Positions 1-64,000 of a stretch of 64,000 bases of DNA are shown piece after piece (within the stretch, counting starts at the first letter, position 1; every line of letters begins with the position of its first letter). This DNA is from Streptomyces sp. B21-083 (GTDB lineage Bacteria > Actinomycetota > Actinomycetes > Streptomycetales > Streptomycetaceae). The notes below the pieces were generated by a model. That model searched no databases, was not told where the DNA came from, and was given only the letters and a program-made list of their open reading frames with translations. Position numbers and translations under genes: made by a program. The stretch spans positions 4,526,001-4,590,000 of the forward strand of contig NZ_JARUND010000002.1 in assembly GCF_036898825.1 (NCBI RefSeq), read 5' to 3'.

Positions 1-1
1 G

Positions 2-1336
2 GCGGAGCGGCCGGACGTCTCGTACGACAACTTCGACCTCAGCGAACTGCCGCAGGACCGCCTGATCCCGCTCAACCAGGAGATCATGAAGGTGATCGTC
101 GATCTCGTGGAGGCGGGCGACCTGCCGCCGCTGCCGGTGACCGCGTACACCCTGGACGAGGTCGAGGAGGCGTTCGGGGTGCTCAGCCGCGGCGCCAACA
201 TCGGCAAGCTGGTGATCGAGTTCGACGACCCGTCGGCGTGCGAGCCGCGCCCGGTCGACATCCGGCCCGACCGGGTCTACCTGATCACCGGCGGGCTCGG
301 CGGGCTCGGTCTGGTCGCGGCGGAGAAGCTGGTGGACCTCGGCGCCCGGAAGCTGGCCCTGGTCGGCCGGAGCACCCGGCCGGCGCCGGACGTGGCGCAG
401 CTGCTGGAGCGGCTCAAGGAGCGGGCGGAGGTGACCGTCCTGCGGGGCGACATCTCCGACGCGGCGGACGTCGACCGGATCACCGCCGGTCTTCTCAGCG
501 CCGGCACACCCGTCGGCGGCATCGTCCACGCGGCGGGCACCACCGCCGACCAGCCGGTCGCCGACCAGACCTGGCAGACCCTCGACACGGTCTTCCAGGC
601 GAAGGTCTACGGCTCCTGGCTGCTGCACGAGGCCGCAGCGGCCTTCCCGGAGCTGGAGTTCTTCGTCGGCTTCTCCTCGGCCGCGCCGGTGGTGGGCGCG
701 CCCGGCCAGTCCAACTACGCGGCGGCCAACGCGTTCCTGGACACGCTGATGACGTGGCGAGGGGCGCGGAACCTGCCGGCCCTGTCGGTCAACTGGGGTC
801 CGTGGGCCGAGGTCGGTATGTCGGCCCGGCTGGGCGAGGCGCTGATCCGGCGCTGGGAGGACGAGGGCATCAAGCTCATCTCACCCGGTCGGGGCGCCCG
901 CGCCTTCGCCTCGGTGCTGGGCCGCCCGCTGAGCCAGATCGTGGTCGGCGAGGCGGACTGGGACCGGTTCACCACGGCCAAGCCGGTGCGCAACGCGCTG
1001 TACGAGAGGCTCGTCCAGTCCGGCGGCGGCCAGGCGCTCACCCTCGACCTGGAGACCCTGCGGCAGCAGACCCAGGCCGAACGGCTGGCGGCGCTGGACG
1101 AGTTCGTACGGGCGAGGACCGCCGATGTGCTCCACCTGGACGACCCGGACTCCATCGACCCGTACACCGAGTTCGTGCAGCTGGGGCTGGACTCCCTGGT
1201 GGCCGTGGAGCTGAAGAACACGCTGGAGGCGGCGCTGCGGCTGCCGCTGCCGCCCCAGCTGGCCTTCGACCACCCGTCGCCGGCCCAGCTCGTGGCCTTC
1301 CTGGAGCAGCAGCTCGCGGACCCGGCCGCGGCCTGA
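2..1336 (+). CDS. Type I polyketide synthase, C-terminal part (ER end, KR, ACP); 5' end outside window
   Basis: The frame is open from base 2, so this is the 3' end of a longer gene. The first ~75 residues match the end of an enoylreductase domain (AFGVLSRGANIGKLVI). A ketoreductase domain follows, with the NADPH loop TGGLGGLGL, the VHAAG motif and the catalytic Tyr/Asn of QSNYAAANAF. It lacks an LDD motif, which by the usual rule fits an A-type KR. The C terminus is an acyl carrier domain with the phosphopantetheine Ser in LGLDSL. There is no thioesterase or reductase domain after the ACP, so the chain must leave through a separate enzyme. The aldehyde-dehydrogenase-type protein at 7827 is a candidate (inference). 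The order ER-KR-ACP indicates a fully reducing module making an alkyl chain. Confidence 0.95.
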   Translation, partial: AERPDVSYDNFDLSELPQDRLIPLNQEIMKVIVDLVEAGDLPPLPVTAYTLDEVEEAFGVLSRGANIGKLVIEFDDPSACEPRPVDIRPDRVYLITGGLGGLGLVAAEKLVDLGARKLALVGRSTRPAPDVAQLLERLKERAEVTVLRGDISDAADVDRITAGLLSAGTPVGGIVHAAGTTADQPVADQTWQTLDTVFQAKVYGSWLLHEAAAAFPELEFFVGFSSAAPVVGAPGQSNYAAANAFLDTLMTWRGARNLPALSVNWGPWAEVGMSARLGEALIRRWEDEGIKLISPGRGARAFASVLGRPLSQIVVGEADWDRFTTAKPVRNALYERLVQSGGGQALTLDLETLRQQTQAERLAALDEFVRARTADVLHLDDPDSIDPYTEFVQLGLDSLVAVELKNTLEAALRLPLPPQLAFDHPSPAQLVAFLEQQLADPAAA

Positions 1337-1361
1337 CGGAGCCTCCTTCGGCAGGAGTGAG

Positions 1362-1397
1362 GGGCGGGGCCGTCGCCGTACCGCGGCGGCCCCGCCC
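1362..1397. terminator. GC-rich hairpin between the PKS and AMP-ligase genes
   Basis: An 11-bp perfect stem (1362-1372 with 1387-1397) extends inward by about four more pairs to a 6-base loop. It lies 25 bases after the PKS stop. No T-tract follows, so it may be a partial terminator or an mRNA stabiliser between two genes of the same operon. Confidence 0.5.
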
Positions 1398-1449
1398 GTC
1401 CCGCCCGCCCCGCACACCATGCCCCTGGCACACAGAGAAGGAGACTGCC

Positions 1450-3006
1450 GTGGCCGGACCGAGCACGGACACCATCGCCGCCCGATCCTCGCTGCACGCG
1501 GCCCGACAACCGGATCACCCGGCGATCATCTGCGAGGGCCGCGAAACCACGTACGGCGATCTGCACCGGGCGAGCAACCGCACCTCCCACGCCCTCACGG
1601 CGGCCGGCCTGACCCGCGGCGACCGGGTCGCGTACCTGGGGCGGGAGAACGAGCACTACTACGACCTGGCCCTGGGCTGCGCCAAGACCGGCGTCGTACT
1701 GGTACCCGTCAACTGGCGGCTGACGGCCGCCGAGGTGGACCACATCCTGCGCGACTCCGGCGCCCGCACGGTGTTCGTGCAGCGCGAGTTCCTGCCCGCC
1801 GTCGAGCAGGTCCACGGCGGTCCGCCGCAGTCGCGCGACATCTGCCACTTCGACGGCGACCACCACCGGGCCGAGGGCTTCCTCGCCTGGAAGGGCGACG
1901 CCCCGGACCACGACGTCGACGTGGAGATCGGGCCGGAGAGTCCGATGGTGCAGATGTACACCAGCGGCACCAGCGGTCTGCCCAAGGGCGTGGTGCTCGC
2001 GCACCGCACCTTCTTCACCTTCGTCGAGAACATGCGGCAGGCCGGCTGCGACTGGATCGACTGGCGGCCCGAGGACCGGACGCTGATCTGCTTCCCCGGT
2101 CTGCACTCGGCCGGCATGGCCTGGTTCATGCACGCCTTCAACGTCGGTGCCACCTCCGTCGTGATGGGGATGTTCGTCGCCGACGAGGCCGTACGGCTGA
2201 TCCCCGAGCACCGGATCACCACCGTGTGGGCGGCCCCCGCGATGCTCGACATGATGATGGCGGAGCACACCTCGGGTGGAGAGGCGTTCGCCTCGCTGCG
2301 CAAGGTGGTCTACGGCGGTGCGCCCATCTCGCCGTCGCAGCTGGAGCGCTGTCTCACCGTGTTCGGCTGCGAGCTGGCCCAGATGTACGCCGCGGCCGAG
2401 ACCGGCAGCGTGGTCACCTGTCTGACCCCGGCCGACCATGTGCTGGGCAACCCCCGGCTGACCTCGGCCGGCCGGGTCTGCCCCGGCAACATCGTGCGGA
2501 TCATCGGCGAGGACGGCGAGGAGCAGCCGGCCGGGGCCATCGGTCAGGTCACCGTGCGGACCCCGGCACACTTCGTCGAGTACTTCCGGCAGCCGGAGGC
2601 CACCGCCCGCACCCTGGACGACGGCTGGCTCAAGCTCGGCGACGCCGGCTATCTCGACGAGTACGGCTACCTCTTCCTGTGCGACCGGATCAACGACACG
2701 ATCATCGTCGCCGGCCAGAACATCTACCCGGTCGAGGTGGAGAACGCGCTGCGGGCACACCCCGCCGTCGCCGACGTGGCCGTGGTGGGCGTCCCCGACG
2801 CCCGCTGGGGCGAGACGGTCCACGCCTGCGTGGTGACCGTGCCCGGCAGCTCGGCCGGCGGTCGTGAGCTGATGCTCTTCCTGCGCGGCCGACTGGCCGA
2901 TTTCAAGATCCCCACCAGCTACGAGTTCCTGGACGTCCTGCCGCGCAACCCCACCGGCAAGGTGCTGCGCCGTGAGCTGCGCCGACGCCACGCCGCGGCG
3001 AGCTGA
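1450..3006 (+). CDS. Acyl-CoA synthetase / AMP-dependent fatty acid ligase
   Basis: An adenylate-forming enzyme of 518 residues. It activates a carboxylic acid as acyl-AMP and transfers it to CoA or a carrier protein. The P-loop YTSGTSGLPKG lies at about residues 170-180, the hinge region GDAGYLDEYGYLFLCDRI is present, and the catalytic Lys is K504 in PTGKVL. The length is normal for the family. I chose the GTG at 1450 because an AGAAGGAG ribosome site lies just upstream and the preceding in-frame sequence is a shadow of the PKS. It sits between the PKS and a thioesterase, so it probably loads a starter acid or re-activates a released chain (inference). The substrate cannot be read from the sequence. 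Confidence 0.92.
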   Translation: MAGPSTDTIAARSSLHAARQPDHPAIICEGRETTYGDLHRASNRTSHALTAAGLTRGDRVAYLGRENEHYYDLALGCAKTGVVLVPVNWRLTAAEVDHILRDSGARTVFVQREFLPAVEQVHGGPPQSRDICHFDGDHHRAEGFLAWKGDAPDHDVDVEIGPESPMVQMYTSGTSGLPKGVVLAHRTFFTFVENMRQAGCDWIDWRPEDRTLICFPGLHSAGMAWFMHAFNVGATSVVMGMFVADEAVRLIPEHRITTVWAAPAMLDMMMAEHTSGGEAFASLRKVVYGGAPISPSQLERCLTVFGCELAQMYAAAETGSVVTCLTPADHVLGNPRLTSAGRVCPGNIVRIIGEDGEEQPAGAIGQVTVRTPAHFVEYFRQPEATARTLDDGWLKLGDAGYLDEYGYLFLCDRINDTIIVAGQNIYPVEVENALRAHPAVADVAVVGVPDARWGETVHACVVTVPGSSAGGRELMLFLRGRLADFKIPTSYEFLDVLPRNPTGKVLRRELRRRHAAAS

Positions 3007-3076
3007 CCGGGCCCTCGTAGCACGCGCCGGCCGCCGTCGGCCGCCGGAGTCCCTCCCGACCACCCGAAGGAGCACG

Positions 3077-3859
3077 ATGACCGAGCCGGTCGCCGCCCTC
3101 GCGGACCGCTGGTTCCAGCCGGAGAGCGCGCCCGATGCCGGAGCGCGGATCTTCCTGCTGCACTACGCGGGGAGCGGAGCGTCGGTCTTCCACGACTGGC
3201 CGCCGCGGATTCCCGCCGATGTCTCCGTCCAGTGCGTCCAGCTGCCCGGACGTCAGGAACGGTACGGCGAGGACATGTTCACCGATGTGAAACCGCTGGT
3301 CCAGACGCTGGCCGACTGCTTCGCCGCAGAACTGGACGGCCGCCCGTACGCCGTGTTCGGCCACTGTATGGGCGCGCTGATCGGCTACCGGGTGACCGTC
3401 GAGCTGCACGAGCGCGGCGAGCTGCCGCCGGTGCTGCTGGGTGCCTCCGCGTGGGCGCCGAAGGGCTTTCGCACCCCGCCGCTGGAGCAGCTCCAGGTGC
3501 CGCAGAGCGAACTCGTGGACTGGGCCCGTGGGCTGGGTTCGCTGCCGGAGAGCATCCTCGACGACGCCGAGGCCCTGAGCCTGATGATGCCCGCGATGCG
3601 GGCGGATCTGGAGGTCTGCGCCAGCTACGAGGACGACGACGCGACGGTGCCGTGCCCGGTGGTCACCTACAGCGCCGGCAACGACCCGCTGGTGGACCCG
3701 GAGGCCATGGCGTCCTGGGTGCCGCGCACCGATTCGTATCTGGGCAACCGCCTCTTCCAGGGCGGTCACTTCTTCCTCCACGAACAGACGACGTCGATCA
3801 CCGCCGACTTCGTCCGGCTGCTGCTCGGCCGGGTCGCCGGAGCCCGGCCGGCCTTCTGA
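3077..3859 (+). CDS. Type II thioesterase with Cys nucleophile
   Basis: A 260-residue alpha/beta-hydrolase of the stand-alone (type II) thioesterase family, which normally removes stalled or wrong acyl groups from PKS carrier domains. The N-terminal FLLHYAGSGAS and LPGRQER blocks are typical. The nucleophile elbow reads GHCMGA, so the usual Ser is Cys97. The acid D203 (GNDPLVD) and H231 (GGHFFL) are intact. Cys in this position is known in a minority of thioesterases and can change hydrolysis towards acyl transfer, so the enzyme may not be a simple editor. The ATG follows a GAAGGAG site. It lies 70 bases after the ligase, in the same direction. Confidence 0.92.
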   Translation: MTEPVAALADRWFQPESAPDAGARIFLLHYAGSGASVFHDWPPRIPADVSVQCVQLPGRQERYGEDMFTDVKPLVQTLADCFAAELDGRPYAVFGHCMGALIGYRVTVELHERGELPPVLLGASAWAPKGFRTPPLEQLQVPQSELVDWARGLGSLPESILDDAEALSLMMPAMRADLEVCASYEDDDATVPCPVVTYSAGNDPLVDPEAMASWVPRTDSYLGNRLFQGGHFFLHEQTTSITADFVRLLLGRVAGARPAF

Positions 3860-3911
3860 CCGCACCGGCAGCACCACCACCGAGAGAGCATCCGTACCGA
3901 AGGAGCCCTGT

Positions 3912-4319
3912 ATGACCGTGACCAGTCCCAACGAGTTCGCCGACCGCTATGTCGCGGTCTGGACCGAGACCGATCCGGCGGCCCGTCGCAAGGCCGTCGA
4001 GGAACTGTGGGCGCCCGACGGCGTCTACGCCAACGCCATCGCCGTCGTGAGCGGCCCCGAGGCCATCGCCACCCAGGTGGGTTACGCCCACGACGCGTAC
4101 GCCACCGGCGGCCTCACCTTCCGTTCCTGCAACAACGCGCGCGGCCAGCACAACACCCTGCGGTTCAACTGGGTGATGGTGTCGGAGTCCACGGGCGCGC
4201 TGGAGGCCGTCGGCTTCGACTTCGTCACGCTGGACGACGACGGCCGTGTCGTCTCCGACCACCAGTACTTCGACATCCCGCCGAGCTATGTGGTGCCGCC
4301 GCCGGGGGAGGCGGACTGA
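3912..4319 (+). CDS. NTF2/SnoaL-like small protein
   Basis: A 135-residue single-domain protein of the NTF2-like (SnoaL) cone fold. Members act as cyclases, hydroxylases, isomerases or simple ligand binders, so the fold does not give the reaction. The N-terminal part (FADRYVAVWTETD, ELWAPDGVY) closely resembles the first domain of the protein encoded at 5292-5999 on the other strand. The two genes therefore look like an old duplication now separated by a regulator gene. The ATG has a GAAGGAG site 9 bases upstream. It is the last + strand gene of this operon, ending 17 bases before the converging regulator gene. Confidence 0.85.
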   Translation: MTVTSPNEFADRYVAVWTETDPAARRKAVEELWAPDGVYANAIAVVSGPEAIATQVGYAHDAYATGGLTFRSCNNARGQHNTLRFNWVMVSESTGALEAVGFDFVTLDDDGRVVSDHQYFDIPPSYVVPPPGEAD

Positions 4320-4336
4320 CCGCGCCGTGCGGTGAC

Positions 4337-5182
4337 CTACGCTGCCCCCGCCGGGTCCGGCCCGGTGGGGGCAGCGGTGTGCAGGCGCTTGAGGAGCTCG
4401 CCGGTGTGGTCGTCCGTCGGCAGGAACGCCTCGACGGCCAGTTCGGCGACGGTGACGTCGAGCGGCATGCCGAAGGTGGCGATGGTGCAGATCAGGGAGA
4501 GTTCCATGTCCAGGTACCGCAGTCGCAGCGGAAGGGTGAGGTCGGCCTGGTCGGTACGGGGCGGCCGGCTGGGCTCGCCGCCGCCCGGGTAGGTGAGCAG
4601 TTCCTGGTACAGCTGGGCCAGGACCGGCTCGGCGGTCAGCTCGACGCGCCGCTGCAGGCGCATCAGCAACTGGGCCCGCCAGTCGGGGAAGTTGACGATG
4701 CGCGGCTGCATACCCCCGGGATGCAGGGCCAGCCTGAGCGCGTTGACGGGTGGCTGCAGCAGTTCTGGCGCGGCGCCCTCGGCGAAGAACTGGAAGCCGC
4801 TGTTGCTGAGCACGATGTTCCAGTTGCGGTCCACGACGAGGGCGGGAAAGGGTTCGTGGCCCGCCAGGATCTGACGGAGCGCACCACGCACGGGAAGCAT
4901 CTCGGCAACGTCCAGGGGAGAGTCTGTGTAGGCGGGCGCGTAGCCGGCCGCCAGCAGCAGCTGGTTCTGCTCGCGCAACGCCAGGTCGAGGTGCCGGCCC
5001 AGCCGCAGCACCATGTCCCTGCTGGGTTTGGACCGCCCGGTCTCCAGGAAGCTGAGGTGACGCGCGGAGATCTCGGCGCGGCCGGCCAGGGCGAGCTGGC
5101 TGTAGCCCCGCTGTTCCCGCCACCGACGCATCAACTCGCCCACCGGCCGGGACACTTGCCGACTTTCCTGCACCTCGGTCAT
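4337..5182 (-). CDS. XRE-family regulator with MmyB-like ligand-binding domain
   Basis: A 281-residue protein. An N-terminal Cro/CI helix-turn-helix (about residues 18-55, with SQLALAGRAEISARHLSFLE and TGRSKPS) is followed by the MmyB-like sensor domain (FPALVVDRNWNIVLSN onward), a PAS-like fold thought to bind fatty-acid-like ligands. Actinomycetes often keep one next to the gene it controls. Here it lies between the two NTF2-like genes, so they and the divergent neighbourhood are likely targets (inference). A longer frame reaches back to 5257, but the start at 5182 places the HTH at the normal distance from the N terminus. Its stop converges on the 3912-4319 gene. Confidence 0.9.
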   Translation of the reverse strand: MTEVQESRQVSRPVGELMRRWREQRGYSQLALAGRAEISARHLSFLETGRSKPSRDMVLRLGRHLDLALREQNQLLLAAGYAPAYTDSPLDVAEMLPVRGALRQILAGHEPFPALVVDRNWNIVLSNSGFQFFAEGAAPELLQPPVNALRLALHPGGMQPRIVNFPDWRAQLLMRLQRRVELTAEPVLAQLYQELLTYPGGGEPSRPPRTDQADLTLPLRLRYLDMELSLICTIATFGMPLDVTVAELAVEAFLPTDDHTGELLKRLHTAAPTGPDPAGAA

Positions 5183-5291
5183 CTCATCACCCTGCATCAT
5201 CCTGGGCGTCAGGCACAACCGCGGAAGCGGGCCACGAGCGGTGCGCGGCCGGCGCACCGCTCGCGGCCCGCGGTCGCCCGGGCCGGGGAGG

Positions 5292-5999
5292 TCACTCCGG
5301 ATGCCGGTTGGCCCCGGTGAAGCGGTAGTGCGTGCGGACCGCGCCCTGCTCGTCGCGGAGCAGGAAGTCCACGCCGGCCTCGCCCGCGTCCGTGCGCCAC
5401 GGGTACCGGAAGGCGTCGTGCTGCGCCGAGGCGCTGCCCGCCGGGTGCCGCACCCCGGCGGCCGTGAGCGCGGCGGCGATGCTTTCCGCGCCCTCGTGCA
5501 CGCCGCTCTCGTCGACGAGGCGGGCGCCGGGCAGGTAGAGGTCGGCGATCTCCTTGCTCAGCCGCTCGGTTCCCGACCCGCCGAGGGCCAGGTGCCGTTC
5601 GGCCTCCGCGTCGAGGCCGGTGTCCGGCACGGGGGGTTCGTTGAACTGGTAGTCGGCGATGATCCGGCCCTCGCCGTCCAGCAGGACCACGTCGAATCCG
5701 ATGGCCAGCACGGTGTCGTCGCCGCTCGGTGACATCGCCCAGTTGAAGGTCAGCGCGTCGTGATGCCCGACCGGTTCGCCGAGCGCCCGGAACCGAAGCT
5801 TCTGACCTCCCACGAACTGGTCGTACGCCTCGGTCACCCGGGCCACCAGGCCCTCGGTGCCCTGGAAGCGGCGGGTCTGGGTGCAGTGCAGCCCGTCCGG
5901 CGTCCACAGGGCCGCGATCGCTGCCCGCCGGGCGGCGGCATCGGGCTCGTTCCAGACGGCGACGTAACGCTCCAGCAGTACCTTCGCACTCACGTACAC
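5292..5999 (-). CDS. Tandem NTF2/SnoaL-like protein
   Basis: A 235-residue protein with two NTF2-like halves: about residues 1-125, which resemble the 135-residue protein at 3912, and a more divergent half from about 140. The start codon is GTG at 5999, with a second GTG at 5993 also possible; a GAGAGAG purine tract precedes both. It lies 109 bases upstream of the MmyB-like regulator gene and reads in the same direction, so the two may share a transcript. Function unknown: the fold serves cyclisation, hydration and binding. It could act on the polyketide chain or be a regulated ligand binder. Confidence 0.82.
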   Translation of the reverse strand: MYVSAKVLLERYVAVWNEPDAAARRAAIAALWTPDGLHCTQTRRFQGTEGLVARVTEAYDQFVGGQKLRFRALGEPVGHHDALTFNWAMSPSGDDTVLAIGFDVVLLDGEGRIIADYQFNEPPVPDTGLDAEAERHLALGGSGTERLSKEIADLYLPGARLVDESGVHEGAESIAAALTAAGVRHPAGSASAQHDAFRYPWRTDAGEAGVDFLLRDEQGAVRTHYRFTGANRHPE

Positions 6000-6066
6000 A
6001 CACTCTCTCTCACTGGGGACCCGGGGCCGCGCGGGGGTTCGCCGCCCCGGGAGTCATCGGTGTGGA

Positions 6067-7527
6067 TCACTTGCCGGCATTCGTGCGGGGCAGCGCCTGG
6101 ACCAGGAGGGCCAGTGCGGCCGCGACCGCGACAAGGAAGATGATGCCCATGTCGAAGGCGTGGGCGTAGGCCGCGGAGTCGGGCCGCTCACCGAGCGCGT
6201 TGTAGAAGATCACGCCGATCACCGCGACGCCGATCGAGTTGCCGATCTGCAGGCCGGTGGTGAGCACGCCGGAGGCCGAGCCCGCGTACTGCGGGTTGAC
6301 CCGGGCGAGCACCGTGGACGCCAGCGGGGCGACGGCCAGGCCCATACCGGCACCGTCGATCACCAGGCCGGGGATGAGCCACGCGGTGTTCCCCGAGCCC
6401 AGGTGGGCGGCCGTGACGCCGAGGACCACCAGGCCCACGCCCATCAGCAGCGCACCGGTGGCCAGCACCTGCCGCCCGAGCTTCGCGGCGAACTTGGTGG
6501 CGTTCATCGAGGTGTACATGTAGCCGGCGCCGATGGCGGCGAAGAGCAGACCCGACTGCAGCGCGGTCAGCCCACGGCCGGCCTGCATGTACAGCGCGAG
6601 CACCAGGAAGAACGACGCCTGGCCCACCCAGAAGACCAGCTGGCAGCCGAGTCCGACGACGAAGGCGCGGTCACCGAACATGGCGATGTTCACCAGCGGG
6701 GAACCCCCCTTCGCGGCGATGGACCGCTCGACGACCACGAAGGCGGCCATCAGCACGGCGAACGCCCCGAAGGACAGCCAGGTCCAGAGCGGCCAGCCGG
6801 CCTCGCGGCCCTCGATCAGCGGGAGCACCAGGGCGACCAGCGCGAGGGTGATCACGCCGACCCCGAGGAAGTCCAGCTTCGGCCTGCCCTCGGCCCGTGA
6901 CTCGGGCACCACCTTCAGCGTCAGGCCCATGATGAGCAGGCCGAGCGGCAGGTTCACCAGGAAGCAGGAGCGCCAGCCCAGGCCGGCGATGTCGGCCTCG
7001 ATCAGCAGACCGCCGATGAGCTGGCCGAAGACAGCCGCCAGCCCCATGGCCAGGCCGTAGCCCGCGAACACCTTCAGGCGGGCGGCGCCGGTGTAGAGCG
7101 TGCCCAGCAGGGCCAGCACCTGGGGCGCGAGCATCGCCGCGGCCAGCCCCTGAAGCACCCTGGAGAAGATCAGGAAACCGCCGGACTGGGCGACGCCGCA
7201 CAGCAGCGAGGCGACGGTGAAGAGCCCCAGGCCCAGCAGGAACATCTTGCGGCGGCCGTACAGGTCGCCCAGCCGCCCGCCGGTGATCAGCCCCACGCCG
7301 TAGGCCAGTCCGAATCCGGCGACCACCCATTCGATGGCGGAGGAGCCGGCCTTCAGGTCGGTCTGCAACGAGGGAATGGCGACGTTGACGATGAAGAAGT
7401 CGAGGGTGGTGATGAAGACGCCGGCCAGCACGGTCGGCAGGATCAGCCGGTGCGGCGCGGCCGGGCTCCCACCCGTCGGCGTGGGAGGTGACGGCGTGGC
7501 GGGACTGCGATTGGTCTCGGTGGTCAT
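6067..7527 (-). CDS. MFS transporter, DHA2 (14-TM) drug-proton antiporter
   Basis: A 486-residue membrane protein with about 14 hydrophobic segments. It has the MFS motif A region GGRLGDLYGRRK between TM2 and TM3 and a motif-C-like stretch (GYGLAMGLAAVFGQLIGG). The length and TMs fit the EmrB/QacA DHA2 family, which exports antibiotics by proton exchange at the cell membrane. It is placed between the regulator block and the divergent biosynthetic operon, so it probably exports the product of this cluster; valanimycin likewise has a dedicated MFS exporter. The ATG at 7527 has a GGGAG site upstream. It shares a 299-base divergent promoter region with the gene at 7827. Confidence 0.92.
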   Translation of the reverse strand: MTTETNRSPATPSPPTPTGGSPAAPHRLILPTVLAGVFITTLDFFIVNVAIPSLQTDLKAGSSAIEWVVAGFGLAYGVGLITGGRLGDLYGRRKMFLLGLGLFTVASLLCGVAQSGGFLIFSRVLQGLAAAMLAPQVLALLGTLYTGAARLKVFAGYGLAMGLAAVFGQLIGGLLIEADIAGLGWRSCFLVNLPLGLLIMGLTLKVVPESRAEGRPKLDFLGVGVITLALVALVLPLIEGREAGWPLWTWLSFGAFAVLMAAFVVVERSIAAKGGSPLVNIAMFGDRAFVVGLGCQLVFWVGQASFFLVLALYMQAGRGLTALQSGLLFAAIGAGYMYTSMNATKFAAKLGRQVLATGALLMGVGLVVLGVTAAHLGSGNTAWLIPGLVIDGAGMGLAVAPLASTVLARVNPQYAGSASGVLTTGLQIGNSIGVAVIGVIFYNALGERPDSAAYAHAFDMGIIFLVAVAAALALLVQALPRTNAGK

Positions 7528-7637
7528 CCTTCATACTCCCGATCGGGATCACATGGGGATTTCACCCGGTGCCCGCGGCTGGGCAGATACGTGTCCGAGT
7601 GCATGTCCAGGGTGTCGCCAGGCGATCAACGGGGTCA

Positions 7638-7654
7638 ATTACCTACCAGGTAAT
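7638..7654. promoter_or_regulatory. 17-bp palindrome in the MFS / biosynthetic-operon divergent promoter region
   Basis: A perfect inverted repeat, ATTACCT-ACC-AGGTAAT, in the middle of the 299-base interval 7528-7826 between divergent genes. This is the size and symmetry of a TetR- or XRE-type operator. The same interval holds a 12-bp palindrome TCCCGATCGGGA (7537-7548), which overlaps the ribosome-site region of the MFS gene. No TetR gene lies in this cluster portion, so the binding protein is unknown. Nothing else was recognised in the interval. Confidence 0.5.
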
Positions 7655-7826
7655 CACCGGGACGGTCCGCGCCAACCTGCCCGTTCCCAGGGGGAGTCGG
7701 TGCGGTCGGCCGGTCATCGGGTCCGAATCAGCACCGCGTCAGTATCCGGTCAGAGCGGACTGCAACCATCACATCCGATTTCGCCTTTCATCAGATTGCC
7801 GATTGCCTTTCCGAAGGGTCCGCAGG

Positions 7827-9428
7827 ATGAATCCCGGGAAAAAGTTCCACAGTTATGGGCTGTTTATCGCGGGGAAAGACATCGAGGGCGACGGCTGGGT
7901 CTACACCGTGAGTGCCAAGTCGCTGCTCGAGGATGTCTTCACCAGCGTCAGCCTCAAGCGCACTCTCGAGAAGGACGCGGATTCACCCGCGGCGCAGCAC
8001 CCTTACGTCATCGGCCGGTGCGCGATCGCCGACGACGCCGCCATCGACCTCGCGAGTGAGGCGGCCGCCGCGGCCGCGCCCGGCTGGGCGGCGGTCCCCC
8101 TGGAGCGACGCCTGCGGCTCGGCACCCTCTTCCGTGAGGAACTGCTGCGCCGCGAGGACGAGTTCGTGGAGATGCTGGTCGCCGAGTCCCACCCGGTGAA
8201 ACTGGCCCGCTGGGAGCTGAGCTGTCTGCTCCAGGTCTACAGCGAGGAGAGCATCAGCTGGTACGCGCAGCAGATGCACACCGAGTTCGAGGCCGGCGGA
8301 CGTCGGCTGATCGTCCGCCGCCAGCCGGACGGTGTGGTCGCCTTCAACCCCCCGCAGAACGCTCCGGCGCCCAGCGCGGCCCTGGCCGTCCTGGCCGTGA
8401 TGGCCGGAAACGCGGTCGTGGTGCGCGCCCCGCGCAGCATCGCGCTGAGCACCCTGTGGGTGCTGCGGGACGTGGCGGCACCGCTCCTGGAGGAGGTGGG
8501 GGCGCCCCCCGGCACCCTCAACGTGGTCTGCTCCAACCCCAGACAGACCCTTGACCGCTGGCTCGACAGCCCGCTCATCGACGACATCTTCTACATCGGC
8601 GGCAGCAAGGAGGGCCTGCGCTTCCAGGAGCAGTGCGTGGCCCACGGCAAGAAGCCGATCCTGGAGCTGGCCGGCAACGACGGGATCATCGTCTGGAAGG
8701 ACGCCGACCTCGGCTATGCCGCCGAGGCGATCACCGAGGCCTTCTACGGCTCCGGGCAGATCTGCATGGTGCCCAACTACGTGCTGGTGCACCCCGAGGT
8801 CGCCGACGACCTCATCGCCGAGGTCGAGCGGCAGGCCGCCGGTGTGCGGCCGGGCCATCCCGACGAGGAGGACGTCCTCCTGTCACCGGTGCGCCGCACC
8901 GAGCGGTTCTTCGGTCTGCTGGACCGGGCACTGGAGCAGGGCGCGCGGCTCGTCACCGGCGGCAGACGCACCGAGGTGGACGGCACCCCCTCCGAGACGG
9001 GCGTCTTCCTGCAGCCCACCGTGCTGCGGGTGGACGGGCTGGCCGCGGCCCGTGAGCACGACGTGGTGCGGCACGAGACGTTCTTCCCGCTGCTGCCGAT
9101 CGTGGTGGCCGAGCCGGACACCGACGAGGTACTCCTCGACCGTTTCATCGACTTCGTCAACACCAACGAGTACGGGCTGCGCAACTCCCTGTGGGCCAGG
9201 GACGAGAACGTCGTCGACACCTTCGTACAGCGGGTGGTCAACGGCGGTCTGCTGAAGGTCAACGACTCGCACATCGGCTTCCTGCCCTACCTGCCCAGCC
9301 ACGGCGGGACCGGCCTGACCGGCGGGGTCTTCGGCGAGGCCAACTACCCGATGCTCAAGACCTCCCACGTCCAGGGCGTCAGCATCGCGCGGGACGTCAG
9401 CCCGCACCGGACCGTCTTCGGCGACTGA
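7827..9428 (+). CDS. Aldehyde dehydrogenase-family protein; candidate acyl-thioester reductase
   Basis: A 533-residue member of the NAD(P)-dependent aldehyde dehydrogenase superfamily with an N-terminal extension of about 60 residues. The cofactor loop GGSKEG, the general-base Glu (E280, in LELAGND) and the catalytic Cys (C313, in GSGQIC) are all present. The family oxidises aldehydes, but some members run from thioesters to aldehydes. The PKS has no release domain and an aminotransferase lies two genes downstream. I therefore infer that it reduces the carrier- or CoA-bound chain to an aldehyde for transamination. The ATG at 7827 was chosen over longer starts because these lie in the promoter region. 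It is the first gene of a long operon. Confidence 0.85.
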   Translation: MNPGKKFHSYGLFIAGKDIEGDGWVYTVSAKSLLEDVFTSVSLKRTLEKDADSPAAQHPYVIGRCAIADDAAIDLASEAAAAAAPGWAAVPLERRLRLGTLFREELLRREDEFVEMLVAESHPVKLARWELSCLLQVYSEESISWYAQQMHTEFEAGGRRLIVRRQPDGVVAFNPPQNAPAPSAALAVLAVMAGNAVVVRAPRSIALSTLWVLRDVAAPLLEEVGAPPGTLNVVCSNPRQTLDRWLDSPLIDDIFYIGGSKEGLRFQEQCVAHGKKPILELAGNDGIIVWKDADLGYAAEAITEAFYGSGQICMVPNYVLVHPEVADDLIAEVERQAAGVRPGHPDEEDVLLSPVRRTERFFGLLDRALEQGARLVTGGRRTEVDGTPSETGVFLQPTVLRVDGLAAAREHDVVRHETFFPLLPIVVAEPDTDEVLLDRFIDFVNTNEYGLRNSLWARDENVVDTFVQRVVNGGLLKVNDSHIGFLPYLPSHGGTGLTGGVFGEANYPMLKTSHVQGVSIARDVSPHRTVFGD

Positions 9429-9500
9429 CCCGCCCGTCGGCGCCGCCGGCCGCCGACCGACCGACCACGACCCGAGAACAACCTGAACGAGGGGACAGCT

Positions 9501-10640
9501 GTGAGATCTCTCGACATGGCCCGCGACACCTGCGAGCGCTTCCACCCCGGGCTGGTCAAGGCCCTGTCGGACCTGCCGTTCGAGGAGCGCGAGGCGGCCG
9601 GCAGCCCGGTCGTCGACCTGTTCCGGTCGGCCGCGGGCGTGGGGCTGCTCGTTCCCACCGAGTACGGCGGGCTGGGCGCCGACCCGGTGGACGCCGTGCT
9701 CGTCCAGCGGGCCGTCGGCTCGCTGTCCCCGTCGCTGGCCGTCGCCTCGACGATGCACCACTTCACCGCTGCGATGCTCTACGCCCTCGCCGACGGCCCC
9801 GGCCGGCTGACACCCGCTCAGACCGAGGTCCTGCACACGGTGGTGCCGGAGCAGCGGCTGATGGCCTCCGGCTGGGCCGAGGGCCGCACCCAGCAGAACA
9901 TCCTCACCCCGGCGGTCACCGCGACCCCGGTCGAGGGCGGATATCTGCTCGACGGCGCCAAGAAGCCCTGCAGCCTGTCCCGTTCGATGAGCCTGCTCAC
10001 CGCGAGCATCGCGGTGCCCGGCGCGGACGGCACACCGGAGCTGGCACTGGCCCTGGTGGACTCCGCGTCGCCGGGCCTGACCCTGCACCCCTTCTGGAGC
10101 AGTGAGGTACTGGCCGCCGCCCAGAGCGACGAGGTGCGTCTGACGGACGTCTTCGTGCCCGAGGACATGGTGGTCCGTACCACCGCGGACGACCCCGGCC
10201 GCATCGACGACCTGCAGAACGCCGGCTTCGTCTGGTTCGAGATGCTGGTGGCGGGCGGGTACGCGGGCGCCGCCGCCGGCCTGACGGAGGAAGTGCTGGC
10301 CCGGGGGCGCGGCAGCGCGAGCGAACGCGGCGCCCTGCTGATCCGTACCGAGTCCGCGTTCCACCTGTTGCTGGGTGTGGCCCGCGCGGTGCGCGACGGG
10401 ATCGACGGGGAGGAAGCCGTCTCCCAGGTGCTGATCGCCCGCTTCGCCGCGCAGGAGGCGCTGTCCCTCGCCACCCAGCAGGCGCTGGAGCTGCTGGGCG
10501 GCATCGACTTCATCCGGTCCTCCGAGCACCAGCGGACGGCCGCCTCGGTGCGCCCGCTCGCCTTCCACCCGCCGTCCCAGGGCTCCACGGTCGAGCCGTT
10601 GCTGGCCTACGCCGCCGGCGCCCCGCTCGACCTGTCCTGA
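9501..10640 (+). CDS. Acyl-CoA dehydrogenase-fold flavoprotein, probable alkylamine N-hydroxylase (VlmH-like)
   Basis: A 379-residue protein with the acyl-CoA dehydrogenase fold: N-terminal helices, then a beta domain (LMASGWAEGRTQQNIL; SVPLTDVFVPED-like segment at about 213-223) and the C-terminal helical FAD domain. The isobutylamine N-hydroxylase VlmH of valanimycin belongs to this superfamily and uses reduced flavin from a partner reductase. The presence here of a flavin reductase gene, an extra SerRS gene and an aminotransferase gene makes alkylamine N-hydroxylation the best reading (inference by context). The start is GTG at 9501 after a GAGGGGA site. An ordinary acyl-CoA dehydrogenase acting on the chain cannot be excluded without alignment. 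Confidence 0.75.
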   Translation: MRSLDMARDTCERFHPGLVKALSDLPFEEREAAGSPVVDLFRSAAGVGLLVPTEYGGLGADPVDAVLVQRAVGSLSPSLAVASTMHHFTAAMLYALADGPGRLTPAQTEVLHTVVPEQRLMASGWAEGRTQQNILTPAVTATPVEGGYLLDGAKKPCSLSRSMSLLTASIAVPGADGTPELALALVDSASPGLTLHPFWSSEVLAAAQSDEVRLTDVFVPEDMVVRTTADDPGRIDDLQNAGFVWFEMLVAGGYAGAAAGLTEEVLARGRGSASERGALLIRTESAFHLLLGVARAVRDGIDGEEAVSQVLIARFAAQEALSLATQQALELLGGIDFIRSSEHQRTAASVRPLAFHPPSQGSTVEPLLAYAAGAPLDLS

Positions 10641-10675
10641 CCACGGGTCGCCCACAGACCGAAGGAGAGTCATCA

Positions 10676-11959
10676 ATGACCACGAGCGTCGACGCACCGG
10701 TCGGCCAGGAGGAGGAGGTCCTCCGGCTCTACCGGGCCCATCTGAGCAAGGGCCGGGCGACCCTGGCCGAGCTCTTCGGAACCCATATGGAGGTCGAGTC
10801 ACGGGGAGCCTGGCTGACCACCTCCGACGGTTCACGTTTCCTGAACGCGGGCGGCTACGGCGTCTTCATCCTGGGCGCCCGTCACCCCGTCGTCATGGAG
10901 GAGGTGCGCCGGCAGCTGGAGACCCACCCGGTGGCCACCCGCATCCTGCTGGAGCCGACCGTCGCCCGTGCCGCCGAAGCGCTGGTGTCGGTCGCCCCGG
11001 AGGGCCTGGACCGCGTGCACTTCGCGCTCTCCGGAGCGGAGGCGGTCGAAACCGGCCTGAAGCTCGCCCGGGCCAACGGCCGCAGGCGGACGGTCTCGAT
11101 GAAGGGCGGCTACCACGGCAAGACGCTCGGCGCCCTGTCGGCCACCGCCAAGGAGGTCTACCAGGCGCCCTTCCGCCCGCTGCTCCCCGACGTGGCGCAC
11201 CTGCCGTTCGGTGACATCGACGCCCTGCGCGCGGAGCTGTCCCGGCACCCGGGCGAGGTCTGCGTGATCATCGAGCCGGTGCAGGGCGAGGGCGGCGTCG
11301 TCATCCCGCCCAAGGGCTATCTCAAGCAGGTCGAGGAGGCGGTCCGGGAGTTCGACGGCTTCCTGGTGCTGGACGAGGTGCAGACCGGCTTCGGCCGGCT
11401 CGGTGAGTGGTGGGGACTGCAGGCCGAGGGCATCCGCCCGGACGTCCTGCTGGCCGGCAAGGCGCTCGGCGGCGGCGTGGTTCCGGTCTCGGCGGCCATC
11501 GCCACCCGCGAGGCGTTCCGGCCCTTCGACAAGGACCCGTACGTCCACACCTCGACCTTCTCCGGGCAGCCGCTGCTGATGGCGGCGGTACAGGGCACCG
11601 TCCGCGCGATCCGCGAGGAGGAACTGGTGCCGCGGGCCCGGGAACTCGGCGCCCGGCTGCTGCCGCGGATCACCGAGATCGCCCGGCGCAACATCCCCGA
11701 CCTGGTCGTGGACGTGCGCGGCCAGGGGCTGCTGATCGGCGTCGAGCTGGTCGAGCCGGGACTGGCCGGCGAGCTGCTGATCGAGCTGTTCAACCACGGA
11801 GTGGTCGCCAACCACTCGATGAACGGTTCCTCCGTGGTGCGGTTCACCCCGCCCGCGATCCTCACCGACCGGGATGTCGAATTCCTGCTCGACTCCTTCG
11901 ACAAGGCCACCGTCGACCTCGTACGACACTCGGCCACGATGCCCGAAGGCGGCAACTGA
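10676..11959 (+). CDS. Class III PLP-dependent aminotransferase
   Basis: A 427-residue fold-type I aminotransferase of class III (omega-aminotransferase / acetylornithine type). The cofactor signature LVLDEVQTGFGRLG and the Schiff-base Lys K262 in LLAGKALGGG are clear, and GGYHGKTLGALS is also typical. Members move an amino group onto aldehydes or ketones. Following the putative acyl reductase, it would convert the polyketide aldehyde to a primary amine, the substrate expected for the N-hydroxylase encoded just upstream. The start at 10676 has a GAAGGAGAG site. It is separated by only two bases from the SRPBCC gene, so translation is coupled. Confidence 0.93.
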   Translation: MTTSVDAPVGQEEEVLRLYRAHLSKGRATLAELFGTHMEVESRGAWLTTSDGSRFLNAGGYGVFILGARHPVVMEEVRRQLETHPVATRILLEPTVARAAEALVSVAPEGLDRVHFALSGAEAVETGLKLARANGRRRTVSMKGGYHGKTLGALSATAKEVYQAPFRPLLPDVAHLPFGDIDALRAELSRHPGEVCVIIEPVQGEGGVVIPPKGYLKQVEEAVREFDGFLVLDEVQTGFGRLGEWWGLQAEGIRPDVLLAGKALGGGVVPVSAAIATREAFRPFDKDPYVHTSTFSGQPLLMAAVQGTVRAIREEELVPRARELGARLLPRITEIARRNIPDLVVDVRGQGLLIGVELVEPGLAGELLIELFNHGVVANHSMNGSSVVRFTPPAILTDRDVEFLLDSFDKATVDLVRHSATMPEGGN

Positions 11960-11961
11960 CC

Positions 11962-12441
11962 ATGCGACACGTCGAACTCCACGCCCTGGTGCGCCTCGCC
12001 TCCGCCGAGGACGTCTTCGCCACCGTTCCGCGCTGGGAGCGCTATCCGGAACTGGCCCCGCACGTCCGGTCCACGACGGTGCACGCGACGCTGCCGGAGC
12101 CGGTCGGCAGCTCCAGCTGGGAACTGCACTTCCGCAGCGGGCTGCTGCGCTGGACCGAGAAGGACACGTTCCTCCGCGACCGGCTGGAGATCCGGTTCGC
12201 GCAGACCGACGGCGACTTCGACAGCTTCGAGGGCGTGTGGACGCTGCGCCAGGAGGGCCCGGACGTCTCCGTCGTCTTCACCGCCGACTTCGACTTCGGC
12301 ATCCCGAGCCTCGCCAGCATCCTCGACCCGATCGCCGAGCGCGTCATCCGGGAGACCGTCGCCTGGGCCGTCAGCGGCTTCTACCCCGGCACCACGATCC
12401 TCGACGCGGACCTGGATCTCGACCCGGCGGCCGCCCCGTAA
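11962..12441 (+). CDS. SRPBCC (START/Bet v1-like) family protein
   Basis: A 159-residue single-domain protein of the polyketide cyclase/COQ10-like SRPBCC fold. The diagnostic start ASAEDVFATVPRWERYPEL and the C-terminal amphipathic helix (PIAERVIRETVAWAVSGFY) are visible. The fold binds hydrophobic ligands in a deep cavity. Here there is no aromatic polyketide to cyclise, so it may bind or present the lipophilic amine or hydroxylamine intermediate (inference). Its ATG begins two bases after the aminotransferase stop. Exact reaction unknown. Confidence 0.85.
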   Translation: MRHVELHALVRLASAEDVFATVPRWERYPELAPHVRSTTVHATLPEPVGSSSWELHFRSGLLRWTEKDTFLRDRLEIRFAQTDGDFDSFEGVWTLRQEGPDVSVVFTADFDFGIPSLASILDPIAERVIRETVAWAVSGFYPGTTILDADLDLDPAAAP

Positions 12442-12468
12442 AACCTCCCTTCTGTCAGGAGTTCAACC

Positions 12469-13026
12469 GTGGACCAGGCAAATCCCTTCGAGACACCGAG
12501 GACCTTCTCGCTCCACCGCGCCGAGTACCTGGTCGGTCTGGCGGTGACGACCGGCCTGATCGTCCGGCACCTCGACGACATCCGCTGGCTGCCCGCCGTC
12601 GGACTGTTCCTCTACATCGACCTGATCGGCTACATCCCCGGCGCCATCGCCTTCCGGCGCTCCGGCGGCCGGGCCCCCATCCACAAGGGCTACTACGTCG
12701 CCTACAACGTCATGCACAGCCTGATCACCCAGGGCGCCGTCGCCGCCCTGTGGTGCTGGCTCGCCGGACCGGAATGGGCCCTGCTGGTGCTGCCCTTCCA
12801 TCTGTTCGGCGACCGCGGTCTGTTCGGCAACTTCATGAAGCCCTACGCCCTGCCGTTCGAGCCGGTCCGCCAGCCCGGCTATCTGCGGCTGCTGGACGAC
12901 CTGGGCCTCAAGCACCCCAAGCCGATCGGACACGTGAGCGACCCGGTCCCCATGGGCCATGTCCCCGGCTCCGACACCCGCACGCTCGATGTGACCGTTC
13001 CGACCGGACAGGGGGCGACCCGATGA
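12469..13026 (+). CDS. Small integral membrane protein, VlmO-like; probable hydrazine synthase
   Basis: A 185-residue protein with several hydrophobic helices and conserved-looking polar residues between them (RHLDDIRW, YNVMHSL, FHLFGDRGLFGNF). It resembles VlmO of the valanimycin pathway, a membrane-bound metalloenzyme reported to form the N-N bond of a hydrazine from the serine-hydroxylamine conjugate. The assignment rests on the fold type, size, position and the VlmB-like partner encoded two genes downstream, not on an alignment. The scattered His and Asp residues are plausible metal ligands. The start is GTG at 12469 after CAGGAG. It overlaps the flavin reductase gene by four bases. Confidence 0.68.
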   Translation: MDQANPFETPRTFSLHRAEYLVGLAVTTGLIVRHLDDIRWLPAVGLFLYIDLIGYIPGAIAFRRSGGRAPIHKGYYVAYNVMHSLITQGAVAALWCWLAGPEWALLVLPFHLFGDRGLFGNFMKPYALPFEPVRQPGYLRLLDDLGLKHPKPIGHVSDPVPMGHVPGSDTRTLDVTVPTGQGATR

Positions 13027-13604
13027 GCAAGGTGGCACTGCGCAGCCGCTGGAGCGCACAGGACCGGGCCATGCGCCGGCTGGCCACTCCCGTGTCGGTG
13101 ATCACCGCCGACCACGAGGGCCGCCGCCACGGCACCACCGTCAGTACCGTGACCCGGATCTCCCGCCGCCCACAAGTCCTGGGCGTGTGCCTGAAACCCG
13201 ACTCGGTACTGGCCAAACTCGCCACCGCCGAGGGCCGTTTCGCGGTCAACGTGCTCAGCGGTGAGCAGGCCTCGCTGGCCCGCCACTTCGCCGAGAGCTC
13301 CCGGCCCGACGGCGCCGCCCAGTTCCTGGGCATCGACTGGCGTCCGGCCACCTACTCCGGGGCGCCGCTCTTCCACGGCGCGCTGGCGCACTACGACTGC
13401 CGGGTGGTCGGCCGTTTCCAGGTCGGCGACCACGAGGTGCTGCTCGGTGCCGTCGTCCACGCCGACCTCGCCGAGGGCGACCCGCTGATCAGCAGCTCCG
13501 GGGAGATCTTCGCCGGAAAGCTGATACCGGTCGCCGAGAACGACGAGGGACCCCCGCCCGGACTCCGGCCCACCGAGTCGGCGAAGGAGAACGTGCCCTC
13601 ATGA
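13023..13604 (+). CDS. Flavin reductase (VlmR/HpaC-like), partner of a flavin-dependent N-hydroxylase
   Basis: A 193-residue protein of the flavin reductase-like (FMN-binding split barrel) family. The typical motifs MRRLATPVSVITADHEG, GTTVSTVTRIS and FAVNVLSGEQ are visible. It uses NAD(P)H to make free reduced flavin for a separate monooxygenase. In valanimycin synthesis VlmR serves VlmH, and this gene is encoded close to the VlmH-like gene at 9501, so the same two-component system is inferred. The ATGA overlap with the gene before and with the diiron gene after shows tight translational coupling of the three. Confidence 0.9.
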   Translation: MSKVALRSRWSAQDRAMRRLATPVSVITADHEGRRHGTTVSTVTRISRRPQVLGVCLKPDSVLAKLATAEGRFAVNVLSGEQASLARHFAESSRPDGAAQFLGIDWRPATYSGAPLFHGALAHYDCRVVGRFQVGDHEVLLGAVVHADLAEGDPLISSSGEIFAGKLIPVAENDEGPPPGLRPTESAKENVPS

Positions 13605-14581
13605 ACGCGCCCACCGCCCAAGAGGCCGACTGGGACACCGCCCCCGGCCTGCTCGACGGGGCCAAGGAGCTGACCCTGGGCCCGGACCACTGCGACCTGG
13701 CGTACTGGTTCACCGAGGTCGCGCAGGGCACCCTGCGTGGCCGAGGCGCCACCGGGCACCACGAGAAGGCCGACGTGCCGGAGTTCCTGCGCCGGCCGGG
13801 TCCCCTGCGTGAGGCGCTGGTCCTGGAGTTCGGCTTCCGCGGCCTGTCGGAGGAGATCGCCACCCGCCTGCTGGGCCACTACGTCTCGCGCGCCCCCGGC
13901 ATCCCGGAGATGGAGTTCTACGCCACCCAGCTGATGGACGAGGCCCGGCACGCCCGGGTGTTCCGCAACCATCTGGTGGAACTGGGCCTGCCGAGCCGGA
14001 CCCTGTCGGCCGACATCGAGGAGATGGCCGCCGACTACCGGCGCGAAGTCCTCCAGCCGGTGGAGGACTTCACCCTGGAGATCATCCGTGACCAGGGCGA
14101 CTTCCACGGCGGGGTGGCCGTCTTCGCCATCGTCATCGAGGGTGTGCTCGCCCCGGCCGCCGAGCTCAGCGAGCGCAAGTGGACCCCGCTGTCGGAGGCC
14201 ACCCAGGAGATCTCCCGGGGCACGGCGATCGACGAGATCCGGCATCTGACCGTGGCCGCCACGATCCTGCGCGACCACATCCGGGACCACCCCGAGTACC
14301 TGCCGCGGCTGACGGAGATCCTCGCGGCCGGCACCGAGCTGTGGGACCGGGTCCCGGACCGGCCCTACGTCATCCACCGCGAGGAGCTGTTCCAGCAGGG
14401 CATGCTCGAACAGGCCGAACTGATCGGCGACTACGAGGTCTGGCCGGGCGTACGGCTCCTCGACACGACCCCCGAGCAGCGCTACGACATGGCCGAGCGG
14501 TGGACCGACGAGATGGCCGCGAGCCGCATGGCCTACATGGGCCTGCCCGCGGACGCGCTGGGACGGAGTGAGCTTCCGTGA
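13601..14581 (+). CDS. Ferritin-like diiron protein, VlmB-like; probable azoxy synthase
   Basis: A 326-residue protein of the ribonucleotide-reductase-R2/ferritin-like helical fold. Two ExxH motifs, E114-ARH117 and E212-IRH215, together with E76 and E180, give the full set of six diiron ligands at the usual spacing. VlmB of valanimycin is a non-haem diiron enzyme that oxidises the hydrazine through azo to azoxy. The adjacent VlmO-like and VlmR-like genes support the same role. Other diiron oxygenases, such as the AurF-type N-oxygenases, share the ligand pattern. The start ATG overlaps the preceding stop, and its own stop overlaps the KASIII start GTG at 14578. Confidence 0.8.
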   Translation: MNAPTAQEADWDTAPGLLDGAKELTLGPDHCDLAYWFTEVAQGTLRGRGATGHHEKADVPEFLRRPGPLREALVLEFGFRGLSEEIATRLLGHYVSRAPGIPEMEFYATQLMDEARHARVFRNHLVELGLPSRTLSADIEEMAADYRREVLQPVEDFTLEIIRDQGDFHGGVAVFAIVIEGVLAPAAELSERKWTPLSEATQEISRGTAIDEIRHLTVAATILRDHIRDHPEYLPRLTEILAAGTELWDRVPDRPYVIHREELFQQGMLEQAELIGDYEVWPGVRLLDTTPEQRYDMAERWTDEMAASRMAYMGLPADALGRSELP

Positions 14582-15615
14582 GCGCGCCCGAGTCCTCCGC
14601 GGCCCCCGTCTTCGGAACACCTGCCGGGCGGGCGGCCGTGATCGCCGGGGTCGGTGGCTACGTACCGCCGACGGTGGTCACCAACGACGATCTGACGGCC
14701 CGGCTGGACACCTCCGACGCATGGATCCGCTCCCGGACCGGCATCGCCTCCCGGCATGTCGTCACCCCGGGCACCGCCACCTCCGACCTCGCCGTCGAGG
14801 CCGGTCGGCGGGCTCTGAAATCGGCGCAGGACTCACAGGTCGACGCGGTGGTGCTGGCCACCACCACACCCGACCACCCCTGCCCGGCGACCGCCCCCGC
14901 CGTGGCCGCCCGGCTGGGGCTGAACGGGGTGCCGGCCTTCGACGTGGCGGCGGTGTGCACCGGCTTCCTGTACTCCCTGGCCGCCGCCGCCGGATTCATC
15001 GCCTGCGGTCTGGCCAACCGGGTGCTGGTCGTCGCCGCGGACGCGTTCACCACGATCATCGACCCGGCCGACCGCAGTACGGCGGTCATCTTCGCCGACG
15101 GCGCCGGCGCCGTGGTGCTCCGGGCCGGCACGGCGGACGAACCGGGTGCCCTCGGCTCGGTGGTGCTCGGCAGCGACGGTGAACTGAGCGATCTCATCAG
15201 CGTGCCGGCCGGCGGCTCACGTCAACGCTCCTCCGGCGTCCCGCCCCGGCCGGGCGACGAGTACTTCCAGATGGCCGGCCGGGCCACCTACCGGCACGCG
15301 GTGGAGCGGATGACCGCCGCCTCCCTGCGCTCACTCGCCGACACCGGCTGGCGGCCGGAGGACGTCGACCGGTTCGCCGCGCACCAGGCGAACGCGCGCA
15401 TCCTCGGCGCTGTCGCGCAACGGCTCGACATCGGGCCGGAGCGACAGCTCTCCAACATCGAGCACGTCGGCAACACCGGCGGCGCCTCGATCCCGCTGCT
15501 CCTGGACCAGAGCGCCGCCGACGGCAGCCTGACGGCCGGCGACCGGCTGCTGCTGACCGCCTTCGGCGGCGGTCTGGCCTGGGGTGCGGCGACCCTCACC
15601 TGGCCCGAGCTGTAG
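14578..15615 (+). CDS. Beta-ketoacyl-ACP synthase III (FabH-like)
   Basis: A 345-residue thiolase-fold enzyme. The catalytic Cys C127 lies in AAVCTGF, the His in AAHQANARI and the Asn in HVGNTGGAS, giving the complete C-H-N triad of FabH. FabH condenses an acyl-CoA starter with malonyl-ACP. A dedicated FabH next to an ACP and a KASII suggests that the cluster builds or supplies a short acyl starter or extender on its own carrier (inference). The alternative is an acyltransferase role for a KASIII homologue. The start GTG overlaps the diiron gene stop, so the operon continues without a gap. Confidence 0.92.
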   Translation: MSAPESSAAPVFGTPAGRAAVIAGVGGYVPPTVVTNDDLTARLDTSDAWIRSRTGIASRHVVTPGTATSDLAVEAGRRALKSAQDSQVDAVVLATTTPDHPCPATAPAVAARLGLNGVPAFDVAAVCTGFLYSLAAAAGFIACGLANRVLVVAADAFTTIIDPADRSTAVIFADGAGAVVLRAGTADEPGALGSVVLGSDGELSDLISVPAGGSRQRSSGVPPRPGDEYFQMAGRATYRHAVERMTAASLRSLADTGWRPEDVDRFAAHQANARILGAVAQRLDIGPERQLSNIEHVGNTGGASIPLLLDQSAADGSLTAGDRLLLTAFGGGLAWGAATLTWPEL

Positions 15616-15688
15616 GCCGAGCCGGCGCCGCGCCCCTTTTCTCCGACCCGCACATCCCACGCACCGTCACCATGGAGGCAGGCTCGTC

Positions 15689-15919
15689 ATGTTCGAGAAA
15701 CTGAAGGAAATCCTGGTCAACAAGCTCAAGGTCACCCCCGAGCAGATCACCCTGGAGGCCACCCGGGAGGACATCGAGCTGGACTCGCTCGCCGTCGTCG
15801 AGCTGTCCCTCGTCCTGGAGAACGAGCTGGGAGTGTCCGTCTCCGACGACGAGCTGCTTGAGGCCGAGACCGTCGGGGACATGGTGGCGCTGATCGAGCA
15901 GGGCAGCGCGCGGGTGTGA
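15689..15919 (+). CDS. Discrete acyl carrier protein
   Basis: A 76-residue carrier protein. The phosphopantetheine attachment Ser is S33 in IELDSLAVVE, and the acidic helix II is typical of ACPs. It is encoded between the KASIII and KASII genes and probably carries the intermediates they elongate. The start ATG at 15689 follows a GGAGGCAGG purine stretch. Its stop TGA shares bases with the ATG of the KASII gene (TGATG), so the two are translationally coupled. Confidence 0.95.
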   Translation: MFEKLKEILVNKLKVTPEQITLEATREDIELDSLAVVELSLVLENELGVSVSDDELLEAETVGDMVALIEQGSARV

Positions 15920-17130
15920 TGGCCGACATCGCCGTCACCGGTCTCGGCCTGGTCACCCCGGCCGGGATCGGCACCGCCGCCAGCTGGGCGGGCGTACGCG
16001 CCGGACGCCCCGCCGCCGCCCTCGACCCCACCCTCGACGGCAACCCGGTGCGCATCTCGTGCCGGGTGCCGGACTGGGATCCGGACGCCCTGCTCGGCGC
16101 CCGCCGGGCTCACCGGCTCGACCGCTTCAGCCAGTTCGCGCTGGTCGCGGCGCGCGAGGCGGTCACCGACGCCGGCCTGGACCCGGCCACCTGGGACGGC
16201 GCCCGGGTAGGTGTGGTCCTCGGCTGCGCGGACGGCGGACCGGGCACCGTGGAGGAACAGCACCGGGTGCTGGTGGAGCAGTCACCGCACCGGGTCTCCC
16301 CGCTGCTGCTGCCGATGCAGCTGCCGAACATGCTGGCCGGGCAGACGGCCATGGAGTTCGGCGCGACCGGCCCCAACATGGTGGTGGCCACGGCCTGTGC
16401 TTCCGGGACCTCGGCCATCGGTCTCGCCCGCGACCTGCTGCTCCTCGACCGGTGCGACGTGGTGCTCACCGGCGGCAGCGAGGCCATGATCACCCCGTTG
16501 GTGATGGCCGGCTTCGCCCGTATGGGCACGCTGTCGCGGCGCACCGACGACCCGGCCGCGGCCTCCCGGCCGTTCGACGTGGACCGCGACGGCTTCGTGG
16601 CCGGGGAGGGTGCCGGGGTGCTCGTCCTGGAGCGGTCCGTCGACGCCGTCGCACGCGGTGCACGGGTCCGCGCCCGGGTGGCCGGATACGGAGCCTCCGC
16701 CGACGCCCATCACGTCACCTCTCCGCACCCGGACGGAAGGGGGCTGGAGGCGGCGATGCGTGCCGCGCTCACCGACGCCGGCTGTCTGCCGTCCGATGTC
16801 GGGCATGTCAACGCGCACGGCACGGCCACCCGGCTCAACGACCTCGCCGAGGCCCGGGTGGTGCACCGTCTGCTCGGCGACCCGCTGGTGACTTCCACCA
16901 AGGGCGTCACCGGTCATCTGCTCGGCGCGGCCGGGGCTGTCGAGGCCGCGTTCACCGTGCTCGGTCTGGAGGAGCAGGTGGTACCGCCCACCGCCAACCT
17001 CGACGTCCCCGATCCCGCCTGCGAGGTCAAGGTGGCCACCACGGCCACCGGGGCCCGGTTCGACCTCGCGCTGAGCAGCTCGATGGGATTCGGCGGACAG
17101 AACGCCGTGCTGGCCTTCACGACCGCCTGA
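15919..17130 (+). CDS. Beta-ketoacyl-ACP synthase II (FabF-like)
   Basis: A 403-residue elongating ketosynthase. The nucleophile is C160 (ATACASGTSA) and the two catalytic His lie in VNAHGTAT and KGVTGHLLGAAG. The ending SSSMGFGGQNAVLAF is standard. With the KASIII and ACP it forms a three-gene elongation set, but no matching discrete ketoreductase, dehydratase or enoylreductase gene is present here. Those would have to come from primary metabolism or from the type I PKS. A GTG at 15916 is an alternative start; I chose the ATG that overlaps the ACP stop. Confidence 0.93.
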   Translation: MADIAVTGLGLVTPAGIGTAASWAGVRAGRPAAALDPTLDGNPVRISCRVPDWDPDALLGARRAHRLDRFSQFALVAAREAVTDAGLDPATWDGARVGVVLGCADGGPGTVEEQHRVLVEQSPHRVSPLLLPMQLPNMLAGQTAMEFGATGPNMVVATACASGTSAIGLARDLLLLDRCDVVLTGGSEAMITPLVMAGFARMGTLSRRTDDPAAASRPFDVDRDGFVAGEGAGVLVLERSVDAVARGARVRARVAGYGASADAHHVTSPHPDGRGLEAAMRAALTDAGCLPSDVGHVNAHGTATRLNDLAEARVVHRLLGDPLVTSTKGVTGHLLGAAGAVEAAFTVLGLEEQVVPPTANLDVPDPACEVKVATTATGARFDLALSSSMGFGGQNAVLAFTTA

Positions 17131-17231
17131 TCGGTCGACAGAACGCGTCCAAGGCCGAACAGCCCCGTTCGTGCCTCACCGACGTCGACCCGAGGTCCGC
17201 GATCCAAGATCCAAGATCCCAGGAGCACGCC

Positions 17232-18725
17232 ATGACTGCCGGAAGTCCATCCTCGTCCGCCCCCACCAGAACCCTGACGACCAGCCATATCGTCTTCATG
17301 ATCGTCGCCGCGGCCGCACCGCTGTCCGCGATGGTCGGCACCGTCCCGCTGGCGTTCGCGATCGGCACCGCCGAAGGCGTCCCCGCCGCGTTCCTGTTCG
17401 CCGGCGTGACCCTTGTGTGCTTCTCCGTCGGGTACGCGATCAGTGCTCGCCGCACCGGCGGCTCCGGCGGCTTCTACGCCTCCATAGCCGACGGCCTCGG
17501 CCGCCCGGCGGCGGTGGGCAGCGGCTGGACGGCGGTCGTCTCCTACAACTGCGCGACCATCGGCCTGGTCGGCGCGTCGGGCTACTTCACCAGCCTGGTG
17601 CTGTCCGGCCACGGGGTGCACCTGTCGTGGGAGTGGTGCAGCGCGATCGGTTTGGCGCTCATCGGCGTCCTGGGATACCGGGACATCGCCCTCAGCGCCC
17701 GGGTGCTGGCGGTGCTGATGATCGCCGAGATCGGCGTCCTGGCCGCCCTGGACGTGGCCGTGCTGGCCCGGCACGGCCTGCACGCGCTGCCGGCCACCTC
17801 GTTCTCCTGGCACGTGGCGACCGGCCCCGGCGTCGGCGTCTCGCTGATGTTCGCCTTCGTGTCGTTCATCGGCTTCGAGTCGGCCGCCCTGTACGGCAAG
17901 GAGACGCGGAACCCGCACCGCAGCGTGCCGCGGGCGACCTACGTCGCCGCGGTGCTGATCTCCGGCTTCTACGCGCTGACCAGCTGGTTGGCGGTCGGCG
18001 CGATCGGCCCGGGCCAGGTGCGGGAGACCGCCGGGAAGCAGCTGGGCGACCTCTTCTTCAACCTGGGCGACGACTACCTCGGGGCCGCCGGAAGCACCGC
18101 CCTGGAGATCATGCTCTGCTCCAGCCTGTTCGCCGCGACCCTGGCCCTGCACAGCGCGGCCAACCGGTATGCCCAGGTGATGGCCGACGACGGCCTGCTG
18201 CCCGCGTTCCTGGGCAGGCTGCACCCGAGGTTCGGCTCACCGCACCTGGCCGGCCTCGTGCAGGTGGCGGTGTGCGCCGCCGCCGTGGTCGCCTTCGCGG
18301 CCGGCGGACTGGACCCGTACGCGAACATGACGACCAGCATGCTCGGCCTGGGCACCCTCGGGATCGTCGTCCTGCAGGCGCTGTCGGCGCTGTCCGCGGT
18401 CGCCCTGCGCCGCAAGGGCGTCCGGCTCGGCTGGTGGCGCGGCACGCTGGTGCCGCTGCTGAGCTTCGCCGGGCTGGCCGTCACCGTCCGGCTGGTGGTC
18501 GGCAACTTCGACGTGCTGACCGGCGCGACCGGTGGCGTCGTCGCGCGGCTGCCGTGGGTGATCGTGATCGTCGCCGGGCTCGGCGTCCTGTGGGCGCTGC
18601 GGCTGCGGGCCGTCTCCCCGGAGCGCTACCGGGCGCTGGCTTCCTCGCATGTCGCCGCCGAAACGGACCGGCCGGACACCGTCGCGCCGGCCCGTACCCC
18701 CGCCGCGATCTCCGAACGGACCTGA
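17232..18725 (+). CDS. APC-family amino acid permease
   Basis: A 497-residue membrane protein with about 12 hydrophobic segments. The N-terminal IVAAAAPLSAMVGTVPLAFA and the middle FVSFIGFESAALYGKETRNP are characteristic of the amino acid/polyamine/organocation superfamily. It acts in the cell membrane. Encoded next to a seryl-tRNA synthetase, it could bring in serine or export an amino-acid-like product (inference). The 101-base gap before it contains a short iterated GATCCAA sequence (about 17200-17215) and a CAGGAG ribosome site. The C-terminal ~35 residues are hydrophilic and Pro/Arg/Thr-rich. Confidence 0.92.
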   Translation: MTAGSPSSSAPTRTLTTSHIVFMIVAAAAPLSAMVGTVPLAFAIGTAEGVPAAFLFAGVTLVCFSVGYAISARRTGGSGGFYASIADGLGRPAAVGSGWTAVVSYNCATIGLVGASGYFTSLVLSGHGVHLSWEWCSAIGLALIGVLGYRDIALSARVLAVLMIAEIGVLAALDVAVLARHGLHALPATSFSWHVATGPGVGVSLMFAFVSFIGFESAALYGKETRNPHRSVPRATYVAAVLISGFYALTSWLAVGAIGPGQVRETAGKQLGDLFFNLGDDYLGAAGSTALEIMLCSSLFAATLALHSAANRYAQVMADDGLLPAFLGRLHPRFGSPHLAGLVQVAVCAAAVVAFAAGGLDPYANMTTSMLGLGTLGIVVLQALSALSAVALRRKGVRLGWWRGTLVPLLSFAGLAVTVRLVVGNFDVLTGATGGVVARLPWVIVIVAGLGVLWALRLRAVSPERYRALASSHVAAETDRPDTVAPARTPAAISERT

Positions 18726-18760
18726 CACCGCCCCCTGTTCACGAGATACGGAGGAACGAC

Positions 18761-20068
18761 GTGCACGACGTACGCGAGCTGATCGAGAACGGTCCGGAGG
18801 CGGAGCGTCGGCTGGCCCGCCGCGGTTATCCGCTCGACCTCGACGCGCTGCGGGCCCTACAGCGGCGGCGCCTGTCCGCGCTGGCGGCGGTGAACGAACT
18901 GCGGGCCGAGCTGAAGAAGGCGTCCCGTGGCCCGCACCGGGCCGGCGGGCCGCGGGCCGCGGAGGGGGCGGACCCGACGGGCGAGGACCCGCACGCACGC
19001 AACCGCCGCCTGCGCGAACGGGTGCAGGCCGCGGAGGCCGAGGCCCGGGAGGCCGGCCAGGAGCTGGAGCGGCTGCTGCTGACAGTGCCGAACCTGCCCT
19101 CGGACGACCTGCCCGACGGCTCCAGCGAGAAGGAGGCCGTCGAGGTGCGGCGGATCGGCCCTCAGCGCGGCACGGGGCCCGGCCTCGGGCGGCACCACGA
19201 CGACCTCGGCGTGCGGCTCGGCGTGCTGGACCCCACGGCGGCGGGGAAGCTGTCGGGGGCCCGGTTCAGCGTCAGCAGCGGCCCCGGCGCCCTGCTGGAA
19301 CGGGCGCTGGGTTCCCTGCTGCTGGACCTGCACACCCGGGAGCACGGGTACACCGAGTACGCGGTACCGCACCTGGTCAGCCGGGAGACCATGACCGGCA
19401 CAGGGCAGCTACCGAAGTTCGAGGAGGACCTGTTCGTCACGTCGGTGGGCGGCCGGGAGATGTTCCTGATCCCCACCGCGGAGGTGCCGTTGACCAACCT
19501 GGTGGCGCGGGAGGTCCTCGACGAGCGCCGGCTGCCGCTGGCCATGACCGCTCGCACCCCGTGCTATCGGGCCGAGGCCGGGTCCTACGGCCGCGACACC
19601 CGCGGCATCCTGCGACTGCACCAGTTCGACAAGGTGGAGCTGGTACGGATCTGCCGGGACGAGGACGCCGCGCAGCAGCTGGAGCTGATGCTCGGTCATG
19701 TCGAGGAGTGCCTGAAACGGCTGGAGTTGTCGTACCGGGTGGTGCTGCTGCCGGCCGGCGACATCGGGTTCTCCGCTCGGAAGACGTACGACGTCGAGGT
19801 GTGGCTGCCCGGCAGCGACAGCTACCGCGAGATCTCCTCGGTGTCGGACTGCGGCACCTTCCAGGGGCGCCGGGCCGCCATCCGCTACCGGACAGGTGAT
19901 GCCCGCAGGACCGCGGCGTCGCTCAATGGTTCCGGCCTGCCCATCGGGCGTACCGTCGCCGCGCTGCTGGAGCAGGGCCAGCGGACGGACGGTTCGGTGG
20001 TGCTGCCGGAGGCGCTGGCCGCGTACACCGGCTTCCGTCGGCTGCTGCCCGGGGGCGGCACCGAGTAG
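18761..20068 (+). CDS. serS: Cluster-associated seryl-tRNA synthetase (VlmL-like)
   Basis: A 435-residue class II synthetase. It has an N-terminal coiled-coil arm (about residues 30-110), motif 2 (CYRAEAGSYGRDTRGILR) and motif 3 (NGSGLPIGRTVAALLE), with the TAEVPL serine-binding segment. The arm contains an unusual Gly/Pro/Arg-rich insert near residues 55-80. A second SerRS inside a biosynthetic cluster is the hallmark of valanimycin-type pathways, where VlmL makes seryl-tRNA as the serine donor for an aminoacyl transfer onto the hydroxylamine. It is unlikely to be the housekeeping copy, given this operon context. The start is GTG at 18761 after GGAGGAACG. Confidence 0.93.
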   Translation: MHDVRELIENGPEAERRLARRGYPLDLDALRALQRRRLSALAAVNELRAELKKASRGPHRAGGPRAAEGADPTGEDPHARNRRLRERVQAAEAEAREAGQELERLLLTVPNLPSDDLPDGSSEKEAVEVRRIGPQRGTGPGLGRHHDDLGVRLGVLDPTAAGKLSGARFSVSSGPGALLERALGSLLLDLHTREHGYTEYAVPHLVSRETMTGTGQLPKFEEDLFVTSVGGREMFLIPTAEVPLTNLVAREVLDERRLPLAMTARTPCYRAEAGSYGRDTRGILRLHQFDKVELVRICRDEDAAQQLELMLGHVEECLKRLELSYRVVLLPAGDIGFSARKTYDVEVWLPGSDSYREISSVSDCGTFQGRRAAIRYRTGDARRTAASLNGSGLPIGRTVAALLEQGQRTDGSVVLPEALAAYTGFRRLLPGGGTE

Positions 20069-20094
20069 CCCCGTGGCGGCACTCGCCCGACGCG

Positions 20095-20140
20095 CCACCG
20101 GTGCGGGCCTCCCGGGTTTCCGGGAGGCCCGCACCGGTGG
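20095..20140. terminator. Perfect 21-bp hairpin between convergent serS and SARP genes
   Basis: The arms 20095-20115 and 20120-20140 pair perfectly over 21 bases around the loop GTTT. The hairpin sits between two converging genes and very probably terminates transcription in both directions. No long T-tract follows, as is common in Streptomyces. Confidence 0.85.
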
Positions 20141-20152
20141 TTGCGCGGCTGA

Positions 20153-20947
20153 TCAGGCGCTCTGGCCCAGCAGGGCGGTGGAGCCGTGCAGGTCCGGGTC
20201 CTGGTTGAGCATCTGCCGGAAGAGCAGGCGCAGCTTCGGCGAGGGCTCCATGCCCAGCTCGTCGACCAGCCGCAGCCGGGCCGTGTTGTAGACCCCGACC
20301 GCTTCGGCCTGACGCCCGCTCCGGTAGAGCGCCACCATGAGCAGTTCGGTGATCCGCTCCCGCCATGGGTGGGCGATGCTCATCCGCTTCAGTTCCCCGA
20401 CCACTCTCATCGGCTCGCCCACGCGGATGCGCAGCCAGTAGGCGTCCTCCCGTGCGGACAGGTACTCCTCCTCCCACTCCGTGGCCGCGCTCCGGCACAG
20501 CGGCCCGGCGGCGGCGTCACCCAGCGGGGCCCCCCGCCACAGCCCGAGCGCCTGCTCCAGCAGGTCCAGCGCGGCCGGCAGATCCTCGGCCGCCGTCATC
20601 CGTTGGGACTGGCGTATGTATCCGCGGAACCGGTTGACATCGATGTTCTCCGGCGCCACGTCCAGGCTGTAGCCGGAACTCCGGGTGCGCAGCACGTCGG
20701 CCGCCGCCGGGTCGCCCGCCAACTGGACCAGCGTGCGTCGCAGTCGCGACACATGTGCCTGGAGCGCGTTCTCGACCGTGGCCGGTGGATTCTCGTCCCA
20801 CAACTCGCTGTACAACGTCGAGACCGGCACCACCGCGGGGGCCTGGATGAGCAGGCTCGCCAGCAGACAGCGCTGCCGAAGCCCTGGAACGGCGTGAACC
20901 GTGCCGCCGACACCGACCGCTAACGTGCCCAAGATCCGGAACTGCAA
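20153..20947 (-). CDS. SARP-family transcriptional activator
   Basis: A 264-residue Streptomyces antibiotic regulatory protein: an OmpR-like winged helix (about residues 1-95, TVENALQAHVSRLRRTL) and a bacterial transcriptional activation domain (about 100-250). SARPs bind heptameric repeats and switch on one cluster; valanimycin has such a regulator (VlmI). No ATG or GTG is available at the right place. The start is TTG at 20947 behind a GGGGG site, and codon 9 is TTA (+ strand 20921-20923). Production is thus expected to be weak and bldA-dependent. It converges on serS and is the likely pathway-specific activator of region 1. Confidence 0.9.
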   Translation of the reverse strand: MQFRILGTLAVGVGGTVHAVPGLRQRCLLASLLIQAPAVVPVSTLYSELWDENPPATVENALQAHVSRLRRTLVQLAGDPAAADVLRTRSSGYSLDVAPENIDVNRFRGYIRQSQRMTAAEDLPAALDLLEQALGLWRGAPLGDAAAGPLCRSAATEWEEEYLSAREDAYWLRIRVGEPMRVVGELKRMSIAHPWRERITELLMVALYRSGRQAEAVGVYNTARLRLVDELGMEPSPKLRLLFRQMLNQDPDLHGSTALLGQSA

Positions 20948-21232
20948 GAGAACCCCCGTATGTCGCAGCCTGCGGCTTCACGCCGCCCGTTCCTTTCGCC
21001 AGCGCTGGCATTGTGGGGCGCCGGCCTAGAGTCCGGCTCGACACCGGACCCGGGTCCCGCGCTCACCGACGCGCGACGCCCGCGCCTGAGGAACATGAGG
21101 GATATGGCATACGTCCCCGTCGCTCTTCCGAGTCGACCCGGCCGGGTCCCGGCGCTATGCGGTGCTCGGCGGGGTACACGGCGTTGGGGCGGCCGACCGC
21201 GCCGCCCGGTACGGCGAGGCGAGGAGACACCG

Positions 21233-21706
21233 GTGGACGGGATCGTGCTGCTCAAGGAAGACCACAAGACCGTGGAGAAGCTGTTCAAGCGGTTCGAGAA
21301 GGCCGGCGACGACGCCCACGCCGAGAAGCGCGAAATCGTCGACCAGGTGATCGAAGAGCTCACCACGCACACGTGGATCGAGGAGAACATCTTCTACCCG
21401 GCCGCCCGCCAGTCCGCTCCCGACACCAAGGACCACGTCCTCGAAAGCGTCGAGGAGCACCACGTCGTGGTGTGGATGCTCTCCGAACTCAAGGACCTCG
21501 ACCCGAAGGACGAGCGGTTCGACGCCAAGATGACCGTCCTCATGGAGAACGTCCGCCACCACGTCGAGGAAGAGGAGAAGGAGTGGTTTCCCGACGTGCG
21601 CAAGGCCATGGGCCGCAACCGCCTCACCGAGCTCGGCGAACAGATGGAAAAGGCGAAGAAGAGGGCACCGGGCGACCCCCTGGCCGTTCCCAGCGCCGAT
21701 CGGTAG
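21233..21706 (+). CDS. Hemerythrin HHE-domain protein
   Basis: A 157-residue four-helix protein with the metal-binding pattern of bacterial hemerythrin-like domains: LLKEDHKTVEKLF, THTWIEENIFYP, VEEHHVVVWML and VRHHVEEEEKEWFP. Such proteins bind a diiron centre and take part in oxygen, NO or peroxide sensing or iron storage. The true start is GTG at 21233 after GAGGAGA; the frame extends upstream, but that part is not protein-like. It lies just outside the azoxy cluster, in the opposite direction to the SARP gene. The preceding 285 bases (20948-21232) hold both promoters and nothing else recognised. The tail overlaps an iterated CCGATCGGTAG motif. Confidence 0.88.
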   Translation: MDGIVLLKEDHKTVEKLFKRFEKAGDDAHAEKREIVDQVIEELTTHTWIEENIFYPAARQSAPDTKDHVLESVEEHHVVVWMLSELKDLDPKDERFDAKMTVLMENVRHHVEEEEKEWFPDVRKAMGRNRLTELGEQMEKAKKRAPGDPLAVPSADR

Positions 21707-21808
21707 CCGATCGGTAGCCGATCAGCAGCTGATGGGCAGAGCCGCAGACCGAGACCGGTCCGGCCGCCCGGCGACCTCTGACGCCACGCCGGCCGCCGGC
21801 TCAAACCG

Positions 21809-21843
21809 GCTCACCGTGCCCATGGTTCGTGGGCACGGTGAGC
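21809..21843. terminator. Hairpin in the 21707-22064 convergent intergenic region
   Basis: A 13-bp stem (21809-21821 with 21831-21843) with a 9-base loop lies between the hemerythrin gene and the converging LAL gene, as expected for a two-way terminator. The rest of the 358-base interval has a short iterated CCGATCGGTAG at about 21697-21722 and no gene that I can support. Confidence 0.75.
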
Positions 21844-22064
21844 GGGGGCGTCGGATTCCGGCGGGGAGGCGCTCCCGGACGCGGTCCGTGCCCAGCGGGC
21901 CGGTGCTGCCCCAGAGAGCCGCCGCCCGTGTCACCCAGCACCGCACCGGGTGCGTCGGCGGAGATCCCCGCTGAAGGCAGACGGCGTCGGCGCCATGGCG
22001 GGAACGCCGGCCAGGAGGAGGTCGCTGATGGATCTCCTGGGCCGGCGGGTGTCGTAGTCGGCGG

Positions 22065-24851
22065 TCAGCCCATCAGGCGCAACCCGTCGTCGAAGTCGAC
22101 GCGGGCCAGGTCGGCGCGCGAGACGATGCCGAGCTTGGGGAACACGTTGGCCAGGTGATGGGCCACCGTGCGGGGACTGATCAGCAGCTGCGTCCCGATC
22201 TCCCGGTTGGTGAGCCCCTCCGCGGCCAGCCGTACGACTCTCAGCTCCTGCTGGGTGAGGACCGTGCCGGCATCCCTGGCCGGCGCGGAGTCGCGGCGCG
22301 GCTGCTGACCCGTCAGCTCCTGTTCGGCCTCGGTGCGGGCGAGCAAGGGAGCCGCGCCGAGGCGCCGGAAGGTCTCGGCGGCCTCGGCCAGCTGTGTCCG
22401 GGCGTCGGTTCGACGACGCGTGCGCCGCAGCCACTCGCCGTACAGGAGGCGCGTACGGGCGTAGGGGAAGGCCCGCGACGAAGCTCCGGGGACGTCCAGC
22501 GCGAGCCGGAACTCCTTCTCCGCGTCCGCGCCCGACGCCAGCAGGGCATGGACCTGGTGCCTCGCGGAGACCGCCCACGGCGCGCCGGTCCGTTGGGCCC
22601 ACCTCCGCAGCAACCGTGACTGTTCCTCGGCCCTCGCCTGTTGCCCGGCCTGGATCGCGGCCTCGACGGTGTCCGGCGCGGCGAGCAGCGCGATGGTGGG
22701 GTGCGCCGTGTGGTGTCCGTCCTCGGTCAGGCGGACCAGATGGTCCAGGGCCTCCTCGGGCCGTCCGGCGAAAAGTGCGGACATGCCGAGGCTCCACTGC
22801 GCGGCGGCGCTGAAGACGCGCACGCCCCGTGGCCCCCACCGTTCGATGGTCGGGACGGCGAGGTCCGCGACCGTCCGCTCCTCGCCCCGCGCCGCTGCCA
22901 GCCAGCCGAGGGAGGTACGGCACTGCGCCGCCAGGTGGTCGTCGCCGATCTCCTCCGCAACCTGGAGACCCTGGACGGCGTTCGCCATGGCCGAGGCCCA
23001 GGAGCCTTGCGCGATGTCGAGCGTCACGGTCTGGGCCAGTGCCTGGGTCAGGGCGGTCACCTGGTCCGTGGGCCGCAGCTTGTCCATCTCGCGGCGGAGA
23101 GTCTCCTGCTGGAGACTCTCGATGCCCCAGGCCACCCCCAGCGGTGCCGGCGGCATCAGGAACCAGGAAACGTCGCCGAGCCGGCGAGGACCCTCGGCAC
23201 CGGGCGCCACGACGCCGGTCGCCACGACCTGGTCGCGGCCGTCGACGCTGTCTTCCTGGTCCTCCGTCCACCATTCACGCAGCAACGGCAGCAGATCGGC
23301 GTCCGGGAAGTCCCCCTGCGGGAGCCGCCGTTCGAGCCGCTGGAGCACCTCGCGTTTCAGTGCGCCCTGACCGGCCGCCCACGCCGCCCACAGCGCCACG
23401 CTGCCGAGCCTGAACGCCTGCCCCGGATCGGCCACCTGCTCCATGTCCCGGGTCAGCTGACGGCAGGCGATCTCCATGTCGCCGTGCGCGAACTGGATCA
23501 GCCCGCGCAACCCCTGGCTGAGATCCGCGACCGTGGCCGCGGAGGACATGCGTTCGGCCCGCTCCAGCATTCCCCGCGCCGCGTCGCCATGGCCGGACTC
23601 CCAGGCCGCCGTCGCCCCGTGGGCCAGCCGTCTGGCCGCGTCGTCCGTGGCGGGGGACAGCTCAGCCGCACGCCGCAGGGCACGGGCGGCCGAGGCACAG
23701 CCGCCGCGCGCCCAGGAGCGCCGGGCCGACTCCTCCAGCAGCCGGGCCACCTCCTCGTCGGATCCGTCCGCGGTCTCCAGGGCCGCGGCGAGGTGCCAGG
23801 GACGCAGCTCGTCGGCGTTCTCACCGGTCAGCACGGAGGCGAGCGCGCGATGAACCGTCTGCCGGTCCGCGGCCGGCGCGTCCTCGTAGACCACCGCCCC
23901 CATCAGCTGGTGGCGGAGATGGATCCGACCGTCCGAGCGGGTGGTGAGCAGACCCGAGCGCATCGCCTCGTCCCACACGACCGCGTCGAGGCCGAGTACG
24001 AGACCGGCCCGGCACATGGTGTTCCCGTCGCTGCGGTCGTCGGCGGCGATGAGGAGCAGCGCGGTGCGGGCGGGTGCGGACAGTCTCTCGATCCGGGCGC
24101 GGAAGGCACCGCGCAGACGGGGACCGACGGCGATCTGCGCACCGGCGAGCGGATGCGCCGAGATGTCGCCCGCCGCCAGGGACGTGGGAAGTTCCTGGAG
24201 GGCGAGCGGGTTGCCCGCGGCCGCGCGGACCGTACGGCGGATCGCCGCCTCGTCCAGGTGTGGAGCGACGGCCCTGGCCAGGAGCCGGGCGTCCTCGTCG
24301 TCCAGGCCGCGGACCTCCCTGGCCGCCAGCTTCTCCCAGGGGCCGTCCACGGGATCGTCATGTCCGGTGAGGAGCATGACCACGGGCTCGCTGCGCAGCC
24401 GCCGGGCCACGAAGGCCAGACACCGCGCGGAGGGTTCGTCCAGCCACTGGGCGTCGTCGGCGATGAGCAGCACCGGCCGTTCCCCGGCCAGCTCGCCGAC
24501 GAGTGTCAGTACGGCCACGCTGATGAGGAACCGGTCCGCCGCGTCACCGCTGTTGCCGAGCGCCGCGTTCAGGGCCTTGGCCTGCGGTTCTGGGAGGGTG
24601 CTGATCCGGTCCGTCACCGGCCAGAGCAGTTCGTGCAGTGCGGCGAACGCGAGCCCCGACTCCAGGCGAGTGCCCCGGCATCTCACGACGGTGAAGTCCA
24701 CGGCGGCTGATTCGGCCACGTATTCGAGCAGAGCGGTCTTCCCGATCCCGGGCTCGCCCCACAGCATCAGGGCCGACCCGTCGCCCTGACGCGCGGCGTC
24801 AAGGATCCGGTCAAGGGCCGCCTGTTCCTGGCGCCGTCCGTACAGGTCCAT
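22065..24851 (-). CDS. LuxR-family regulator of the LAL (large ATP-binding) type
   Basis: A 928-residue regulator. The N-terminal AAA-like ATPase has a Walker A GEPGIGKTAL (about residues 32-41) and a Walker B LLIADDAQWLD. A long helical TPR-like middle follows, then a C-terminal LuxR helix-turn-helix (LTNREIGTQLLISPRTVAHH). LAL proteins are often activators of antibiotic clusters, but some act in sugar or stress responses. It lies between the two clusters and is divergent from an MFS pump, so its target cannot be told. I saw no TTA codon in it. The start ATG at 24851 is followed directly by the canonical YGRRQEQAALDRIL opening. Confidence 0.93.
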   Translation of the reverse strand: MDLYGRRQEQAALDRILDAARQGDGSALMLWGEPGIGKTALLEYVAESAAVDFTVVRCRGTRLESGLAFAALHELLWPVTDRISTLPEPQAKALNAALGNSGDAADRFLISVAVLTLVGELAGERPVLLIADDAQWLDEPSARCLAFVARRLRSEPVVMLLTGHDDPVDGPWEKLAAREVRGLDDEDARLLARAVAPHLDEAAIRRTVRAAAGNPLALQELPTSLAAGDISAHPLAGAQIAVGPRLRGAFRARIERLSAPARTALLLIAADDRSDGNTMCRAGLVLGLDAVVWDEAMRSGLLTTRSDGRIHLRHQLMGAVVYEDAPAADRQTVHRALASVLTGENADELRPWHLAAALETADGSDEEVARLLEESARRSWARGGCASAARALRRAAELSPATDDAARRLAHGATAAWESGHGDAARGMLERAERMSSAATVADLSQGLRGLIQFAHGDMEIACRQLTRDMEQVADPGQAFRLGSVALWAAWAAGQGALKREVLQRLERRLPQGDFPDADLLPLLREWWTEDQEDSVDGRDQVVATGVVAPGAEGPRRLGDVSWFLMPPAPLGVAWGIESLQQETLRREMDKLRPTDQVTALTQALAQTVTLDIAQGSWASAMANAVQGLQVAEEIGDDHLAAQCRTSLGWLAAARGEERTVADLAVPTIERWGPRGVRVFSAAAQWSLGMSALFAGRPEEALDHLVRLTEDGHHTAHPTIALLAAPDTVEAAIQAGQQARAEEQSRLLRRWAQRTGAPWAVSARHQVHALLASGADAEKEFRLALDVPGASSRAFPYARTRLLYGEWLRRTRRRTDARTQLAEAAETFRRLGAAPLLARTEAEQELTGQQPRRDSAPARDAGTVLTQQELRVVRLAAEGLTNREIGTQLLISPRTVAHHLANVFPKLGIVSRADLARVDFDDGLRLMG

Positions 24852-25171
24852 TTGACTGAGATCTTAGGAGGCTGTTGCTGCCGGAGCCACTCAGAACGTC
24901 TCCAGTTCAACCATATTTGGCGTCCCCATGACCGATACGGTGACCGATCCGCTTCCCTCCCTCCGGCCGTAGCGTCGGGCGTGTCAGCGCACGCGCGCAC
25001 ACCGCGAGAGGACGGCATCGCGACGGCGACCACCGGAGTGGGAAGTGTCGGCGAGTGGTGGCCGACAAGTGGGCTGACGCCCTCAGCATCTCCCTGGAGC
25101 GCCCGCGCAGGCCGAGGTCCTCCACCCACATATTCGTTGATCAATCAGCGATCTGCCCGCTAAGGAACGTC
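24852..25171. other. Divergent intergenic region carrying copy A of a duplicated ~130-bp segment
   Basis: This 320-base interval separates the LAL gene (-) from an MFS gene (+). It contains no gene that I can support. From about 24929 to 25062 it matches 31177-31310 (see that entry): GATACGGTG at 24934 and GTAGCGTCGGGCG at 24969 occur in both copies with the same 35-base spacing. A 12-base tandem pair, TGACCGATACGG then TGACCGATCCGC (24929-24952), looks like an operator. TAGCGT at 24970 could be a -10 box for the MFS gene. Confidence 0.6.
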
Positions 25172-26611
25172 ATGGCACAGCGACAAGGCCGGCAACCGTC
25201 CGGGCACGGCTCCACCGTATGGGTCGTGGTCATCACCAGCGTGGCCGGATTCATCACCGCCCTCGACAACCTGATCGTCACCACCGCCCTCCCCTCCATC
25301 CGCGAGGATCTCGGCGGCGGCCTCGAAGACCTGGAATGGACGGTCAGCGCCTACACACTCGCCTTCGCGGTCCTGGTGATGTTCGGCGCCTCGCTCGGCG
25401 ACCGCTTCGGCCGCAGACGCATGTTCGTCCTCGGACTCGGACTCTTCACGGCCGCCTCCGCCGCCGCCGCCCTCGCTCCCGGCATGAACGAACTCATCGC
25501 CGCCCGTGCCGTGCAGGGCGTGGGGTCCGCGATCGTGACGCCGCTGACGCTCACCCTGCTGTCGGCCGCCGTCCCCGCCGAACGGCGCGGCGCTGCCCTG
25601 GGTGTGTGGGGCGCGGCCAGCGGGATCGCCGTCGCCATGGGGCCGCTCATCGGCGGCACCCTCACCCAACACCTCTCCTGGCAGTGGATCTTCTGGGTGA
25701 ACGTCCCGATCGGCCTGGCGCTGATCCCGATCGGCCGGCTCAAGCTCCAGGAGAGCCACGGCCCGAACCAGAGCCTCGACCTGATCGGCACCGCCCTTGT
25801 CAGCGGCGGTCTGTTCGGCATCATCTACGCCCTGGTCCGCGGCAACGCCGACGGCTGGACCAGCGCCCCGATCCTGGGAGGTCTGGGCGCGGGTGCGGTA
25901 CTGCTCGTGGCCTTCGTCCGCTACGAACTGCGCGCCGAGCACCCGATGCTGCCGATGCGGCTCTTCCGGCACCGCTCCTTCAGCGCCATCAACATCGCCA
26001 GTCTGCTGATGTTCCTGGGCATGTTCGGGGCGATCTTCCTGCTCAGCCAGTACCTGCAGCTCGTCGGCGGCTACTCGCCGATGGAAGCGGGCGTACGGAT
26101 GCTGCCCTGGACCGCCATGCCCATGATCGCCGGGCCGCTGGCCGGGGTGCTCTCCGACCGCGTCGGGGGTGGTCCGGTCGTCGCGGTGGGGATGGCCCTG
26201 AACGCCGTGGGCCTCGGGCTCTGGGCGCTGGCCGTCGAACCGGACGCGTCCTACACCAGCCTGCTGCCCGCGCTGATCGTCTGCGGCATCGGCATGGGCA
26301 TGTTCTTCGCCCCGTCCGCGAACCTCGTCATGAGCACGGTCCGGCCGGAGGAGCAGGGCATCGCCTCCGGCGCCAACAACGCGATCCGCGAGCTCGGCGG
26401 CGCCATCGGCGTCGCCTCGCTGGCTGCCGTCTTCTCCTCGCAGGGCGGTTACGGGTCGCCCGCACTGTTCGTGGACGGACTCACCCCCGCGCTCTGGGTC
26501 GGCGCCGGCGCGGTCGCCGTGGCCGCGGTACTCGCGTTCTCGATGCCACGCAGCCCGAAGGCGGACGACCCGCGCGCCAACCCGGCGACCGCCGCCGCGG
26601 GCGCCGTCTGA
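25172..26611 (+). CDS. MFS transporter, DHA2 (14-TM) family
   Basis: A 479-residue EmrB/QacA-type pump with about 14 hydrophobic segments. The motif ALDNLIVTTALPSI of DHA2 TM1 and motif A (GASLGDRFGRRRMF) are present. It exports drugs or metabolites by proton exchange. The frame is open from 25055, but the ATG at 25172, with AAGGAA upstream, gives the usual N terminus. It is divergent from the LAL gene. Its promoter region carries copy A of the duplicated segment. It is not obviously part of either cluster, and its substrate is unknown. Confidence 0.93.
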   Translation: MAQRQGRQPSGHGSTVWVVVITSVAGFITALDNLIVTTALPSIREDLGGGLEDLEWTVSAYTLAFAVLVMFGASLGDRFGRRRMFVLGLGLFTAASAAAALAPGMNELIAARAVQGVGSAIVTPLTLTLLSAAVPAERRGAALGVWGAASGIAVAMGPLIGGTLTQHLSWQWIFWVNVPIGLALIPIGRLKLQESHGPNQSLDLIGTALVSGGLFGIIYALVRGNADGWTSAPILGGLGAGAVLLVAFVRYELRAEHPMLPMRLFRHRSFSAINIASLLMFLGMFGAIFLLSQYLQLVGGYSPMEAGVRMLPWTAMPMIAGPLAGVLSDRVGGGPVVAVGMALNAVGLGLWALAVEPDASYTSLLPALIVCGIGMGMFFAPSANLVMSTVRPEEQGIASGANNAIRELGGAIGVASLAAVFSSQGGYGSPALFVDGLTPALWVGAGAVAVAAVLAFSMPRSPKADDPRANPATAAAGAV

Positions 26612-26651
26612 ACAAGGGGGCAGCGCGACGAGCGCCCCGAGAACCAGCACC

Positions 26652-26670
26652 GGAAGGGCCTGGCCCTTCC
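26652..26670. terminator. Short hairpin between convergent MFS and lpdA genes
   Basis: The 7-bp stem GGAAGGG/CCCTTCC with loop CCTGG lies in the 145-base gap between two converging genes. Its position and symmetry suggest a shared terminator. Confidence 0.6.
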
Positions 26671-26756
26671 TTCCCGGGACGGGGCCCCGAGCCGCGCCGT
26701 CGCGAGGCCGGGGCCGCCGGCCTGCCCCGAGCCCCGAACCCCACAACCCCGGCCCC

Positions 26757-28178
26757 TCACATGTTGATCATGTGCCCGGCGAGGCCGTGCAGGGCCTCCT
26801 TGACGGCCTCTCCCAGGGTCGGATGGGCGTGCACGTTGCGGGCCACCTCGTGCACGGTGAGGTCCCACTGCTGGGCCAGGGTCAGTTCCGGCAGCAGTTC
26901 GGTGACGTCGGGGCCGATGAGGTGGCCGCCGATCAGTTCGCCGTACTTGGCGTCGCTGATGAGCTTCACGAAGCCACTCGCGTCGCCCAGGCCGTGGGCC
27001 TTGGCGTTCGCGGTGAACGGGAACTTGGCGACCTTGACGTCTAGGCCCTTCTCCCTGGCCTGCGCCTCGGTGTAGCCGAAGCTGGCGATCTGCGGCTGAC
27101 AGAAGGTGGCGCGCGGGATCATCGCGTAGTCCAGCTCCATGGTCTCCGCGTCCGCGAGCGTCTCCGCCGCGATCACGCCCATCGCCTCGGCGGCGTGCGC
27201 GAGCATCAGCTTCGCGGTGACGTCGCCGATGGCGTAGATGTGCGGCACGGAGGTGCGGCAGTGGCCGTCGACGTCGATCGCGCCCCGCTCGGTGATGTTC
27301 ACACCGGTCTTCTCCAGGCCGTAGCCGGTGACGTTCGGCGCGAAGCCGATGGCCTGGAGGACCTTGTCGGCCTCCAGGACCTGCTGTGCGCCGTCCTTGC
27401 CCGTGACGGTGACCCGGACCTGCGCACCGGACTCGTCGATCGACTCGACCCGGGTGGAGGTGAGCACGTCGATGCCCAACTTCCGGTACTGCTTGGCCAG
27501 TTCGGCGGAGACCTCGGCATCCTCCAGCGGCGCGACCCGGTCCAGGAACTCGACGATCGTGACCTTCACGCCGTAGTTGTTCAGGACATACGCGAACTCG
27601 ATGCCGATCGCGCCGGCACCCGCGATCACGATCGACCGCGGAAGCTCCTCGGCGAGGATCTGCTCCTCGAACGTCACCACACGGGACGTACGACGGGTGC
27701 CGGGCAGCAGCTTCGGCGTCGCGCCGGTGGCGATGACACAGTGGTCGAAGCCGATCGTCCGCGTCGAGCCGTCGAACAGGGCCACGTCGAGGGTGTGCGC
27801 GTCGCGGAACGTGCCGTGCCCGCTGATCTCCGTGATCTTGTTCTTCTTCATCAGGAAGTGGACGCCCTTGACGCGGCCGTCCGCCACCTTGCGGCTGCGC
27901 CGGAACGCCTCGCCGTAGTCGAAGGAGACCTGCCCGTCGACCTTGATACCGAAGGTCTTCGCCTCGCGCGTGAAGATGTGCGCCAGTTCGGCGTTGCGCA
28001 GCAGGGCCTTGGTGGGGATGCAGCCGACGTTCAGACAGACGCCGCCCCAGTACTTCTCCTCGACGACCGCGACGCGCTTGCCCAGTTGGGCGGCGCGGAT
28101 GGCGGCGACATAGCCGCCGGGTCCCGCCCCGAGTACGACGACGTCGAAGCGCTCGCCCTGCTCGTCCTGCTCCTCCAT
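26757..28178 (-). CDS. lpdA: Dihydrolipoyl dehydrogenase
   Basis: A 473-residue flavoprotein disulfide reductase. It has the FAD loop [12 protein letters not shown], the redox disulfide C48/C53 in [15 protein letters not shown], the NAD loop [12 protein letters not shown] and the C-terminal His/Glu pair H452/E457 in HAHPTLGEA. It re-oxidises the lipoyl groups of 2-oxoacid dehydrogenase complexes (E3 subunit). The frame continues to 28301, but the ATG at 28178 follows an AAGGAA site and begins the normal N terminus. No E1 or E2 genes adjoin it, so it stands alone, as lpd copies often do in Streptomyces. Confidence 0.96.
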
Positions 28179-28362
28179 GGAAGATTCCTTTCTCAAGGGG
28201 GCGGCCGCCCTTCTGCGAGGGCCGGACCCACTCCCGTCGATCAGCTTGTTCACCCTTTGACGCTGCCCCCGTGCGGCAGCAGCGCCTCGCCGAGAATGCA
28301 CCGGTACGGCATCGCGGACGCGAACCCGGTTCGGCGGAGCGATGGCGCCCCACTTGAAGTAG

Positions 28363-28376
28363 ACAGACCTGTCTGT
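28363..28376. promoter_or_regulatory. Putative TetR operator upstream of the TetR gene
   Basis: A perfect inverted repeat ACAGAC-CT-GTCTGT lies 14 bases before the TetR start codon. The related palindrome at 29075-29091, in front of the oxidoreductase gene, shares AGACAGACC. The pair suggests that the TetR protein represses itself and the oxidoreductase. Confidence 0.7.
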
Positions 28377-28389
28377 TAGTTTTTACCAC

Positions 28390-28971
28390 ATGGACCCCGC
28401 GACCAAGCGGCTCCCCGCCCGGGACCGCATTCTCGACACCGCCAGCGAGCTCTTCTACGCCCACGGCATCCACGCCGTGGGGGTGGACCGGCTCATCGCC
28501 GAGTCGGGGGTCGCCAAGGCCACGCTGTACAAGCACTTCCCCAGCAAGGACGACGTGGTCGCCGCCTACCTGCGACGAATGGACGACAGTTGGCGGAGCC
28601 AGATGCGCTCGGCGGCCCTCGCAGGCGGGGAGGACCCGCGCGAGCAGCTCTTCGGCCTCTTTGTCGCACTGGAACAGTCGGCACAAACGGGCACGCTGGG
28701 CTGTGCGTTCATCAACGCGGCGGCGGAGTACCACCCAGGCAGCACCCCGCACACCATCACCGCGGAGCACAAGCAGACCGTACGTAACTGGGTGCGCGAC
28801 CTGGCCGCCACGGCCGGAGCCGCGGACCCCGACACACTCGCGTTCCAGCTGACGCTTCTCATCGACGGAACACTGGCGGCGACGCGCGTCGGAGACGCCA
28901 CCGCGGCCGCCGGCGCCGCCAAGCAGGCGGCCCGCGCCATGATCGACGCGGCCTGCCCGGCGCACCACTGA
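28390..28971 (+). CDS. TetR-family repressor
   Basis: A 193-residue TetR regulator. The N-terminal HTH (about residues 14-57) carries ELFYAHGIHAVGVDRLIAES and VAKATLYKHFPSKDDV; the rest is a helical ligand domain. Its own promoter region and that of the next gene contain matching AGACAGACC palindromes, so it probably regulates both. It is divergent from lpdA with 211 bases between them. Family members next to MDR-type oxidoreductases usually respond to reactive carbonyls or quinones (known tendency; not shown here). Confidence 0.93.
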   Translation: MDPATKRLPARDRILDTASELFYAHGIHAVGVDRLIAESGVAKATLYKHFPSKDDVVAAYLRRMDDSWRSQMRSAALAGGEDPREQLFGLFVALEQSAQTGTLGCAFINAAAEYHPGSTPHTITAEHKQTVRNWVRDLAATAGAADPDTLAFQLTLLIDGTLAATRVGDATAAAGAAKQAARAMIDAACPAHH

Positions 28972-29002
28972 CCCTGCCGTCCACGAAGGCCGCTTTCTTA
29001 CG

Positions 29003-29067
29003 GCCCTTTCCATACGGCCCCCACACAGCCCCCATATAGCCCCTTTCCATACCGCCCCTTTCCGTAC
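29003..29067. repeat. Three imperfect copies of GCCCCTTTCCATAC
   Basis: Copies lie at 29003-29015, 29039-29052 and 29054-29067 between the TetR gene and the oxidoreductase gene, just before the second operator-like palindrome. They may come from local slippage or be binding repeats. No known function. Confidence 0.6.
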
Positions 29068-29074
29068 AGACCCT

Positions 29075-29091
29075 TCTGTCTGCTAGACAGA
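29075..29091. promoter_or_regulatory. Second TetR-type palindrome, upstream of the oxidoreductase gene
   Basis: A perfect inverted repeat TCTGTCT-GCT-AGACAGA, 57 bases before the oxidoreductase ATG. It shares the AGACAGACC core with the site at 28363, supporting control by the adjacent TetR protein. Confidence 0.68.
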
Positions 29092-29148
29092 CCTTTCTGT
29101 GCACCCCTGCCTACGCACCACCTCTCTCACCGAAAGGACTTGATCCCC

Positions 29149-30165
29149 ATGTCCGAGCAGATCCTGCCCACCACCGCCCGCGCCTGGCACCTCGAGACCC
29201 GCCCGGAGGGCCGGCCGGTACCGTCCGACTTCGCCCTCCGCGAGGTGGACCTCCCCGCACTCGGCCCCGGCCAGCTCCTGGTCACCAACGAGTACCTCTC
29301 GGTCGACCCCTACATGCGCGGCCGGATGAGCGACAAGAAGTCCTACATCGAACCGTTCGCCGTGGGCGCGCCGATGGACGGCTCCGCGGTCGGCCGCGTC
29401 CTGGCCTCCAACGCCGACGGCTTCGCACCCGGCGACCACGTCGTGCACTTCCTCGGCATGCGCGACCACGCCGTCATCGACGCCGCGACCGCCCAGACGG
29501 TGGACCCCGGCCTGGCCCCGCTCTCCACCTACCTCGGCGTGCTCGGCGTCACCGGCATCACCGCCTACATCGGACTGACCCGGTTCGCGAAGATCAAGGA
29601 AGGCGACACCGTCTTCGTCTCCGGCGCGGCCGGCGCTGTCGGCAGCGTGGCCGGCCAGATCGCCAAGCTGCTGGGTGCCGGCCGGGTGATCGGCAGCGCC
29701 GGCTCGGACGACAAGGTCAAACTGCTCATCGAGGAGTACGGCTTCGACGCGGCCTTCAACTACAAGAACGGGCCCGTCGCCGAGCAACTCGCGCAGGCGG
29801 CCCCCGACGGCATCGACGTCTACTTCGACAACGTCGGAGGCGAACACCTGGAAGCGGCCATCGGCGCCGTCAACCTGCACGCCCGCATCGTCCTGTGCGG
29901 AATGGTCTCCCAGTACAACGGCGAAGAAATCGTCGGACCCCGCAACCTGTGGAACCTCTCCGTCACCCGCTCCGACCTCCTGACCTTCATGGTCACCGAG
30001 GAGCTCGACCTCCAGCCCGACTTCATCCGCGACGCCGGCACCTGGCTCGCCACCGGCAAGCTCCGCTACCAGGAGACCGTGCGGGAGGGCCTCGACAACA
30101 CCGTCGACGCCTTCCTCGCCCTCATGCGCGGCGAGAACGTGGGCAAGATGATCATCAAGCTCTGA
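29149..30165 (+). CDS. NADP-dependent oxidoreductase, MDR family (2-alkenal reductase-like)
   Basis: A 338-residue zinc-independent medium-chain reductase of the leukotriene B4/curcumin/2-alkenal reductase branch. The NADP loop SGAAGAVGSVAGQIAK (about residues 163-178), the Y-anchor SVDPYMRGRM near the N terminus and YFDNVGGEHLEAA are diagnostic. It reduces alpha,beta-unsaturated carbonyls with NADPH. The upstream TetR gene and palindrome suggest induction by such compounds. The ATG at 29149 has a GAAAGGACTTG site. A detoxification role is more likely than a biosynthetic one here. Confidence 0.92.
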   Translation: MSEQILPTTARAWHLETRPEGRPVPSDFALREVDLPALGPGQLLVTNEYLSVDPYMRGRMSDKKSYIEPFAVGAPMDGSAVGRVLASNADGFAPGDHVVHFLGMRDHAVIDAATAQTVDPGLAPLSTYLGVLGVTGITAYIGLTRFAKIKEGDTVFVSGAAGAVGSVAGQIAKLLGAGRVIGSAGSDDKVKLLIEEYGFDAAFNYKNGPVAEQLAQAAPDGIDVYFDNVGGEHLEAAIGAVNLHARIVLCGMVSQYNGEEIVGPRNLWNLSVTRSDLLTFMVTEELDLQPDFIRDAGTWLATGKLRYQETVREGLDNTVDAFLALMRGENVGKMIIKL

Positions 30166-30291
30166 CCCCGCGGCCGGAGGTCTCCGACGGACACCGCCCT
30201 CACGACCGGTGAGCAAGTACCGAGAAAACGCGCACGCACACGCAACGCCACGCAACACCACGTAAGACCATGCGACACCACGGAGTGAACG

Positions 30292-30906
30292 GTGACGGAG
30301 ACACAGGACCACCGATCGGCCGAGGTCACCGCCGAGAGATCCGATGCCGCCCGCAACCGCGCCCGCCTGCTGGAGGCGGCAGCCCTACTGGTCGCCGAAC
30401 GAGGAGCCGAGCAGGTGACGATGCGGGAGGTCGCCGAAGCGGCCGGTCTGGGCAAGGGCACTCTCTTTCGCCGGTTCGGCGACCGCGACGGCCTCCTGCT
30501 CGCCCTCCTCGACGACGCCGAGGCGGAGTTCCAGAAGGCGTACACCGCGGGCCCTCCCCCACTGGGCCCAGGAGCGCTCCCGGCGGACCGACTGACGGCG
30601 TTCGGCTGCGCCCTGCTCGGGCGTATCGCCAACGACGCGGACCTGGGCGCGGCATTGGGACGCCAGGTCCCCTACGCCCGCCGCACCGGCTCGGACAGCG
30701 GCCGGGCCTCCCACCGCCACGTCTCAACTCTCCTACGTGACATGGGACTTGACGGTGACCACGACATACTCGCCCACGTCCTGCTCACCTTCGCCGGCTT
30801 CGAGGCGGCGGACTATCTGCGCAGGGAACGCGGGGTCCCCACCACACGCCTGCAGGCCACCTGGGCCGACCTCATACGGCGGCTGGCCCCACCCGAGGGG
30901 GCATGA
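30292..30906 (+). CDS. TetR-family regulator
   Basis: A 204-residue TetR protein. The HTH (about residues 25-68) shows VTMREVAEAAGLGKGTLFRR and FGDRDGLLLALLDD. The ligand domain is unremarkable. The start is GTG at 30292 after a GGAGTGAAC stretch. Directly downstream lies the N-terminal fragment of an alpha/beta-hydrolase, the gene that such regulators commonly control. Its normal partner therefore seems to have been lost, and the repressor may now have no local target. Confidence 0.92.
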   Translation: MTETQDHRSAEVTAERSDAARNRARLLEAAALLVAERGAEQVTMREVAEAAGLGKGTLFRRFGDRDGLLLALLDDAEAEFQKAYTAGPPPLGPGALPADRLTAFGCALLGRIANDADLGAALGRQVPYARRTGSDSGRASHRHVSTLLRDMGLDGDHDILAHVLLTFAGFEAADYLRRERGVPTTRLQATWADLIRRLAPPEGA

Positions 30907-30997
30907 GCGCACGGCCGAGTTCCAGCGCACGCCGTCTCCCGAAGGGAGAGACTTACCTTCGACTTCCACATAAACCCAGGCAAAAGGGGACACAGTC

Positions 30998-31132
30998 ATG
31001 AATGGCAACCCGGCAGCACGCAACGACGTGGTGACGTCCTACCAGAACGCACCGACCCGCACCCTCACCGCCGACGGTGTGACCTTCGCCTACCGCGAGC
31101 TGGGCCCCGGTCCGGCACCCCGGTGGTCTTGA
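30998..31132 (+). pseudogene. Truncated alpha/beta-hydrolase (N-terminal fragment)
   Basis: A good ribosome site (GGGGA) and ATG open a 44-codon frame reading MNGNPAARNDVVTS... then TLTADGVTFAYRELGP, the standard N terminus of a small alpha/beta-hydrolase encoded after TetR genes. At the next conserved block a shift of frame is needed to read GTPVVL, and soon after that the similarity to a hydrolase stops. No catalytic residues remain. The break lies about 45 bases before copy B of the duplicated segment, so the gene was probably cut by a rearrangement there. Confidence 0.75.
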
Positions 31133-31589
31133 GCCGGTTTTGGGCAAGGCGTCAGAACCGTCAATAGGGCGCTCCGTGACGGATACGGTGGCGGATTTGC
31201 TTCCTTCGCGTCCTCGGTAGCGTCGGGCGAAATCAGCGCGCTCGCGCTTCACCGCAGGAGAAGGACATGGCGATGGCAATCCGGAGTCGGGAGCGTGGGC
31301 AGGCGAGTCACTCAGCTCGTCGCGTCTGGCGCCGCGGTCGCCGCGTCGACCACCGAGCCGAATCCGAGGCCGCTCCGCACCGCCGTCCCGACCGCCGCCC
31401 GCGTCAGCGCGATCACCTCCAGCGTCATGATCACAGCGGCCTGCACTGTTCGACCGGACCGTCCAGCCGCTGAGCACGGCCGTACCCATGTACGGACCGT
31501 GTCCGACGAAATGCGGAGATGCCCGGTGACCTCGACGATGAGTCGGGCATCAGTGCGCAGGCCCGCAGAACACCAGAAGGAGTTGGACA
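31133..31589. other. Intergenic region with copy B of the duplicated ~130-bp segment
   Basis: A 457-base interval without a gene that I can support; short frames on both strands show no family features. From 31177 to about 31310 it aligns by eye with 24929-25062: TGACGGATACGGTGGCGGAT, GTAGCGTCGGGCG (31217-31229) and CCGGAGTCGGGAGCGTG keep order and spacing. In the other copy this segment is the promoter region of an MFS gene; here no pump gene follows. It may be a displaced promoter remnant that joined the truncated hydrolase to the metallo-hydrolase gene. Confidence 0.6.
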
Positions 31590-32381
31590 ATGAGGGGCAC
31601 CGTCACCATCATCGACAAGGGCGACGTGCGGGTGCACAGTTACATGGCTCCCGACGACAGCATCAACGTCACCACCCAGCTGATCGAGACCCCGGGCCGG
31701 CTTGTCGCGGTGGACGGGCAGATCGCGATCTCGGGCGCCGACGAGGTCGTCGAATACGCCAAGGAGCTCGGCAAACCACTGGACCGGCTCATCATCACGC
31801 ATGAACACCCGGACCACTTCCAGGGTGCGGCCCGTTTCAACGTGCCCATTCACGCCCTGGCCGTCACGCGTGACCGGATGGCGGCGCGGGGCGACCTCAT
31901 GGACCCGACCGGAATCCCGGTTCCCGCAGCGGAGGTGGCCCCCACCGTCCTGATCACCCCGGGCACCGAGGTCATCGACGGCGTTCCCTTCGTCTTCGAG
32001 GCCCTCTCCGGCGGTGAGACCGCCGACCAGCTGCTGATCCGGCTGCCCGAACACGGAGTGCTGGTGGCGCAGGACGTCATCTACCACAAGACCCATGTGT
32101 TCATCGGAAACCATGACATCGACCGCTGGCAGCTCATCCTCCAGGAACTCGCCGATCCGGCCTACGACACGATCCTGCCCGGACACGGACTGCCCGCAGG
32201 ACAGGCCGTTCTCACGGAGATGGCCGAGTACCTTGAGGCCGCGCGCGAGCTCCTGGGCGACGACGGCCAGGCCTACAAGCAGGCCATCATCGAACGCTTC
32301 CCCACCTATGCGGCTCCCCTGGTGATCGACATCAGCAACTTCTACCTGTTCGGCACCCCGATCGTCATCCCGTCCGCGTGA
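31590..32381 (+). CDS. Metallo-beta-lactamase-fold hydrolase
   Basis: A 263-residue protein of the MBL superfamily. The zinc motif H71-E-H73-P-D75-H76 (THEHPDH), a later H in TILPGHG and SGGETADQLLIRL are visible. Members hydrolyse lactones, thioesters, sulfates or beta-lactams, and the sequence does not say which. A clean AAGGAG site precedes the ATG at 31590. It follows the rearranged region and has no co-directional partner, so no pathway can be assigned. Confidence 0.9.
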   Translation: MRGTVTIIDKGDVRVHSYMAPDDSINVTTQLIETPGRLVAVDGQIAISGADEVVEYAKELGKPLDRLIITHEHPDHFQGAARFNVPIHALAVTRDRMAARGDLMDPTGIPVPAAEVAPTVLITPGTEVIDGVPFVFEALSGGETADQLLIRLPEHGVLVAQDVIYHKTHVFIGNHDIDRWQLILQELADPAYDTILPGHGLPAGQAVLTEMAEYLEAARELLGDDGQAYKQAIIERFPTYAAPLVIDISNFYLFGTPIVIPSA

Positions 32382-32738
32382 CCGCCTGACCTTCCGGAGT
32401 CGCGGCACAACGTGCGCGTGCTGACCGCAACTCGGCCGCCGGCATACGTGACGCACGAAACGCGCGCGGCCTCGGCAGGCAAGGAGGACGCGATCACCGA
32501 CCAGGACCGCCACGAAAAGCACGGACGCGGTAGGTGGGACCCCGCGTACCAGCGCCGCGCCGGGCCACACCACGGCCTGCGCGCAGATCAGCAGAACTGG
32601 GAGCAGCCGGTCGTTGTCCCGAAACACGGGTGTCTCACCAAGGGTGGGCGGCCCGGCTCCGGCTGAAGAGGGATTCCCGTCTCTACCCTGGGTTGCAGAC
32701 GGGACCGGGCCGACCCGGGCAGACGGACGACCGGCCGG
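32382..32738. other. Intergenic stretch, nothing recognised
   Basis: These 357 bases separate the MBL-fold gene from the converging small gene at 32739. Reading frames exist on both strands but show no family features and no ribosome sites worth reporting. No strong hairpin was noticed. Confidence 0.5.
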
Positions 32739-32930
32739 TCAATGCTCGTTCGGGGTCAGAGCGTCGGCGGCCTCCCTGTCCTTGCCGCGCCGCTCGCCCC
32801 GATCCACAACACGCGTCCCGGCGTCCTCCACCTCGCGGAGAACCTCAACCGCGGCTGTCTCGGGATGCTCTTCGTGATGCTGGGACCGGGGCTGGGGCTT
32901 GGGTTGGTGCTTGCGGTCGTGGTGACTCAT
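32739..32930 (-). CDS. Small hydrophilic protein, function unknown
   Basis: A 63-residue protein very rich in His, Arg, Lys and Glu: MSHHDRKHQPKPQPRSQHHE at the N terminus, then an acidic middle (VLREVEDAG). It has no hydrophobic core and is probably disordered or partly helical. I chose the ATG at 32930; a GTG at 32942 is the alternative. It reads in the same direction as the Rho-N-like gene 81 bases upstream, so they may be co-transcribed. I do not recognise a family with certainty. Confidence 0.55.
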   Translation of the reverse strand: MSHHDRKHQPKPQPRSQHHEEHPETAAVEVLREVEDAGTRVVDRGERRGKDREAADALTPNEH

Positions 32931-33011
32931 GCCTCTGCTCACTCGGACGACGTCCCGCCGACGGGCGCGGCAGCGCCGGCTGCCTGCCCAAAGGCTCGCT
33001 CTCCGGCCATG

Positions 33012-33338
33012 TCAGCGGTCGAGGGCCCTGGCCAGTTGCTGTTTGTTCATCGAGGAGCGGCCGTCGATGCCGCGCTTCTTCGCTTCCGCGTACAGCTGGT
33101 CCCTGGTCGGCCCCTGGGAGCCGCTGTGGGAACGCTCGCCGCCGCGCTGCGAGGCGGACTTCCTGTCCCGTGTCGACGTCCGGCTCGCCGTCTTGGACTC
33201 GCCGGAGCGGGCCCGTTCCTTGTTCACCGTGCGGGCCGCGATCTCCTTCGCACGGCCCTCGGAGGTGCCACGCTTCTCGGCGCCTTCCTTGATGTGCTCG
33301 TACTGGCGCTCACGCTTCGCGCTGGAGCCCTGGGGCAT
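33012..33338 (-). CDS. Small basic protein with C-terminal Rho-N/SAP-like motif (plasmid stabilization-type)
   Basis: A 108-residue, strongly charged protein. The N-terminal part (QYEHIKEGAEKRG, EGRAKEIAARTVNKERA) and the C-terminal TRDQLYAEAKKRGIDGRSSM match the pattern of short Streptomyces proteins often labelled plasmid stabilization protein. They end in a Rho-N/SAP-like helix-extended-helix thought to bind nucleic acid. The middle is Ser/Arg/Thr-rich and low-complexity. The ATG at 33338 has a GGAGAGCG site. It is a conserved chromosomal gene in the genus, not evidence of a plasmid. Confidence 0.8.
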   Translation of the reverse strand: MPQGSSAKRERQYEHIKEGAEKRGTSEGRAKEIAARTVNKERARSGESKTASRTSTRDRKSASQRGGERSHSGSQGPTRDQLYAEAKKRGIDGRSSMNKQQLARALDR

Positions 33339-33563
33339 GACGCTCTCCTTCCAGACCGGTACGGCCGACCCGGCCGCACCTGCTTTCCGATCGGTGTCGC
33401 GCGTACCCGCCGTCGGCTGCTTGTCACCCGGAGCGCGGAACGCGTTGATCCCATCTGATGCGGGGCTCCTGAGCGGCGCGAGCAGAAGGCCACCGAACGG
33501 ATGAGCAAGCGGCCGACATGTGCCGCGTGGCTTCGTGCCTCATTGATTTGCGTGAGCGGAGGA

Positions 33564-34775
33564 TCAAAGCCGTTGAAGGTCTCGCGTGCTTTCACCCGTC
33601 CAACGGGAACGGCACAAGGCGATCATGGATTTCCAGGACCTGTTCCCCTTGAAGGGAAGCTCGAAGATCCGGGCGAAAAGCCATGCCCCGAGCACCGAGA
33701 CCGGCAGTGCCACGGCGAGCGTGAACCAGAAGGTGGGCAGTCCGCGCGACACGAAATGCGGGGCCACCCGGCGAATCACCGCCAAGACGATCGGCAGATG
33801 GATCAGATAGAGACTGTAGGAGAAACTGCCGAGACTCCGAACGGGCCGTGCGGTCAGAAGCCGTACGAGGACGGCGGGCCTGCCGGTGGCGACCGCGGCG
33901 ATCAGCATCGTCATGGCGGGAGCGACGGCGAGATCCACCCAGAAGTAGTGGTTCACCGTCCACACCGACCCCCGCACGACACCGAGGGCCAGCACAGGCA
34001 CGGCGGCCAGGACCGCGAACCATCCCCAGGGCAGGCGCCGGACCCTGTCCGACGCCACGACGATCCCCGCACCCGCCACGCCGGCCGCGAACACGGGGGC
34101 GAGATGCGGAGCGAGCCAGTTGGCGCCCTCCGCAGGAGACGCGCCGGCCGCCATCAGTCCACGCCCGATCACCGGAAGAGTCACGACCGCGACCATGGCC
34201 GCCGCGCCCCACTGCCGCCGGACGAACAGCAGAAGGGGAAAGAGGAGATAGAGCTCGGCCTCCACCCCGATCGACCAGAACGCGCCGTTCGGTGTCGGTG
34301 CGGTGACCATGTCCTGAGCGAGAAGGCCGTACACCAGAACGGACGAGCCCGTAGGCGGTCCGAAATGCGAAGCGGGCACCACGAACCAGGAAATGATCAG
34401 GCTCATGACCAACGCCGCCCAGTACGGAGGAAGAATCCGCCAGGCACGACGGCGCAGGAACTGCCCGACGCCACCTGACCCCCAACCGTGACGCGCCGGA
34501 GAGATCGCCAGGGAGAACCCGGACAGCCCCAGAAAGAAGACGACGGCCAGGCGCCCGAACATCAGCCCGTCCAGCCATGGCGGAGCCGAACTGTCGGGAT
34601 ACCCCGGGAACGTGTACAACCAGCAGTGGAACAGCACCACATACAGCGCCGCCAGGCCGCGGAGACCATCCAGACCCAGCACCTGCCGACGGACGTCTCC
34701 CCTGCTCGCCCCCTCCGCCCGCTCCGGTGGGACGACCACGTCGAGAGCGCCACTGGCCGAACGGCTCGAATCCAC
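33564..34775 (-). CDS. Acyltransferase 3 (OafA/YrhL-like) membrane protein
   Basis: A 403-residue protein with about ten hydrophobic segments. The first begins GLDGLRGLAALYVVLFH, which contains the catalytic His of acyltransferase-3 proteins, and later blocks include FWSIGVEAELYLLFP and FSYSLYLIHLPI. Members O-acylate sugars of surface polymers or small molecules at the membrane. It stands alone between small genes, so the substrate is unknown; it might decorate cell-surface glycan. The start GTG at 34775 has a poor ribosome site and the true start may be further in, up to the V before LGLDG. Confidence 0.88.
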   Translation of the reverse strand: MDSSRSASGALDVVVPPERAEGASRGDVRRQVLGLDGLRGLAALYVVLFHCWLYTFPGYPDSSAPPWLDGLMFGRLAVVFFLGLSGFSLAISPARHGWGSGGVGQFLRRRAWRILPPYWAALVMSLIISWFVVPASHFGPPTGSSVLVYGLLAQDMVTAPTPNGAFWSIGVEAELYLLFPLLLFVRRQWGAAAMVAVVTLPVIGRGLMAAGASPAEGANWLAPHLAPVFAAGVAGAGIVVASDRVRRLPWGWFAVLAAVPVLALGVVRGSVWTVNHYFWVDLAVAPAMTMLIAAVATGRPAVLVRLLTARPVRSLGSFSYSLYLIHLPIVLAVIRRVAPHFVSRGLPTFWFTLAVALPVSVLGAWLFARIFELPFKGNRSWKSMIALCRSRWTGESTRDLQRL

Positions 34776-35174
34776 TTGAATCGCTCAGCCCTTTTCCCGG
34801 GCACCGCGTTCACAGCACACCGCCGACATCTCGACGATCGCTGCGCGATGCAACCCACGACAGACGCACGCCCGCCGACCCGTTTCCCTACCAAGACTGA
34901 TACGTGGCGTCCAACTGAGTGGTTCAGCGGACAAACCAAGATCCTCGTCCCGGATCCGTACGACGAATCGGTCAGCAGCCCTGGCTCCTGATCACACGTC
35001 AGCCACAGTCGCCTTCACCACAAATGCGTAGACCGCACGTGTCCGTCCAGCCCGTACCGCACGGTCCACCGGAAGAAGAAACCCCAGGTCAACTGGCTGG
35101 CCTGGGGTTTCCTCATCAGGGCACATGCGGCTGGTCGAACTGTGCCGCCGATGCGGGCCGCGAAGGCATACGGT
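34776..35174. other. Intergenic stretch before the HTH gene
   Basis: A 399-base interval without a gene that I can support. It includes the terminator hairpin at 35078-35111. Its frames lack recognisable domains. The composition is a little less GC-rich than the surroundings near 34880-34960. Confidence 0.5.
35078..35111 (-). terminator. Rho-independent terminator for the HTH / OvmZ-like gene pair
   Basis: An 11-bp perfect stem (35078-35088 with 35101-35111) with a 12-base loop. On the minus strand it is followed by TTCTTCC, a T-rich tail. It lies 64 bases after the stop of the small HTH gene and should end that transcript. Confidence 0.8.
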
Positions 35175-35378
35175 TCAGGGCCCGGTCGAGCGCTGACCCC
35201 GTCCCGTCGTCGCGTCCGCCAGAGCGTAGAGCTCGTCCAGGTCGTACTCGGCGCGCTGCGTGCTGCCGTAACGGGTGATCTTCCCCCGGCTCGCCCACTT
35301 GCGGATGGTCGCCTGGGAGACACCCATGGCGAGAGCGGCCAGTTCGGTCGGTACAGTGCGTCGCCTCCCGGCAATCAC
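35175..35378 (-). CDS. Small helix-turn-helix DNA-binding protein (MerR/excisionase-like)
   Basis: A 67-residue protein that is nearly all one winged helix: TELAALAMGVSQATIRKWAS, then RGKITRYGST and the wing AEYDLDELYAL. This is the HTH_17 type found in excisionases and small regulators. The start is GTG at 35378, overlapping the stop of the upstream 246-residue gene (GTGA), so the two are translated together. It is followed by a terminator. No integrase gene is near, so a regulatory role with its partner is more likely than excision. Confidence 0.85.
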   Translation of the reverse strand: MIAGRRRTVPTELAALAMGVSQATIRKWASRGKITRYGSTQRAEYDLDELYALADATTGRGQRSTGP

Positions 35379-36115
35379 CCGTGACTCCCCTCTGCCGACT
35401 GCGGCTGCTGTCGGCGAGCCAGCAGCAGCCAGTCCTGGGGAGGCAAGGCATGACCGTTGTCGCAGACCACCTCCGAACGCGCCGCACCAGGACCCGCCGC
35501 CGGTATCACCACGTACAGCTCTCCGGTGCAGTGGAGACGCGAACAGGCGCCCAGCGACACCCTGCGCGCCGCGGGTGCCAGTCCGCGCAGCGAGCTGCAG
35601 ACATACAGCAGTGCGGCGATTTCATGGTCGAAGTCGGGGGCCGCCGGGTGTTCCGCCAGCCAGGGCACATGATGGTCGAGGAAGCTGGCCAGGCCCAACA
35701 CGGTGCAGTCCTCGGGGGCGGGGAGCTGCCGCTCCTCGACGACCAGCCGCGCCCACGAAGCCAGCAACTCCACGATCTGCGACCGCAGCGTCAGCGTGGT
35801 GTCGTCGAGGGCGATACCGACCGCCTTGCTCCCACTCACGCGCTCCCGCAACCAGCCGCCGGCCCGCGTCAGTTCGTGGTCACTCTCTAAGTAGACCTCC
35901 GCGACATCGCTCAGGTCGGTGCGGAGGCGGTCGTAGCAGGGGCAGCAAAGCCGCAACCGCCCGCCTCCCCTGCCTCGTGAGCCGCCGGCTCTCCGCGACT
36001 TGATGCATTGGGCGGACGTGCACTTCCGCGCGAGGCTCACGCGGCCCAGATCTACGCCATGACTGTCGAGCGCCGGGGGTCGTTGCTTGAGCTGAGGCAC
36101 AACTGGCCCTTCCAT
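35375..36115 (-). CDS. OvmZ-like actinobacterial protein with Cys-rich motif
   Basis: A 246-residue protein. It has an early Cys pair (CTSAQCIKSRR), a second pair CCPCYDRLRTDL near residue 58 and a third region SRLHCTGELYV, together suggesting a zinc-binding knuckle; the middle is helical. Pairs of such a protein and a tiny HTH protein occur in Streptomyces; I recall the names OvmZ and OvmW from the oviedomycin (angucycline) cluster, not checked by search. Adjacent to an angucycline cluster, the pair may be regulatory. The ATG lies at 36115, opposite the angucycline genes. Confidence 0.7.
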   Translation of the reverse strand: MEGPVVPQLKQRPPALDSHGVDLGRVSLARKCTSAQCIKSRRAGGSRGRGGGRLRLCCPCYDRLRTDLSDVAEVYLESDHELTRAGGWLRERVSGSKAVGIALDDTTLTLRSQIVELLASWARLVVEERQLPAPEDCTVLGLASFLDHHVPWLAEHPAAPDFDHEIAALLYVCSSLRGLAPAARRVSLGACSRLHCTGELYVVIPAAGPGAARSEVVCDNGHALPPQDWLLLARRQQPQSAEGSHG

Positions 36116-36837
36116 TCCGTTTCACGTAGGGGCTACTTGGCGCGCGAAGGTGTCCATCCACCTTTATCGGACCACCTGCAGGAACCACGAAAGAAGCGTC
36201 AAAAGGGCCCAGCGGGGATTGGTATCCAGCCACACCGCCGACCACGAAAACGCCCCCGTACTTCACTTCCGCGTTACATGGAAATAATTAAATTGCCACA
36301 AACCGCAGGATACATCCGTTTCACCAGGATGGATTTGCAATCCTATCTTGTGAAGCCGTAGTGCAACCCGTCAACCACAGGCAGGGTGACCTGAATCACG
36401 CTTCTGCAATGTTTGCCGGATTTCATTCCAGGGAACTACCCGGATACGTCGCGGCCAATCCTTTCCCAGGAAAGCCGAGGGGCGGTCGAGCGCAAGCCGA
36501 CACTCGACGTTCGCCCACGCCTGCGACCCGTCCCCCATAAAGGGCTGTTGACCTGGGCAAGAGGGCAAGCGTTGACACTGGGCGAGCACACTGTCACACT
36601 TATCCGGCGGCATTCGTGCGTCATTTTCCAGGCAATGCGCTCCCCCGTGGCCCGTCACAGGAGATTAGCTCCCGTGACGCAGGACCGGAACGCAGTGGCC
36701 CTCGCCGAAGTTCGCCGCCACTTTTCTCGAGCGAGCCCGCGAGCACCTTTTCCACTTGCATCCCTGCCCGACCGCAAAGGTCCGGCACCACGTTCCGCCC
36801 TGCCCTGACCTTGGCCCCTGACATGTTTGAGGGTTTC
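36116..36837. other. Long, relatively AT-rich intergenic region at the left border of the angucycline cluster
   Basis: These 722 bases lie between the divergent OvmZ-like gene and the first cluster gene. The part near 36240-36420 is clearly less GC-rich than the rest of the window (for example AATAATTAAATTGCC at about 36283). Small frames occur but have no supportable product. It must contain the promoters of both directions, and no single operator stood out by eye. A relic of an inserted or deleted element is possible. Confidence 0.55.
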
Positions 36838-37740
36838 ATGAGCGCAACACTGACCAGTGATCGTTCATACGCGCGACGCTGCGCGCAGGCGGTCAACGCA
36901 CTGCACTCGATTCCCTACTTCACAGCCGATCTCGCGGACCGGCTGTCCCCGTTCGGTGTCACCGACCGGTCGAGCGTCTACATGGCCGGTCGCGCAGCAC
37001 CACTGGGCGCGGTCGACGCGCCGGTCGTGACCGCGGTCTTCAACACGTTCGCTCCCGACTTCGTCGCGGAGCGGGTCCCCGCGATCTGGCGGCAGGTCTC
37101 ACCCGAAGAAGCCGTCGCCGCACGTGAGGCAGCGGCCGGAACAGCGCTTGAGCGGCTTCTCAGCACCGGCGTCATCCGATCGGCCGCCATGGCGGAAGCT
37201 GCGGAACTGGCCGGCAGGGCCGCTGCGGAATGCTCGCTCCCCGGACGCCCGCTCTATGCGGCCAATGCCGCACTCGACCGACCGGACGAGCCTCATATCG
37301 CACTGTGGCACGCCTCGACCATGCTGCGCGAACACCGCGGTGACGGTCATGTCGCGATCCTCGGTCACGCCGAACTCACCGGCGTCGAAGCACTCGTCAT
37401 CGACTGCGCGAGTGAGCTCGGCATGCCGAAGGAGATCGTCAGGCCCATGCGGGGGTGGACCGAGGCGGATTGGGCGGCCGCACAGGAAAGACTGCGGGAA
37501 CGTGGCCTGGTGAGTCGAGAAGGAGTACTGACCACACGCGGCACCGCACTGCGGGACGAAATCGAGCACGAGACCGGAAGGCTCGACCGACGGCCGTATG
37601 AACTCCTGGGTGGTGCGGAAGTCGGCAAACTGGCCGAATTCACACACGGACTGGTCCTCATGGCCGCCGCATCCCAGGCTTTCCCTCCGCCTTTGCGATC
37701 GTTCTTCGCTCCTGACACGAGTCAATGGAGCCGTCTCTGA
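36838..37740 (+). CDS. SCO6745-family protein, function unknown
   Basis: A 300-residue protein resembling the SCO6745 family of actinobacteria. The N-terminal helix block with ALHSIPYFTADLADRL, the FAGRAAPLG-type motif (here YMAGRAAPLG), FNTFAPDFV, and the C-terminal GWTEADWAAAQERLRERGLV winged-helix-like portion are typical. No catalytic motif is known. It is the first + strand gene of the angucycline region, 77 bases ahead of the P450. Whether it belongs to the pathway is uncertain. The ATG at 36838 follows a GAGGG site; the frame is open from further upstream. Confidence 0.8.
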   Translation: MSATLTSDRSYARRCAQAVNALHSIPYFTADLADRLSPFGVTDRSSVYMAGRAAPLGAVDAPVVTAVFNTFAPDFVAERVPAIWRQVSPEEAVAAREAAAGTALERLLSTGVIRSAAMAEAAELAGRAAAECSLPGRPLYAANAALDRPDEPHIALWHASTMLREHRGDGHVAILGHAELTGVEALVIDCASELGMPKEIVRPMRGWTEADWAAAQERLRERGLVSREGVLTTRGTALRDEIEHETGRLDRRPYELLGGAEVGKLAEFTHGLVLMAAASQAFPPPLRSFFAPDTSQWSRL

Positions 37741-37817
37741 GCAGCGCCGCGCGCTGTCCGGCCACACACCGCCGCCCATACCGAATGTATGAGAACCGAC
37801 CGAAGAAGGGACCACCC

Positions 37818-39056
37818 ATGACCCTGTCCACACCGACGGTGCCACCGATCGCTCTGTTCTCTCCCGAGTACTACCAAAACCCGCATCCCGCTCTTACCTG
37901 GCTCCAGGAGAATTCACCGGTACATGAATTCAAGTTTCCGGTCGGTGATGTGCGCACATGGATGGTGACGCGCTTCGAGGATGTCCGGACCGTACTTTCC
38001 GACCCCCGGTACAGCACGGAGAGCATCACCTGGGGGAATGACGAGTTCCGTGACGCGGGCCTGGTAATCGCCGAGGGCACGATTCTGGAGCGGGGAATCA
38101 GCGTGGTGGACCCGCCGGCGCACACCCGGCTGCGACGGCTGGCGATGAGCGCCTTCACCACCCGTCGGGTGGAGCAATGGCGCCAGACCGTGCACACCGT
38201 CGTCCACAAAACGCTTGAGGACTGCCAGCAACGGGAGACCTTCGATGTCATGGACGACTACGCCGGGGAGGTGTCCGCCGGAGTGCTCGGCGTGATCCTC
38301 GGCTTCCGAATCGAACGGCACCGGGAACTGGTCACCGCGCTCAACGAGGCCTTCCCGTCCGACCCGGCGCTGATCGACCGGGCTCCCGCGGCGTTCGGCC
38401 GCATCTGCGAATACGCCGCCGAACTCGTCGCCGACAAGCGCCACGATCCCGCCGACGATCTGACCTCCGCGCTGATCCAGACCAGCGACGAGGGCGAGCG
38501 ACTGTCCGCGGACGAACTGACCGGGCTGGTGGCCGCCATGATCATGGGTGGCAGCGACACCGTCCGAGGGTTCATCGGCAACGCCGCTCTCGCTCTCCTC
38601 GACCACCCGGACCAAAGCAGGCTGCTGCTGTCGAACCCGGACCTGGCCGACGGCGCCGTCGAGGAACTGCTGCGCTACGAAGGAGCGTTGAGCACGGCGT
38701 TGTTCCGGGTCACGACGGAGGAGACCGAACTCGCGGGCACGCGGCTGCCCGCCGGAGCACCGGTGATCGCCGGGCTGCTGGCGGCCAACCGAGATCCGCG
38801 CCGGTTCGACGACCCCGAGCGCCTCGACATCACCCGCACGGGACCGCGTCATGTGGGTTTCGGGCACGGACTGCACAACTGCATCGGCGCGGCGCTGGCT
38901 CGAATGGAGGGTGCGATAGCGATTCCCGCCCTGTTCCAGCGTTTCCCGCGACTTTCCCTGGCGGTCCCCCGAGACGAGCTGCGTTACATCGACAACTGGG
39001 CGATCCGCCGGCTGGTCGCCCTTCCAGTCAGCCGGTCGGAGAAGTCCGGGGGCTGA
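37818..39056 (+). CDS. Cytochrome P450
   Basis: A 412-residue class I bacterial P450. The haem ligand is C355 in FGHGLHNCIGAAL, the K-helix ExxR is EELLR and the I-helix oxygen groove is AAMIMGGSDT. The usual Ala before Gly is Met/Gly, and the usual second Thr after DT is Val, which often marks P450s doing phenol coupling or unusual oxidations (tendency only). The ferredoxin gene directly downstream supplies its electron carrier. It probably tailors the angucycline skeleton by hydroxylation, coupling or ring modification. The start was set at the ATG at 37818 behind GAAGAAGGG. Confidence 0.95.
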   Translation: MTLSTPTVPPIALFSPEYYQNPHPALTWLQENSPVHEFKFPVGDVRTWMVTRFEDVRTVLSDPRYSTESITWGNDEFRDAGLVIAEGTILERGISVVDPPAHTRLRRLAMSAFTTRRVEQWRQTVHTVVHKTLEDCQQRETFDVMDDYAGEVSAGVLGVILGFRIERHRELVTALNEAFPSDPALIDRAPAAFGRICEYAAELVADKRHDPADDLTSALIQTSDEGERLSADELTGLVAAMIMGGSDTVRGFIGNAALALLDHPDQSRLLLSNPDLADGAVEELLRYEGALSTALFRVTTEETELAGTRLPAGAPVIAGLLAANRDPRRFDDPERLDITRTGPRHVGFGHGLHNCIGAALARMEGAIAIPALFQRFPRLSLAVPRDELRYIDNWAIRRLVALPVSRSEKSGG

Positions 39057-39060
39057 CAGG

Positions 39061-39318
39061 ATGCGAGCCACCGCGCGGGTCGATCGAACGCTCTGCCTCG
39101 GCACCGGGCTGTGCGAGGTGATGGATTCCGGCCTGTTCTCGTTGGGCGGCAACGGTACCGCCGTCGCTCGGCCGACCGAACCGGAAGACGATCAGGAACC
39201 CCTTCTCGAACGGCTTCGGGACATCGCGGACTGCTGCCCCACTGGAGCCATCACGATCATCGCCATCGAGGAAGAGCGAGGAGGAACACGACCAGATGCA
39301 CACCGACTCACAGACTGA
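39061..39318 (+). CDS. Ferredoxin, [3Fe-4S] type
   Basis: An 85-residue ferredoxin of the P450-partner type. The cluster ligands C12, C18 and C59 (CLGTGLC and CCPTGAI) match the three-Cys pattern of 3Fe-4S proteins; an extra C58 precedes the last ligand. It follows the P450 gene by four bases and overlaps the next monooxygenase start (39296), so all three genes are translated together. The C-terminal tail after residue 65 is charged and may be flexible. Confidence 0.93.
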   Translation: MRATARVDRTLCLGTGLCEVMDSGLFSLGGNGTAVARPTEPEDDQEPLLERLRDIADCCPTGAITIIAIEEERGGTRPDAHRLTD

Positions 39319-40837
39319 CGCGGGCACAGGGACGGACACAGATGTCGTCGTCGTCGGCGCCGGGCCCGCTGGGCTCATGCTCGCCGCCGAGCTGAGACTG
39401 GCCGGCGCGCGGGTCGTCGTCCTGGAGATGGAGAGCGCCCCGACCAAGGAATCCCGTGGCATGGGATTCACCGCCCGCACGCTGGAGGTGTTCGACCAGC
39501 GCGGTCTGCTGCCGAGGCTCGGCGAACTCAACCGGTCACCTGGTGGTCACTTCGGCAGTGTGCCGATCGACTTCAGCGTGGGCGACGGCGCCCACGCCAG
39601 CGTCACGGGCGTGTCGCAGGCTCGGACCGTGGCGATGCTCGGCGAGTGGGCCGAGGAACTCGGCGCCGAAGTGCGACGCGGGCACCGGCTGACGGGATTC
39701 ACCGACACCGGTGAGGCCGTCGAGGCCCATGTGCGGGGGCCCGCCGGGGAGCTGCGGCTGACGGCGGCGTATCTGGTGGGCTGCGACGGCAGTCGCAGCG
39801 TGGTGCGGACGTCGGGAGGCTTCGCCTTCCCGGGCATCGACGCGACGGCCGAGCTGCTGCTGGCCGATGTGAAGGGTCTCGAACTCCCCGCACTGTGGTC
39901 GGGTGAACGGCGCCCGGGCGGCATGCTCCTGGCCGCGCCGCTGGGCGAAGGCATGATGCGCGTCGTCGTCTCGGAACACGGCAGGCCGCCCCGGGCCCGC
40001 GCCGAGCCGCCGTTGTTCTCCGAAGTGGCCGACGCCTGGAAGCGGGTCAGCGGGGACGACATCTCCGGCGCTTCTCCGGTCTGGGTCAGCTCCTTCGGGA
40101 ATGCCGCACGGCAGGCGAGCGAGTACCGCAGGGGCCGGGTGTTCCTCGCCGGGGACGCCGCGCACATCCACCTACCGGCCAGCGGCCAGGGCATGAACGT
40201 CAGTATCCAGGACGCCGTGAACCTCGGCTGGAAGCTCGGCGCCGTGGTGACGGGCCGCTCGCGCCCCGAGCTCCTCGACACCTACCACTCGGAACGGCAT
40301 CCGGTCGGCGCCGAGTTGCTGCGGAACACCCGGGCCCAGGCTGTGCTGTTCCTCGGCGGCAGTGAGATGCAGCCCCTGCGTGACGTACTCACCGCGGTGT
40401 TCCGTACCGAGGGTGCCGCCCGTTACCTGGCCGGGCTGGTCAGTGGGCTGGACATCCGCTACGACGCCGGCCCCGGCGCCCACCCCCTGCTCGGGCGGCG
40501 GATGCCGAAGACCGAACTGGTCCTGGGTGACGGCCGCAGGACCACGAGTACCGAGCTTCTGCACCCGGCAAGAGGGCTGTTGCTGACGCTCGGTACGGAT
40601 CCTCAGCGCGGCAGCGCCACCCTGGACCGAGCGGACCACGTGGACGTGGTCTCCGCGCGGGTTCGTCATGTGCGCAAGCCGCCGGTCCCTCACCCTGCCC
40701 GGTCGGCCCACCTTGCCGAAGGAAGGGCCGTTCTGGTTCGACCGGACGGATACGTGGCGTGGGTGAGCGGCGACGACAACACGGACGACGGCCTCTTCGA
40801 GGCCCTGCACCGGCATTTCGGCGTTTCCGCGGTCTGA
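39296..40837 (+). CDS. FAD-dependent aromatic polyketide monooxygenase (second UrdE/PgaE-type copy)
   Basis: A 513-residue class A flavoprotein monooxygenase. It shows the FAD loop VVVGAGPAGLMLAAELRLAG, the substrate/NADPH motif YLVGCDGSRSVVR and the FAD motif VFLAGDAAHIHLPASGQGMN. A thioredoxin-like C-terminal domain completes it. It is a paralogue of the core oxygenase at 43439: blocks such as GFTAR-EVFDQRGLL are shared. Angucycline pathways use such pairs for successive hydroxylation and for B-ring opening or contraction. The ATG lies inside the ferredoxin gene. The exact position attacked cannot be read. Confidence 0.94.
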   Translation: MHTDSQTDAGTGTDTDVVVVGAGPAGLMLAAELRLAGARVVVLEMESAPTKESRGMGFTARTLEVFDQRGLLPRLGELNRSPGGHFGSVPIDFSVGDGAHASVTGVSQARTVAMLGEWAEELGAEVRRGHRLTGFTDTGEAVEAHVRGPAGELRLTAAYLVGCDGSRSVVRTSGGFAFPGIDATAELLLADVKGLELPALWSGERRPGGMLLAAPLGEGMMRVVVSEHGRPPRARAEPPLFSEVADAWKRVSGDDISGASPVWVSSFGNAARQASEYRRGRVFLAGDAAHIHLPASGQGMNVSIQDAVNLGWKLGAVVTGRSRPELLDTYHSERHPVGAELLRNTRAQAVLFLGGSEMQPLRDVLTAVFRTEGAARYLAGLVSGLDIRYDAGPGAHPLLGRRMPKTELVLGDGRRTTSTELLHPARGLLLTLGTDPQRGSATLDRADHVDVVSARVRHVRKPPVPHPARSAHLAEGRAVLVRPDGYVAWVSGDDNTDDGLFEALHRHFGVSAV

Positions 40838-40879
40838 CCGCGTGCCCCGTCCCCCGCGACAAGCCCCCAGGGAGACAAC

Positions 40880-41536
40880 GTGACCGAATCCATCGCCCGG
40901 CATCCGTCAGCCATTCCGGAGATCGCACGCCCCGACGCACACGCGGTCTTCATGACCTACTGGTATGTGGCGGACGCCGAACAGGGGCGTGCCGTGCTCG
41001 ACGAGATCGCGGATGCCTGGCAACAGGCCGACCGGCCCAAGGAGATCCTGAGCTTCTCGTGCTATCTGAGCACCGACGACGACACCGTGATGACCTATGT
41101 ACAGTGCACGGACAGCGCGGCCTACCGGCCTTTCGTCAGTGGACTGCCCGTGGCAGCGGCCCGCGTCGAACCGCTCGAATTCCGCCGGCACCGCAGTGTG
41201 GTGCTCGATCCTGGGGCAGGCCCGCCGAACGCCTTGGTCACCGCTCTCTTCGACGTGGACGGCGGGGAGCGGCAACAACGCATCGTGGCGTCGGTCGCCG
41301 AGAACCTGGAGCGGGCACCGGCGGACGAGTACGTGGGGCTGATCGCCTCGCACTTCCACCTCAGTGCCGACGGGACCCGCGTCGTCAACTTCGCGGAGTG
41401 GACGAGCGACGAGGCCCATGTCGTGTTCCTCGAGGGAGCCACCCGGCACAGTTCGCTGCGGATCACCAATGACATGGCCGGAGTCCGTCCCATCGGCTAC
41501 CGGCGCTACCACCTGCACCGGAGCGTCGGCTCCTGA
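40880..41536 (+). CDS. Two-domain ABM-type (antibiotic biosynthesis monooxygenase) protein
   Basis: A 218-residue protein with two ferredoxin-like ABM repeats. The second half carries [20 protein letters not shown], the usual ABM signature region. It is similar to the 225-residue protein at 62522. Enzymes of this fold oxidise aromatic polyketides without a classical cofactor or with reduced flavin; JadG, GilOII and AlpJ of angucycline pathways, which open or contract ring B, are ABM-type (recalled family link). With an FMN reductase also encoded nearby, ring-B chemistry is a reasonable guess. The start is GTG at 40880 after GGGAGACAAC. Confidence 0.8.
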
Positions 41537-41559
41537 CCGACCATGGAGGTATCAGGTTC

Positions 41560-43335
41560 ATGCTGCGCAAGGTGCTCATCGCCAACCGTGGCGAAATCGC
41601 TGTCCGCGTTGCCCGGGCCTGCCAGGATGCCGGGATCGCGAGCGTGGCCGTGTACGCCGACCCGGACCGGGACGCGCTCCATGTGCGTGCCGCCGACGAA
41701 GCGTTCGCTTTGGGCGGTGACACCCCGGCGACCAGCTATCTCGACATCGCCAAGGTGCTGCAGGCCGCCAAGGACTCCGGAGCGGACGCCATCCACCCCG
41801 GATACGGCTTCCTCTCCGAGAACGCCGACTTCGCCCAGGCCGTCCTCGACGCCGACCTGACCTGGATCGGCCCGCCCCCACACGCCATCCGCGACCTCGG
41901 CGACAAGGTCGCCGCCCGCCACATCGCCCAACGCGCCGGCGCCCCCCTGGTCGCCGGCACCCCCGACCCCGTCTCCGGCTCGGACGAGGTCGTCGCCTTC
42001 GCCCAGGAACACGGCCTGCCCATCGCGATCAAAGCCGCCTTCGGCGGCGGCGGACGCGGCCTCAAGGTCGCCCGCACCCTCGAAGAAGTCCCCGAGCTGT
42101 ACGACTCCGCGGTCCGCGAGGCCGTCGCCGCGTTCGGACGCGGCGAATGCTTCGTCGAGCGCTACCTCGACAAACCCCGCCACGTCGAGACCCAGTGCCT
42201 GGCCGACACCCACGGCAACGTGGTCGTCGTCTCCACCCGCGACTGCTCCCTCCAGCGCCGCCACCAAAAACTCGTCGAAGAGGCCCCCGCACCCTTCCTC
42301 TCCGACACACAGGTCGCCGAGCTGTACGCGTCCTCCAAAGCCATCCTCAAGGAAGCCGGCTACGTCGGCGCCGGAACCGTCGAGTTCCTCGTCGGCACCG
42401 ACGGCACGATCTCCTTCCTGGAGGTCAACACCCGCCTCCAGGTCGAACACCCCGTCACCGAGGAAGTCGCCGGCATCGACCTCGTACGCGAGATGTTCCG
42501 CATCGCCGACGGCGAACCCCTCGGCTACGGCGACCCCGAACTGCGCGGCCACTCCATCGAGTTCCGCATCAACGGCGAGGACCCCGGCCGCGGCTTCCTC
42601 CCCGCCCCCGGCACCGTCACCACCTTCACCCCACCCTCCGGCCCCGGCGTCCGCCTCGACGCCGGCGTCGAATCCGGCAGCGTGATCGGCCCCGCCTGGG
42701 ACTCCCTGCTCGCCAAGCTGATCGTCACCGGCGCCACCCGCGAACAGGCCCTCCAACGCGCCGCCCGAGCCCTTGCCGAGTTCCAGGTCGAAGGCATGGC
42801 CACCGCCATCACCTTCCACCGCAAGGTCGTCACCGACCCCGCCTTCGCCCCCGAACTCACCGGCTCCACCGACCCGTTCACCGTCCACACCCGCTGGATC
42901 GAGACCGAGTTCGTCAACGACATCCCCGCCTTCGCCACACCCGCCGATACCGAGGCCGACGAGGAAGCCGGCCGCGAGACCGTCGTCGTCGAGGTCGGCG
43001 GCAAACGCCTCGAGGTCTCCCTCCCCATCTCGCTGGGCATGTCCCTGGCCCGCACCGGCCTCGCCGCCGGCGCCAAACCCAAACGCCGCGCCGCGAAGAA
43101 GTCGGGCCCGGCCGCCTCCGGCGACACCCTCGCCTCCCCCATGCAGGGCACCATCGTCAAGGTCGCCGTCGAGGAAGGCCAGGAAGTCAAGGAAGGCGAC
43201 CTGATCGTCGTCCTCGAAGCCATGAAGATGGAACAACCCCTCAACGCCCACAAGGCAGGCACCGTCAAGGGCCTCGCCGCCGAGGTCGGCGCCTCCCTCA
43301 CCTCCGGCGCCCCCATCTGCGAGATCAAGGACTGA
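41560..43335 (+). CDS. Acyl-CoA carboxylase alpha subunit (biotin carboxylase + BCCP)
   Basis: A 591-residue protein. The biotin carboxylase domain ([20 protein letters not shown] at the start; [10 protein letters not shown] glycine loop; [14 protein letters not shown] active site) is joined to a biotinyl domain with Lys K556 in VLEAMKMEQ. With the beta and epsilon subunits at 53.7-55.5 kb it would make malonyl-CoA for the PKS, as JadJ-type genes do in other angucycline clusters. Third positions are almost all C from about 41830 on, more so than in its neighbours, as in highly expressed housekeeping genes. It may be a recent copy of the primary accA gene. Confidence 0.95.
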
Positions 43336-43360
43336 GCAGTTCTACGTATTGAGGGTTCCG

Positions 43361-43390
43361 GGGACGGCCACCGCCTGTGCGAGCCGTCCC
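43361..43390 (+). terminator. Intrinsic terminator / attenuator ahead of the core PKS operon
   Basis: An 8-bp perfect stem GGGACGGC/GCCGTCCC (43361-43368 with 43383-43390) with a 14-base loop is followed at once by TTTT. It lies 25 bases after the carboxylase stop and only 48 bases before the core hydroxylase start. It either ends the P450-to-carboxylase transcript or acts as an attenuator on read-through into the core genes. Confidence 0.8.
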
Positions 43391-43438
43391 TTTTCTGTGC
43401 ACGGATGCGCAGTTCCGACGACGACCGAGGAGAGTTGC

Positions 43439-44905
43439 ATGGACGCCGATGTGATTGTCGTGGGCGCCGGCCCCGCCGGGATGATGCTCGCGGGAGAGTT
43501 GCGGCTGGCCGGAGTCGATGTGATCGTCCTGGAGCGGCTGGAGAAACGTACCGGGGAGTCCCGGGGCCTGGGGTTCACGGCGCGCACGATGGAGGTCTTC
43601 GACCAGCGGGGGCTGCTGTCCCGGTTCGGGGAGATCGAGATCAGCAACCAGGGTCACTTCGGTGGTCTGCCCGTCGATTTCGCCGTCCTCGACGGTGCCC
43701 ACCAGGCCGCGAAGACCGTGCCGCAGTCCCAGACGGAGACGGTTCTGGAGAACTGGGTCGAGGAGCTGGGCGGGGACGTCCGGCGCCGGCACGAGCTGCT
43801 CTCCCTCAAGGACACCGGCGATCTCGTGGAGGTGGAGGTCAGCGGCCCCGACGGGGTGCACCAGCTGACCGCCGGCTATGTGGTGGGCTGCGACGGCGGA
43901 CGCAGTGTCGTACGCAAAACCATGGGCTTCGACTTCCCGGGCACACCGTCCACGATGGAGATGTTCCTCGCCGACGTGAAGGGGCTCGACCTCCAGCCGC
44001 GCATGATCGGTGAGACCCTGCCCGGCGGCATGGTCATGGTCGGCCCGCTGCCTGGCGGGATCACCCGGCTGATCGTCTGCGAACGGGGCACGCCTCCGCA
44101 GCGCCGAGAGGCGCCGCCCTCCTACGACGAGGTGGCGGCGGCCTGGAAACGGCTCACCGGCGACGACATCTCGCACGGGGAGCCGGTGTGGGTGAGTTCC
44201 TTCGGCGACGCCACCCGTCAGGTCACCCGGTACCGGCAGGGCCGGGTCTTCCTGGCGGGCGACTCCGCGCACATCCATCTCCCGGCCGGCGGCCAGGGTA
44301 TGAACACCAGCATCCAGGACGCGGTGAACCTGGGCTGGAAACTCGCCGCCGTGGTGCGGGGCCGGGCCCCCGAGGAGCTGCTGGACACCTACCACGACGA
44401 GCGGCACCCGGTGGGCGAGCGGCTGCTGATGAACACCCGGGCCCAGGGTCTGCTGTTCCTCAGCGGTCCCGAAGTACAGCCACTGCGCGACGTGTTCACC
44501 GAGCTGATCACCTATCTGCCGGTGAGCCGGCACCTCGCGGGCATGGTCAGCGGTCTCGAGATCCACTACCCCGTCGCCGGAGGCAGCCACCCGCTGCTCG
44601 GCCGGCGGATGCCCCATCTGACGCTGACCGGTGGCTCAGGCGCGGGCAGCAGTACCGAGGCCCTGCACGCGGGCCGTGGCGTGCTGCTCGACCTGGCCGA
44701 CAACGCGGAGCTGCGCCGCAGGGCAGCGGGCTGGACGGACCGCGTGGACATCGTGACGGCGAAACCGGGGGGCGGCGTGCCGGACCTGCCGGCGGAAACC
44801 GCGGCTGTCCTGGTCCGCCCCGACGGCTACGTGGCATGGGCCGCTCCCGGCAGCCACAGCGACCTGCCCATGGCCCTGGATCGCTGGTTCGGCGTCTCCC
44901 GCTAG
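43439..44905 (+). CDS. FAD-dependent angucycline hydroxylase (UrdE/PgaE-like)
   Basis: A 488-residue class A flavin monooxygenase. It has the N-terminal FAD loop VIVVGAGPAGMMLAGELRLA, YVVGCDGGRSVVR and VFLAGDSAHIHLPAGGQGMN. Its place directly before the cyclase and KS genes is that of urdE in urdamycin and pgaE in gaudimycin, which hydroxylate C-12 (and act with the fused oxygenase at C-12b in some pathways) of the benz[a]anthraquinone. The start ATG at 43439 has a strong GAGGAGAG site; the frame extends upstream through the terminator and is not used. It probably begins the core operon. Confidence 0.95.
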   Translation: MDADVIVVGAGPAGMMLAGELRLAGVDVIVLERLEKRTGESRGLGFTARTMEVFDQRGLLSRFGEIEISNQGHFGGLPVDFAVLDGAHQAAKTVPQSQTETVLENWVEELGGDVRRRHELLSLKDTGDLVEVEVSGPDGVHQLTAGYVVGCDGGRSVVRKTMGFDFPGTPSTMEMFLADVKGLDLQPRMIGETLPGGMVMVGPLPGGITRLIVCERGTPPQRREAPPSYDEVAAAWKRLTGDDISHGEPVWVSSFGDATRQVTRYRQGRVFLAGDSAHIHLPAGGQGMNTSIQDAVNLGWKLAAVVRGRAPEELLDTYHDERHPVGERLLMNTRAQGLLFLSGPEVQPLRDVFTELITYLPVSRHLAGMVSGLEIHYPVAGGSHPLLGRRMPHLTLTGGSGAGSSTEALHAGRGVLLDLADNAELRRRAAGWTDRVDIVTAKPGGGVPDLPAETAAVLVRPDGYVAWAAPGSHSDLPMALDRWFGVSR

Positions 44906-44966
44906 CGCCTTCCCCAGGTTGTCTTCAACCAGGAGAGACCCGGAAGAGAACGAAGGAGAGAAAACC

Positions 44967-45296
44967 ATGCACAGCACTTTGATCGTCGCTCGGATGGAGC
45001 CCGGTGCGAGCACCGATGTGGCACGTCTGTTCGGCGCATTCGACGAGACGGAGATGCCCCATCGCATGGGCACGCGGCGCCGTCAGCTGTTCTCGTACCG
45101 GGGTCTGTACTTCCACCTCCAGGACTTCGACGCGGACAACGGCGGCCGGCTCATCGAGGAGGCGAAGACGGACCCGCGGTTCATCGGGATCAGCGAGCAG
45201 CTGAAGCCCTTCATCGAGGCGTACGACCCCGCGACCTGGCGTTCGCCGGCCGACGCGATGGCGCAGCGCTTCTACCACTGGGAGGCGTCCGAATGA
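44967..45296 (+). CDS. Angucycline cyclase (UrdF/JadI/TcmI family)
   Basis: A 109-residue protein of the TcmI-type dimeric ferredoxin-like cyclase family. [33 protein letters not shown] and [13 protein letters not shown] are near-invariant features of angucycline cyclases. These enzymes close the fourth ring in the angular way that defines the class. The ATG at 44967 has GAAGGAGAG upstream. Its stop overlaps the KS-alpha start (ATGA), as in other angucycline clusters. Confidence 0.96.
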
Positions 45297-46564
45297 CGGA
45301 ACGCCGGGTGGTGATCACGGGCATCGGAGTGGTGGCACCGGGAGGCATCGGAGTCAAGAGTTTCTGGGACCTGCTGAGCGGCGGCCGGACAGCGACGCGG
45401 GGGATCACCTTCTTCGACCCTGCACAGTTCCGCTCCCGGATCGCGGCCGAGATCGACTTCGACGCGGAGGCGAACGGGCTGAGCCCGCACGAGATCCGGC
45501 GGATGGACCGCGCCGCGCAGCTCGCCGTCGTCGCCGCCCGCGAGGCGGTGGAGGACAGCGGCCTCGATTTCGGCAGCCTCGACCCACACCGCACCGGGAC
45601 GACCATCGGCAGCGCGGTCGGCGCGACCACCGGCCTCGACCAGGAGTACCGGGTGGTCAGCGACGGCGGCCGGCTGGAGCTCGTCGACCACACATACGCG
45701 GTCCCGCACCTGTACAACTACCTCGTCCCGAGCTCCTTCGCCGCCGAGGTGGCCTGGGCGGTCGGCGCCGAAGGCCCGAGCACGGTGGTGTCCACGGGCT
45801 GCACCTCGGGTCTGGATTCCGTCGGCCACGCCGTGGAGATCATCCGCGAGGGTTCCGCCGACGTCATGATCGCCGGCGCGTCGGACGCACCGATCTCGCC
45901 GATCACGATGGCGTGCTTCGACGCGATCAAGGCGACCACGCCGCGCAACGACGACCCCGAGCACGCCTCACGGCCGTTCGACGGCACCCGTAACGGCTTC
46001 GTACTCGGTGAGGGTGCCGCGGTGTTCGTACTGGAGGACCTGGCGGGCGCCCGTCGGCGCGGTGCGCGGATCTACGCGGAGATCGCCGGCTACGCCTCCC
46101 GCTGCAACGCCTTCCACATGACGGGGCTGCGCCCCGACGGCGCGGAGATGGCCGAGGCGATCAGTGTCGCGCTCGCCGAGGCACGGATGAACGGCGACGA
46201 GATCGACTACGTCAACGCCCACGGCTCCGGCACCAAACAGAACGACCGGCACGAGACGGCCGCGTTCAAGAAGAGTCTCGGCGCCCACGCGTACCGGACC
46301 CCGGTCAGCTCCATCAAGTCGATGGTCGGCCACTCCCTGGGCGCCATCGGCTCGATCGAGATCGCGGCGTCCGTCCTCGCCATGCAGCACAACGTCGTAC
46401 CGCCCACGGCGAATCTGCACAGCCCGGACCCCCAGTGCGACCTGGACTACGTACCGATCACCGCCCGCGAATGGGCGACGGACGCGGTACTGACCGTGGG
46501 CAGCGGCTTCGGTGGCTTCCAGAGCGCCATGGTGCTGGCCCGGCCGGAGAGGAGCCCGGCATGA
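45293..46564 (+). CDS. Type II PKS ketosynthase alpha (KS-alpha)
   Basis: A 423-residue ketosynthase. The nucleophile is C170 in STGCTSGLD and the catalytic His lie in [11 protein letters not shown] and [11 protein letters not shown]. It condenses malonyl units on the ACP together with KS-beta. The family and gene order (cyclase, KS-alpha, KS-beta, ACP, KR, aromatase) mark a decaketide-type angucycline minimal PKS. Both ends overlap neighbouring genes by four bases, which would give equal subunit amounts. Confidence 0.97.
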
Positions 46565-47769
46565 CCCGGTCCGTCGTGGTCACCGGCCTGGGTGTCGCCT
46601 CCCCCAACGGACTCGGCGCGAAGGACTTCTGGGCGGCCACCCTGGCGGGCCGAAGCGGCATCGGCAGCGTCACCCGTTTCGACGCGTCGTCGTACCCGGT
46701 CGGGCTGGCCGGTGAGGTCCCCGGCTTCACCGCCCGGGAGCACGTGCCGAGCCGACTGATCCCGCAGACCGACCGGATGACCCAACTGGCCCTCACCGTC
46801 ACCGACTGGGCGCTGGCCGACGCCGGGGTCAAACCCGACGAACTCCCCGCGTTCGAGATGGGCGTCGTCACGGCCAGTTCCTCCGGGGGTTTCGAGTTCG
46901 GCCAGGACGAACTCCGGAAGCTGTGGAGCCAGGGCAGCCAGTACGTCAGCGCGTACCAGTCCTTCGCCTGGTTCTACGCCGTCAACAGCGGCCAGATCTC
47001 CATCCGCAACGGCATGAAGGGCCCCAGCGGGGTCGTCGTGAGCGACCAGGCCGGTGGTCTCGACGCGGTCGCGCATGCCCGTCGGCAGATCCGCAAGGGC
47101 ACCCCGCTCATCGTCTCCGGCGGTGTCGACGCCTCGATCTGCCCTTGGGGCTGGGTGGCCCAGCTGGCCGGCGGGCGGCTGAGCACCAGCGACGACCCGG
47201 AGCGCGCCTACCTGCCCTTCGACGCGGAGGCCCAGGGCCATGTGCCGGGCGAGGGCGGCGCGATCCTGATCCTGGAGGACGCCGAGGCGGCCCTCCGACG
47301 CGGCGCCCGGGTCTACGGCGAGATAGCGGGCTACGCGTCCACCTTCGATCCCGCGCCGGGCAGCGACCGCGAACCGGGGTTACGCAGGGCCGCCGAGCTG
47401 GCACTGGCCGATGCCGGGGTCGAACCCGCCGATGTCGACGTCGTCTTCGCGGACGCGGCGGCCGTACCGGAGCTGGACCGCAGCGAGGCGGAGGCGATCA
47501 CCGCGGTCTTCGGCGCCCGGGGCGTCCCGGTCACCGCGCCCAAGACCATGACCGGCCGCCTCTACTCGGGCGCCGCCCCGCTGGATCTCGCGACGGCGCT
47601 GTTCTCCATCAAGGACGGGCTGATCCCTCCGACCACACATGTCGTTCCGCGTCCGGACTACGAGCTCGACCTGGTCACCGGTACCCCCCGCCCCGTCCCC
47701 GTACGTACCGCACTGGTGCTGGCCCGCGGTTACGGCGGCTTCAACTCCGCGGTCCTGGTACGGGCTTGA
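46561..47769 (+). CDS. Type II PKS chain length factor (KS-beta)
   Basis: A 402-residue partner of KS-alpha. The active-site Cys is replaced by Gln (Q163, in [10 protein letters not shown]), the hallmark of chain length factors, which decarboxylate malonyl-ACP to start the chain and set its length. Codon 274 is TTA (47380-47382). That is rare in Streptomyces and would make this essential subunit depend on the bldA tRNA. The ATG overlaps the KS-alpha stop. Confidence 0.97.
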
Positions 47770-47838
47770 GCCACCCCAGAGGCGAACCACCGCAGTGAGA
47801 CCCACTGCGGCGAACCCCACCGAAGCAGAGGAAACAGC

Positions 47839-48105
47839 ATGAGCAAGCAGTTCACCCTCGAAGATCTCAAGCGCATCCTCCTGGAGGGCGCCGGCGCCGA
47901 CGAGAGCGTGGATCTGGACGCCGACATCCTCGACCTCAGGCTGGAGGACCTGGGCTACGAGTCGCTGGCGCTGCTGGAGACCGGCAGCCGTATCGAGCGC
48001 GAGTACGACATCACCCTCGACGAGGTCGAGCTGACCAACACCCTGACGCCTCGGGACCTCATCGACGCCGTCAACACGCGCCTGGCTCCCTCGGCTGCGG
48101 CCTGA
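47839..48105 (+). CDS. Type II PKS acyl carrier protein
   Basis: An 88-residue ACP. The 4'-phosphopantetheine Ser is S42 in EDLGYESLALLE, the form usual for aromatic PKS carrier proteins (DLGYDSLAL-like). It carries the growing poly-beta-ketone for KS-alpha/KS-beta and the ketoreductase. A GAGGAAAC site precedes the ATG. The C-terminal tail is short and Ala-rich. Confidence 0.96.
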   Translation: MSKQFTLEDLKRILLEGAGADESVDLDADILDLRLEDLGYESLALLETGSRIEREYDITLDEVELTNTLTPRDLIDAVNTRLAPSAAA

Positions 48106-48159
48106 CCGCACGAACACGACATGTACACGCAGCCGCGAGCGGGAACAGAAGGAGAGAGC

Positions 48160-48945
48160 ATGTCCAAGCAGCACGCCAGGGTCGCCCTCGTCTCCGGTGC
48201 GACCAGCGGTATCGGCTTGTCCGTGGCCCGTCTGCTGGCCGGCCAGGGCCATCGGGTGTTCATCGGTGCCCGTAACGCCGACAACGTCGCCGCCACCGTC
48301 AAGGAGTTGCGCGCGGAGGGCCTGGACGTCGACGGCACCGTCCTCGACGTCCGTTCGGCGCACGACGTACGGAGCTTCGTGCAAGCCGCCGTCGACCGGT
48401 TCGGCACGGTCGACGTACTGGTCAACAACGCGGGCCGCAGCGGTGGCGGGGTCACCGCCGACATCGAGTACGACCTGTGGCAGGACGTCATCGACACCAA
48501 TCTCAACAGCGTCTTCAGGCTGACCCACGAGGTACTCAACTCGGGCGGCATGCGCCACAAGGACCGCGGACGCATCATCAACATCGCCTCGACGGCCGGA
48601 AAGCAGGGTGTGGTGCTCGGCGCCCCCTACTCGGCTTCCAAGCACGGCGTCGTCGGCTTCACCAAGGCGCTGGGCAACGAACTGGCGCCGACCGGCATCA
48701 CTGTCAACGCGGTGTGCCCCGGCTATGTCGAGACGCCCATGGCCCAACGGGTGCGCCAGGGTTACGCGGCCGCCTACGACACCACCGAGGCCGCGATCAT
48801 GGAGAAGTTCTCCGCGAAGATCCCGCTCGGCCGCTACTCCACCCCGGACGAGGTAGCCGGACTGGTCGGCTATCTGGCATCCGACGTCGCGGCTTCCATC
48901 ACCGCGCAGGCGCTCAACGTCTGCGGCGGCCTCGGCAACTTCTGA
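48160..48945 (+). CDS. Aromatic polyketide C9 ketoreductase (ActIII-like)
   Basis: A 261-residue short-chain dehydrogenase. It has the NADPH loop SGATSGIGLSVA, the catalytic Ser in NIASTAGKQGV, and Tyr/Lys in APYSASKHGVVGF; it ends CGGLGNF like actinorhodin KR. It reduces the C-9 ketone of the nascent chain. The segment equal to the PGG motif of ActIII reads RSGGG, with Ser in place of Pro, a position known to affect stereochemistry. The start ATG at 48160 follows GAAGGAGAG; an upstream ATG at 48121 is less likely. Confidence 0.95.
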   Translation: MSKQHARVALVSGATSGIGLSVARLLAGQGHRVFIGARNADNVAATVKELRAEGLDVDGTVLDVRSAHDVRSFVQAAVDRFGTVDVLVNNAGRSGGGVTADIEYDLWQDVIDTNLNSVFRLTHEVLNSGGMRHKDRGRIINIASTAGKQGVVLGAPYSASKHGVVGFTKALGNELAPTGITVNAVCPGYVETPMAQRVRQGYAAAYDTTEAAIMEKFSAKIPLGRYSTPDEVAGLVGYLASDVAASITAQALNVCGGLGNF

Positions 48946-48979
48946 GTGCCCTTCCCCCTCCGGAAATGAGGAGAACAGC

Positions 48980-49924
48980 ATGGCTCAGCAGGAACTTCGC
49001 GAGGTCGAGCACGAGATCCGCGTCGAGGCCCCGGCCGCCGCCGTCTACCGGCTGATCGCCGAGGTGGAGAACTGGCCGCGGATCTTCCCACCCACCATCT
49101 ACGTCGACCGTGTGGAGCTCGGAGAGGGCGAGGAGCGCATCCGGATCTGGGCCACCGCCAACGGTGAGGCGAAGAACTGGACGTCACGCCGGACCCTGGA
49201 CGCGGAGAGGCTGCGGATCACCTTCCGCCAGGAGGTCTCCGCTCCGCCGGTCGCCGCGATGGGCGGCGCCTGGATCATCGAGCCGCTGTCCGAGACCGCG
49301 TCCCGGGTCCGCCTGCTGCACGACTACCGGGCGATCGACGACGACCCCGACGGCCTGAAGTGGATCGACGAGGCCGTCGACCGCAATTCTCGCTCGGAAC
49401 TGGACGCGCTGAAGACCAACGTCGAACTGGCCCACGCCTCCGAGGAACTGGCCTTCTCCTTCGAGGACAGCGTACGGATCGAGGGTGCCGCCAAAGACGC
49501 CTTCGACTTCGTCAACGAGGCCGGACTGTGGGAGGTGCGGCTGCCGCATGTGGCCTCCGTCCGCCTCACCGAGGACACCCCCGGACTGCAGATCCTGGAG
49601 ATGGACACCCGCGCGAAGGACGGGTCGGTGCACACCACCAAGTCCTACCGGGTGGCCTTCCCGCATCAGAAGATCGTGTACAAGCAGGTCACCCTGCCCG
49701 CGCTGATGACCCTGCACACCGGCTACTGGACCTTCACGGAGGACGAGGACGGCGTCACCGCCTCCTCACAGCACACCGTGGTGCTCAACGCCGCCACCAT
49801 CACCGACATCCTGGGCCCCCGAGCGACCGTCGCAGACGCTCGCGAGTACGTACGCGACGCGCTGAGCAGCAACAGCCGCGCCACCCTGGGCCACGCCAGG
49901 GACCACGCCGAGAACAAGCGCTGA
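48980..49924 (+). CDS. Two-domain aromatase/cyclase (UrdL/ActVII-like, SRPBCC)
   Basis: A 314-residue protein with two START/SRPBCC halves (about residues 1-150 and 155-314). Each has the opening pattern VEAPAAAVYRLIAEVENWPR or IEGAAKDAFDFVNEAGLWEV. Di-domain aromatases of reducing type II PKS systems close and aromatise the first ring. It lies between the ketoreductase and the oxygenase-reductase genes, the standard place. A GAGGAG site precedes the ATG, and the next GTG begins two bases after its stop. Confidence 0.95.
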   Translation: MAQQELREVEHEIRVEAPAAAVYRLIAEVENWPRIFPPTIYVDRVELGEGEERIRIWATANGEAKNWTSRRTLDAERLRITFRQEVSAPPVAAMGGAWIIEPLSETASRVRLLHDYRAIDDDPDGLKWIDEAVDRNSRSELDALKTNVELAHASEELAFSFEDSVRIEGAAKDAFDFVNEAGLWEVRLPHVASVRLTEDTPGLQILEMDTRAKDGSVHTTKSYRVAFPHQKIVYKQVTLPALMTLHTGYWTFTEDEDGVTASSQHTVVLNAATITDILGPRATVADAREYVRDALSSNSRATLGHARDHAENKR

Positions 49925-49926
49925 CC

Positions 49927-52212
49927 GTGAACGCCCTGGACAGCGACGTCGTCATCGTCGGAGCGGGCCCCGTCGGGCTGATGCTCGCCGGAGAACTGCG
50001 GCTCGGCGGCGCGAACGTGGTGTTGTTGGAGCGCCGGACCGAACCGACCACCGAGTCACGGGCGTCGACCCTGCACGCCCGCACCATGGAGATCTTCGAA
50101 AGCCGGACACTGCTGCATCGATTCGGGGAACTCCCGGGCGACGTCATGGGGCATTTCGGCGGCATTCCACTGGACCTGACGCTGCCCGGCCCGTACCCCG
50201 GCCAGTGGAAGGCGCCCCAGGCGCGCACCGAGGCGGTCCTGCGGGAATGGGCCCTGTCCCTGGGCGCCCGACTGCGCCGCGGTCATGAACTGACCGGTCT
50301 GCGGGAACGCCGGGATCACATGGAGGCGGAGGCGTCCGGCCCCGACGGTCCGGTCCGGATCGGAGCACAGTACGTCGTCGGCTGCGACGGCGAGCACAGC
50401 ACCGTACGCCGGCTGTCCGGCGCCGCGTTCCCCGGGCGGGACGCGGAGCGGGAACTGATCCGGGCGGACGTCGACGGCATCGAGATCCCGGCCCGGCGCT
50501 TCCAGCGTCTGGAGCGGGGCCTGGCCATCGCGGCCCGCAATCCCCAGGGCATCACCCGGGTGATGGTGCACGAGTTCGGCAGACCCGCCGGACAACGCAC
50601 CGGCGACCCGGAGTTCGCCGACATCCGCGACGCCTGGCGACGCGTCACCGGCGAGGACATCTCCCACGGCACCCCCTTGTGGGTGAACTCCTTCGGCGAC
50701 GCGTCCCGTCAGCTGGCCGACTATCGACACGGCCGGGTGCTGTTCGCCGGCGACGCCGCGCACCAGCAGTTGCCCATCGGCGGCCAGGCCCTCAACCTCG
50801 GCCTCCAGGACGCCGTCAACCTGGGCTGGAAGCTGGCCCTGCAGGTCACCGGCCGGGCGCCCGACGGGCTGCTCGACAGCTATCACACCGAGCGGCACGC
50901 GGTCGGCGCACGGACCCTGGGCAACATCGGGGCTCAGGCGACACTGCTGCTCGGCGGCCCCGAGGTGGACCCACTGCGGGTGGTCATCGGCGAGCTCGTC
51001 CGCCACGAACCCGTCCGACGCCACCTGGCCGGAATGATCTCCGGTCTGGACATCCGCTACGACGTCGACGCGAGCGGGCATCCTCTCCTGGGAGCCCGCC
51101 TGATCCACACGTACAAGCCGAACCCCGGGCGCGGCGTCCTGATCGATCTGTACGGCGATGAGAAGCATCACGCTCAGCTGCGCCGAACCGCCCTCCCCTG
51201 GGCGGACCGTGTGGACGTCGTGGCGGGAACGCCGGCACCCGGCGGCGACCTGCCCGCGGCCGACGCCGTGCTGGTGCGCCCCGACGGCCATGTCATCTGG
51301 GTCGCCTCGGCCGGCCCCGCCGGCCCGGCACCGCTGGTCACAGCCCTACGCCGCTGGTTCGGCGAACCCACTCCGCCCAACACCACGCACACCGCTGTCC
51401 CGCGCGGGGTTCACGACGCCCTGCCGGCAACAACCGATCGGAGAGACCACATGAGCAGGCTCACAGGCAGGACCGCGCTCGTCACCGGATCCAGCCGAGG
51501 CATCGGACGGGCCATCGCGGTACGGCTGGCACGCGAGGGAGCCCTGGTCGCCGTGCACTGCGCCACCGGTCGCGAGGCGGCCGACGAGGTCGTCGCCGCG
51601 ATCGAGAAGGACGGCGGACGGGCCTTCGCGGTCCAGGCCGAACTGGGCGTACCCGGCGATGTCCACCAGCTCTTCCTGGGGCTGGAGGAGGGGCTGAAGG
51701 AACGTACCGGTTCGACCGAACTGGACATCCTGGTCAACAACGCCGGTGTGATGGGCGGGGTGTCGGCCGAAGACATGGCACCCGATCAGTTCGACCGGCT
51801 GTTCGCCGTCAATGCCCGGGCGCCGTTCTTCATCATCCAGCGGGCACTCGCGAACCTCACCCGCGGTGGTCGCGTGGTCAACATCTCTTCCGGGCTGACA
51901 CGTTTCGCCAACCCCGAAGAGATCGCCTACGCGATGACCAAGGGCGCCGTCGAGCAGTTGTCGCTGCACTTCGCCAAGTACCTGGCCCCGCGAGGCATCA
52001 CCGTCAACAGCGTCGCGCCCGGCATCACCCGCAACGGCAGCCCCGTCTTCGACATCCCCGAGGCCGTCGAGCAGATGGCGCGGTTGTCGGCGTTCGGCCG
52101 GGTCGGCGAGCCGCAGGACGTTGCCGACGTCGTGGCCTTCCTCGCCTCCGACGACGCCCGCTGGATCACCGGCGCCTTCATCGACGCGACCGGTGGCACG
52201 CTGCTGGGCTGA
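49927..52212 (+). CDS. Fused flavoprotein oxygenase and short-chain reductase (UrdM/PgaM-like) with internal start
   Basis: A 761-residue natural fusion. Residues 1 to about 495 are a class A flavin monooxygenase (VVIVGAGPVGLMLAGELRL; YVVGCDGEHSTVRR; VLFAGDAAHQQLPIGGQ). Residues 509-761 are an SDR (TGSSRGIGRAIA; YAMTKGAVEQL). The family (UrdM, PgaM) modifies angucyclines at C-12b/C-6, with the reductase half completing the reaction. An in-frame ATG at 51451 preceded by CGGAGAG lies exactly at the SDR start, so a free reductase can also be made, as reported for PgaM. The linker (about 490-508) is Thr/Pro-rich. The start is GTG at 49927. Confidence 0.94.
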   Translation: MNALDSDVVIVGAGPVGLMLAGELRLGGANVVLLERRTEPTTESRASTLHARTMEIFESRTLLHRFGELPGDVMGHFGGIPLDLTLPGPYPGQWKAPQARTEAVLREWALSLGARLRRGHELTGLRERRDHMEAEASGPDGPVRIGAQYVVGCDGEHSTVRRLSGAAFPGRDAERELIRADVDGIEIPARRFQRLERGLAIAARNPQGITRVMVHEFGRPAGQRTGDPEFADIRDAWRRVTGEDISHGTPLWVNSFGDASRQLADYRHGRVLFAGDAAHQQLPIGGQALNLGLQDAVNLGWKLALQVTGRAPDGLLDSYHTERHAVGARTLGNIGAQATLLLGGPEVDPLRVVIGELVRHEPVRRHLAGMISGLDIRYDVDASGHPLLGARLIHTYKPNPGRGVLIDLYGDEKHHAQLRRTALPWADRVDVVAGTPAPGGDLPAADAVLVRPDGHVIWVASAGPAGPAPLVTALRRWFGEPTPPNTTHTAVPRGVHDALPATTDRRDHMSRLTGRTALVTGSSRGIGRAIAVRLAREGALVAVHCATGREAADEVVAAIEKDGGRAFAVQAELGVPGDVHQLFLGLEEGLKERTGSTELDILVNNAGVMGGVSAEDMAPDQFDRLFAVNARAPFFIIQRALANLTRGGRVVNISSGLTRFANPEEIAYAMTKGAVEQLSLHFAKYLAPRGITVNSVAPGITRNGSPVFDIPEAVEQMARLSAFGRVGEPQDVADVVAFLASDDARWITGAFIDATGGTLLG

Positions 52213-52272
52213 TGCGGCACCGAGGCCGTGTCCCCCTCCCCTTCCCGTCCTCCCCACCGAACCGGAAGCAGG

Positions 52273-53697
52273 ATGATGGAGCCCTCGCCCTCAACGAACG
52301 CACGCGGCCACCCTGCCGCCGTACCGTCCAGGCGGTGGAGTCCTCGGCTGTGGGGGCTGCTGCTGGTGCTGGCCGGCAACATGCTCGTCGACGCTCTTGA
52401 GGTGTCCGTGGTGATCGTGGCACTGCCGTCGATCGGCCGGGAACTCGACATGCCGTTGACCATGTCGCAGTGGCTGGTCAGTGGTTTCGCTCTCGGCTTC
52501 GGCGGATTGATGCTGTTCGGTGGCCGCGTCGTGGAACTGCTCGGCCGGCGCCGGGTGTACCTGGCCGCGATGACCGGCTTCGCCGTGGCCTCCGTCATCG
52601 GCGGCCTGACGAGCGAACCCTCGGTGCTGATCGCCACCCGTTTCGTCAAGGGATTCTGCGCCGCCCTCACCGCGCCGACCGGGCTCGCGATCATCGCCTC
52701 CACCTTCCCCGCGGGCCGTGACCGCGACCGGGCTGTGTCGGTGTACGCCCTCTTCGGCGCCGGCGGATTCACCGCAGGGCTCCTGCTGTCCGGCTTCCTG
52801 ACCGGGTTCAGTTGGCGCTGGACACTGTTGTTTCCCGCCCCGGTGGTCCTGGTGCTGGCCGCGTTCGGTCTGCGTCTCATCCCCCGGGCTCTGCCCACGA
52901 GCACCACCCGGCACTTCGACATCGCCGGCGCGAGCACCTTCGCGGGCGCCGTGCTGGCCCTGGTGTACGGAATCACCGAAGTCCCGGCACACGGCTGGGT
53001 CGGTCCCCGCACGCTCGGTGCCTTCGTCCTCGCCGCGCTCCTGGCAGCGGCGTTCGGCACGGTCGAACGGACTTCGCGCCTGCCGCTGTTCCGTACCGGT
53101 GTCCTGCGTAGCGGCACGCTCGTCCGCTCGATGCTCGGCGCCGCCGCTCTCAACGGCTCGTACCTCGGGCTCCTGCTCGTGGCCACCGTACGACTGCAGA
53201 CCGACCAGGGCTGGTCGCCGCTGCGGACGGCACTCGCCTTCCTGCCGGCGAGTGCCCCGCTGGCGGTGACCGCGCTGTTCTCCGGGCGCCTCGTCAGCCG
53301 CTTCGGCACCGCCAGGCTGATCGCCGCAGGCGCGCTCGGGCCGCTCGTCGGCTGTCTGCTGTACCTGGAGGCGCCGGCGCGGTCACCGTACGCCACCGGA
53401 GTCCTGCCGACGATGCTGCTGGTCGGCGCGGGCTTCGTCCTGGGCTTCGCCGCGCTGAACATGCAGGCCACCCAGGGAATCTCCGTGAGCGACCGGGCCC
53501 AGGCGGTCGCCCTCTACCAGACCGCCGTACAGTTGTCGGCCGCTCTGGTCGTCGCCCTGACCGCCGCGCTCGCCACCGGCGCCTCCGACGACCGTCCTGC
53601 CCTGTGGCTCATCAGCGCTGTCGGTGCCGCGGGACTGGCCGTGGGGCTGTGCGGTCTCCCTCGCGGCCACCACCCCGACTCCCCCCTCAGGAAGTGA
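52273..53697 (+). CDS. MFS transporter, DHA2 (EmrB/QacA) family
   Basis: A 474-residue membrane protein with about 14 hydrophobic stretches. Features are LEVSVVIVALPSIGREL in TM1 and a motif A variant FGGRVVELLGRRRVY. It probably exports the angucycline (JadL-type role). ATGs at 52273 and 52276 follow GGAAGCAGG. Its stop is eight bases before the carboxylase beta gene, showing one transcript with the core operon. A second exporter gene lies at 59561. Confidence 0.92.
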   Translation: MMEPSPSTNARGHPAAVPSRRWSPRLWGLLLVLAGNMLVDALEVSVVIVALPSIGRELDMPLTMSQWLVSGFALGFGGLMLFGGRVVELLGRRRVYLAAMTGFAVASVIGGLTSEPSVLIATRFVKGFCAALTAPTGLAIIASTFPAGRDRDRAVSVYALFGAGGFTAGLLLSGFLTGFSWRWTLLFPAPVVLVLAAFGLRLIPRALPTSTTRHFDIAGASTFAGAVLALVYGITEVPAHGWVGPRTLGAFVLAALLAAAFGTVERTSRLPLFRTGVLRSGTLVRSMLGAAALNGSYLGLLLVATVRLQTDQGWSPLRTALAFLPASAPLAVTALFSGRLVSRFGTARLIAAGALGPLVGCLLYLEAPARSPYATGVLPTMLLVGAGFVLGFAALNMQATQGISVSDRAQAVALYQTAVQLSAALVVALTAALATGASDDRPALWLISAVGAAGLAVGLCGLPRGHHPDSPLRK

Positions 53698-53705
53698 GGA
53701 CAGAC

Positions 53706-55295
53706 ATGCCCGCTGCTGATACGACGTCGGCCCGACCCGTGGACCGGAACCTGCGCGAGCGGGTGGACGAGCTGAGCCTGATCAAGCACGAGGCCCGGCA
53801 CGGAACCGACCCGTCCGCCACCGAACGCCAGCACGGCAAGGGCAAACTGACCGCCCACGAGCGGATCTCCTTGCTCCTTGACGACAACTCGTTCCACGAG
53901 GTCGAAGCGCTTCGTCGGCACCGTGCCACCGGCTTCGGCCTGGAGACCAAAAGGCCCTATGCCGACGGTGTGATCACCGGCTGGGGCACTGTCCACGGCC
54001 GTACGGTCTTCGTCTACGCTCATGACTTCCGCGTCTTCGGCGGCGCGCTGGGCGAGGCCCACGCCACGAAGATCCACAAGATCATGGACATGGCCATCGC
54101 GGCCGGAGCCCCGCTGGTGTCGCTCAACGACGGCGCCGGCGCCCGTATCCAGGAGGGCGTCAGCGCGCTCGCCGGGTACGGCGGCATCTTCCAGCGCAAC
54201 ACCAAGGCGTCCGGGGTCATCCCGCAGATCAGCGTGATGCTCGGCCCGTGCGCCGGCGGCGCGGCCTACAGTCCGGCCCTCACCGACTTCGTGTTCATGG
54301 TCCGCGGGACCTCCCAGATGTTCATCACCGGCCCGGACGTCGTCCAGGCGGTCACCGGCGAGAAGATCAGCCAGAACGGCCTCGGCGGCGCGGACGTCCA
54401 CGCGATGGACTCCGGCGTGTGCCACTTCGCCTATGACGACGAGGAGAGCTGCCTGGGGGACGTGCGCTTCCTGCTCTCCCTGCTGCCGTCCCACAATCGC
54501 GAACTGCCGCCGTCCGTACCGTCTCAGGACCCTCCCGACCGCAGCAACGGGCCACTGCTCGACCTCGTCCCCGAGGATCCCTGCCGGAGCTACGACATGC
54601 GCGGGGTCATCGAGGAGATCGTCGACGACGGCGAGTACTTCGAGATCCACGCCGCGTGGGCGGCCAACGTCGTGTGCGCGCTGGCCCGGCTCGGCGGCGA
54701 GGTCGTCGGCGTCGTCGCCAACCAGCCGGCCGCCTACGCGGGAGTGCTGGACATCCGAGCCAGCGAAAAGGCCGCCAGGTTCGTGCAGTTCTGCGACGCG
54801 TTCAACATCCCGCTGGTCACCCTGGTGGATGTGCCCGGCTTCCTGCCCGGCATCGACCAGGAGCACGACGGCATCATCCGACGCGGCGCCAAGCTGCTGT
54901 ACGCCTACTGCAACGCCACCGTGCCCCGCGTCTCGGTGGTCCTGCGCAAGGCCTACGGAGGGGCCTACATCGTGATGGACTCCCGCTCCATCGGGGCAGA
55001 CCTGGCCTTCGCCTGGCCGGGCAACGAGATCGCCGTGATGGGTGCCGAGGGCGCCGCGAACGTCATCTTCCGTCGGGACATCAGCGAGGCGGACGACCCG
55101 GAGACCGTGCGCCAACAGAAGATCAAGGAGTACCGGACCCAGCTGATGCACCCCTACTACGCGGCGGAGCGCGGCCTGGTCGACGACGTCATCGACCCCG
55201 TACAGACCCGCCGGATCCTGATCGGTTCCCTCGCCATGCTGCGGGACAAGCATGCTGAACTGCCCTCCCGCAAGCACGGCAATCCCCCACAGTGA
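53706..55295 (+). CDS. Acyl-CoA carboxylase beta subunit (carboxyltransferase)
   Basis: A 529-residue carboxyltransferase of the AccB/PccB type. The N-terminal half has GKLTAHERISLLLDD, GGALGEAHATKIHK and the oxyanion GGAAYSPALTDF. The C-terminal half has GFLPGIDQEHDGIIRRGAKL and RKAYGGAYIVMDS. It transfers CO2 from biotin on the alpha subunit to acetyl- or propionyl-CoA. With the alpha subunit gene at 41560 and the epsilon gene just after, the cluster owns a full malonyl-CoA source. The ATG at 53706 follows AAGTGAGGACAG. Confidence 0.95.
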   Translation: MPAADTTSARPVDRNLRERVDELSLIKHEARHGTDPSATERQHGKGKLTAHERISLLLDDNSFHEVEALRRHRATGFGLETKRPYADGVITGWGTVHGRTVFVYAHDFRVFGGALGEAHATKIHKIMDMAIAAGAPLVSLNDGAGARIQEGVSALAGYGGIFQRNTKASGVIPQISVMLGPCAGGAAYSPALTDFVFMVRGTSQMFITGPDVVQAVTGEKISQNGLGGADVHAMDSGVCHFAYDDEESCLGDVRFLLSLLPSHNRELPPSVPSQDPPDRSNGPLLDLVPEDPCRSYDMRGVIEEIVDDGEYFEIHAAWAANVVCALARLGGEVVGVVANQPAAYAGVLDIRASEKAARFVQFCDAFNIPLVTLVDVPGFLPGIDQEHDGIIRRGAKLLYAYCNATVPRVSVVLRKAYGGAYIVMDSRSIGADLAFAWPGNEIAVMGAEGAANVIFRRDISEADDPETVRQQKIKEYRTQLMHPYYAAERGLVDDVIDPVQTRRILIGSLAMLRDKHAELPSRKHGNPPQ

Positions 55296-55543
55296 CGGAC
55301 GCGGAAATGACGACCTCCACCGCCGATCCCTCCCTCGTCCGCGTGACCAGGGGCCGTGTCACCCCCGAGGAGATGGCAGCACTCGTCACGGTGCTGTTCG
55401 CCCGGCCCGATGCCGCGACCCCTCCCGGGACGGGCCGCCACCACCGTGCCGCCACCTGGAGACGCCCGGAACGTGCCCCGGGACATCGGGGACCGCGCAG
55501 TTGGCGCGGGGAGACCCGACCCGGGGTTCGAGAGGCCACCTGA
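55292..55543 (+). CDS. Acyl-CoA carboxylase epsilon subunit
   Basis: An 83-residue small protein typical of actinobacterial carboxylase complexes. It has RVTRGRVTPEEMAALVTVLF near residues 17-36 and a Trp/Arg-rich tail (WRRPERAPG, RSWR). Epsilon subunits bind the beta hexamer and raise activity. The GTG start overlaps the beta-subunit stop, so the two are coupled. The middle is low in complexity, as usual. It is the last gene of the core operon before a promoter. Confidence 0.88.
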   Translation: MTDAEMTTSTADPSLVRVTRGRVTPEEMAALVTVLFARPDAATPPGTGRHHRAATWRRPERAPGHRGPRSWRGETRPGVREAT

Positions 55544-55552
55544 GGAACGGGC

Positions 55553-55583
55553 TTGACTTGAACCCCACTTCAAGTTCGATCGT
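55553..55583 (+). promoter_or_regulatory. MerR/SoxR-type promoter with 19-bp spacer and dyad
   Basis: TTGACT (55553-55558) and GATCGT (55578-55583) are separated by 19 bases, the overlong spacer typical of MerR-class promoters. Between and over them lies a perfect dyad, ACTTGAA-CCCCAC-TTCAAGT (55556-55575). The soxR gene two genes on is an obvious candidate regulator, though the dyad is not the exact enterobacterial SoxR box. It drives the FMN reductase gene. Confidence 0.65.
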
Positions 55584-55630
55584 TTGAGTAGCCGGTGGGA
55601 CACACCCCCCGCCCACCCACAAGGAGACCC

Positions 55631-56215
55631 ATGCCCGCCACGCCTCTTCGTCTCGCCCTGATCAACAGCAGCGTGCGGGAGGGCCGGTTCGGTCCGACCG
55701 TCGCCAACTGGATCACCTCGCTCGCCAAGGAGCGATCCGACCTACAGGTCGATCCGATCGACATCGCCGACCACGCGCTGCCGTACGAGCTGTCCCACAA
55801 CCCCGACGACGAGGTACGCCACGCGTTGTCGAAGGTGTCTCCACGACTGGCGGACGCGGACGCCTTCATCGTGGTGACTCCGGAGTACAACCACAGTTTC
55901 CCGGCCTCGCTCAAGAACCTGATCGACTGGCACCGATCGGAGTGGGAGGCCAAGCCGGTCGGCTTCGTCTCGTACGGCGGCCTGTCCGGCGGCCTGCGGT
56001 CGGTTGAGCAACTTCGCCCGGTATTCGCGGAGTTGCACGCCGTGACCGTCCGCGACGTGGTCAGCTTCCACAACTGCTGGGGACAGTTCGACGAGACCGG
56101 CGCGTTGACGGACCCGACACCCGCGGCCACCGCGGCCGCAACTCTGTTCGATCAGCTCGTCTGGTGGGGACTCGCCCTGCGCGAGGCACGCGAAAAGCGC
56201 CCGTACGGCGGCTGA
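55631..56215 (+). CDS. NADPH-dependent FMN reductase (flavodoxin-like)
   Basis: A 194-residue flavodoxin-fold reductase. INSSVREGRFGPTVANW binds FMN phosphate, and VTPEYNHSFPASLKNLIDW is the family signature. It makes reduced flavin or reduces quinones. A soxR gene beside it and a MerR-type promoter recall the SoxR regulon of S. coelicolor, which includes such a flavoprotein and is switched on by the cell's own redox-active pigment. It may supply the ABM or other oxygenases or protect against quinone cycling. The ATG at 55631 follows AAGGAG. Confidence 0.92.
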   Translation: MPATPLRLALINSSVREGRFGPTVANWITSLAKERSDLQVDPIDIADHALPYELSHNPDDEVRHALSKVSPRLADADAFIVVTPEYNHSFPASLKNLIDWHRSEWEAKPVGFVSYGGLSGGLRSVEQLRPVFAELHAVTVRDVVSFHNCWGQFDETGALTDPTPAATAAATLFDQLVWWGLALREAREKRPYGG

Positions 56216-56246
56216 CCGGCTCCGTGCGGCCCCGAGCCCGCGCGGC

Positions 56247-56699
56247 CTAGATCTGGAGTCCGCCGGCGCCCGGCCCCGCTCCCCCGAGGACGTCACAGGG
56301 GTTGACCAGGGCGCATCGGTCCAGGGAGAGACAGCCGCAGCCGATACAGTCCGTGAGTTTGTTCTGCAGGCGCAGCAACAGGCTGATGCGGCGGGTGAGT
56401 TCGGCGCGCCACTGCTCGGACACCTGGCCCCAGTCCTCTTCCGTGGGGGTGCGTCCCTCGGGGAGGAGCCCCAAGGCGTCCCGGATGTCGGCGAGTGGGA
56501 TCCCGACTCGCTGCGAGGCGCGAATGAAGGCGACACGACGGAGTGTGTCGCGGGGGTAGCGCCGCTGATTACCGCTGGTACGGCGGCTGTGGATCAGTCC
56601 TTCGCGGTCGTAGTAACGCAGGGTGGAGGCGGGCACACCGCTGCGCCCCGACACCTCGCCGACCGTCAACTCCCTGGCCAGTACTGGCGAGTCAGACAT
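56247..56699 (-). CDS. soxR: Redox-sensitive transcriptional activator SoxR
   Basis: A 150-residue MerR-family protein. The winged helix LTVGEVSGRSGVPASTLRYY is at the N terminus, followed by the dimerisation helix. The [2Fe-2S] ligands C118, C121, C123 and C129 (CIGCGCLSLDRC) are complete. SoxR senses redox-cycling compounds. In Streptomyces it responds to the organism's own quinone antibiotic, here the angucycline, and activates export and detoxification genes. I chose the ATG at 56699; the frame is open to 56768 and an ATG at 56708 is possible. It converges on the FMN reductase gene and is divergent from the small gene at 56774. Confidence 0.96.
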   Translation of the reverse strand: MSDSPVLARELTVGEVSGRSGVPASTLRYYDREGLIHSRRTSGNQRRYPRDTLRRVAFIRASQRVGIPLADIRDALGLLPEGRTPTEEDWGQVSEQWRAELTRRISLLLRLQNKLTDCIGCGCLSLDRCALVNPCDVLGGAGPGAGGLQI

Positions 56700-56773
56700 G
56701 TCACCCATCGTAGCCCGCCGTCCGACACCGTCGGCCGGACCGACCGCACGCCCCGGAACCGGAGGCACTCGAC

Positions 56774-56914
56774 GTGATCACCGACCGCCCGGCCGAGCCG
56801 CTCGGACCCCACACCCCCCACGAGCCGGCAGACACCGTTCCCGCTCCCCTGCTGGCCGGCGAGGACGAGGACCTGATCCACGACGAACCCCACATCCATC
56901 GCGGACTGGACTGA
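56774..56914 (+). CDS. 46-residue acidic, His-containing small protein
   Basis: A GTG at 56774 behind a perfect GGAGG site (56761-56765) opens a 46-codon frame ending at 56914. The product is Pro-rich at the N terminus and acidic and His-rich at the C terminus (LAGEDEDLIHDEPHIHRGLD). It has no family that I know. It is divergent from soxR by only 74 bases and lies 25 bases before the hydrolase gene, reading in the same direction. It could be a leader peptide, a metal-binding small protein or a precursor-like peptide. The ribosome site is the main support. Confidence 0.6.
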   Translation: MITDRPAEPLGPHTPHEPADTVPAPLLAGEDEDLIHDEPHIHRGLD

Positions 56915-56939
56915 GCCGCCCGTAGAAGCCGAGGTCCCG

Positions 56940-57860
56940 ATGACCGGTCCCCCGACACTCGACCAATCCGTGCCCGACGACGCGAAGACGCTCCCCGCAC
57001 GCCCCGACGTCCGCCGGATCACCCTGGACGGTGCGGGCATCCCGTTGTCCGCGCTGCTCGTCGAACCGCAGCACGCCCCGCCGCACGCGGTGGTCGTCGC
57101 TGTGCACGGCGGCGGGATGCGGGCGGGCTACTTCCACGGCCGGGCACATCCCAGTCTGTCCCTGCTCGACCTCGGCGCCCGGCTCGGCTACACCGTGCTG
57201 GCCCTCGACCGCCCCGGATACGGGGCCTCCGCCGACCGACTGCCGCGCGGCCAGAGCCTGGCCGCGCAGTCCGCGACACTCGGTGCCGCACTCGCGGCCT
57301 TCGCCGACGAGCACCGGACGGGGGCGGGCTTCTTCCTCGTCGCGCACTCCTACGGCGGCAAGCTCGCGTTGCGCGCGGCGGCCGAGGGGGTCTGCGGCCC
57401 CGCCCTCATCGGCGTGGACGTATCGGGCATCGGCCATCGCCCCGCGGTGGACCTCAACCGCCTGCCCACCTCCGGCGGTCGCTGGAACGGACCGCTGCAC
57501 TGGGGACCGCTCGGAATGTATCCGCCGGGCACCTTCCGGCTGGCCGAGTCGCTGGTCGCACCGATGCCCGAGTCCGAGGCGCGGGAGATGGCCGACTGGC
57601 CCGAACAGTTCGCCGGGCTCGCCGCGCGAATCCGTGTCCCGGTGCGCCTCACCTTCGCCGAGCACGAGAGATGGTGGCGGCACGACGCCGCCGACCTGGC
57701 CGCCATGACCGAGCTTTTCACCGGCACGAAGGTCGCCGTCGAACAGCAGCCCTCGGCCGGACACAACATCAGCCTGGGCTGGGCCGCCCGGTCATATCAC
57801 CTGCGCGCACTGGGGTTCCTGGAGGAATGCACCGCGGCACGGCTGGTGCACGCACCATGA
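56940..57860 (+). CDS. Alpha/beta-hydrolase
   Basis: A 306-residue hydrolase. The nucleophile is S137 in AHSYGG and H275 lies in AGHNISLG. AEHERWW near residue 241 probably holds the acid, and VHGGGMRAGYF forms the oxyanion region. Members cleave esters, lactones or C-C bonds or act as non-hydrolytic cyclases. In this setting it could process an angucycline ester or lactone, for example after Baeyer-Villiger-type ring opening (inference). The ATG at 56940 follows a GAAGCCGAGG stretch and is probably co-transcribed with the small gene before it. Confidence 0.88.
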   Translation: MTGPPTLDQSVPDDAKTLPARPDVRRITLDGAGIPLSALLVEPQHAPPHAVVVAVHGGGMRAGYFHGRAHPSLSLLDLGARLGYTVLALDRPGYGASADRLPRGQSLAAQSATLGAALAAFADEHRTGAGFFLVAHSYGGKLALRAAAEGVCGPALIGVDVSGIGHRPAVDLNRLPTSGGRWNGPLHWGPLGMYPPGTFRLAESLVAPMPESEAREMADWPEQFAGLAARIRVPVRLTFAEHERWWRHDAADLAAMTELFTGTKVAVEQQPSAGHNISLGWAARSYHLRALGFLEECTAARLVHAP

Positions 57861-57895
57861 GACGACCGACCGGGCCGAGACGACGAAGCCATCAC

Positions 57896-58327
57896 TCAGC
57901 CGGGTTCCGTGACGAGACGGGCGAGCAGCATGTGGAACTGGTCGCGCTCCTCAGCACTGAAGGACGCGAACATGGTTTCGTCGGCCCGGCCGACCGCCTC
58001 GTCCATCCGACGGAACAGCCGGCGCCCCTGCGGGGTGCAACGGACGAGGTTCCTGCGCCGGTTGGCCGGATCGGGCTCACGCGTGACAGCGTTCTCCCGC
58101 TCCAGGTCGCCGAGCAGAGCGACCAGGTTCCCGGCATCCAGCTCAAGCGCGCGGCCCAACTCCGCCTGAGTGCACTCGCCCAGTTCTGCCAGGCCGGCCA
58201 TGACCCGGTAGTGCTGCATGCGCAGTCCCGTCCGGTCCAACTCATCGCACAGCAGACGTTTTGCCTGTTGAGCGGCGCCGGACAGGAGCCAGACATCCAG
58301 CTGCGCCAACCGTCCCGACATCTTCAT
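57896..58327 (-). CDS. MarR-family regulator
   Basis: A 143-residue MarR winged-helix protein. The HTH core lies in CTQAELGRALELDAGNLVAL and the wing carries REPDPANRRRNLV. Family members usually repress genes divergent from their own and are released by phenolic or quinone ligands. The 155-base divergent interval holds a striking 19-bp inverted repeat (58379-58421), the likely operator. Its targets would be itself and the oxidoreductase-pump-glycosyltransferase genes to the right. It converges on the hydrolase gene. Confidence 0.92.
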   Translation of the reverse strand: MKMSGRLAQLDVWLLSGAAQQAKRLLCDELDRTGLRMQHYRVMAGLAELGECTQAELGRALELDAGNLVALLGDLERENAVTREPDPANRRRNLVRCTPQGRRLFRRMDEAVGRADETMFASFSAEERDQFHMLLARLVTEPG

Positions 58328-58378
58328 GGGGACGATTCTACGCCTCTATATTGCATCGACCAACATGAAGACCTATCG

Positions 58379-58421
58379 TTGACCCAACCAATATTGGAGC
58401 GACCAATATTGGTTGGGTCAA
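58379..58421. promoter_or_regulatory. Large MarR-type operator: 19-bp perfect inverted repeat
   Basis: The arms TTGACCCAACCAATATTGG and its exact complement are separated by AGCGA. Each arm ends in CCAATATTGG, itself a palindrome, so two dimers could bind side by side. It lies between the divergent MarR gene (52 bases away) and the oxidoreductase gene (61 bases away), and covers the AT-rich promoter centre. Confidence 0.8.
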
Positions 58422-58482
58422 TATCAGCTGCACGAGACCGGGCCGGAGCTCGAACACGGCCACCGAACGCGAAGGACGTCAC

Positions 58483-59493
58483 ATGACCGCGAAACCGTTA
58501 CGCATGGGCGTCATCGGCTGTGCCGCGATCGCCGCGCGCCGCATGCTGCCCGCGCTCGTGGCCGATCCCGACACGGAAGTGACCGCCATCGCCAGCAGGC
58601 GGGAGGCCAAGGCCCGCTCGTTCACCGACCGCTTCGGTGGCGAACCGGTCGAGGGGTACGACCGACTGCTCGAACGCTCCGACATCGACGCGGTGTACGT
58701 GCCACTCCCCGCACTCCTGCACGCGGAGTGGATCGAGCGGGCCCTGCGGGCCGGCAAGCACGTCCTGTCGGAGAAGCCTCTGGCCGCGACCCGGAAGGAC
58801 GCCGAGGGGCTCGTCGCACTGGCGGCAGCACGCGACCTGGTGTTGCTGGAGAGCTTCATGTTCCTGACGCACAGTCAGCATGCTTTCGTCCGGGCGAAGG
58901 TGGCCGAGGGTGCCATCGGCAGCCTGCGTCACCTCACCGCCGAGTTCGCGTTCCCGGCCAAGTCCACCGACGACATCCGTTACCTGCCGGACGTGGGCGG
59001 CGGTGCGCTGACCGACATCGGCGTCTATCCGATTCGTACGGCCCTCATGTATCTCCCGGGCGAGCTCGACGTGCTCGGCGCGTGGCTCCACTTCGACCAG
59101 GAGCGCGGGGTGGACCTCGGAGGGTCGGCGCTGATCGGCTCCCCCGACGGAGTCGCCGCGCACCTGACGTTCGGCATGGAGCACTCCTACCGCTCGCAGT
59201 ACGCGCTGTGGGGCAGCCACGGACGGATCTCCGTCCGCTGGGCCTACACCCCGCCGCCGACACACGCCCCCCTCATCCGGATCGAGCAGCAGGACCGCGT
59301 CGAGGAGATCACCCTGCCGCCCGAGGACCAGTTCGCCAACGTCGTCTCCGCCTTCGTGGCCCGCGTACGACAGGGCGTGCCGTCCGGCCTGGAGGGCGAG
59401 TCCGTCATCGCCCAGGCCGCCCTGGTCGACAAGGTCCGCGCCCAGGCTCTGACGAGCCCGCAGAACGTCGGCTCGCGCTTGCTGCTGCCGTGA
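58483..59493 (+). CDS. Gfo/Idh/MocA-family oxidoreductase (probable NDP-sugar 3-ketoreductase)
   Basis: A 336-residue NAD(P)-dependent sugar oxidoreductase. The Rossmann start MGVIGCAAIAARRM, LSEKPLAATRKDAE with the conserved EKP Lys, and GGGALTDIGVYPI are typical. In deoxysugar pathways this family reduces the C-3 ketone of 2,6-dideoxysugars (UrdT/LanT-type role). A glycosyltransferase and a nucleotidyltransferase gene lie downstream, which supports a sugar role. Codon 6 is TTA (58498-58500). An operator-like inverted repeat precedes it. An AAGGACG site supports the ATG. Confidence 0.88.
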   Translation: MTAKPLRMGVIGCAAIAARRMLPALVADPDTEVTAIASRREAKARSFTDRFGGEPVEGYDRLLERSDIDAVYVPLPALLHAEWIERALRAGKHVLSEKPLAATRKDAEGLVALAAARDLVLLESFMFLTHSQHAFVRAKVAEGAIGSLRHLTAEFAFPAKSTDDIRYLPDVGGGALTDIGVYPIRTALMYLPGELDVLGAWLHFDQERGVDLGGSALIGSPDGVAAHLTFGMEHSYRSQYALWGSHGRISVRWAYTPPPTHAPLIRIEQQDRVEEITLPPEDQFANVVSAFVARVRQGVPSGLEGESVIAQAALVDKVRAQALTSPQNVGSRLLLP

Positions 59494-59560
59494 ACACCGC
59501 CGTCCCCATGGACGGCATCGCACCAACCGAAAACGCTGGAAGAGAAAGAGGTACTCAGTC

Positions 59561-61126
59561 GTGGTCGCTCCACCCAAGGCGGGCCGGAGGGAATGGGCAG
59601 GGCTCGCCATTCTCGCCTTGCCGACCCTGCTCGTCTCCATGGACCTGACAGTCCTGCACCTGACTGTCCCGGGCCTGACCGAGGACCTGCACCCGAGCAG
59701 TACCCAGCTGTTGTGGATCGTGGACATCTACGGCTTCATGATCGCCGGCTGTCTCGTCGCGGCAGGTTCTCTCGGAGACCGCATCGGCCGGCGTCGCCTG
59801 ATGCTGTACGGCGCCGCCGTCTTCGGTGTGGCCTCCGTGCTGGCCGCGATGTCCGACAGCGCGGCCATGCTGATCGCGACCCGCGGGCTGTTGGGCATCG
59901 CCGGTGCGACACTGATGCCCTCCACCATGGCGCTCATCCGCAACATGTTCCTCGACGACGTCGAGCGATCGCGTGCCATCGGCGTCTGGATGACCAGTTT
60001 CATGGCCGGAGCGGCCCTGGGTCCCCTGGTCGGAGGAGCGCTGCTGAACTTCTTCTGGTGGGGCTCGGTCCTCCTCATGGGCGTGCCGGTCATGCTGCTG
60101 CTGTTGCTGCTCGGACCGAAGTTGCTTCCCGAGTACCGCACCGATGCGGCGGGCCCCCTGGATCCCGTCAGCGTGCTGCTGTCGCTGGGAAGCGTGCTGT
60201 CCGTGGTCTACGGGGTGAAGCAGATCGCCGGACACGGAGTGACCCCGCTCTCCGTGGCCATCGCGGTCGGCGGCGTACTCCTCGGGTGGGCCTTCGTCCA
60301 CCGGCAGCGCGGCTCCGCCAACCCGCTGCTCGACCTGGGTCTGTTCAGCAGTATCCGGTTCAACGTCGCCATCGTCGCTCTGCTCGTGAACACCGGCGTC
60401 ATGATGGGCCTCAACTTCTTCGCCGCCCAGTATCTCCAGCTCGTGCACGGCAGTTCACCCCTGGAAGCGGGCCTGTGGACACTGCCGATGACCATCGCGG
60501 GCATCCCCGTGGTTCTCCTGGTCCCCTCCGTGTCCCGGAGAATCCGCCCGGCCTACGTCATGGCGTTCGGTCTCGTGGTGGCGGCGGTCGGCTTCGCCCT
60601 CATCACGCAGGTCCAGGTGTCCCATCTGGCCCTGCTGGTGGCCGGCACCGTGGTGATGTTCGTCGGGCTGTCCGCCATGGGCGTGTTCGGCACGGACATG
60701 GCGGTCAGCGCCGCTCCCCCGGAGCGGGCCGGAGCGGCCTCCGCGGTCACCTCGACCGCGAACGAACTCGGCGGTGCTCTGGGGCTGGCCCTGCTCGGCA
60801 GCGTGGGCACCAGCGTCTACCGGGCCGGAATGACGGACAGCGATCTGACCGGGATTCCGGCCCGTACGTCACAGGACGCCCAGGAGTCCCTCGGCGGCGC
60901 GGTACAGGCTGCGGACGGGCTGTCGGGACAGGACAGCGCCGGCCTGCTGAGCACCGCGCGAGACGCGTTCCTCGACAGCCTCCATGTCGTCTCCCTCGTC
61001 TGCGGCGTCACGGTACTGGTGCTGGCCGCGGTGATCGCGGTCCTGCTGCGCAACACCGGCCGGCCGGGCGAGGAGCAGGACATGCCGCTCTCTCAGGCCG
61101 CACCGGACGGCGTCGAGGCCGGCTGA
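59561..61126 (+). CDS. MFS transporter, DHA2 family
   Basis: A 521-residue 14-segment pump with MDLTVLHLTVPGLTEDL in TM1 and motif A AAGSLGDRIGRRRLM. A periplasmic-type loop near residues 420-455 is Ser/Asp/Gln-rich before the last helix. It probably exports the glycosylated product or an intermediate, second to the pump encoded at 52273. The start is GTG at 59561 with a GAAAGAGG site. It reads in the same direction as the MarR-controlled oxidoreductase gene, 67 bases after it. Confidence 0.93.
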   Translation: MVAPPKAGRREWAGLAILALPTLLVSMDLTVLHLTVPGLTEDLHPSSTQLLWIVDIYGFMIAGCLVAAGSLGDRIGRRRLMLYGAAVFGVASVLAAMSDSAAMLIATRGLLGIAGATLMPSTMALIRNMFLDDVERSRAIGVWMTSFMAGAALGPLVGGALLNFFWWGSVLLMGVPVMLLLLLLGPKLLPEYRTDAAGPLDPVSVLLSLGSVLSVVYGVKQIAGHGVTPLSVAIAVGGVLLGWAFVHRQRGSANPLLDLGLFSSIRFNVAIVALLVNTGVMMGLNFFAAQYLQLVHGSSPLEAGLWTLPMTIAGIPVVLLVPSVSRRIRPAYVMAFGLVVAAVGFALITQVQVSHLALLVAGTVVMFVGLSAMGVFGTDMAVSAAPPERAGAASAVTSTANELGGALGLALLGSVGTSVYRAGMTDSDLTGIPARTSQDAQESLGGAVQAADGLSGQDSAGLLSTARDAFLDSLHVVSLVCGVTVLVLAAVIAVLLRNTGRPGEEQDMPLSQAAPDGVEAG

Positions 61127-61174
61127 CAGCCCTCGTCACACCTCCACACTCAGGCATCGTGAAGGAGTCGCAGC

Positions 61175-62446
61175 ATGCGCGTCATGTTCACCGTCTTACC
61201 CGTCACCTCCCATGTGATGGCGCTGGTCCCCCTGGCCACGGCCCTGCAGAGCGCGGGACACCAGGTGCGGGTGGTGACGCACGATCACCCGGGCACCGTC
61301 GCCGCCATCACCGGAGCGGGTCTGACCGCGGTTCCGCTCGACGGGCAGATCGACCTGGCCGCCGCGGTCCAGGACACCTTCGCCAACGAGACGCTGGAAG
61401 GCATCGCCCGGACAACGGGCGTGTCTCCCGACGACACCAACACCTGGTCCATGATCCGAAACTACGTCGTGGCGTCGTACGCGTTCTACTACCCCGCGAC
61501 CACCGAGTCCGCGGGCGTCACGGACGAGATGGTCCGGTTCGCCCAGGACTGGCAGCCGGACCTCGTCGTCTGGGACCCGCTGTTCTTCCCCTCCCCCGTC
61601 GCCGCACGAGCCTGTGGTGCCGCCCACGCGCGACTGCTCTGGGGCCTGGACCGCTTCGGCTGGCTGCGTGACCAGTACACCCAGGGCCGGCGCAGCCGTG
61701 GCGCCTCCGAACCTGATCTCATGGCCGCGTTGATGGGTCCCCAACTCAGCCGTTACGGCGTCGAGTTCGAGGAGGACCTGATCGTGGGCCAGTGGACCGT
61801 CGACCCCTGGCCCGAGACCATGCGGCTGCCGCTGGACCTGGACTACCTCGCGATGCGCCCCGTGCCCTTCAACGGCGCCACCGCCGTCCCCGACTGGCTG
61901 CGCGGGGCTCCCGGGGCGCGCCGGGTCTGTCTGACACTGGGCACCAGCGGACGGGACCTGTTCGGGGACAACGGCATCTCCGTCAGCGATGTCTTCGCCA
62001 TGGCCGCCGAGCTGGACATCGAACTGGTCGCCACGCTCAACGCGGCCCAGCTGGCCGGCGTCGACGCCGTCCCGGAGAACGTCCGCCTCACGGACTACAC
62101 CCCGCTGAACCAGCTGTTCCCGACCTGTGACGCGGTCATCCACCTCGGCGGGACGGGGACCTGGGCGGCCGCCATCGTGCACGGCGTACCGCAGCTCCTC
62201 GTGCCCAAGACCGGTTCCGAGTACGTGGACTTCGCCCGCTACACGGCGGCCAAGGGAGCAGGTCTGGTCATCGAGGACGAGAAGCCCACCGTGTCGGCCC
62301 TGCGTGAGGGACTGCTGCGGCTGCTCGACGAACCCTCGTTCAAGGAGTCCACCAAGGCCCTGTACCAGGAGTTCACCCGGATCCCGAGCCCCGTGGACAT
62401 CATCCCGGAGCTGGAGAGCCGCACCCGTCGGCACCGGAGTCACTGA
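61175..62446 (+). CDS. Glycosyltransferase, GT1 family (angucycline/macrolide type)
   Basis: A 423-residue GT-B enzyme. The acceptor side begins MRVMFTVLPVTSHVMALVPL, and the donor motif TPLNQLFPTCDAVIHLGGTG near residue 307 is the NDP-deoxysugar binding signature of antibiotic glycosyltransferases. It transfers a deoxysugar to the polyketide. Codon 8 is TTA (61196-61198), so translation should need bldA. A GAAGGAG site lies upstream. Only one glycosyltransferase is visible, but more may follow beyond the window. Confidence 0.95.
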   Translation: MRVMFTVLPVTSHVMALVPLATALQSAGHQVRVVTHDHPGTVAAITGAGLTAVPLDGQIDLAAAVQDTFANETLEGIARTTGVSPDDTNTWSMIRNYVVASYAFYYPATTESAGVTDEMVRFAQDWQPDLVVWDPLFFPSPVAARACGAAHARLLWGLDRFGWLRDQYTQGRRSRGASEPDLMAALMGPQLSRYGVEFEEDLIVGQWTVDPWPETMRLPLDLDYLAMRPVPFNGATAVPDWLRGAPGARRVCLTLGTSGRDLFGDNGISVSDVFAMAAELDIELVATLNAAQLAGVDAVPENVRLTDYTPLNQLFPTCDAVIHLGGTGTWAAAIVHGVPQLLVPKTGSEYVDFARYTAAKGAGLVIEDEKPTVSALREGLLRLLDEPSFKESTKALYQEFTRIPSPVDIIPELESRTRRHRSH

Positions 62447-62521
62447 GCGACTCCCGCACCGAACAGCCCGACCCCACCGCACACGGAAACACCCCGAGAA
62501 CAGAAGCAAGAGGAGAACGCT

Positions 62522-63199
62522 GTGGCCCCGGCCAACTTCCCTGTCGTCGACCGCCCGGACTCCGAGCTGGTGCTGGTGACCCCGCTGTACGTGGGTACCG
62601 CCGACGTCCAACACACGGTGGCCGATGCCGTCGTCGCCGAATGGGCGGCCACCAGCCGGCCGGAGGGTCTGCTCACGCAGACCTGCTATGTGAGTACCGA
62701 GGGCGAGAACGTGTGGACCTACGAACAGTGGACCGGCCTGGAGGCCTACCGCGACTCCGGCCGCATGTACCGGCAGCCCGCGGCACTGTCCGGCCTCGGC
62801 AGGAACGGCACGGACATCGAACGCTGCGCCCCCATCGCGTTCAAGCGCTACCGGAGCAACGTGTTCGACACCGTCGGCACGCCTACGCGCATCGTCGCGC
62901 CGATGTTCGACGTCGACGGTCGTGGCGCGCAGCGCACCATCATCGACCGACTCCTCGACGGTCCGCTCACCGAGGCGACGCCGGGGCTGCTGTCGGCGCA
63001 CTTCCACTACAGCCTGGACGGCAGTCGAGTGCTCAACTACGCGGAATTCACCGAGGACCAGCCTCACCTGGACTTCCTCGCCAGTCCCATCGCCCAGGCG
63101 ACCACGAAGCTCACGGAAGACACCCCGGGAGTACGGGGCATCGGCGGCAAGCGGTATCTGCTGCACGGCAGCGTCGGCGTGCCACCGACCGCGAGCTGA
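62522..63199 (+). CDS. Second two-domain ABM-type oxygenase-like protein
   Basis: A 225-residue protein with two ABM-like repeats, related to the 218-residue protein at 40880: SAHFHYSLDGSRVLNYAEFT corresponds to the same block there. ABM-fold enzymes oxidise aromatic rings or open them. Finding two paralogues 21 kb apart in one cluster suggests two oxidation steps or a heteromeric pair. The start is GTG at 62522 behind AGAGGAGAACG. It lies between the glycosyltransferase and the nucleotidyltransferase genes. Confidence 0.8.
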   Translation: MAPANFPVVDRPDSELVLVTPLYVGTADVQHTVADAVVAEWAATSRPEGLLTQTCYVSTEGENVWTYEQWTGLEAYRDSGRMYRQPAALSGLGRNGTDIERCAPIAFKRYRSNVFDTVGTPTRIVAPMFDVDGRGAQRTIIDRLLDGPLTEATPGLLSAHFHYSLDGSRVLNYAEFTEDQPHLDFLASPIAQATTKLTEDTPGVRGIGGKRYLLHGSVGVPPTAS

Positions 63200-63239
63200 T
63201 CGCCTCCCGTTCTCCGCCGATCATCGCAAGGAGGATGCC

Positions 63240-64000
63240 GTGAAAGCCCTGGTGTTATCAGGTGGATCAGGAACCCGTCTACGTCCCTTCAGCCACTCCA
63301 TGCCCAAGCAGCTCATCCCCATCGTCAACAAACCGGTGCTCGAGCACGTTCTGGGAAACATCAGGGAACTGGGCGTCACCGAGGTCGGAATCATCGTGGG
63401 CAGCTGGGCGGCGGAGATCGCCGAGTTCGTGGAGGACGGTTCGCGTCTGGGTGTACGAGTCACGTACATCCCCCAGGAACAGCCACTGGGCCTGGCCCAC
63501 TGCGTATCACTCGCCCGCACGTTCCTGGGCGACGACGACTTCGTGATGTACCTCGGGGACAACATGCTCCCCGAGGGCATCGCCCAAGCCGCGGACGGGT
63601 TCCGGTCGCGGCGCCCGGCCGCGGCGGTCGTCGTCCACGAGGTGGCGGACCCCCGGGCCTTCGGTGTCGTGGAGTTGGAGCCGGACGGCACCGTCGCGCG
63701 GCTGGTGGAGAAGCCCATCACCCCCCGCAGCAACCTCGCCCTGATCGGGGTCTACTTCTTCACCCCGGCCATCCACGAGGCCGTCGCGTCGATCAAGCCC
63801 AGCGCACGCGGCGAACTGGAGATCACCGACGCGATCCAGTGGCTGGTCGACAACGGCGCCAAGGTCACAGCCGACGAGTATCACGGCTACTGGAAGGACG
63901 CCGGCCAGGCCACGGACATCCTGGACTGCAACGAGAGACTGCTGGCCGATCTGCGCCCGGAGAACCTGGGCGAGGTGGACCCCTCAAGCCAACTCGGCGA
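63240..64000 (+). CDS. Glucose-1-phosphate thymidylyltransferase (3' end outside window)
   Basis: The first 253 residues of a nucleotidyltransferase. GGSGTRLRPFSHSMPKQLIP is the nucleotide-binding signature, VMYLGDNML the metal site and EKPITPRSNLALIGVYFF the sugar-binding part. It makes dTDP-glucose, the first step to all 6-deoxyhexoses, so a deoxysugar pathway must continue to the right. In sequence type it fits the longer (StrD-like) branch common in antibiotic clusters. The start is GTG at 63240 after AAGGAGG, and codon 6 is TTA (63255-63257). Confidence 0.95.
   Translation, partial: MKALVLSGGSGTRLRPFSHSMPKQLIPIVNKPVLEHVLGNIRELGVTEVGIIVGSWAAEIAEFVEDGSRLGVRVTYIPQEQPLGLAHCVSLARTFLGDDDFVMYLGDNMLPEGIAQAADGFRSRRPAAAVVVHEVADPRAFGVVELEPDGTVARLVEKPITPRSNLALIGVYFFTPAIHEAVASIKPSARGELEITDAIQWLVDNGAKVTADEYHGYWKDAGQATDILDCNERLLADLRPENLGEVDPSSQLG

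Follow-up and report, generated by a model that had tools for sequence, protein, structure and literature searches.

A locus that combines genes resembling those of the valanimycin pathway with a type I polyketide synthase (PKS) and a KASIII-ACP-KASII set raises the question of which compound is made, and of which chain-building enzymes contribute to which part of it. We examined such a locus in a stretch of 64,000 nucleotides from Streptomyces sp. B21-083 (hereafter the window). The window very probably holds a gene cluster for the biosynthesis of a VlmO/VlmB-type aliphatic azoxy compound, and there is good support for an azoxy pathway whose amine derives from a chain. This pathway type is already known and is common in Streptomyces; the cluster is a complete, well-conserved enzyme set for a fatty azoxy compound, described here together with its VlmA and its PKS. 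Aliphatic azoxides are bioactive compounds. Most VlmA groups in a published sequence network have no linked product (PMC9379638).

ORF and codon analysis of the window reveals an operon of long, codon-biased genes, all on the + strand, in the following order.

7908..9428, + strand: aldehyde-dehydrogenase-fold enzyme (ALDH), proposed acyl reductase (PF00171)
9501..10640, + strand: predicted VlmH-like flavin-dependent N-hydroxylase (acyl-CoA dehydrogenase fold)
10676..11959, + strand: class III aminotransferase, proposed to convert aldehyde to amine (PF00202)
11989..12441, + strand: SRPBCC protein (polyketide cyclase/SRPBCC, PF03364)
12469..13026, + strand: predicted VlmO-like membrane hydrazine synthase (homology, conserved residues)
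13023..13604, + strand: VlmR-like flavin reductase (PF01613)
13601..14581, + strand: predicted VlmB-like diiron azoxy-forming oxygenase (PDB match, ExxH motifs)
14578..15615, + strand: KASIII, FabH-type (PF08541, PF08545)
15689..15919, + strand: freestanding ACP with a DSL serine, Ser33 (PF00550)
15916..17130, + strand: KASII, FabF-type (PF00109, PF02801)
17298..18725, + strand: APC family permease (PF00324, AA permease)
18761..20068, + strand: VlmL-like second seryl-tRNA synthetase (SerRS; TIGR00414, serine--tRNA ligase equivalog)

The start of the ALDH gene is uncertain, its frame staying open farther upstream, and that of the SRPBCC gene possibly lies a few codons upstream. Four-base overlaps join VlmO to VlmR, VlmR to VlmB, VlmB to KASIII, and ACP to KASII; the other seven intergenic gaps measure 27–73 bases, save that between KASII and the permease (167 bases). 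Protein families, homology and gene spacing confirm the first-pass annotation in placing VlmH, VlmR, VlmO, VlmB and an extra SerRS in one operon, to which the SRPBCC protein and the permease, missing from its list, are now added. An APC permease immediately follows VlmB in two annotated plasmid clusters.

We read the locus as an azoxy cluster because it has orthologues of VlmA, VlmH, VlmR, VlmO and VlmB together with a SerRS, because the essential residues of VlmO match the published set, and because the same core recurs in annotated records that name a 'VlmB-like protein'. One of these records (L096) also carries the further genes to be expected of a valanimycin cluster. The VlmH product has a weak match to the acyl-CoA-dehydrogenase N-domain (26.8 bits, cut-off 22.9), and is 54–58% identical to the proteins in VlmH position of three other azoxy clusters; VlmR is 43–46% identical to the same-position gene in three clusters, and a two-component N-hydroxylase pair is thus present. 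The seryl transferase VlmA, which the first-pass annotation had anticipated in the rest of the cluster, is absent from the window and lies about 6.1–7.0 kb to its left (G000:C2:4519017-4519916), matching PF09924 over the full domain with 199 bits. This is the family used for VlmA in the azodyrecin paper (PMC9379638).

For wider comparison, VlmB was surveyed in 394 genomes of the family, giving 46 places in 43 genomes (E <1e-80, at least 45% identity, the window's own included). Forty-five of these and one locus from a class survey make up the 46 survey loci read, several of which end at contig ends. The cluster SerRS is an extra copy, the other SerRS in the genome being 40% identical to it, and it shares 56–58% identity with the SerRS of three other azoxy clusters. 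A SerRS was seen in only 18 of the 46 survey loci, which speaks against the reading; KASIII-like and SerRS genes are often found near certain VlmA groups (PMC9379638).

Neither VlmO nor VlmB was assigned a Pfam family in a Pfam profile search. A PDB sequence search with VlmO returned nothing useful, and its predicted structure is weak (mean pLDDT 65.5). However, the protein proved to be an orthologue of VlmO, as had been proposed for the gene at 12469, with 56–65% identity to VlmO of three other azoxy clusters. An alignment of 24 sequences, chosen by hand from 120 listed, shows no variation at D51, H83, H111 or D115. The published essential residues are D51/H82/H110/D114 (PMC11705231), and all four are kept in the window, where VlmO carries one additional residue between the first two essential positions relative to the published numbering. 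Elsewhere the residues fall at 51/82/110/114 in seven of the ten loci tried, as well as in L124 and a second locus of the genome that holds the window; of the other three among the ten, L137 was beyond the reach of the numbering motif, L008 yielded no row, and L124 was numbered separately. The gene at 13601, suggested earlier to be VlmB, encodes what by sequence is a VlmB homologue of the predicted diiron type: it matches the PDB chain 'Putative VlmB homolog' 6d9f/8wvr (E 6.1e-121, residues 1–317 aligned), and has two ExxH motifs, at 114 and 212.

The amine would be made by the ALDH and the aminotransferase. Cys286 and Glu253 occupy the catalytic positions of the ALDH fold. The SRPBCC gene tracks these two genes, occurring in all 37 survey loci that have them and in none of the nine that do not. 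Three survey loci carry a PLP decarboxylase in place of ALDH and aminotransferase, and none of the three has KASIII. A tblastn search of the window and its 60-kb left flank for a decarboxylase like VlmD, the amino acid decarboxylase of the valanimycin cluster, found no match. The proposed roles of Ady2 and Ady4 correspond to ALDH and aminotransferase (PMC9379638). Because of this correspondence and the lack of a VlmD-like match, an amine derived from a PKS or fatty acid chain is plausible. Of the earlier proposal that the amine comes from a PKS chain through a reductase and an aminotransferase, the chain-derived amine stands; PKS and fatty acid are each a plausible source.

The PKS lies at the left edge of the window, with further genes between it and the operon and a regulator beyond the operon's end.

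1..1336, + strand: type I PKS with a single module, C-terminal part (Pfam, whole protein)
1450..3006, + strand: AMP-binding acyl-CoA ligase (PF00501, PF13193)
3077..3859, + strand: type II thioesterase (PF00975)
3912..4319, + strand: SnoaL-like protein (PF12680)
4337..5155, - strand: MmyB-like XRE regulator (PF17765, PF13560)
5292..5999, - strand: SnoaL-like protein, second copy (PF12680, weak, below cut-off)
6067..7527, - strand: MFS exporter (PF07690)
20153..20947, - strand: SARP-type regulator (PF03704, PF00486)

The full PKS spans the window edge, starting at about -4978; it has 2104 amino acids and the reducing architecture KS-AT-DH-ER-KR-ACP. All six relatives read over 60 kb have such a ligase after the PKS. 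Both SnoaL-like genes are conserved in S. geranii, A. guanduensis and K. mediocidica, and the SARP-type regulator is kept at the same place in all three.

The first-pass annotation regarded the tie to a PKS and the FabH-ACP-FabF set as unusual, a view that is not borne out by the close relatives, the survey and a published cluster. In 62 close relatives, found by exact VlmB peptide words with 10-kb flanks and hence biased to near relatives, we identified KASIII in 59, the ACP in 59 and KASII (at least 60% identity) in 53; at least 37 carry a related PKS in their flanks. These counts omit six of 59 raw KASII matches, which are PKS ketosynthases (29–33% identity), and four of 41 raw PKS matches, which are weak (35–45%). 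KASIII lies beside VlmB in 35 of the 46 survey loci. Moreover, PMC6662830 lists the S. rochei cluster for KA57-A under 'Azoxyalkene and type I PKS'. Far from being odd, the PKS/KAS arrangement is widespread. Twenty-two survey loci have KASIII and no PKS match in the first stretch read, and eight of these were read farther out. A related PKS (63–70%) appeared in three (G276, L121, L104) and a weak KS-AT pair (33%/30%) in G029. The remaining four (G044, G271, G218:C3, G132:C30) have no PKS KS-AT pair, which indicates that the KAS set need not accompany a PKS, although the four are all of one subtype (VlmB 50–51%) and thus not independent. Two more of the 22, L098 and L103 (the A. guanduensis and K. 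mediocidica places), carry the PKS.

A pathway can be proposed from this gene set. An acyl chain, for which the neighbouring single-module reducing PKS is the likeliest source and fatty acid synthesis the other, would be reduced to the aldehyde by the ALDH-fold enzyme and converted to the amine by the class III aminotransferase, and VlmH/VlmR would N-hydroxylate the amine. With tRNA-Ser charged by the dedicated SerRS, VlmA would attach the seryl group to the oxygen of the hydroxylamine. The ester would then be rearranged by VlmO to a hydrazine, which VlmB would oxidise to the azoxy group. KASIII, ACP and KASII may then extend the seryl-derived carboxyl with malonate, decarboxylation giving a methyl ketone. 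According to reviews, the VlmA/H/R/O/B chemistry has been shown by others in relatives. For the KAS step a known carboxyl activator is missing; the AMP-binding ligase could serve either arm.

The KAS set is the one conserved part that we single out for functional assignment. Cys127/His269/Asn299 of KASIII and Cys161/His301/His334 of KASII are present, as located by motif. Some clusters have KASIII without KASII, and others KASII without KASIII. We put the carboxyl extension at slightly under an even chance, and we infer that it is favoured over a role in building the alkyl chain. The set may, with similar reserve, be a conserved module for carbon-carbon bond formation at the carboxyl that an N-N compound has from its amino acid, and azoxy (or hydrazine) serine would perhaps thereby become methyl ketones, alcohols or rings. 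Tentatively, then, the set would go with VlmO and not with the alkyl-chain genes, a tie that would explain why some azoxy products keep the carboxyl and others are one carbon longer. The product classes agree with this reading: primary and secondary alcohols are credited to the KA57-A paper, and ketones to that on LL-BH872alpha (PMC9379638), whereas azodyrecin is a methyl ester whose pathway has no named KAS. Among the papers listed, no title or abstract opening gives the KAS set a role or describes VlmO clusters lacking VlmB, and full texts may differ.

Alternatively, KASIII, ACP and KASII could be a private starter and elongation unit, building or priming the alkyl chain on which the ALDH and aminotransferase act. 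KASIII is FabH-type with its triad intact, shares the operon with both genes, and co-occurs with them in 33 of the 35 survey loci that have it; in the other two the cluster is split between two genomic places. (L118 and L120, at first sight KASIII/KASII clusters lacking ALDH, aminotransferase and VlmO, had been considered as evidence that the KAS set works without the amine arm; they were rejected, since both genomes have the ALDH, aminotransferase, SRPBCC, VlmO and ACP genes grouped elsewhere.) However, a second chain builder would be redundant in the 37 or more close relatives with a flanking PKS. Three survey loci (L129, L134, L137) have ALDH and aminotransferase and no KASIII in the stretch read, so that the amine arm is seemingly independent of KASIII, and ACP-KASII follows VlmO even in loci lacking KASIII: in L180 and L183, where the 20 kb read contain neither VlmB nor KASIII, it comes right after VlmO. 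We therefore regard the alkyl-chain role as possible but doubtful, and prefer extension of the seryl-derived carboxyl.

The PKS itself might serve another product, with the amine drawn from ordinary fatty acids, as in the azodyrecin clusters, for which primary metabolism is the proposed source of the fatty acids (PMC9379638). About 6.5 kb with three opposite-strand genes separate PKS and ALDH, and the four KAS-bearing loci without a KS-AT pair fit this view. Nevertheless, we consider it unlikely: the PKS/ligase/thioesterase/SnoaL block adjoins the operon in S. geranii and A. guanduensis (it is rearranged in K. mediocidica), in S. triculaminicus, S. coeruleorubidus and S. monashensis the gene next to ALDH, in divergent orientation, encodes a second type of PKS, and the listing of KA57-A names a type I PKS. 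Finally, VlmO-VlmA loci without VlmB occur in genomes of the same genus, which would suit a pathway ending at a hydrazine or other N-N product, or an inactive cluster. Here this is very improbable, since VlmB is intact with both ExxH motifs and 88–94% identical in the two closest relatives, and no translated operon gene contains internal stops. An azoxy product thus remains the preferred reading.

Comparison with known systems places the locus among several described types. The valanimycin-type loci L096 and L124 have orthologues of VlmA, VlmH, VlmO, VlmR, VlmB, SerRS and the APC permease with 43–65% identity to those of the present cluster, and the cluster SerRS (VlmL) of valanimycin is shared. 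Both have a PLP decarboxylase (L096 also has VlmJ/VlmK-type and valine-pathway genes) and, unlike the window, no match to ALDH, aminotransferase, SRPBCC or KASIII. In turn, tblastn searches of the window and its 60-kb left flank found no match to the olefin-forming VlmJ/VlmK pair. The azodyrecin clusters (ady/azd) share the dehydrogenase and aminotransferase for the amine and the VlmA/H/R/O/B set; however, they have no aminoacyl-tRNA synthetase, alanine being proposed, whereas the window has a SerRS (PMC9379638). Azodyrecin keeps its carboxyl as a methyl ester through Ady1, and its described pathway includes a desaturase and names no KAS gene, Ady5 not being described (PMC9379638). Desaturase and LLM references had no match in the window or its 60-kb left flank.

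Compounds of the LL-BH872alpha/elaiomycin type carry a ketone or a methoxide/alcohol on the amino-acid-derived side (PMC9379638). S. misionensis is reported, at species level in a review, as producer of an LL-BH872alpha analogue (PMC5315673), and its single VlmB gene lies within a KAS-bearing azoxy cluster of a sister subtype, which differs in having another PKS subtype, an LLM-type oxidoreductase and P450s. The KA57-A (azx) cluster of Streptomyces rochei 7434AN4, compared by its published description, shares with the window locus a type I PKS and the azoxy core, including homologues of VlmO and VlmB (PMC6662830, PMC11705231).

The genes that the first-pass annotation had likened to the valanimycin set lie in one operon, in which we recognize orthologues of VlmH (N-hydroxylase), VlmO (hydrazine synthase), VlmR (flavin reductase), VlmB (azoxy-forming oxygenase) and the extra seryl-tRNA synthetase (SerRS). 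The operon also encodes a proposed acyl reductase (ALDH) and a class III aminotransferase (AMT), together the amine genes, and a KASIII-ACP-KASII set (KAS set). The source genome comprises 10.5 Mb in five contigs, of which the window covers G000:C2:4526001-4590000; positions below 1 are written as x, the position on its contig C2 (G000:C2) minus 4526000.

7908-20068, + strand: azoxy operon; in order ALDH, VlmH-like, class III aminotransferase, SRPBCC, VlmO-like, flavin reductase, VlmB-like, KASIII, ACP, KASII, APC permease, SerRS
x = about -7043 to -6066, - strand: VlmA (seryl transferase); PF09924 match spanning family positions 2-298 of 298
about x = -5372: small ACP, by the PKS
about x = -4978 to 1336: PKS with domains KS, AT, DH, ER, KR, ACP

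The assignment to an azoxy pathway is borne out by VlmB, by the retention of the essential residues of VlmO, and by the presence of VlmA to the left of the window. VlmB (326 aa) matches PDB 6d9f/8wvr ('Putative VlmB homolog') at E 6.1e-121. VlmO has no family in a Pfam search, and has 1006 homologues at E <= 1e-3; in an alignment of 24 of the best 120 of these, its residues D51, H83, H111 and D115 are invariant. The residues essential in VlmO are reported as D51, H82, H110 and D114 (the review PMC11705231), and positions 51/82/110/114 are exact in nine other loci (7/10 in one set tried, the valanimycin-type cluster L124, and a second locus of the source genome). A domain search of the PKS protein found no thioesterase domain. 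The contig continues leftwards with genes for an AMP-binding enzyme that resembles a FAAL, a response regulator, a histidine kinase and a SARP-type regulator, in an order identical to that in S. geranii.

VlmB matches occur in 54 of 394 genomes of the family at E <= 1e-3, some of them short and partial, in 43 of 394 at E < 1e-80, and in 5 of 394 genomes of a class-level sample. The link to a PKS and the FabH-ACP-FabF set had been thought unusual, a view that the distribution of these genes contradicts. A VlmB scan of GTDB species genomes gave 62 close-relative loci, with flanks of up to 10 kb, of which 59 have KASIII and 37 have a PKS at >= 50%; KASII at >= 60% identity is present in 53, weak rows being left out of the PKS and KASII counts. 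VlmO is found in all 62, VlmH, AMT and SRPBCC in 61 each, ACP in 59, ALDH in 58, VlmR in 53, SerRS in 44, and VlmA in 41; a genome-wide search recovered VlmA in 21/21 of the genomes searched. Six relatives were examined in wide context: the arrangement of the window is shared by S. geranii and A. guanduensis, K. mediocidica carries those genes rearranged, and in the other three a different PKS subtype is accompanied by genes for VlmJ/VlmK, LLM and a desaturase. Of 46 survey loci, 35 have KASIII no more than 6 kb from VlmB, and VlmH (45), VlmO (41), AMT (37), ALDH (36), VlmA (35), ACP (32), KASII (32), SerRS (18) and PKS (14) were also counted. SRPBCC tracks the amine genes exactly (37/37 loci with ALDH or AMT, 0/9 without).

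The KAS set might act on either side of the product, by extending the seryl carboxyl with malonate or by building the alkyl chain. Eight KAS loci lacking a PKS match in the first stretch were examined further out, and contained no KS-AT pair (4/8), a weak pair (1/8) or a related PKS (3/8); thus, the KAS set need not accompany a PKS, although the four loci without a pair are all of one subtype and so form a single line of evidence. Likewise, the amine arm can apparently do without the KAS set, since three loci (L129, L134, L137) have ALDH and AMT and no KASIII in the stretch read. At L180 and L183, ACP-KASII immediately follows VlmO, with neither VlmB nor KASIII in the stretch read, and KASIII is found in 0/3 decarboxylase-type clusters of the survey. 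However, 33 of the 35 survey loci having KASIII also have ALDH and AMT, which counts against separating the KAS set from the amine arm and speaks for chain building, the somewhat less probable reading.

Elaiomycin is made from serine and one acetate-derived carbon. The amino-acid-side groups of azoxy products include alcohols, ketones, methoxides, carboxylic acids, amides, an exo-olefin and lactones (PMC9379638), the alcohols being credited there to its reference 24, the KA57-A paper, and the ketones to its references 29-30, the second of which is the LL-BH872alpha paper, identified by a DOI match with PMC5315673. The latter, a review, reports S. misionensis as producer of an LL-BH872alpha analogue, and the single VlmB gene of this species is adjoined by KASIII-ACP-KASII. 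These product classes would fit a KAS step on the amino-acid side. Because the KAS set seems separable from both PKS and amine arm, and given this fit, we lean towards a role in which it lengthens the seryl carboxyl with malonate.

A second VlmO-VlmA pair lies outside the window (G000:C2:3681449-3688640; L007, L008). Its VlmO has all four essential residues, at 51/82/110/114, and the pair is followed by SRPBCC, flavin reductase, DAO-family FAD oxidoreductase, methyltransferase, P450 and an AttH-like gene (assigned by resemblance, without a Pfam match). VlmB is absent from this locus, the whole source genome having a single match; the block recurs in S. geranii and two further genomes (G975, G831). 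Eight more loci of the genus (L173-L178, L165, L166) carry VlmO-VlmA-VlmH-AMT-SRPBCC-flavin reductase-DAO, with no VlmB match within the 20 kb read; G077 (L173) has none anywhere in its genome, and G263 and G400 (L165, L166) have one elsewhere. The FAD oxidase may replace VlmB in these eight, perhaps giving a different N-N product. L179, which stops at a contig end, L180 and L183 carry ALDH-VlmH-AMT-SRPBCC-VlmO-ACP-KASII operons, and in L179, too, the stretch read contains neither KASIII nor VlmB; the operons of L180 and L183 continue with a methyltransferase (L183 also with a P450) resembling those of the second locus. In G400 (L118 and L168) and G263 (L120 and L167) the usual operon is split, one place carrying ALDH-AMT-SRPBCC-VlmO-ACP and the other VlmH-VlmB-KASIII-KASII with VlmA and a desaturase.

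A further KASIII, 58% identical to that of the window, lies at G000:C2:4506446-4507465 (about x = -19554 to -18535), some 12 kb left of VlmA; it is followed by ACP-like and HAD-like genes (by resemblance), and may belong to another small pathway. Apart from the azoxy genes, the window holds an aromatic type II PKS cluster (39296-63998), with a ketoreductase, a cyclase, two FAD oxygenases, a glycosyltransferase and, by resemblance only, sugar-nucleotide genes.

45293-47769: ketosynthase pair of the type II PKS cluster
41560 and 53604: biotin carboxylase and carboxyltransferase genes of the same cluster

VlmB homologues, all annotated 'VlmB-like protein', occur on 11 Streptomyces plasmid records including NZ_CP024986 (pSA3239); the five examined are linear, each with the azoxy core.

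The KAS set would provide one conserved, testable step of the window cluster. Three azoxy clusters in which neither ALDH nor AMT has a match were compared with this cluster, namely L096 and L124, of valanimycin-type gene content, and L075; the VlmH, VlmO, VlmR, VlmB, SerRS, APC and VlmA proteins of the window are 43-65% identical to their counterparts there.
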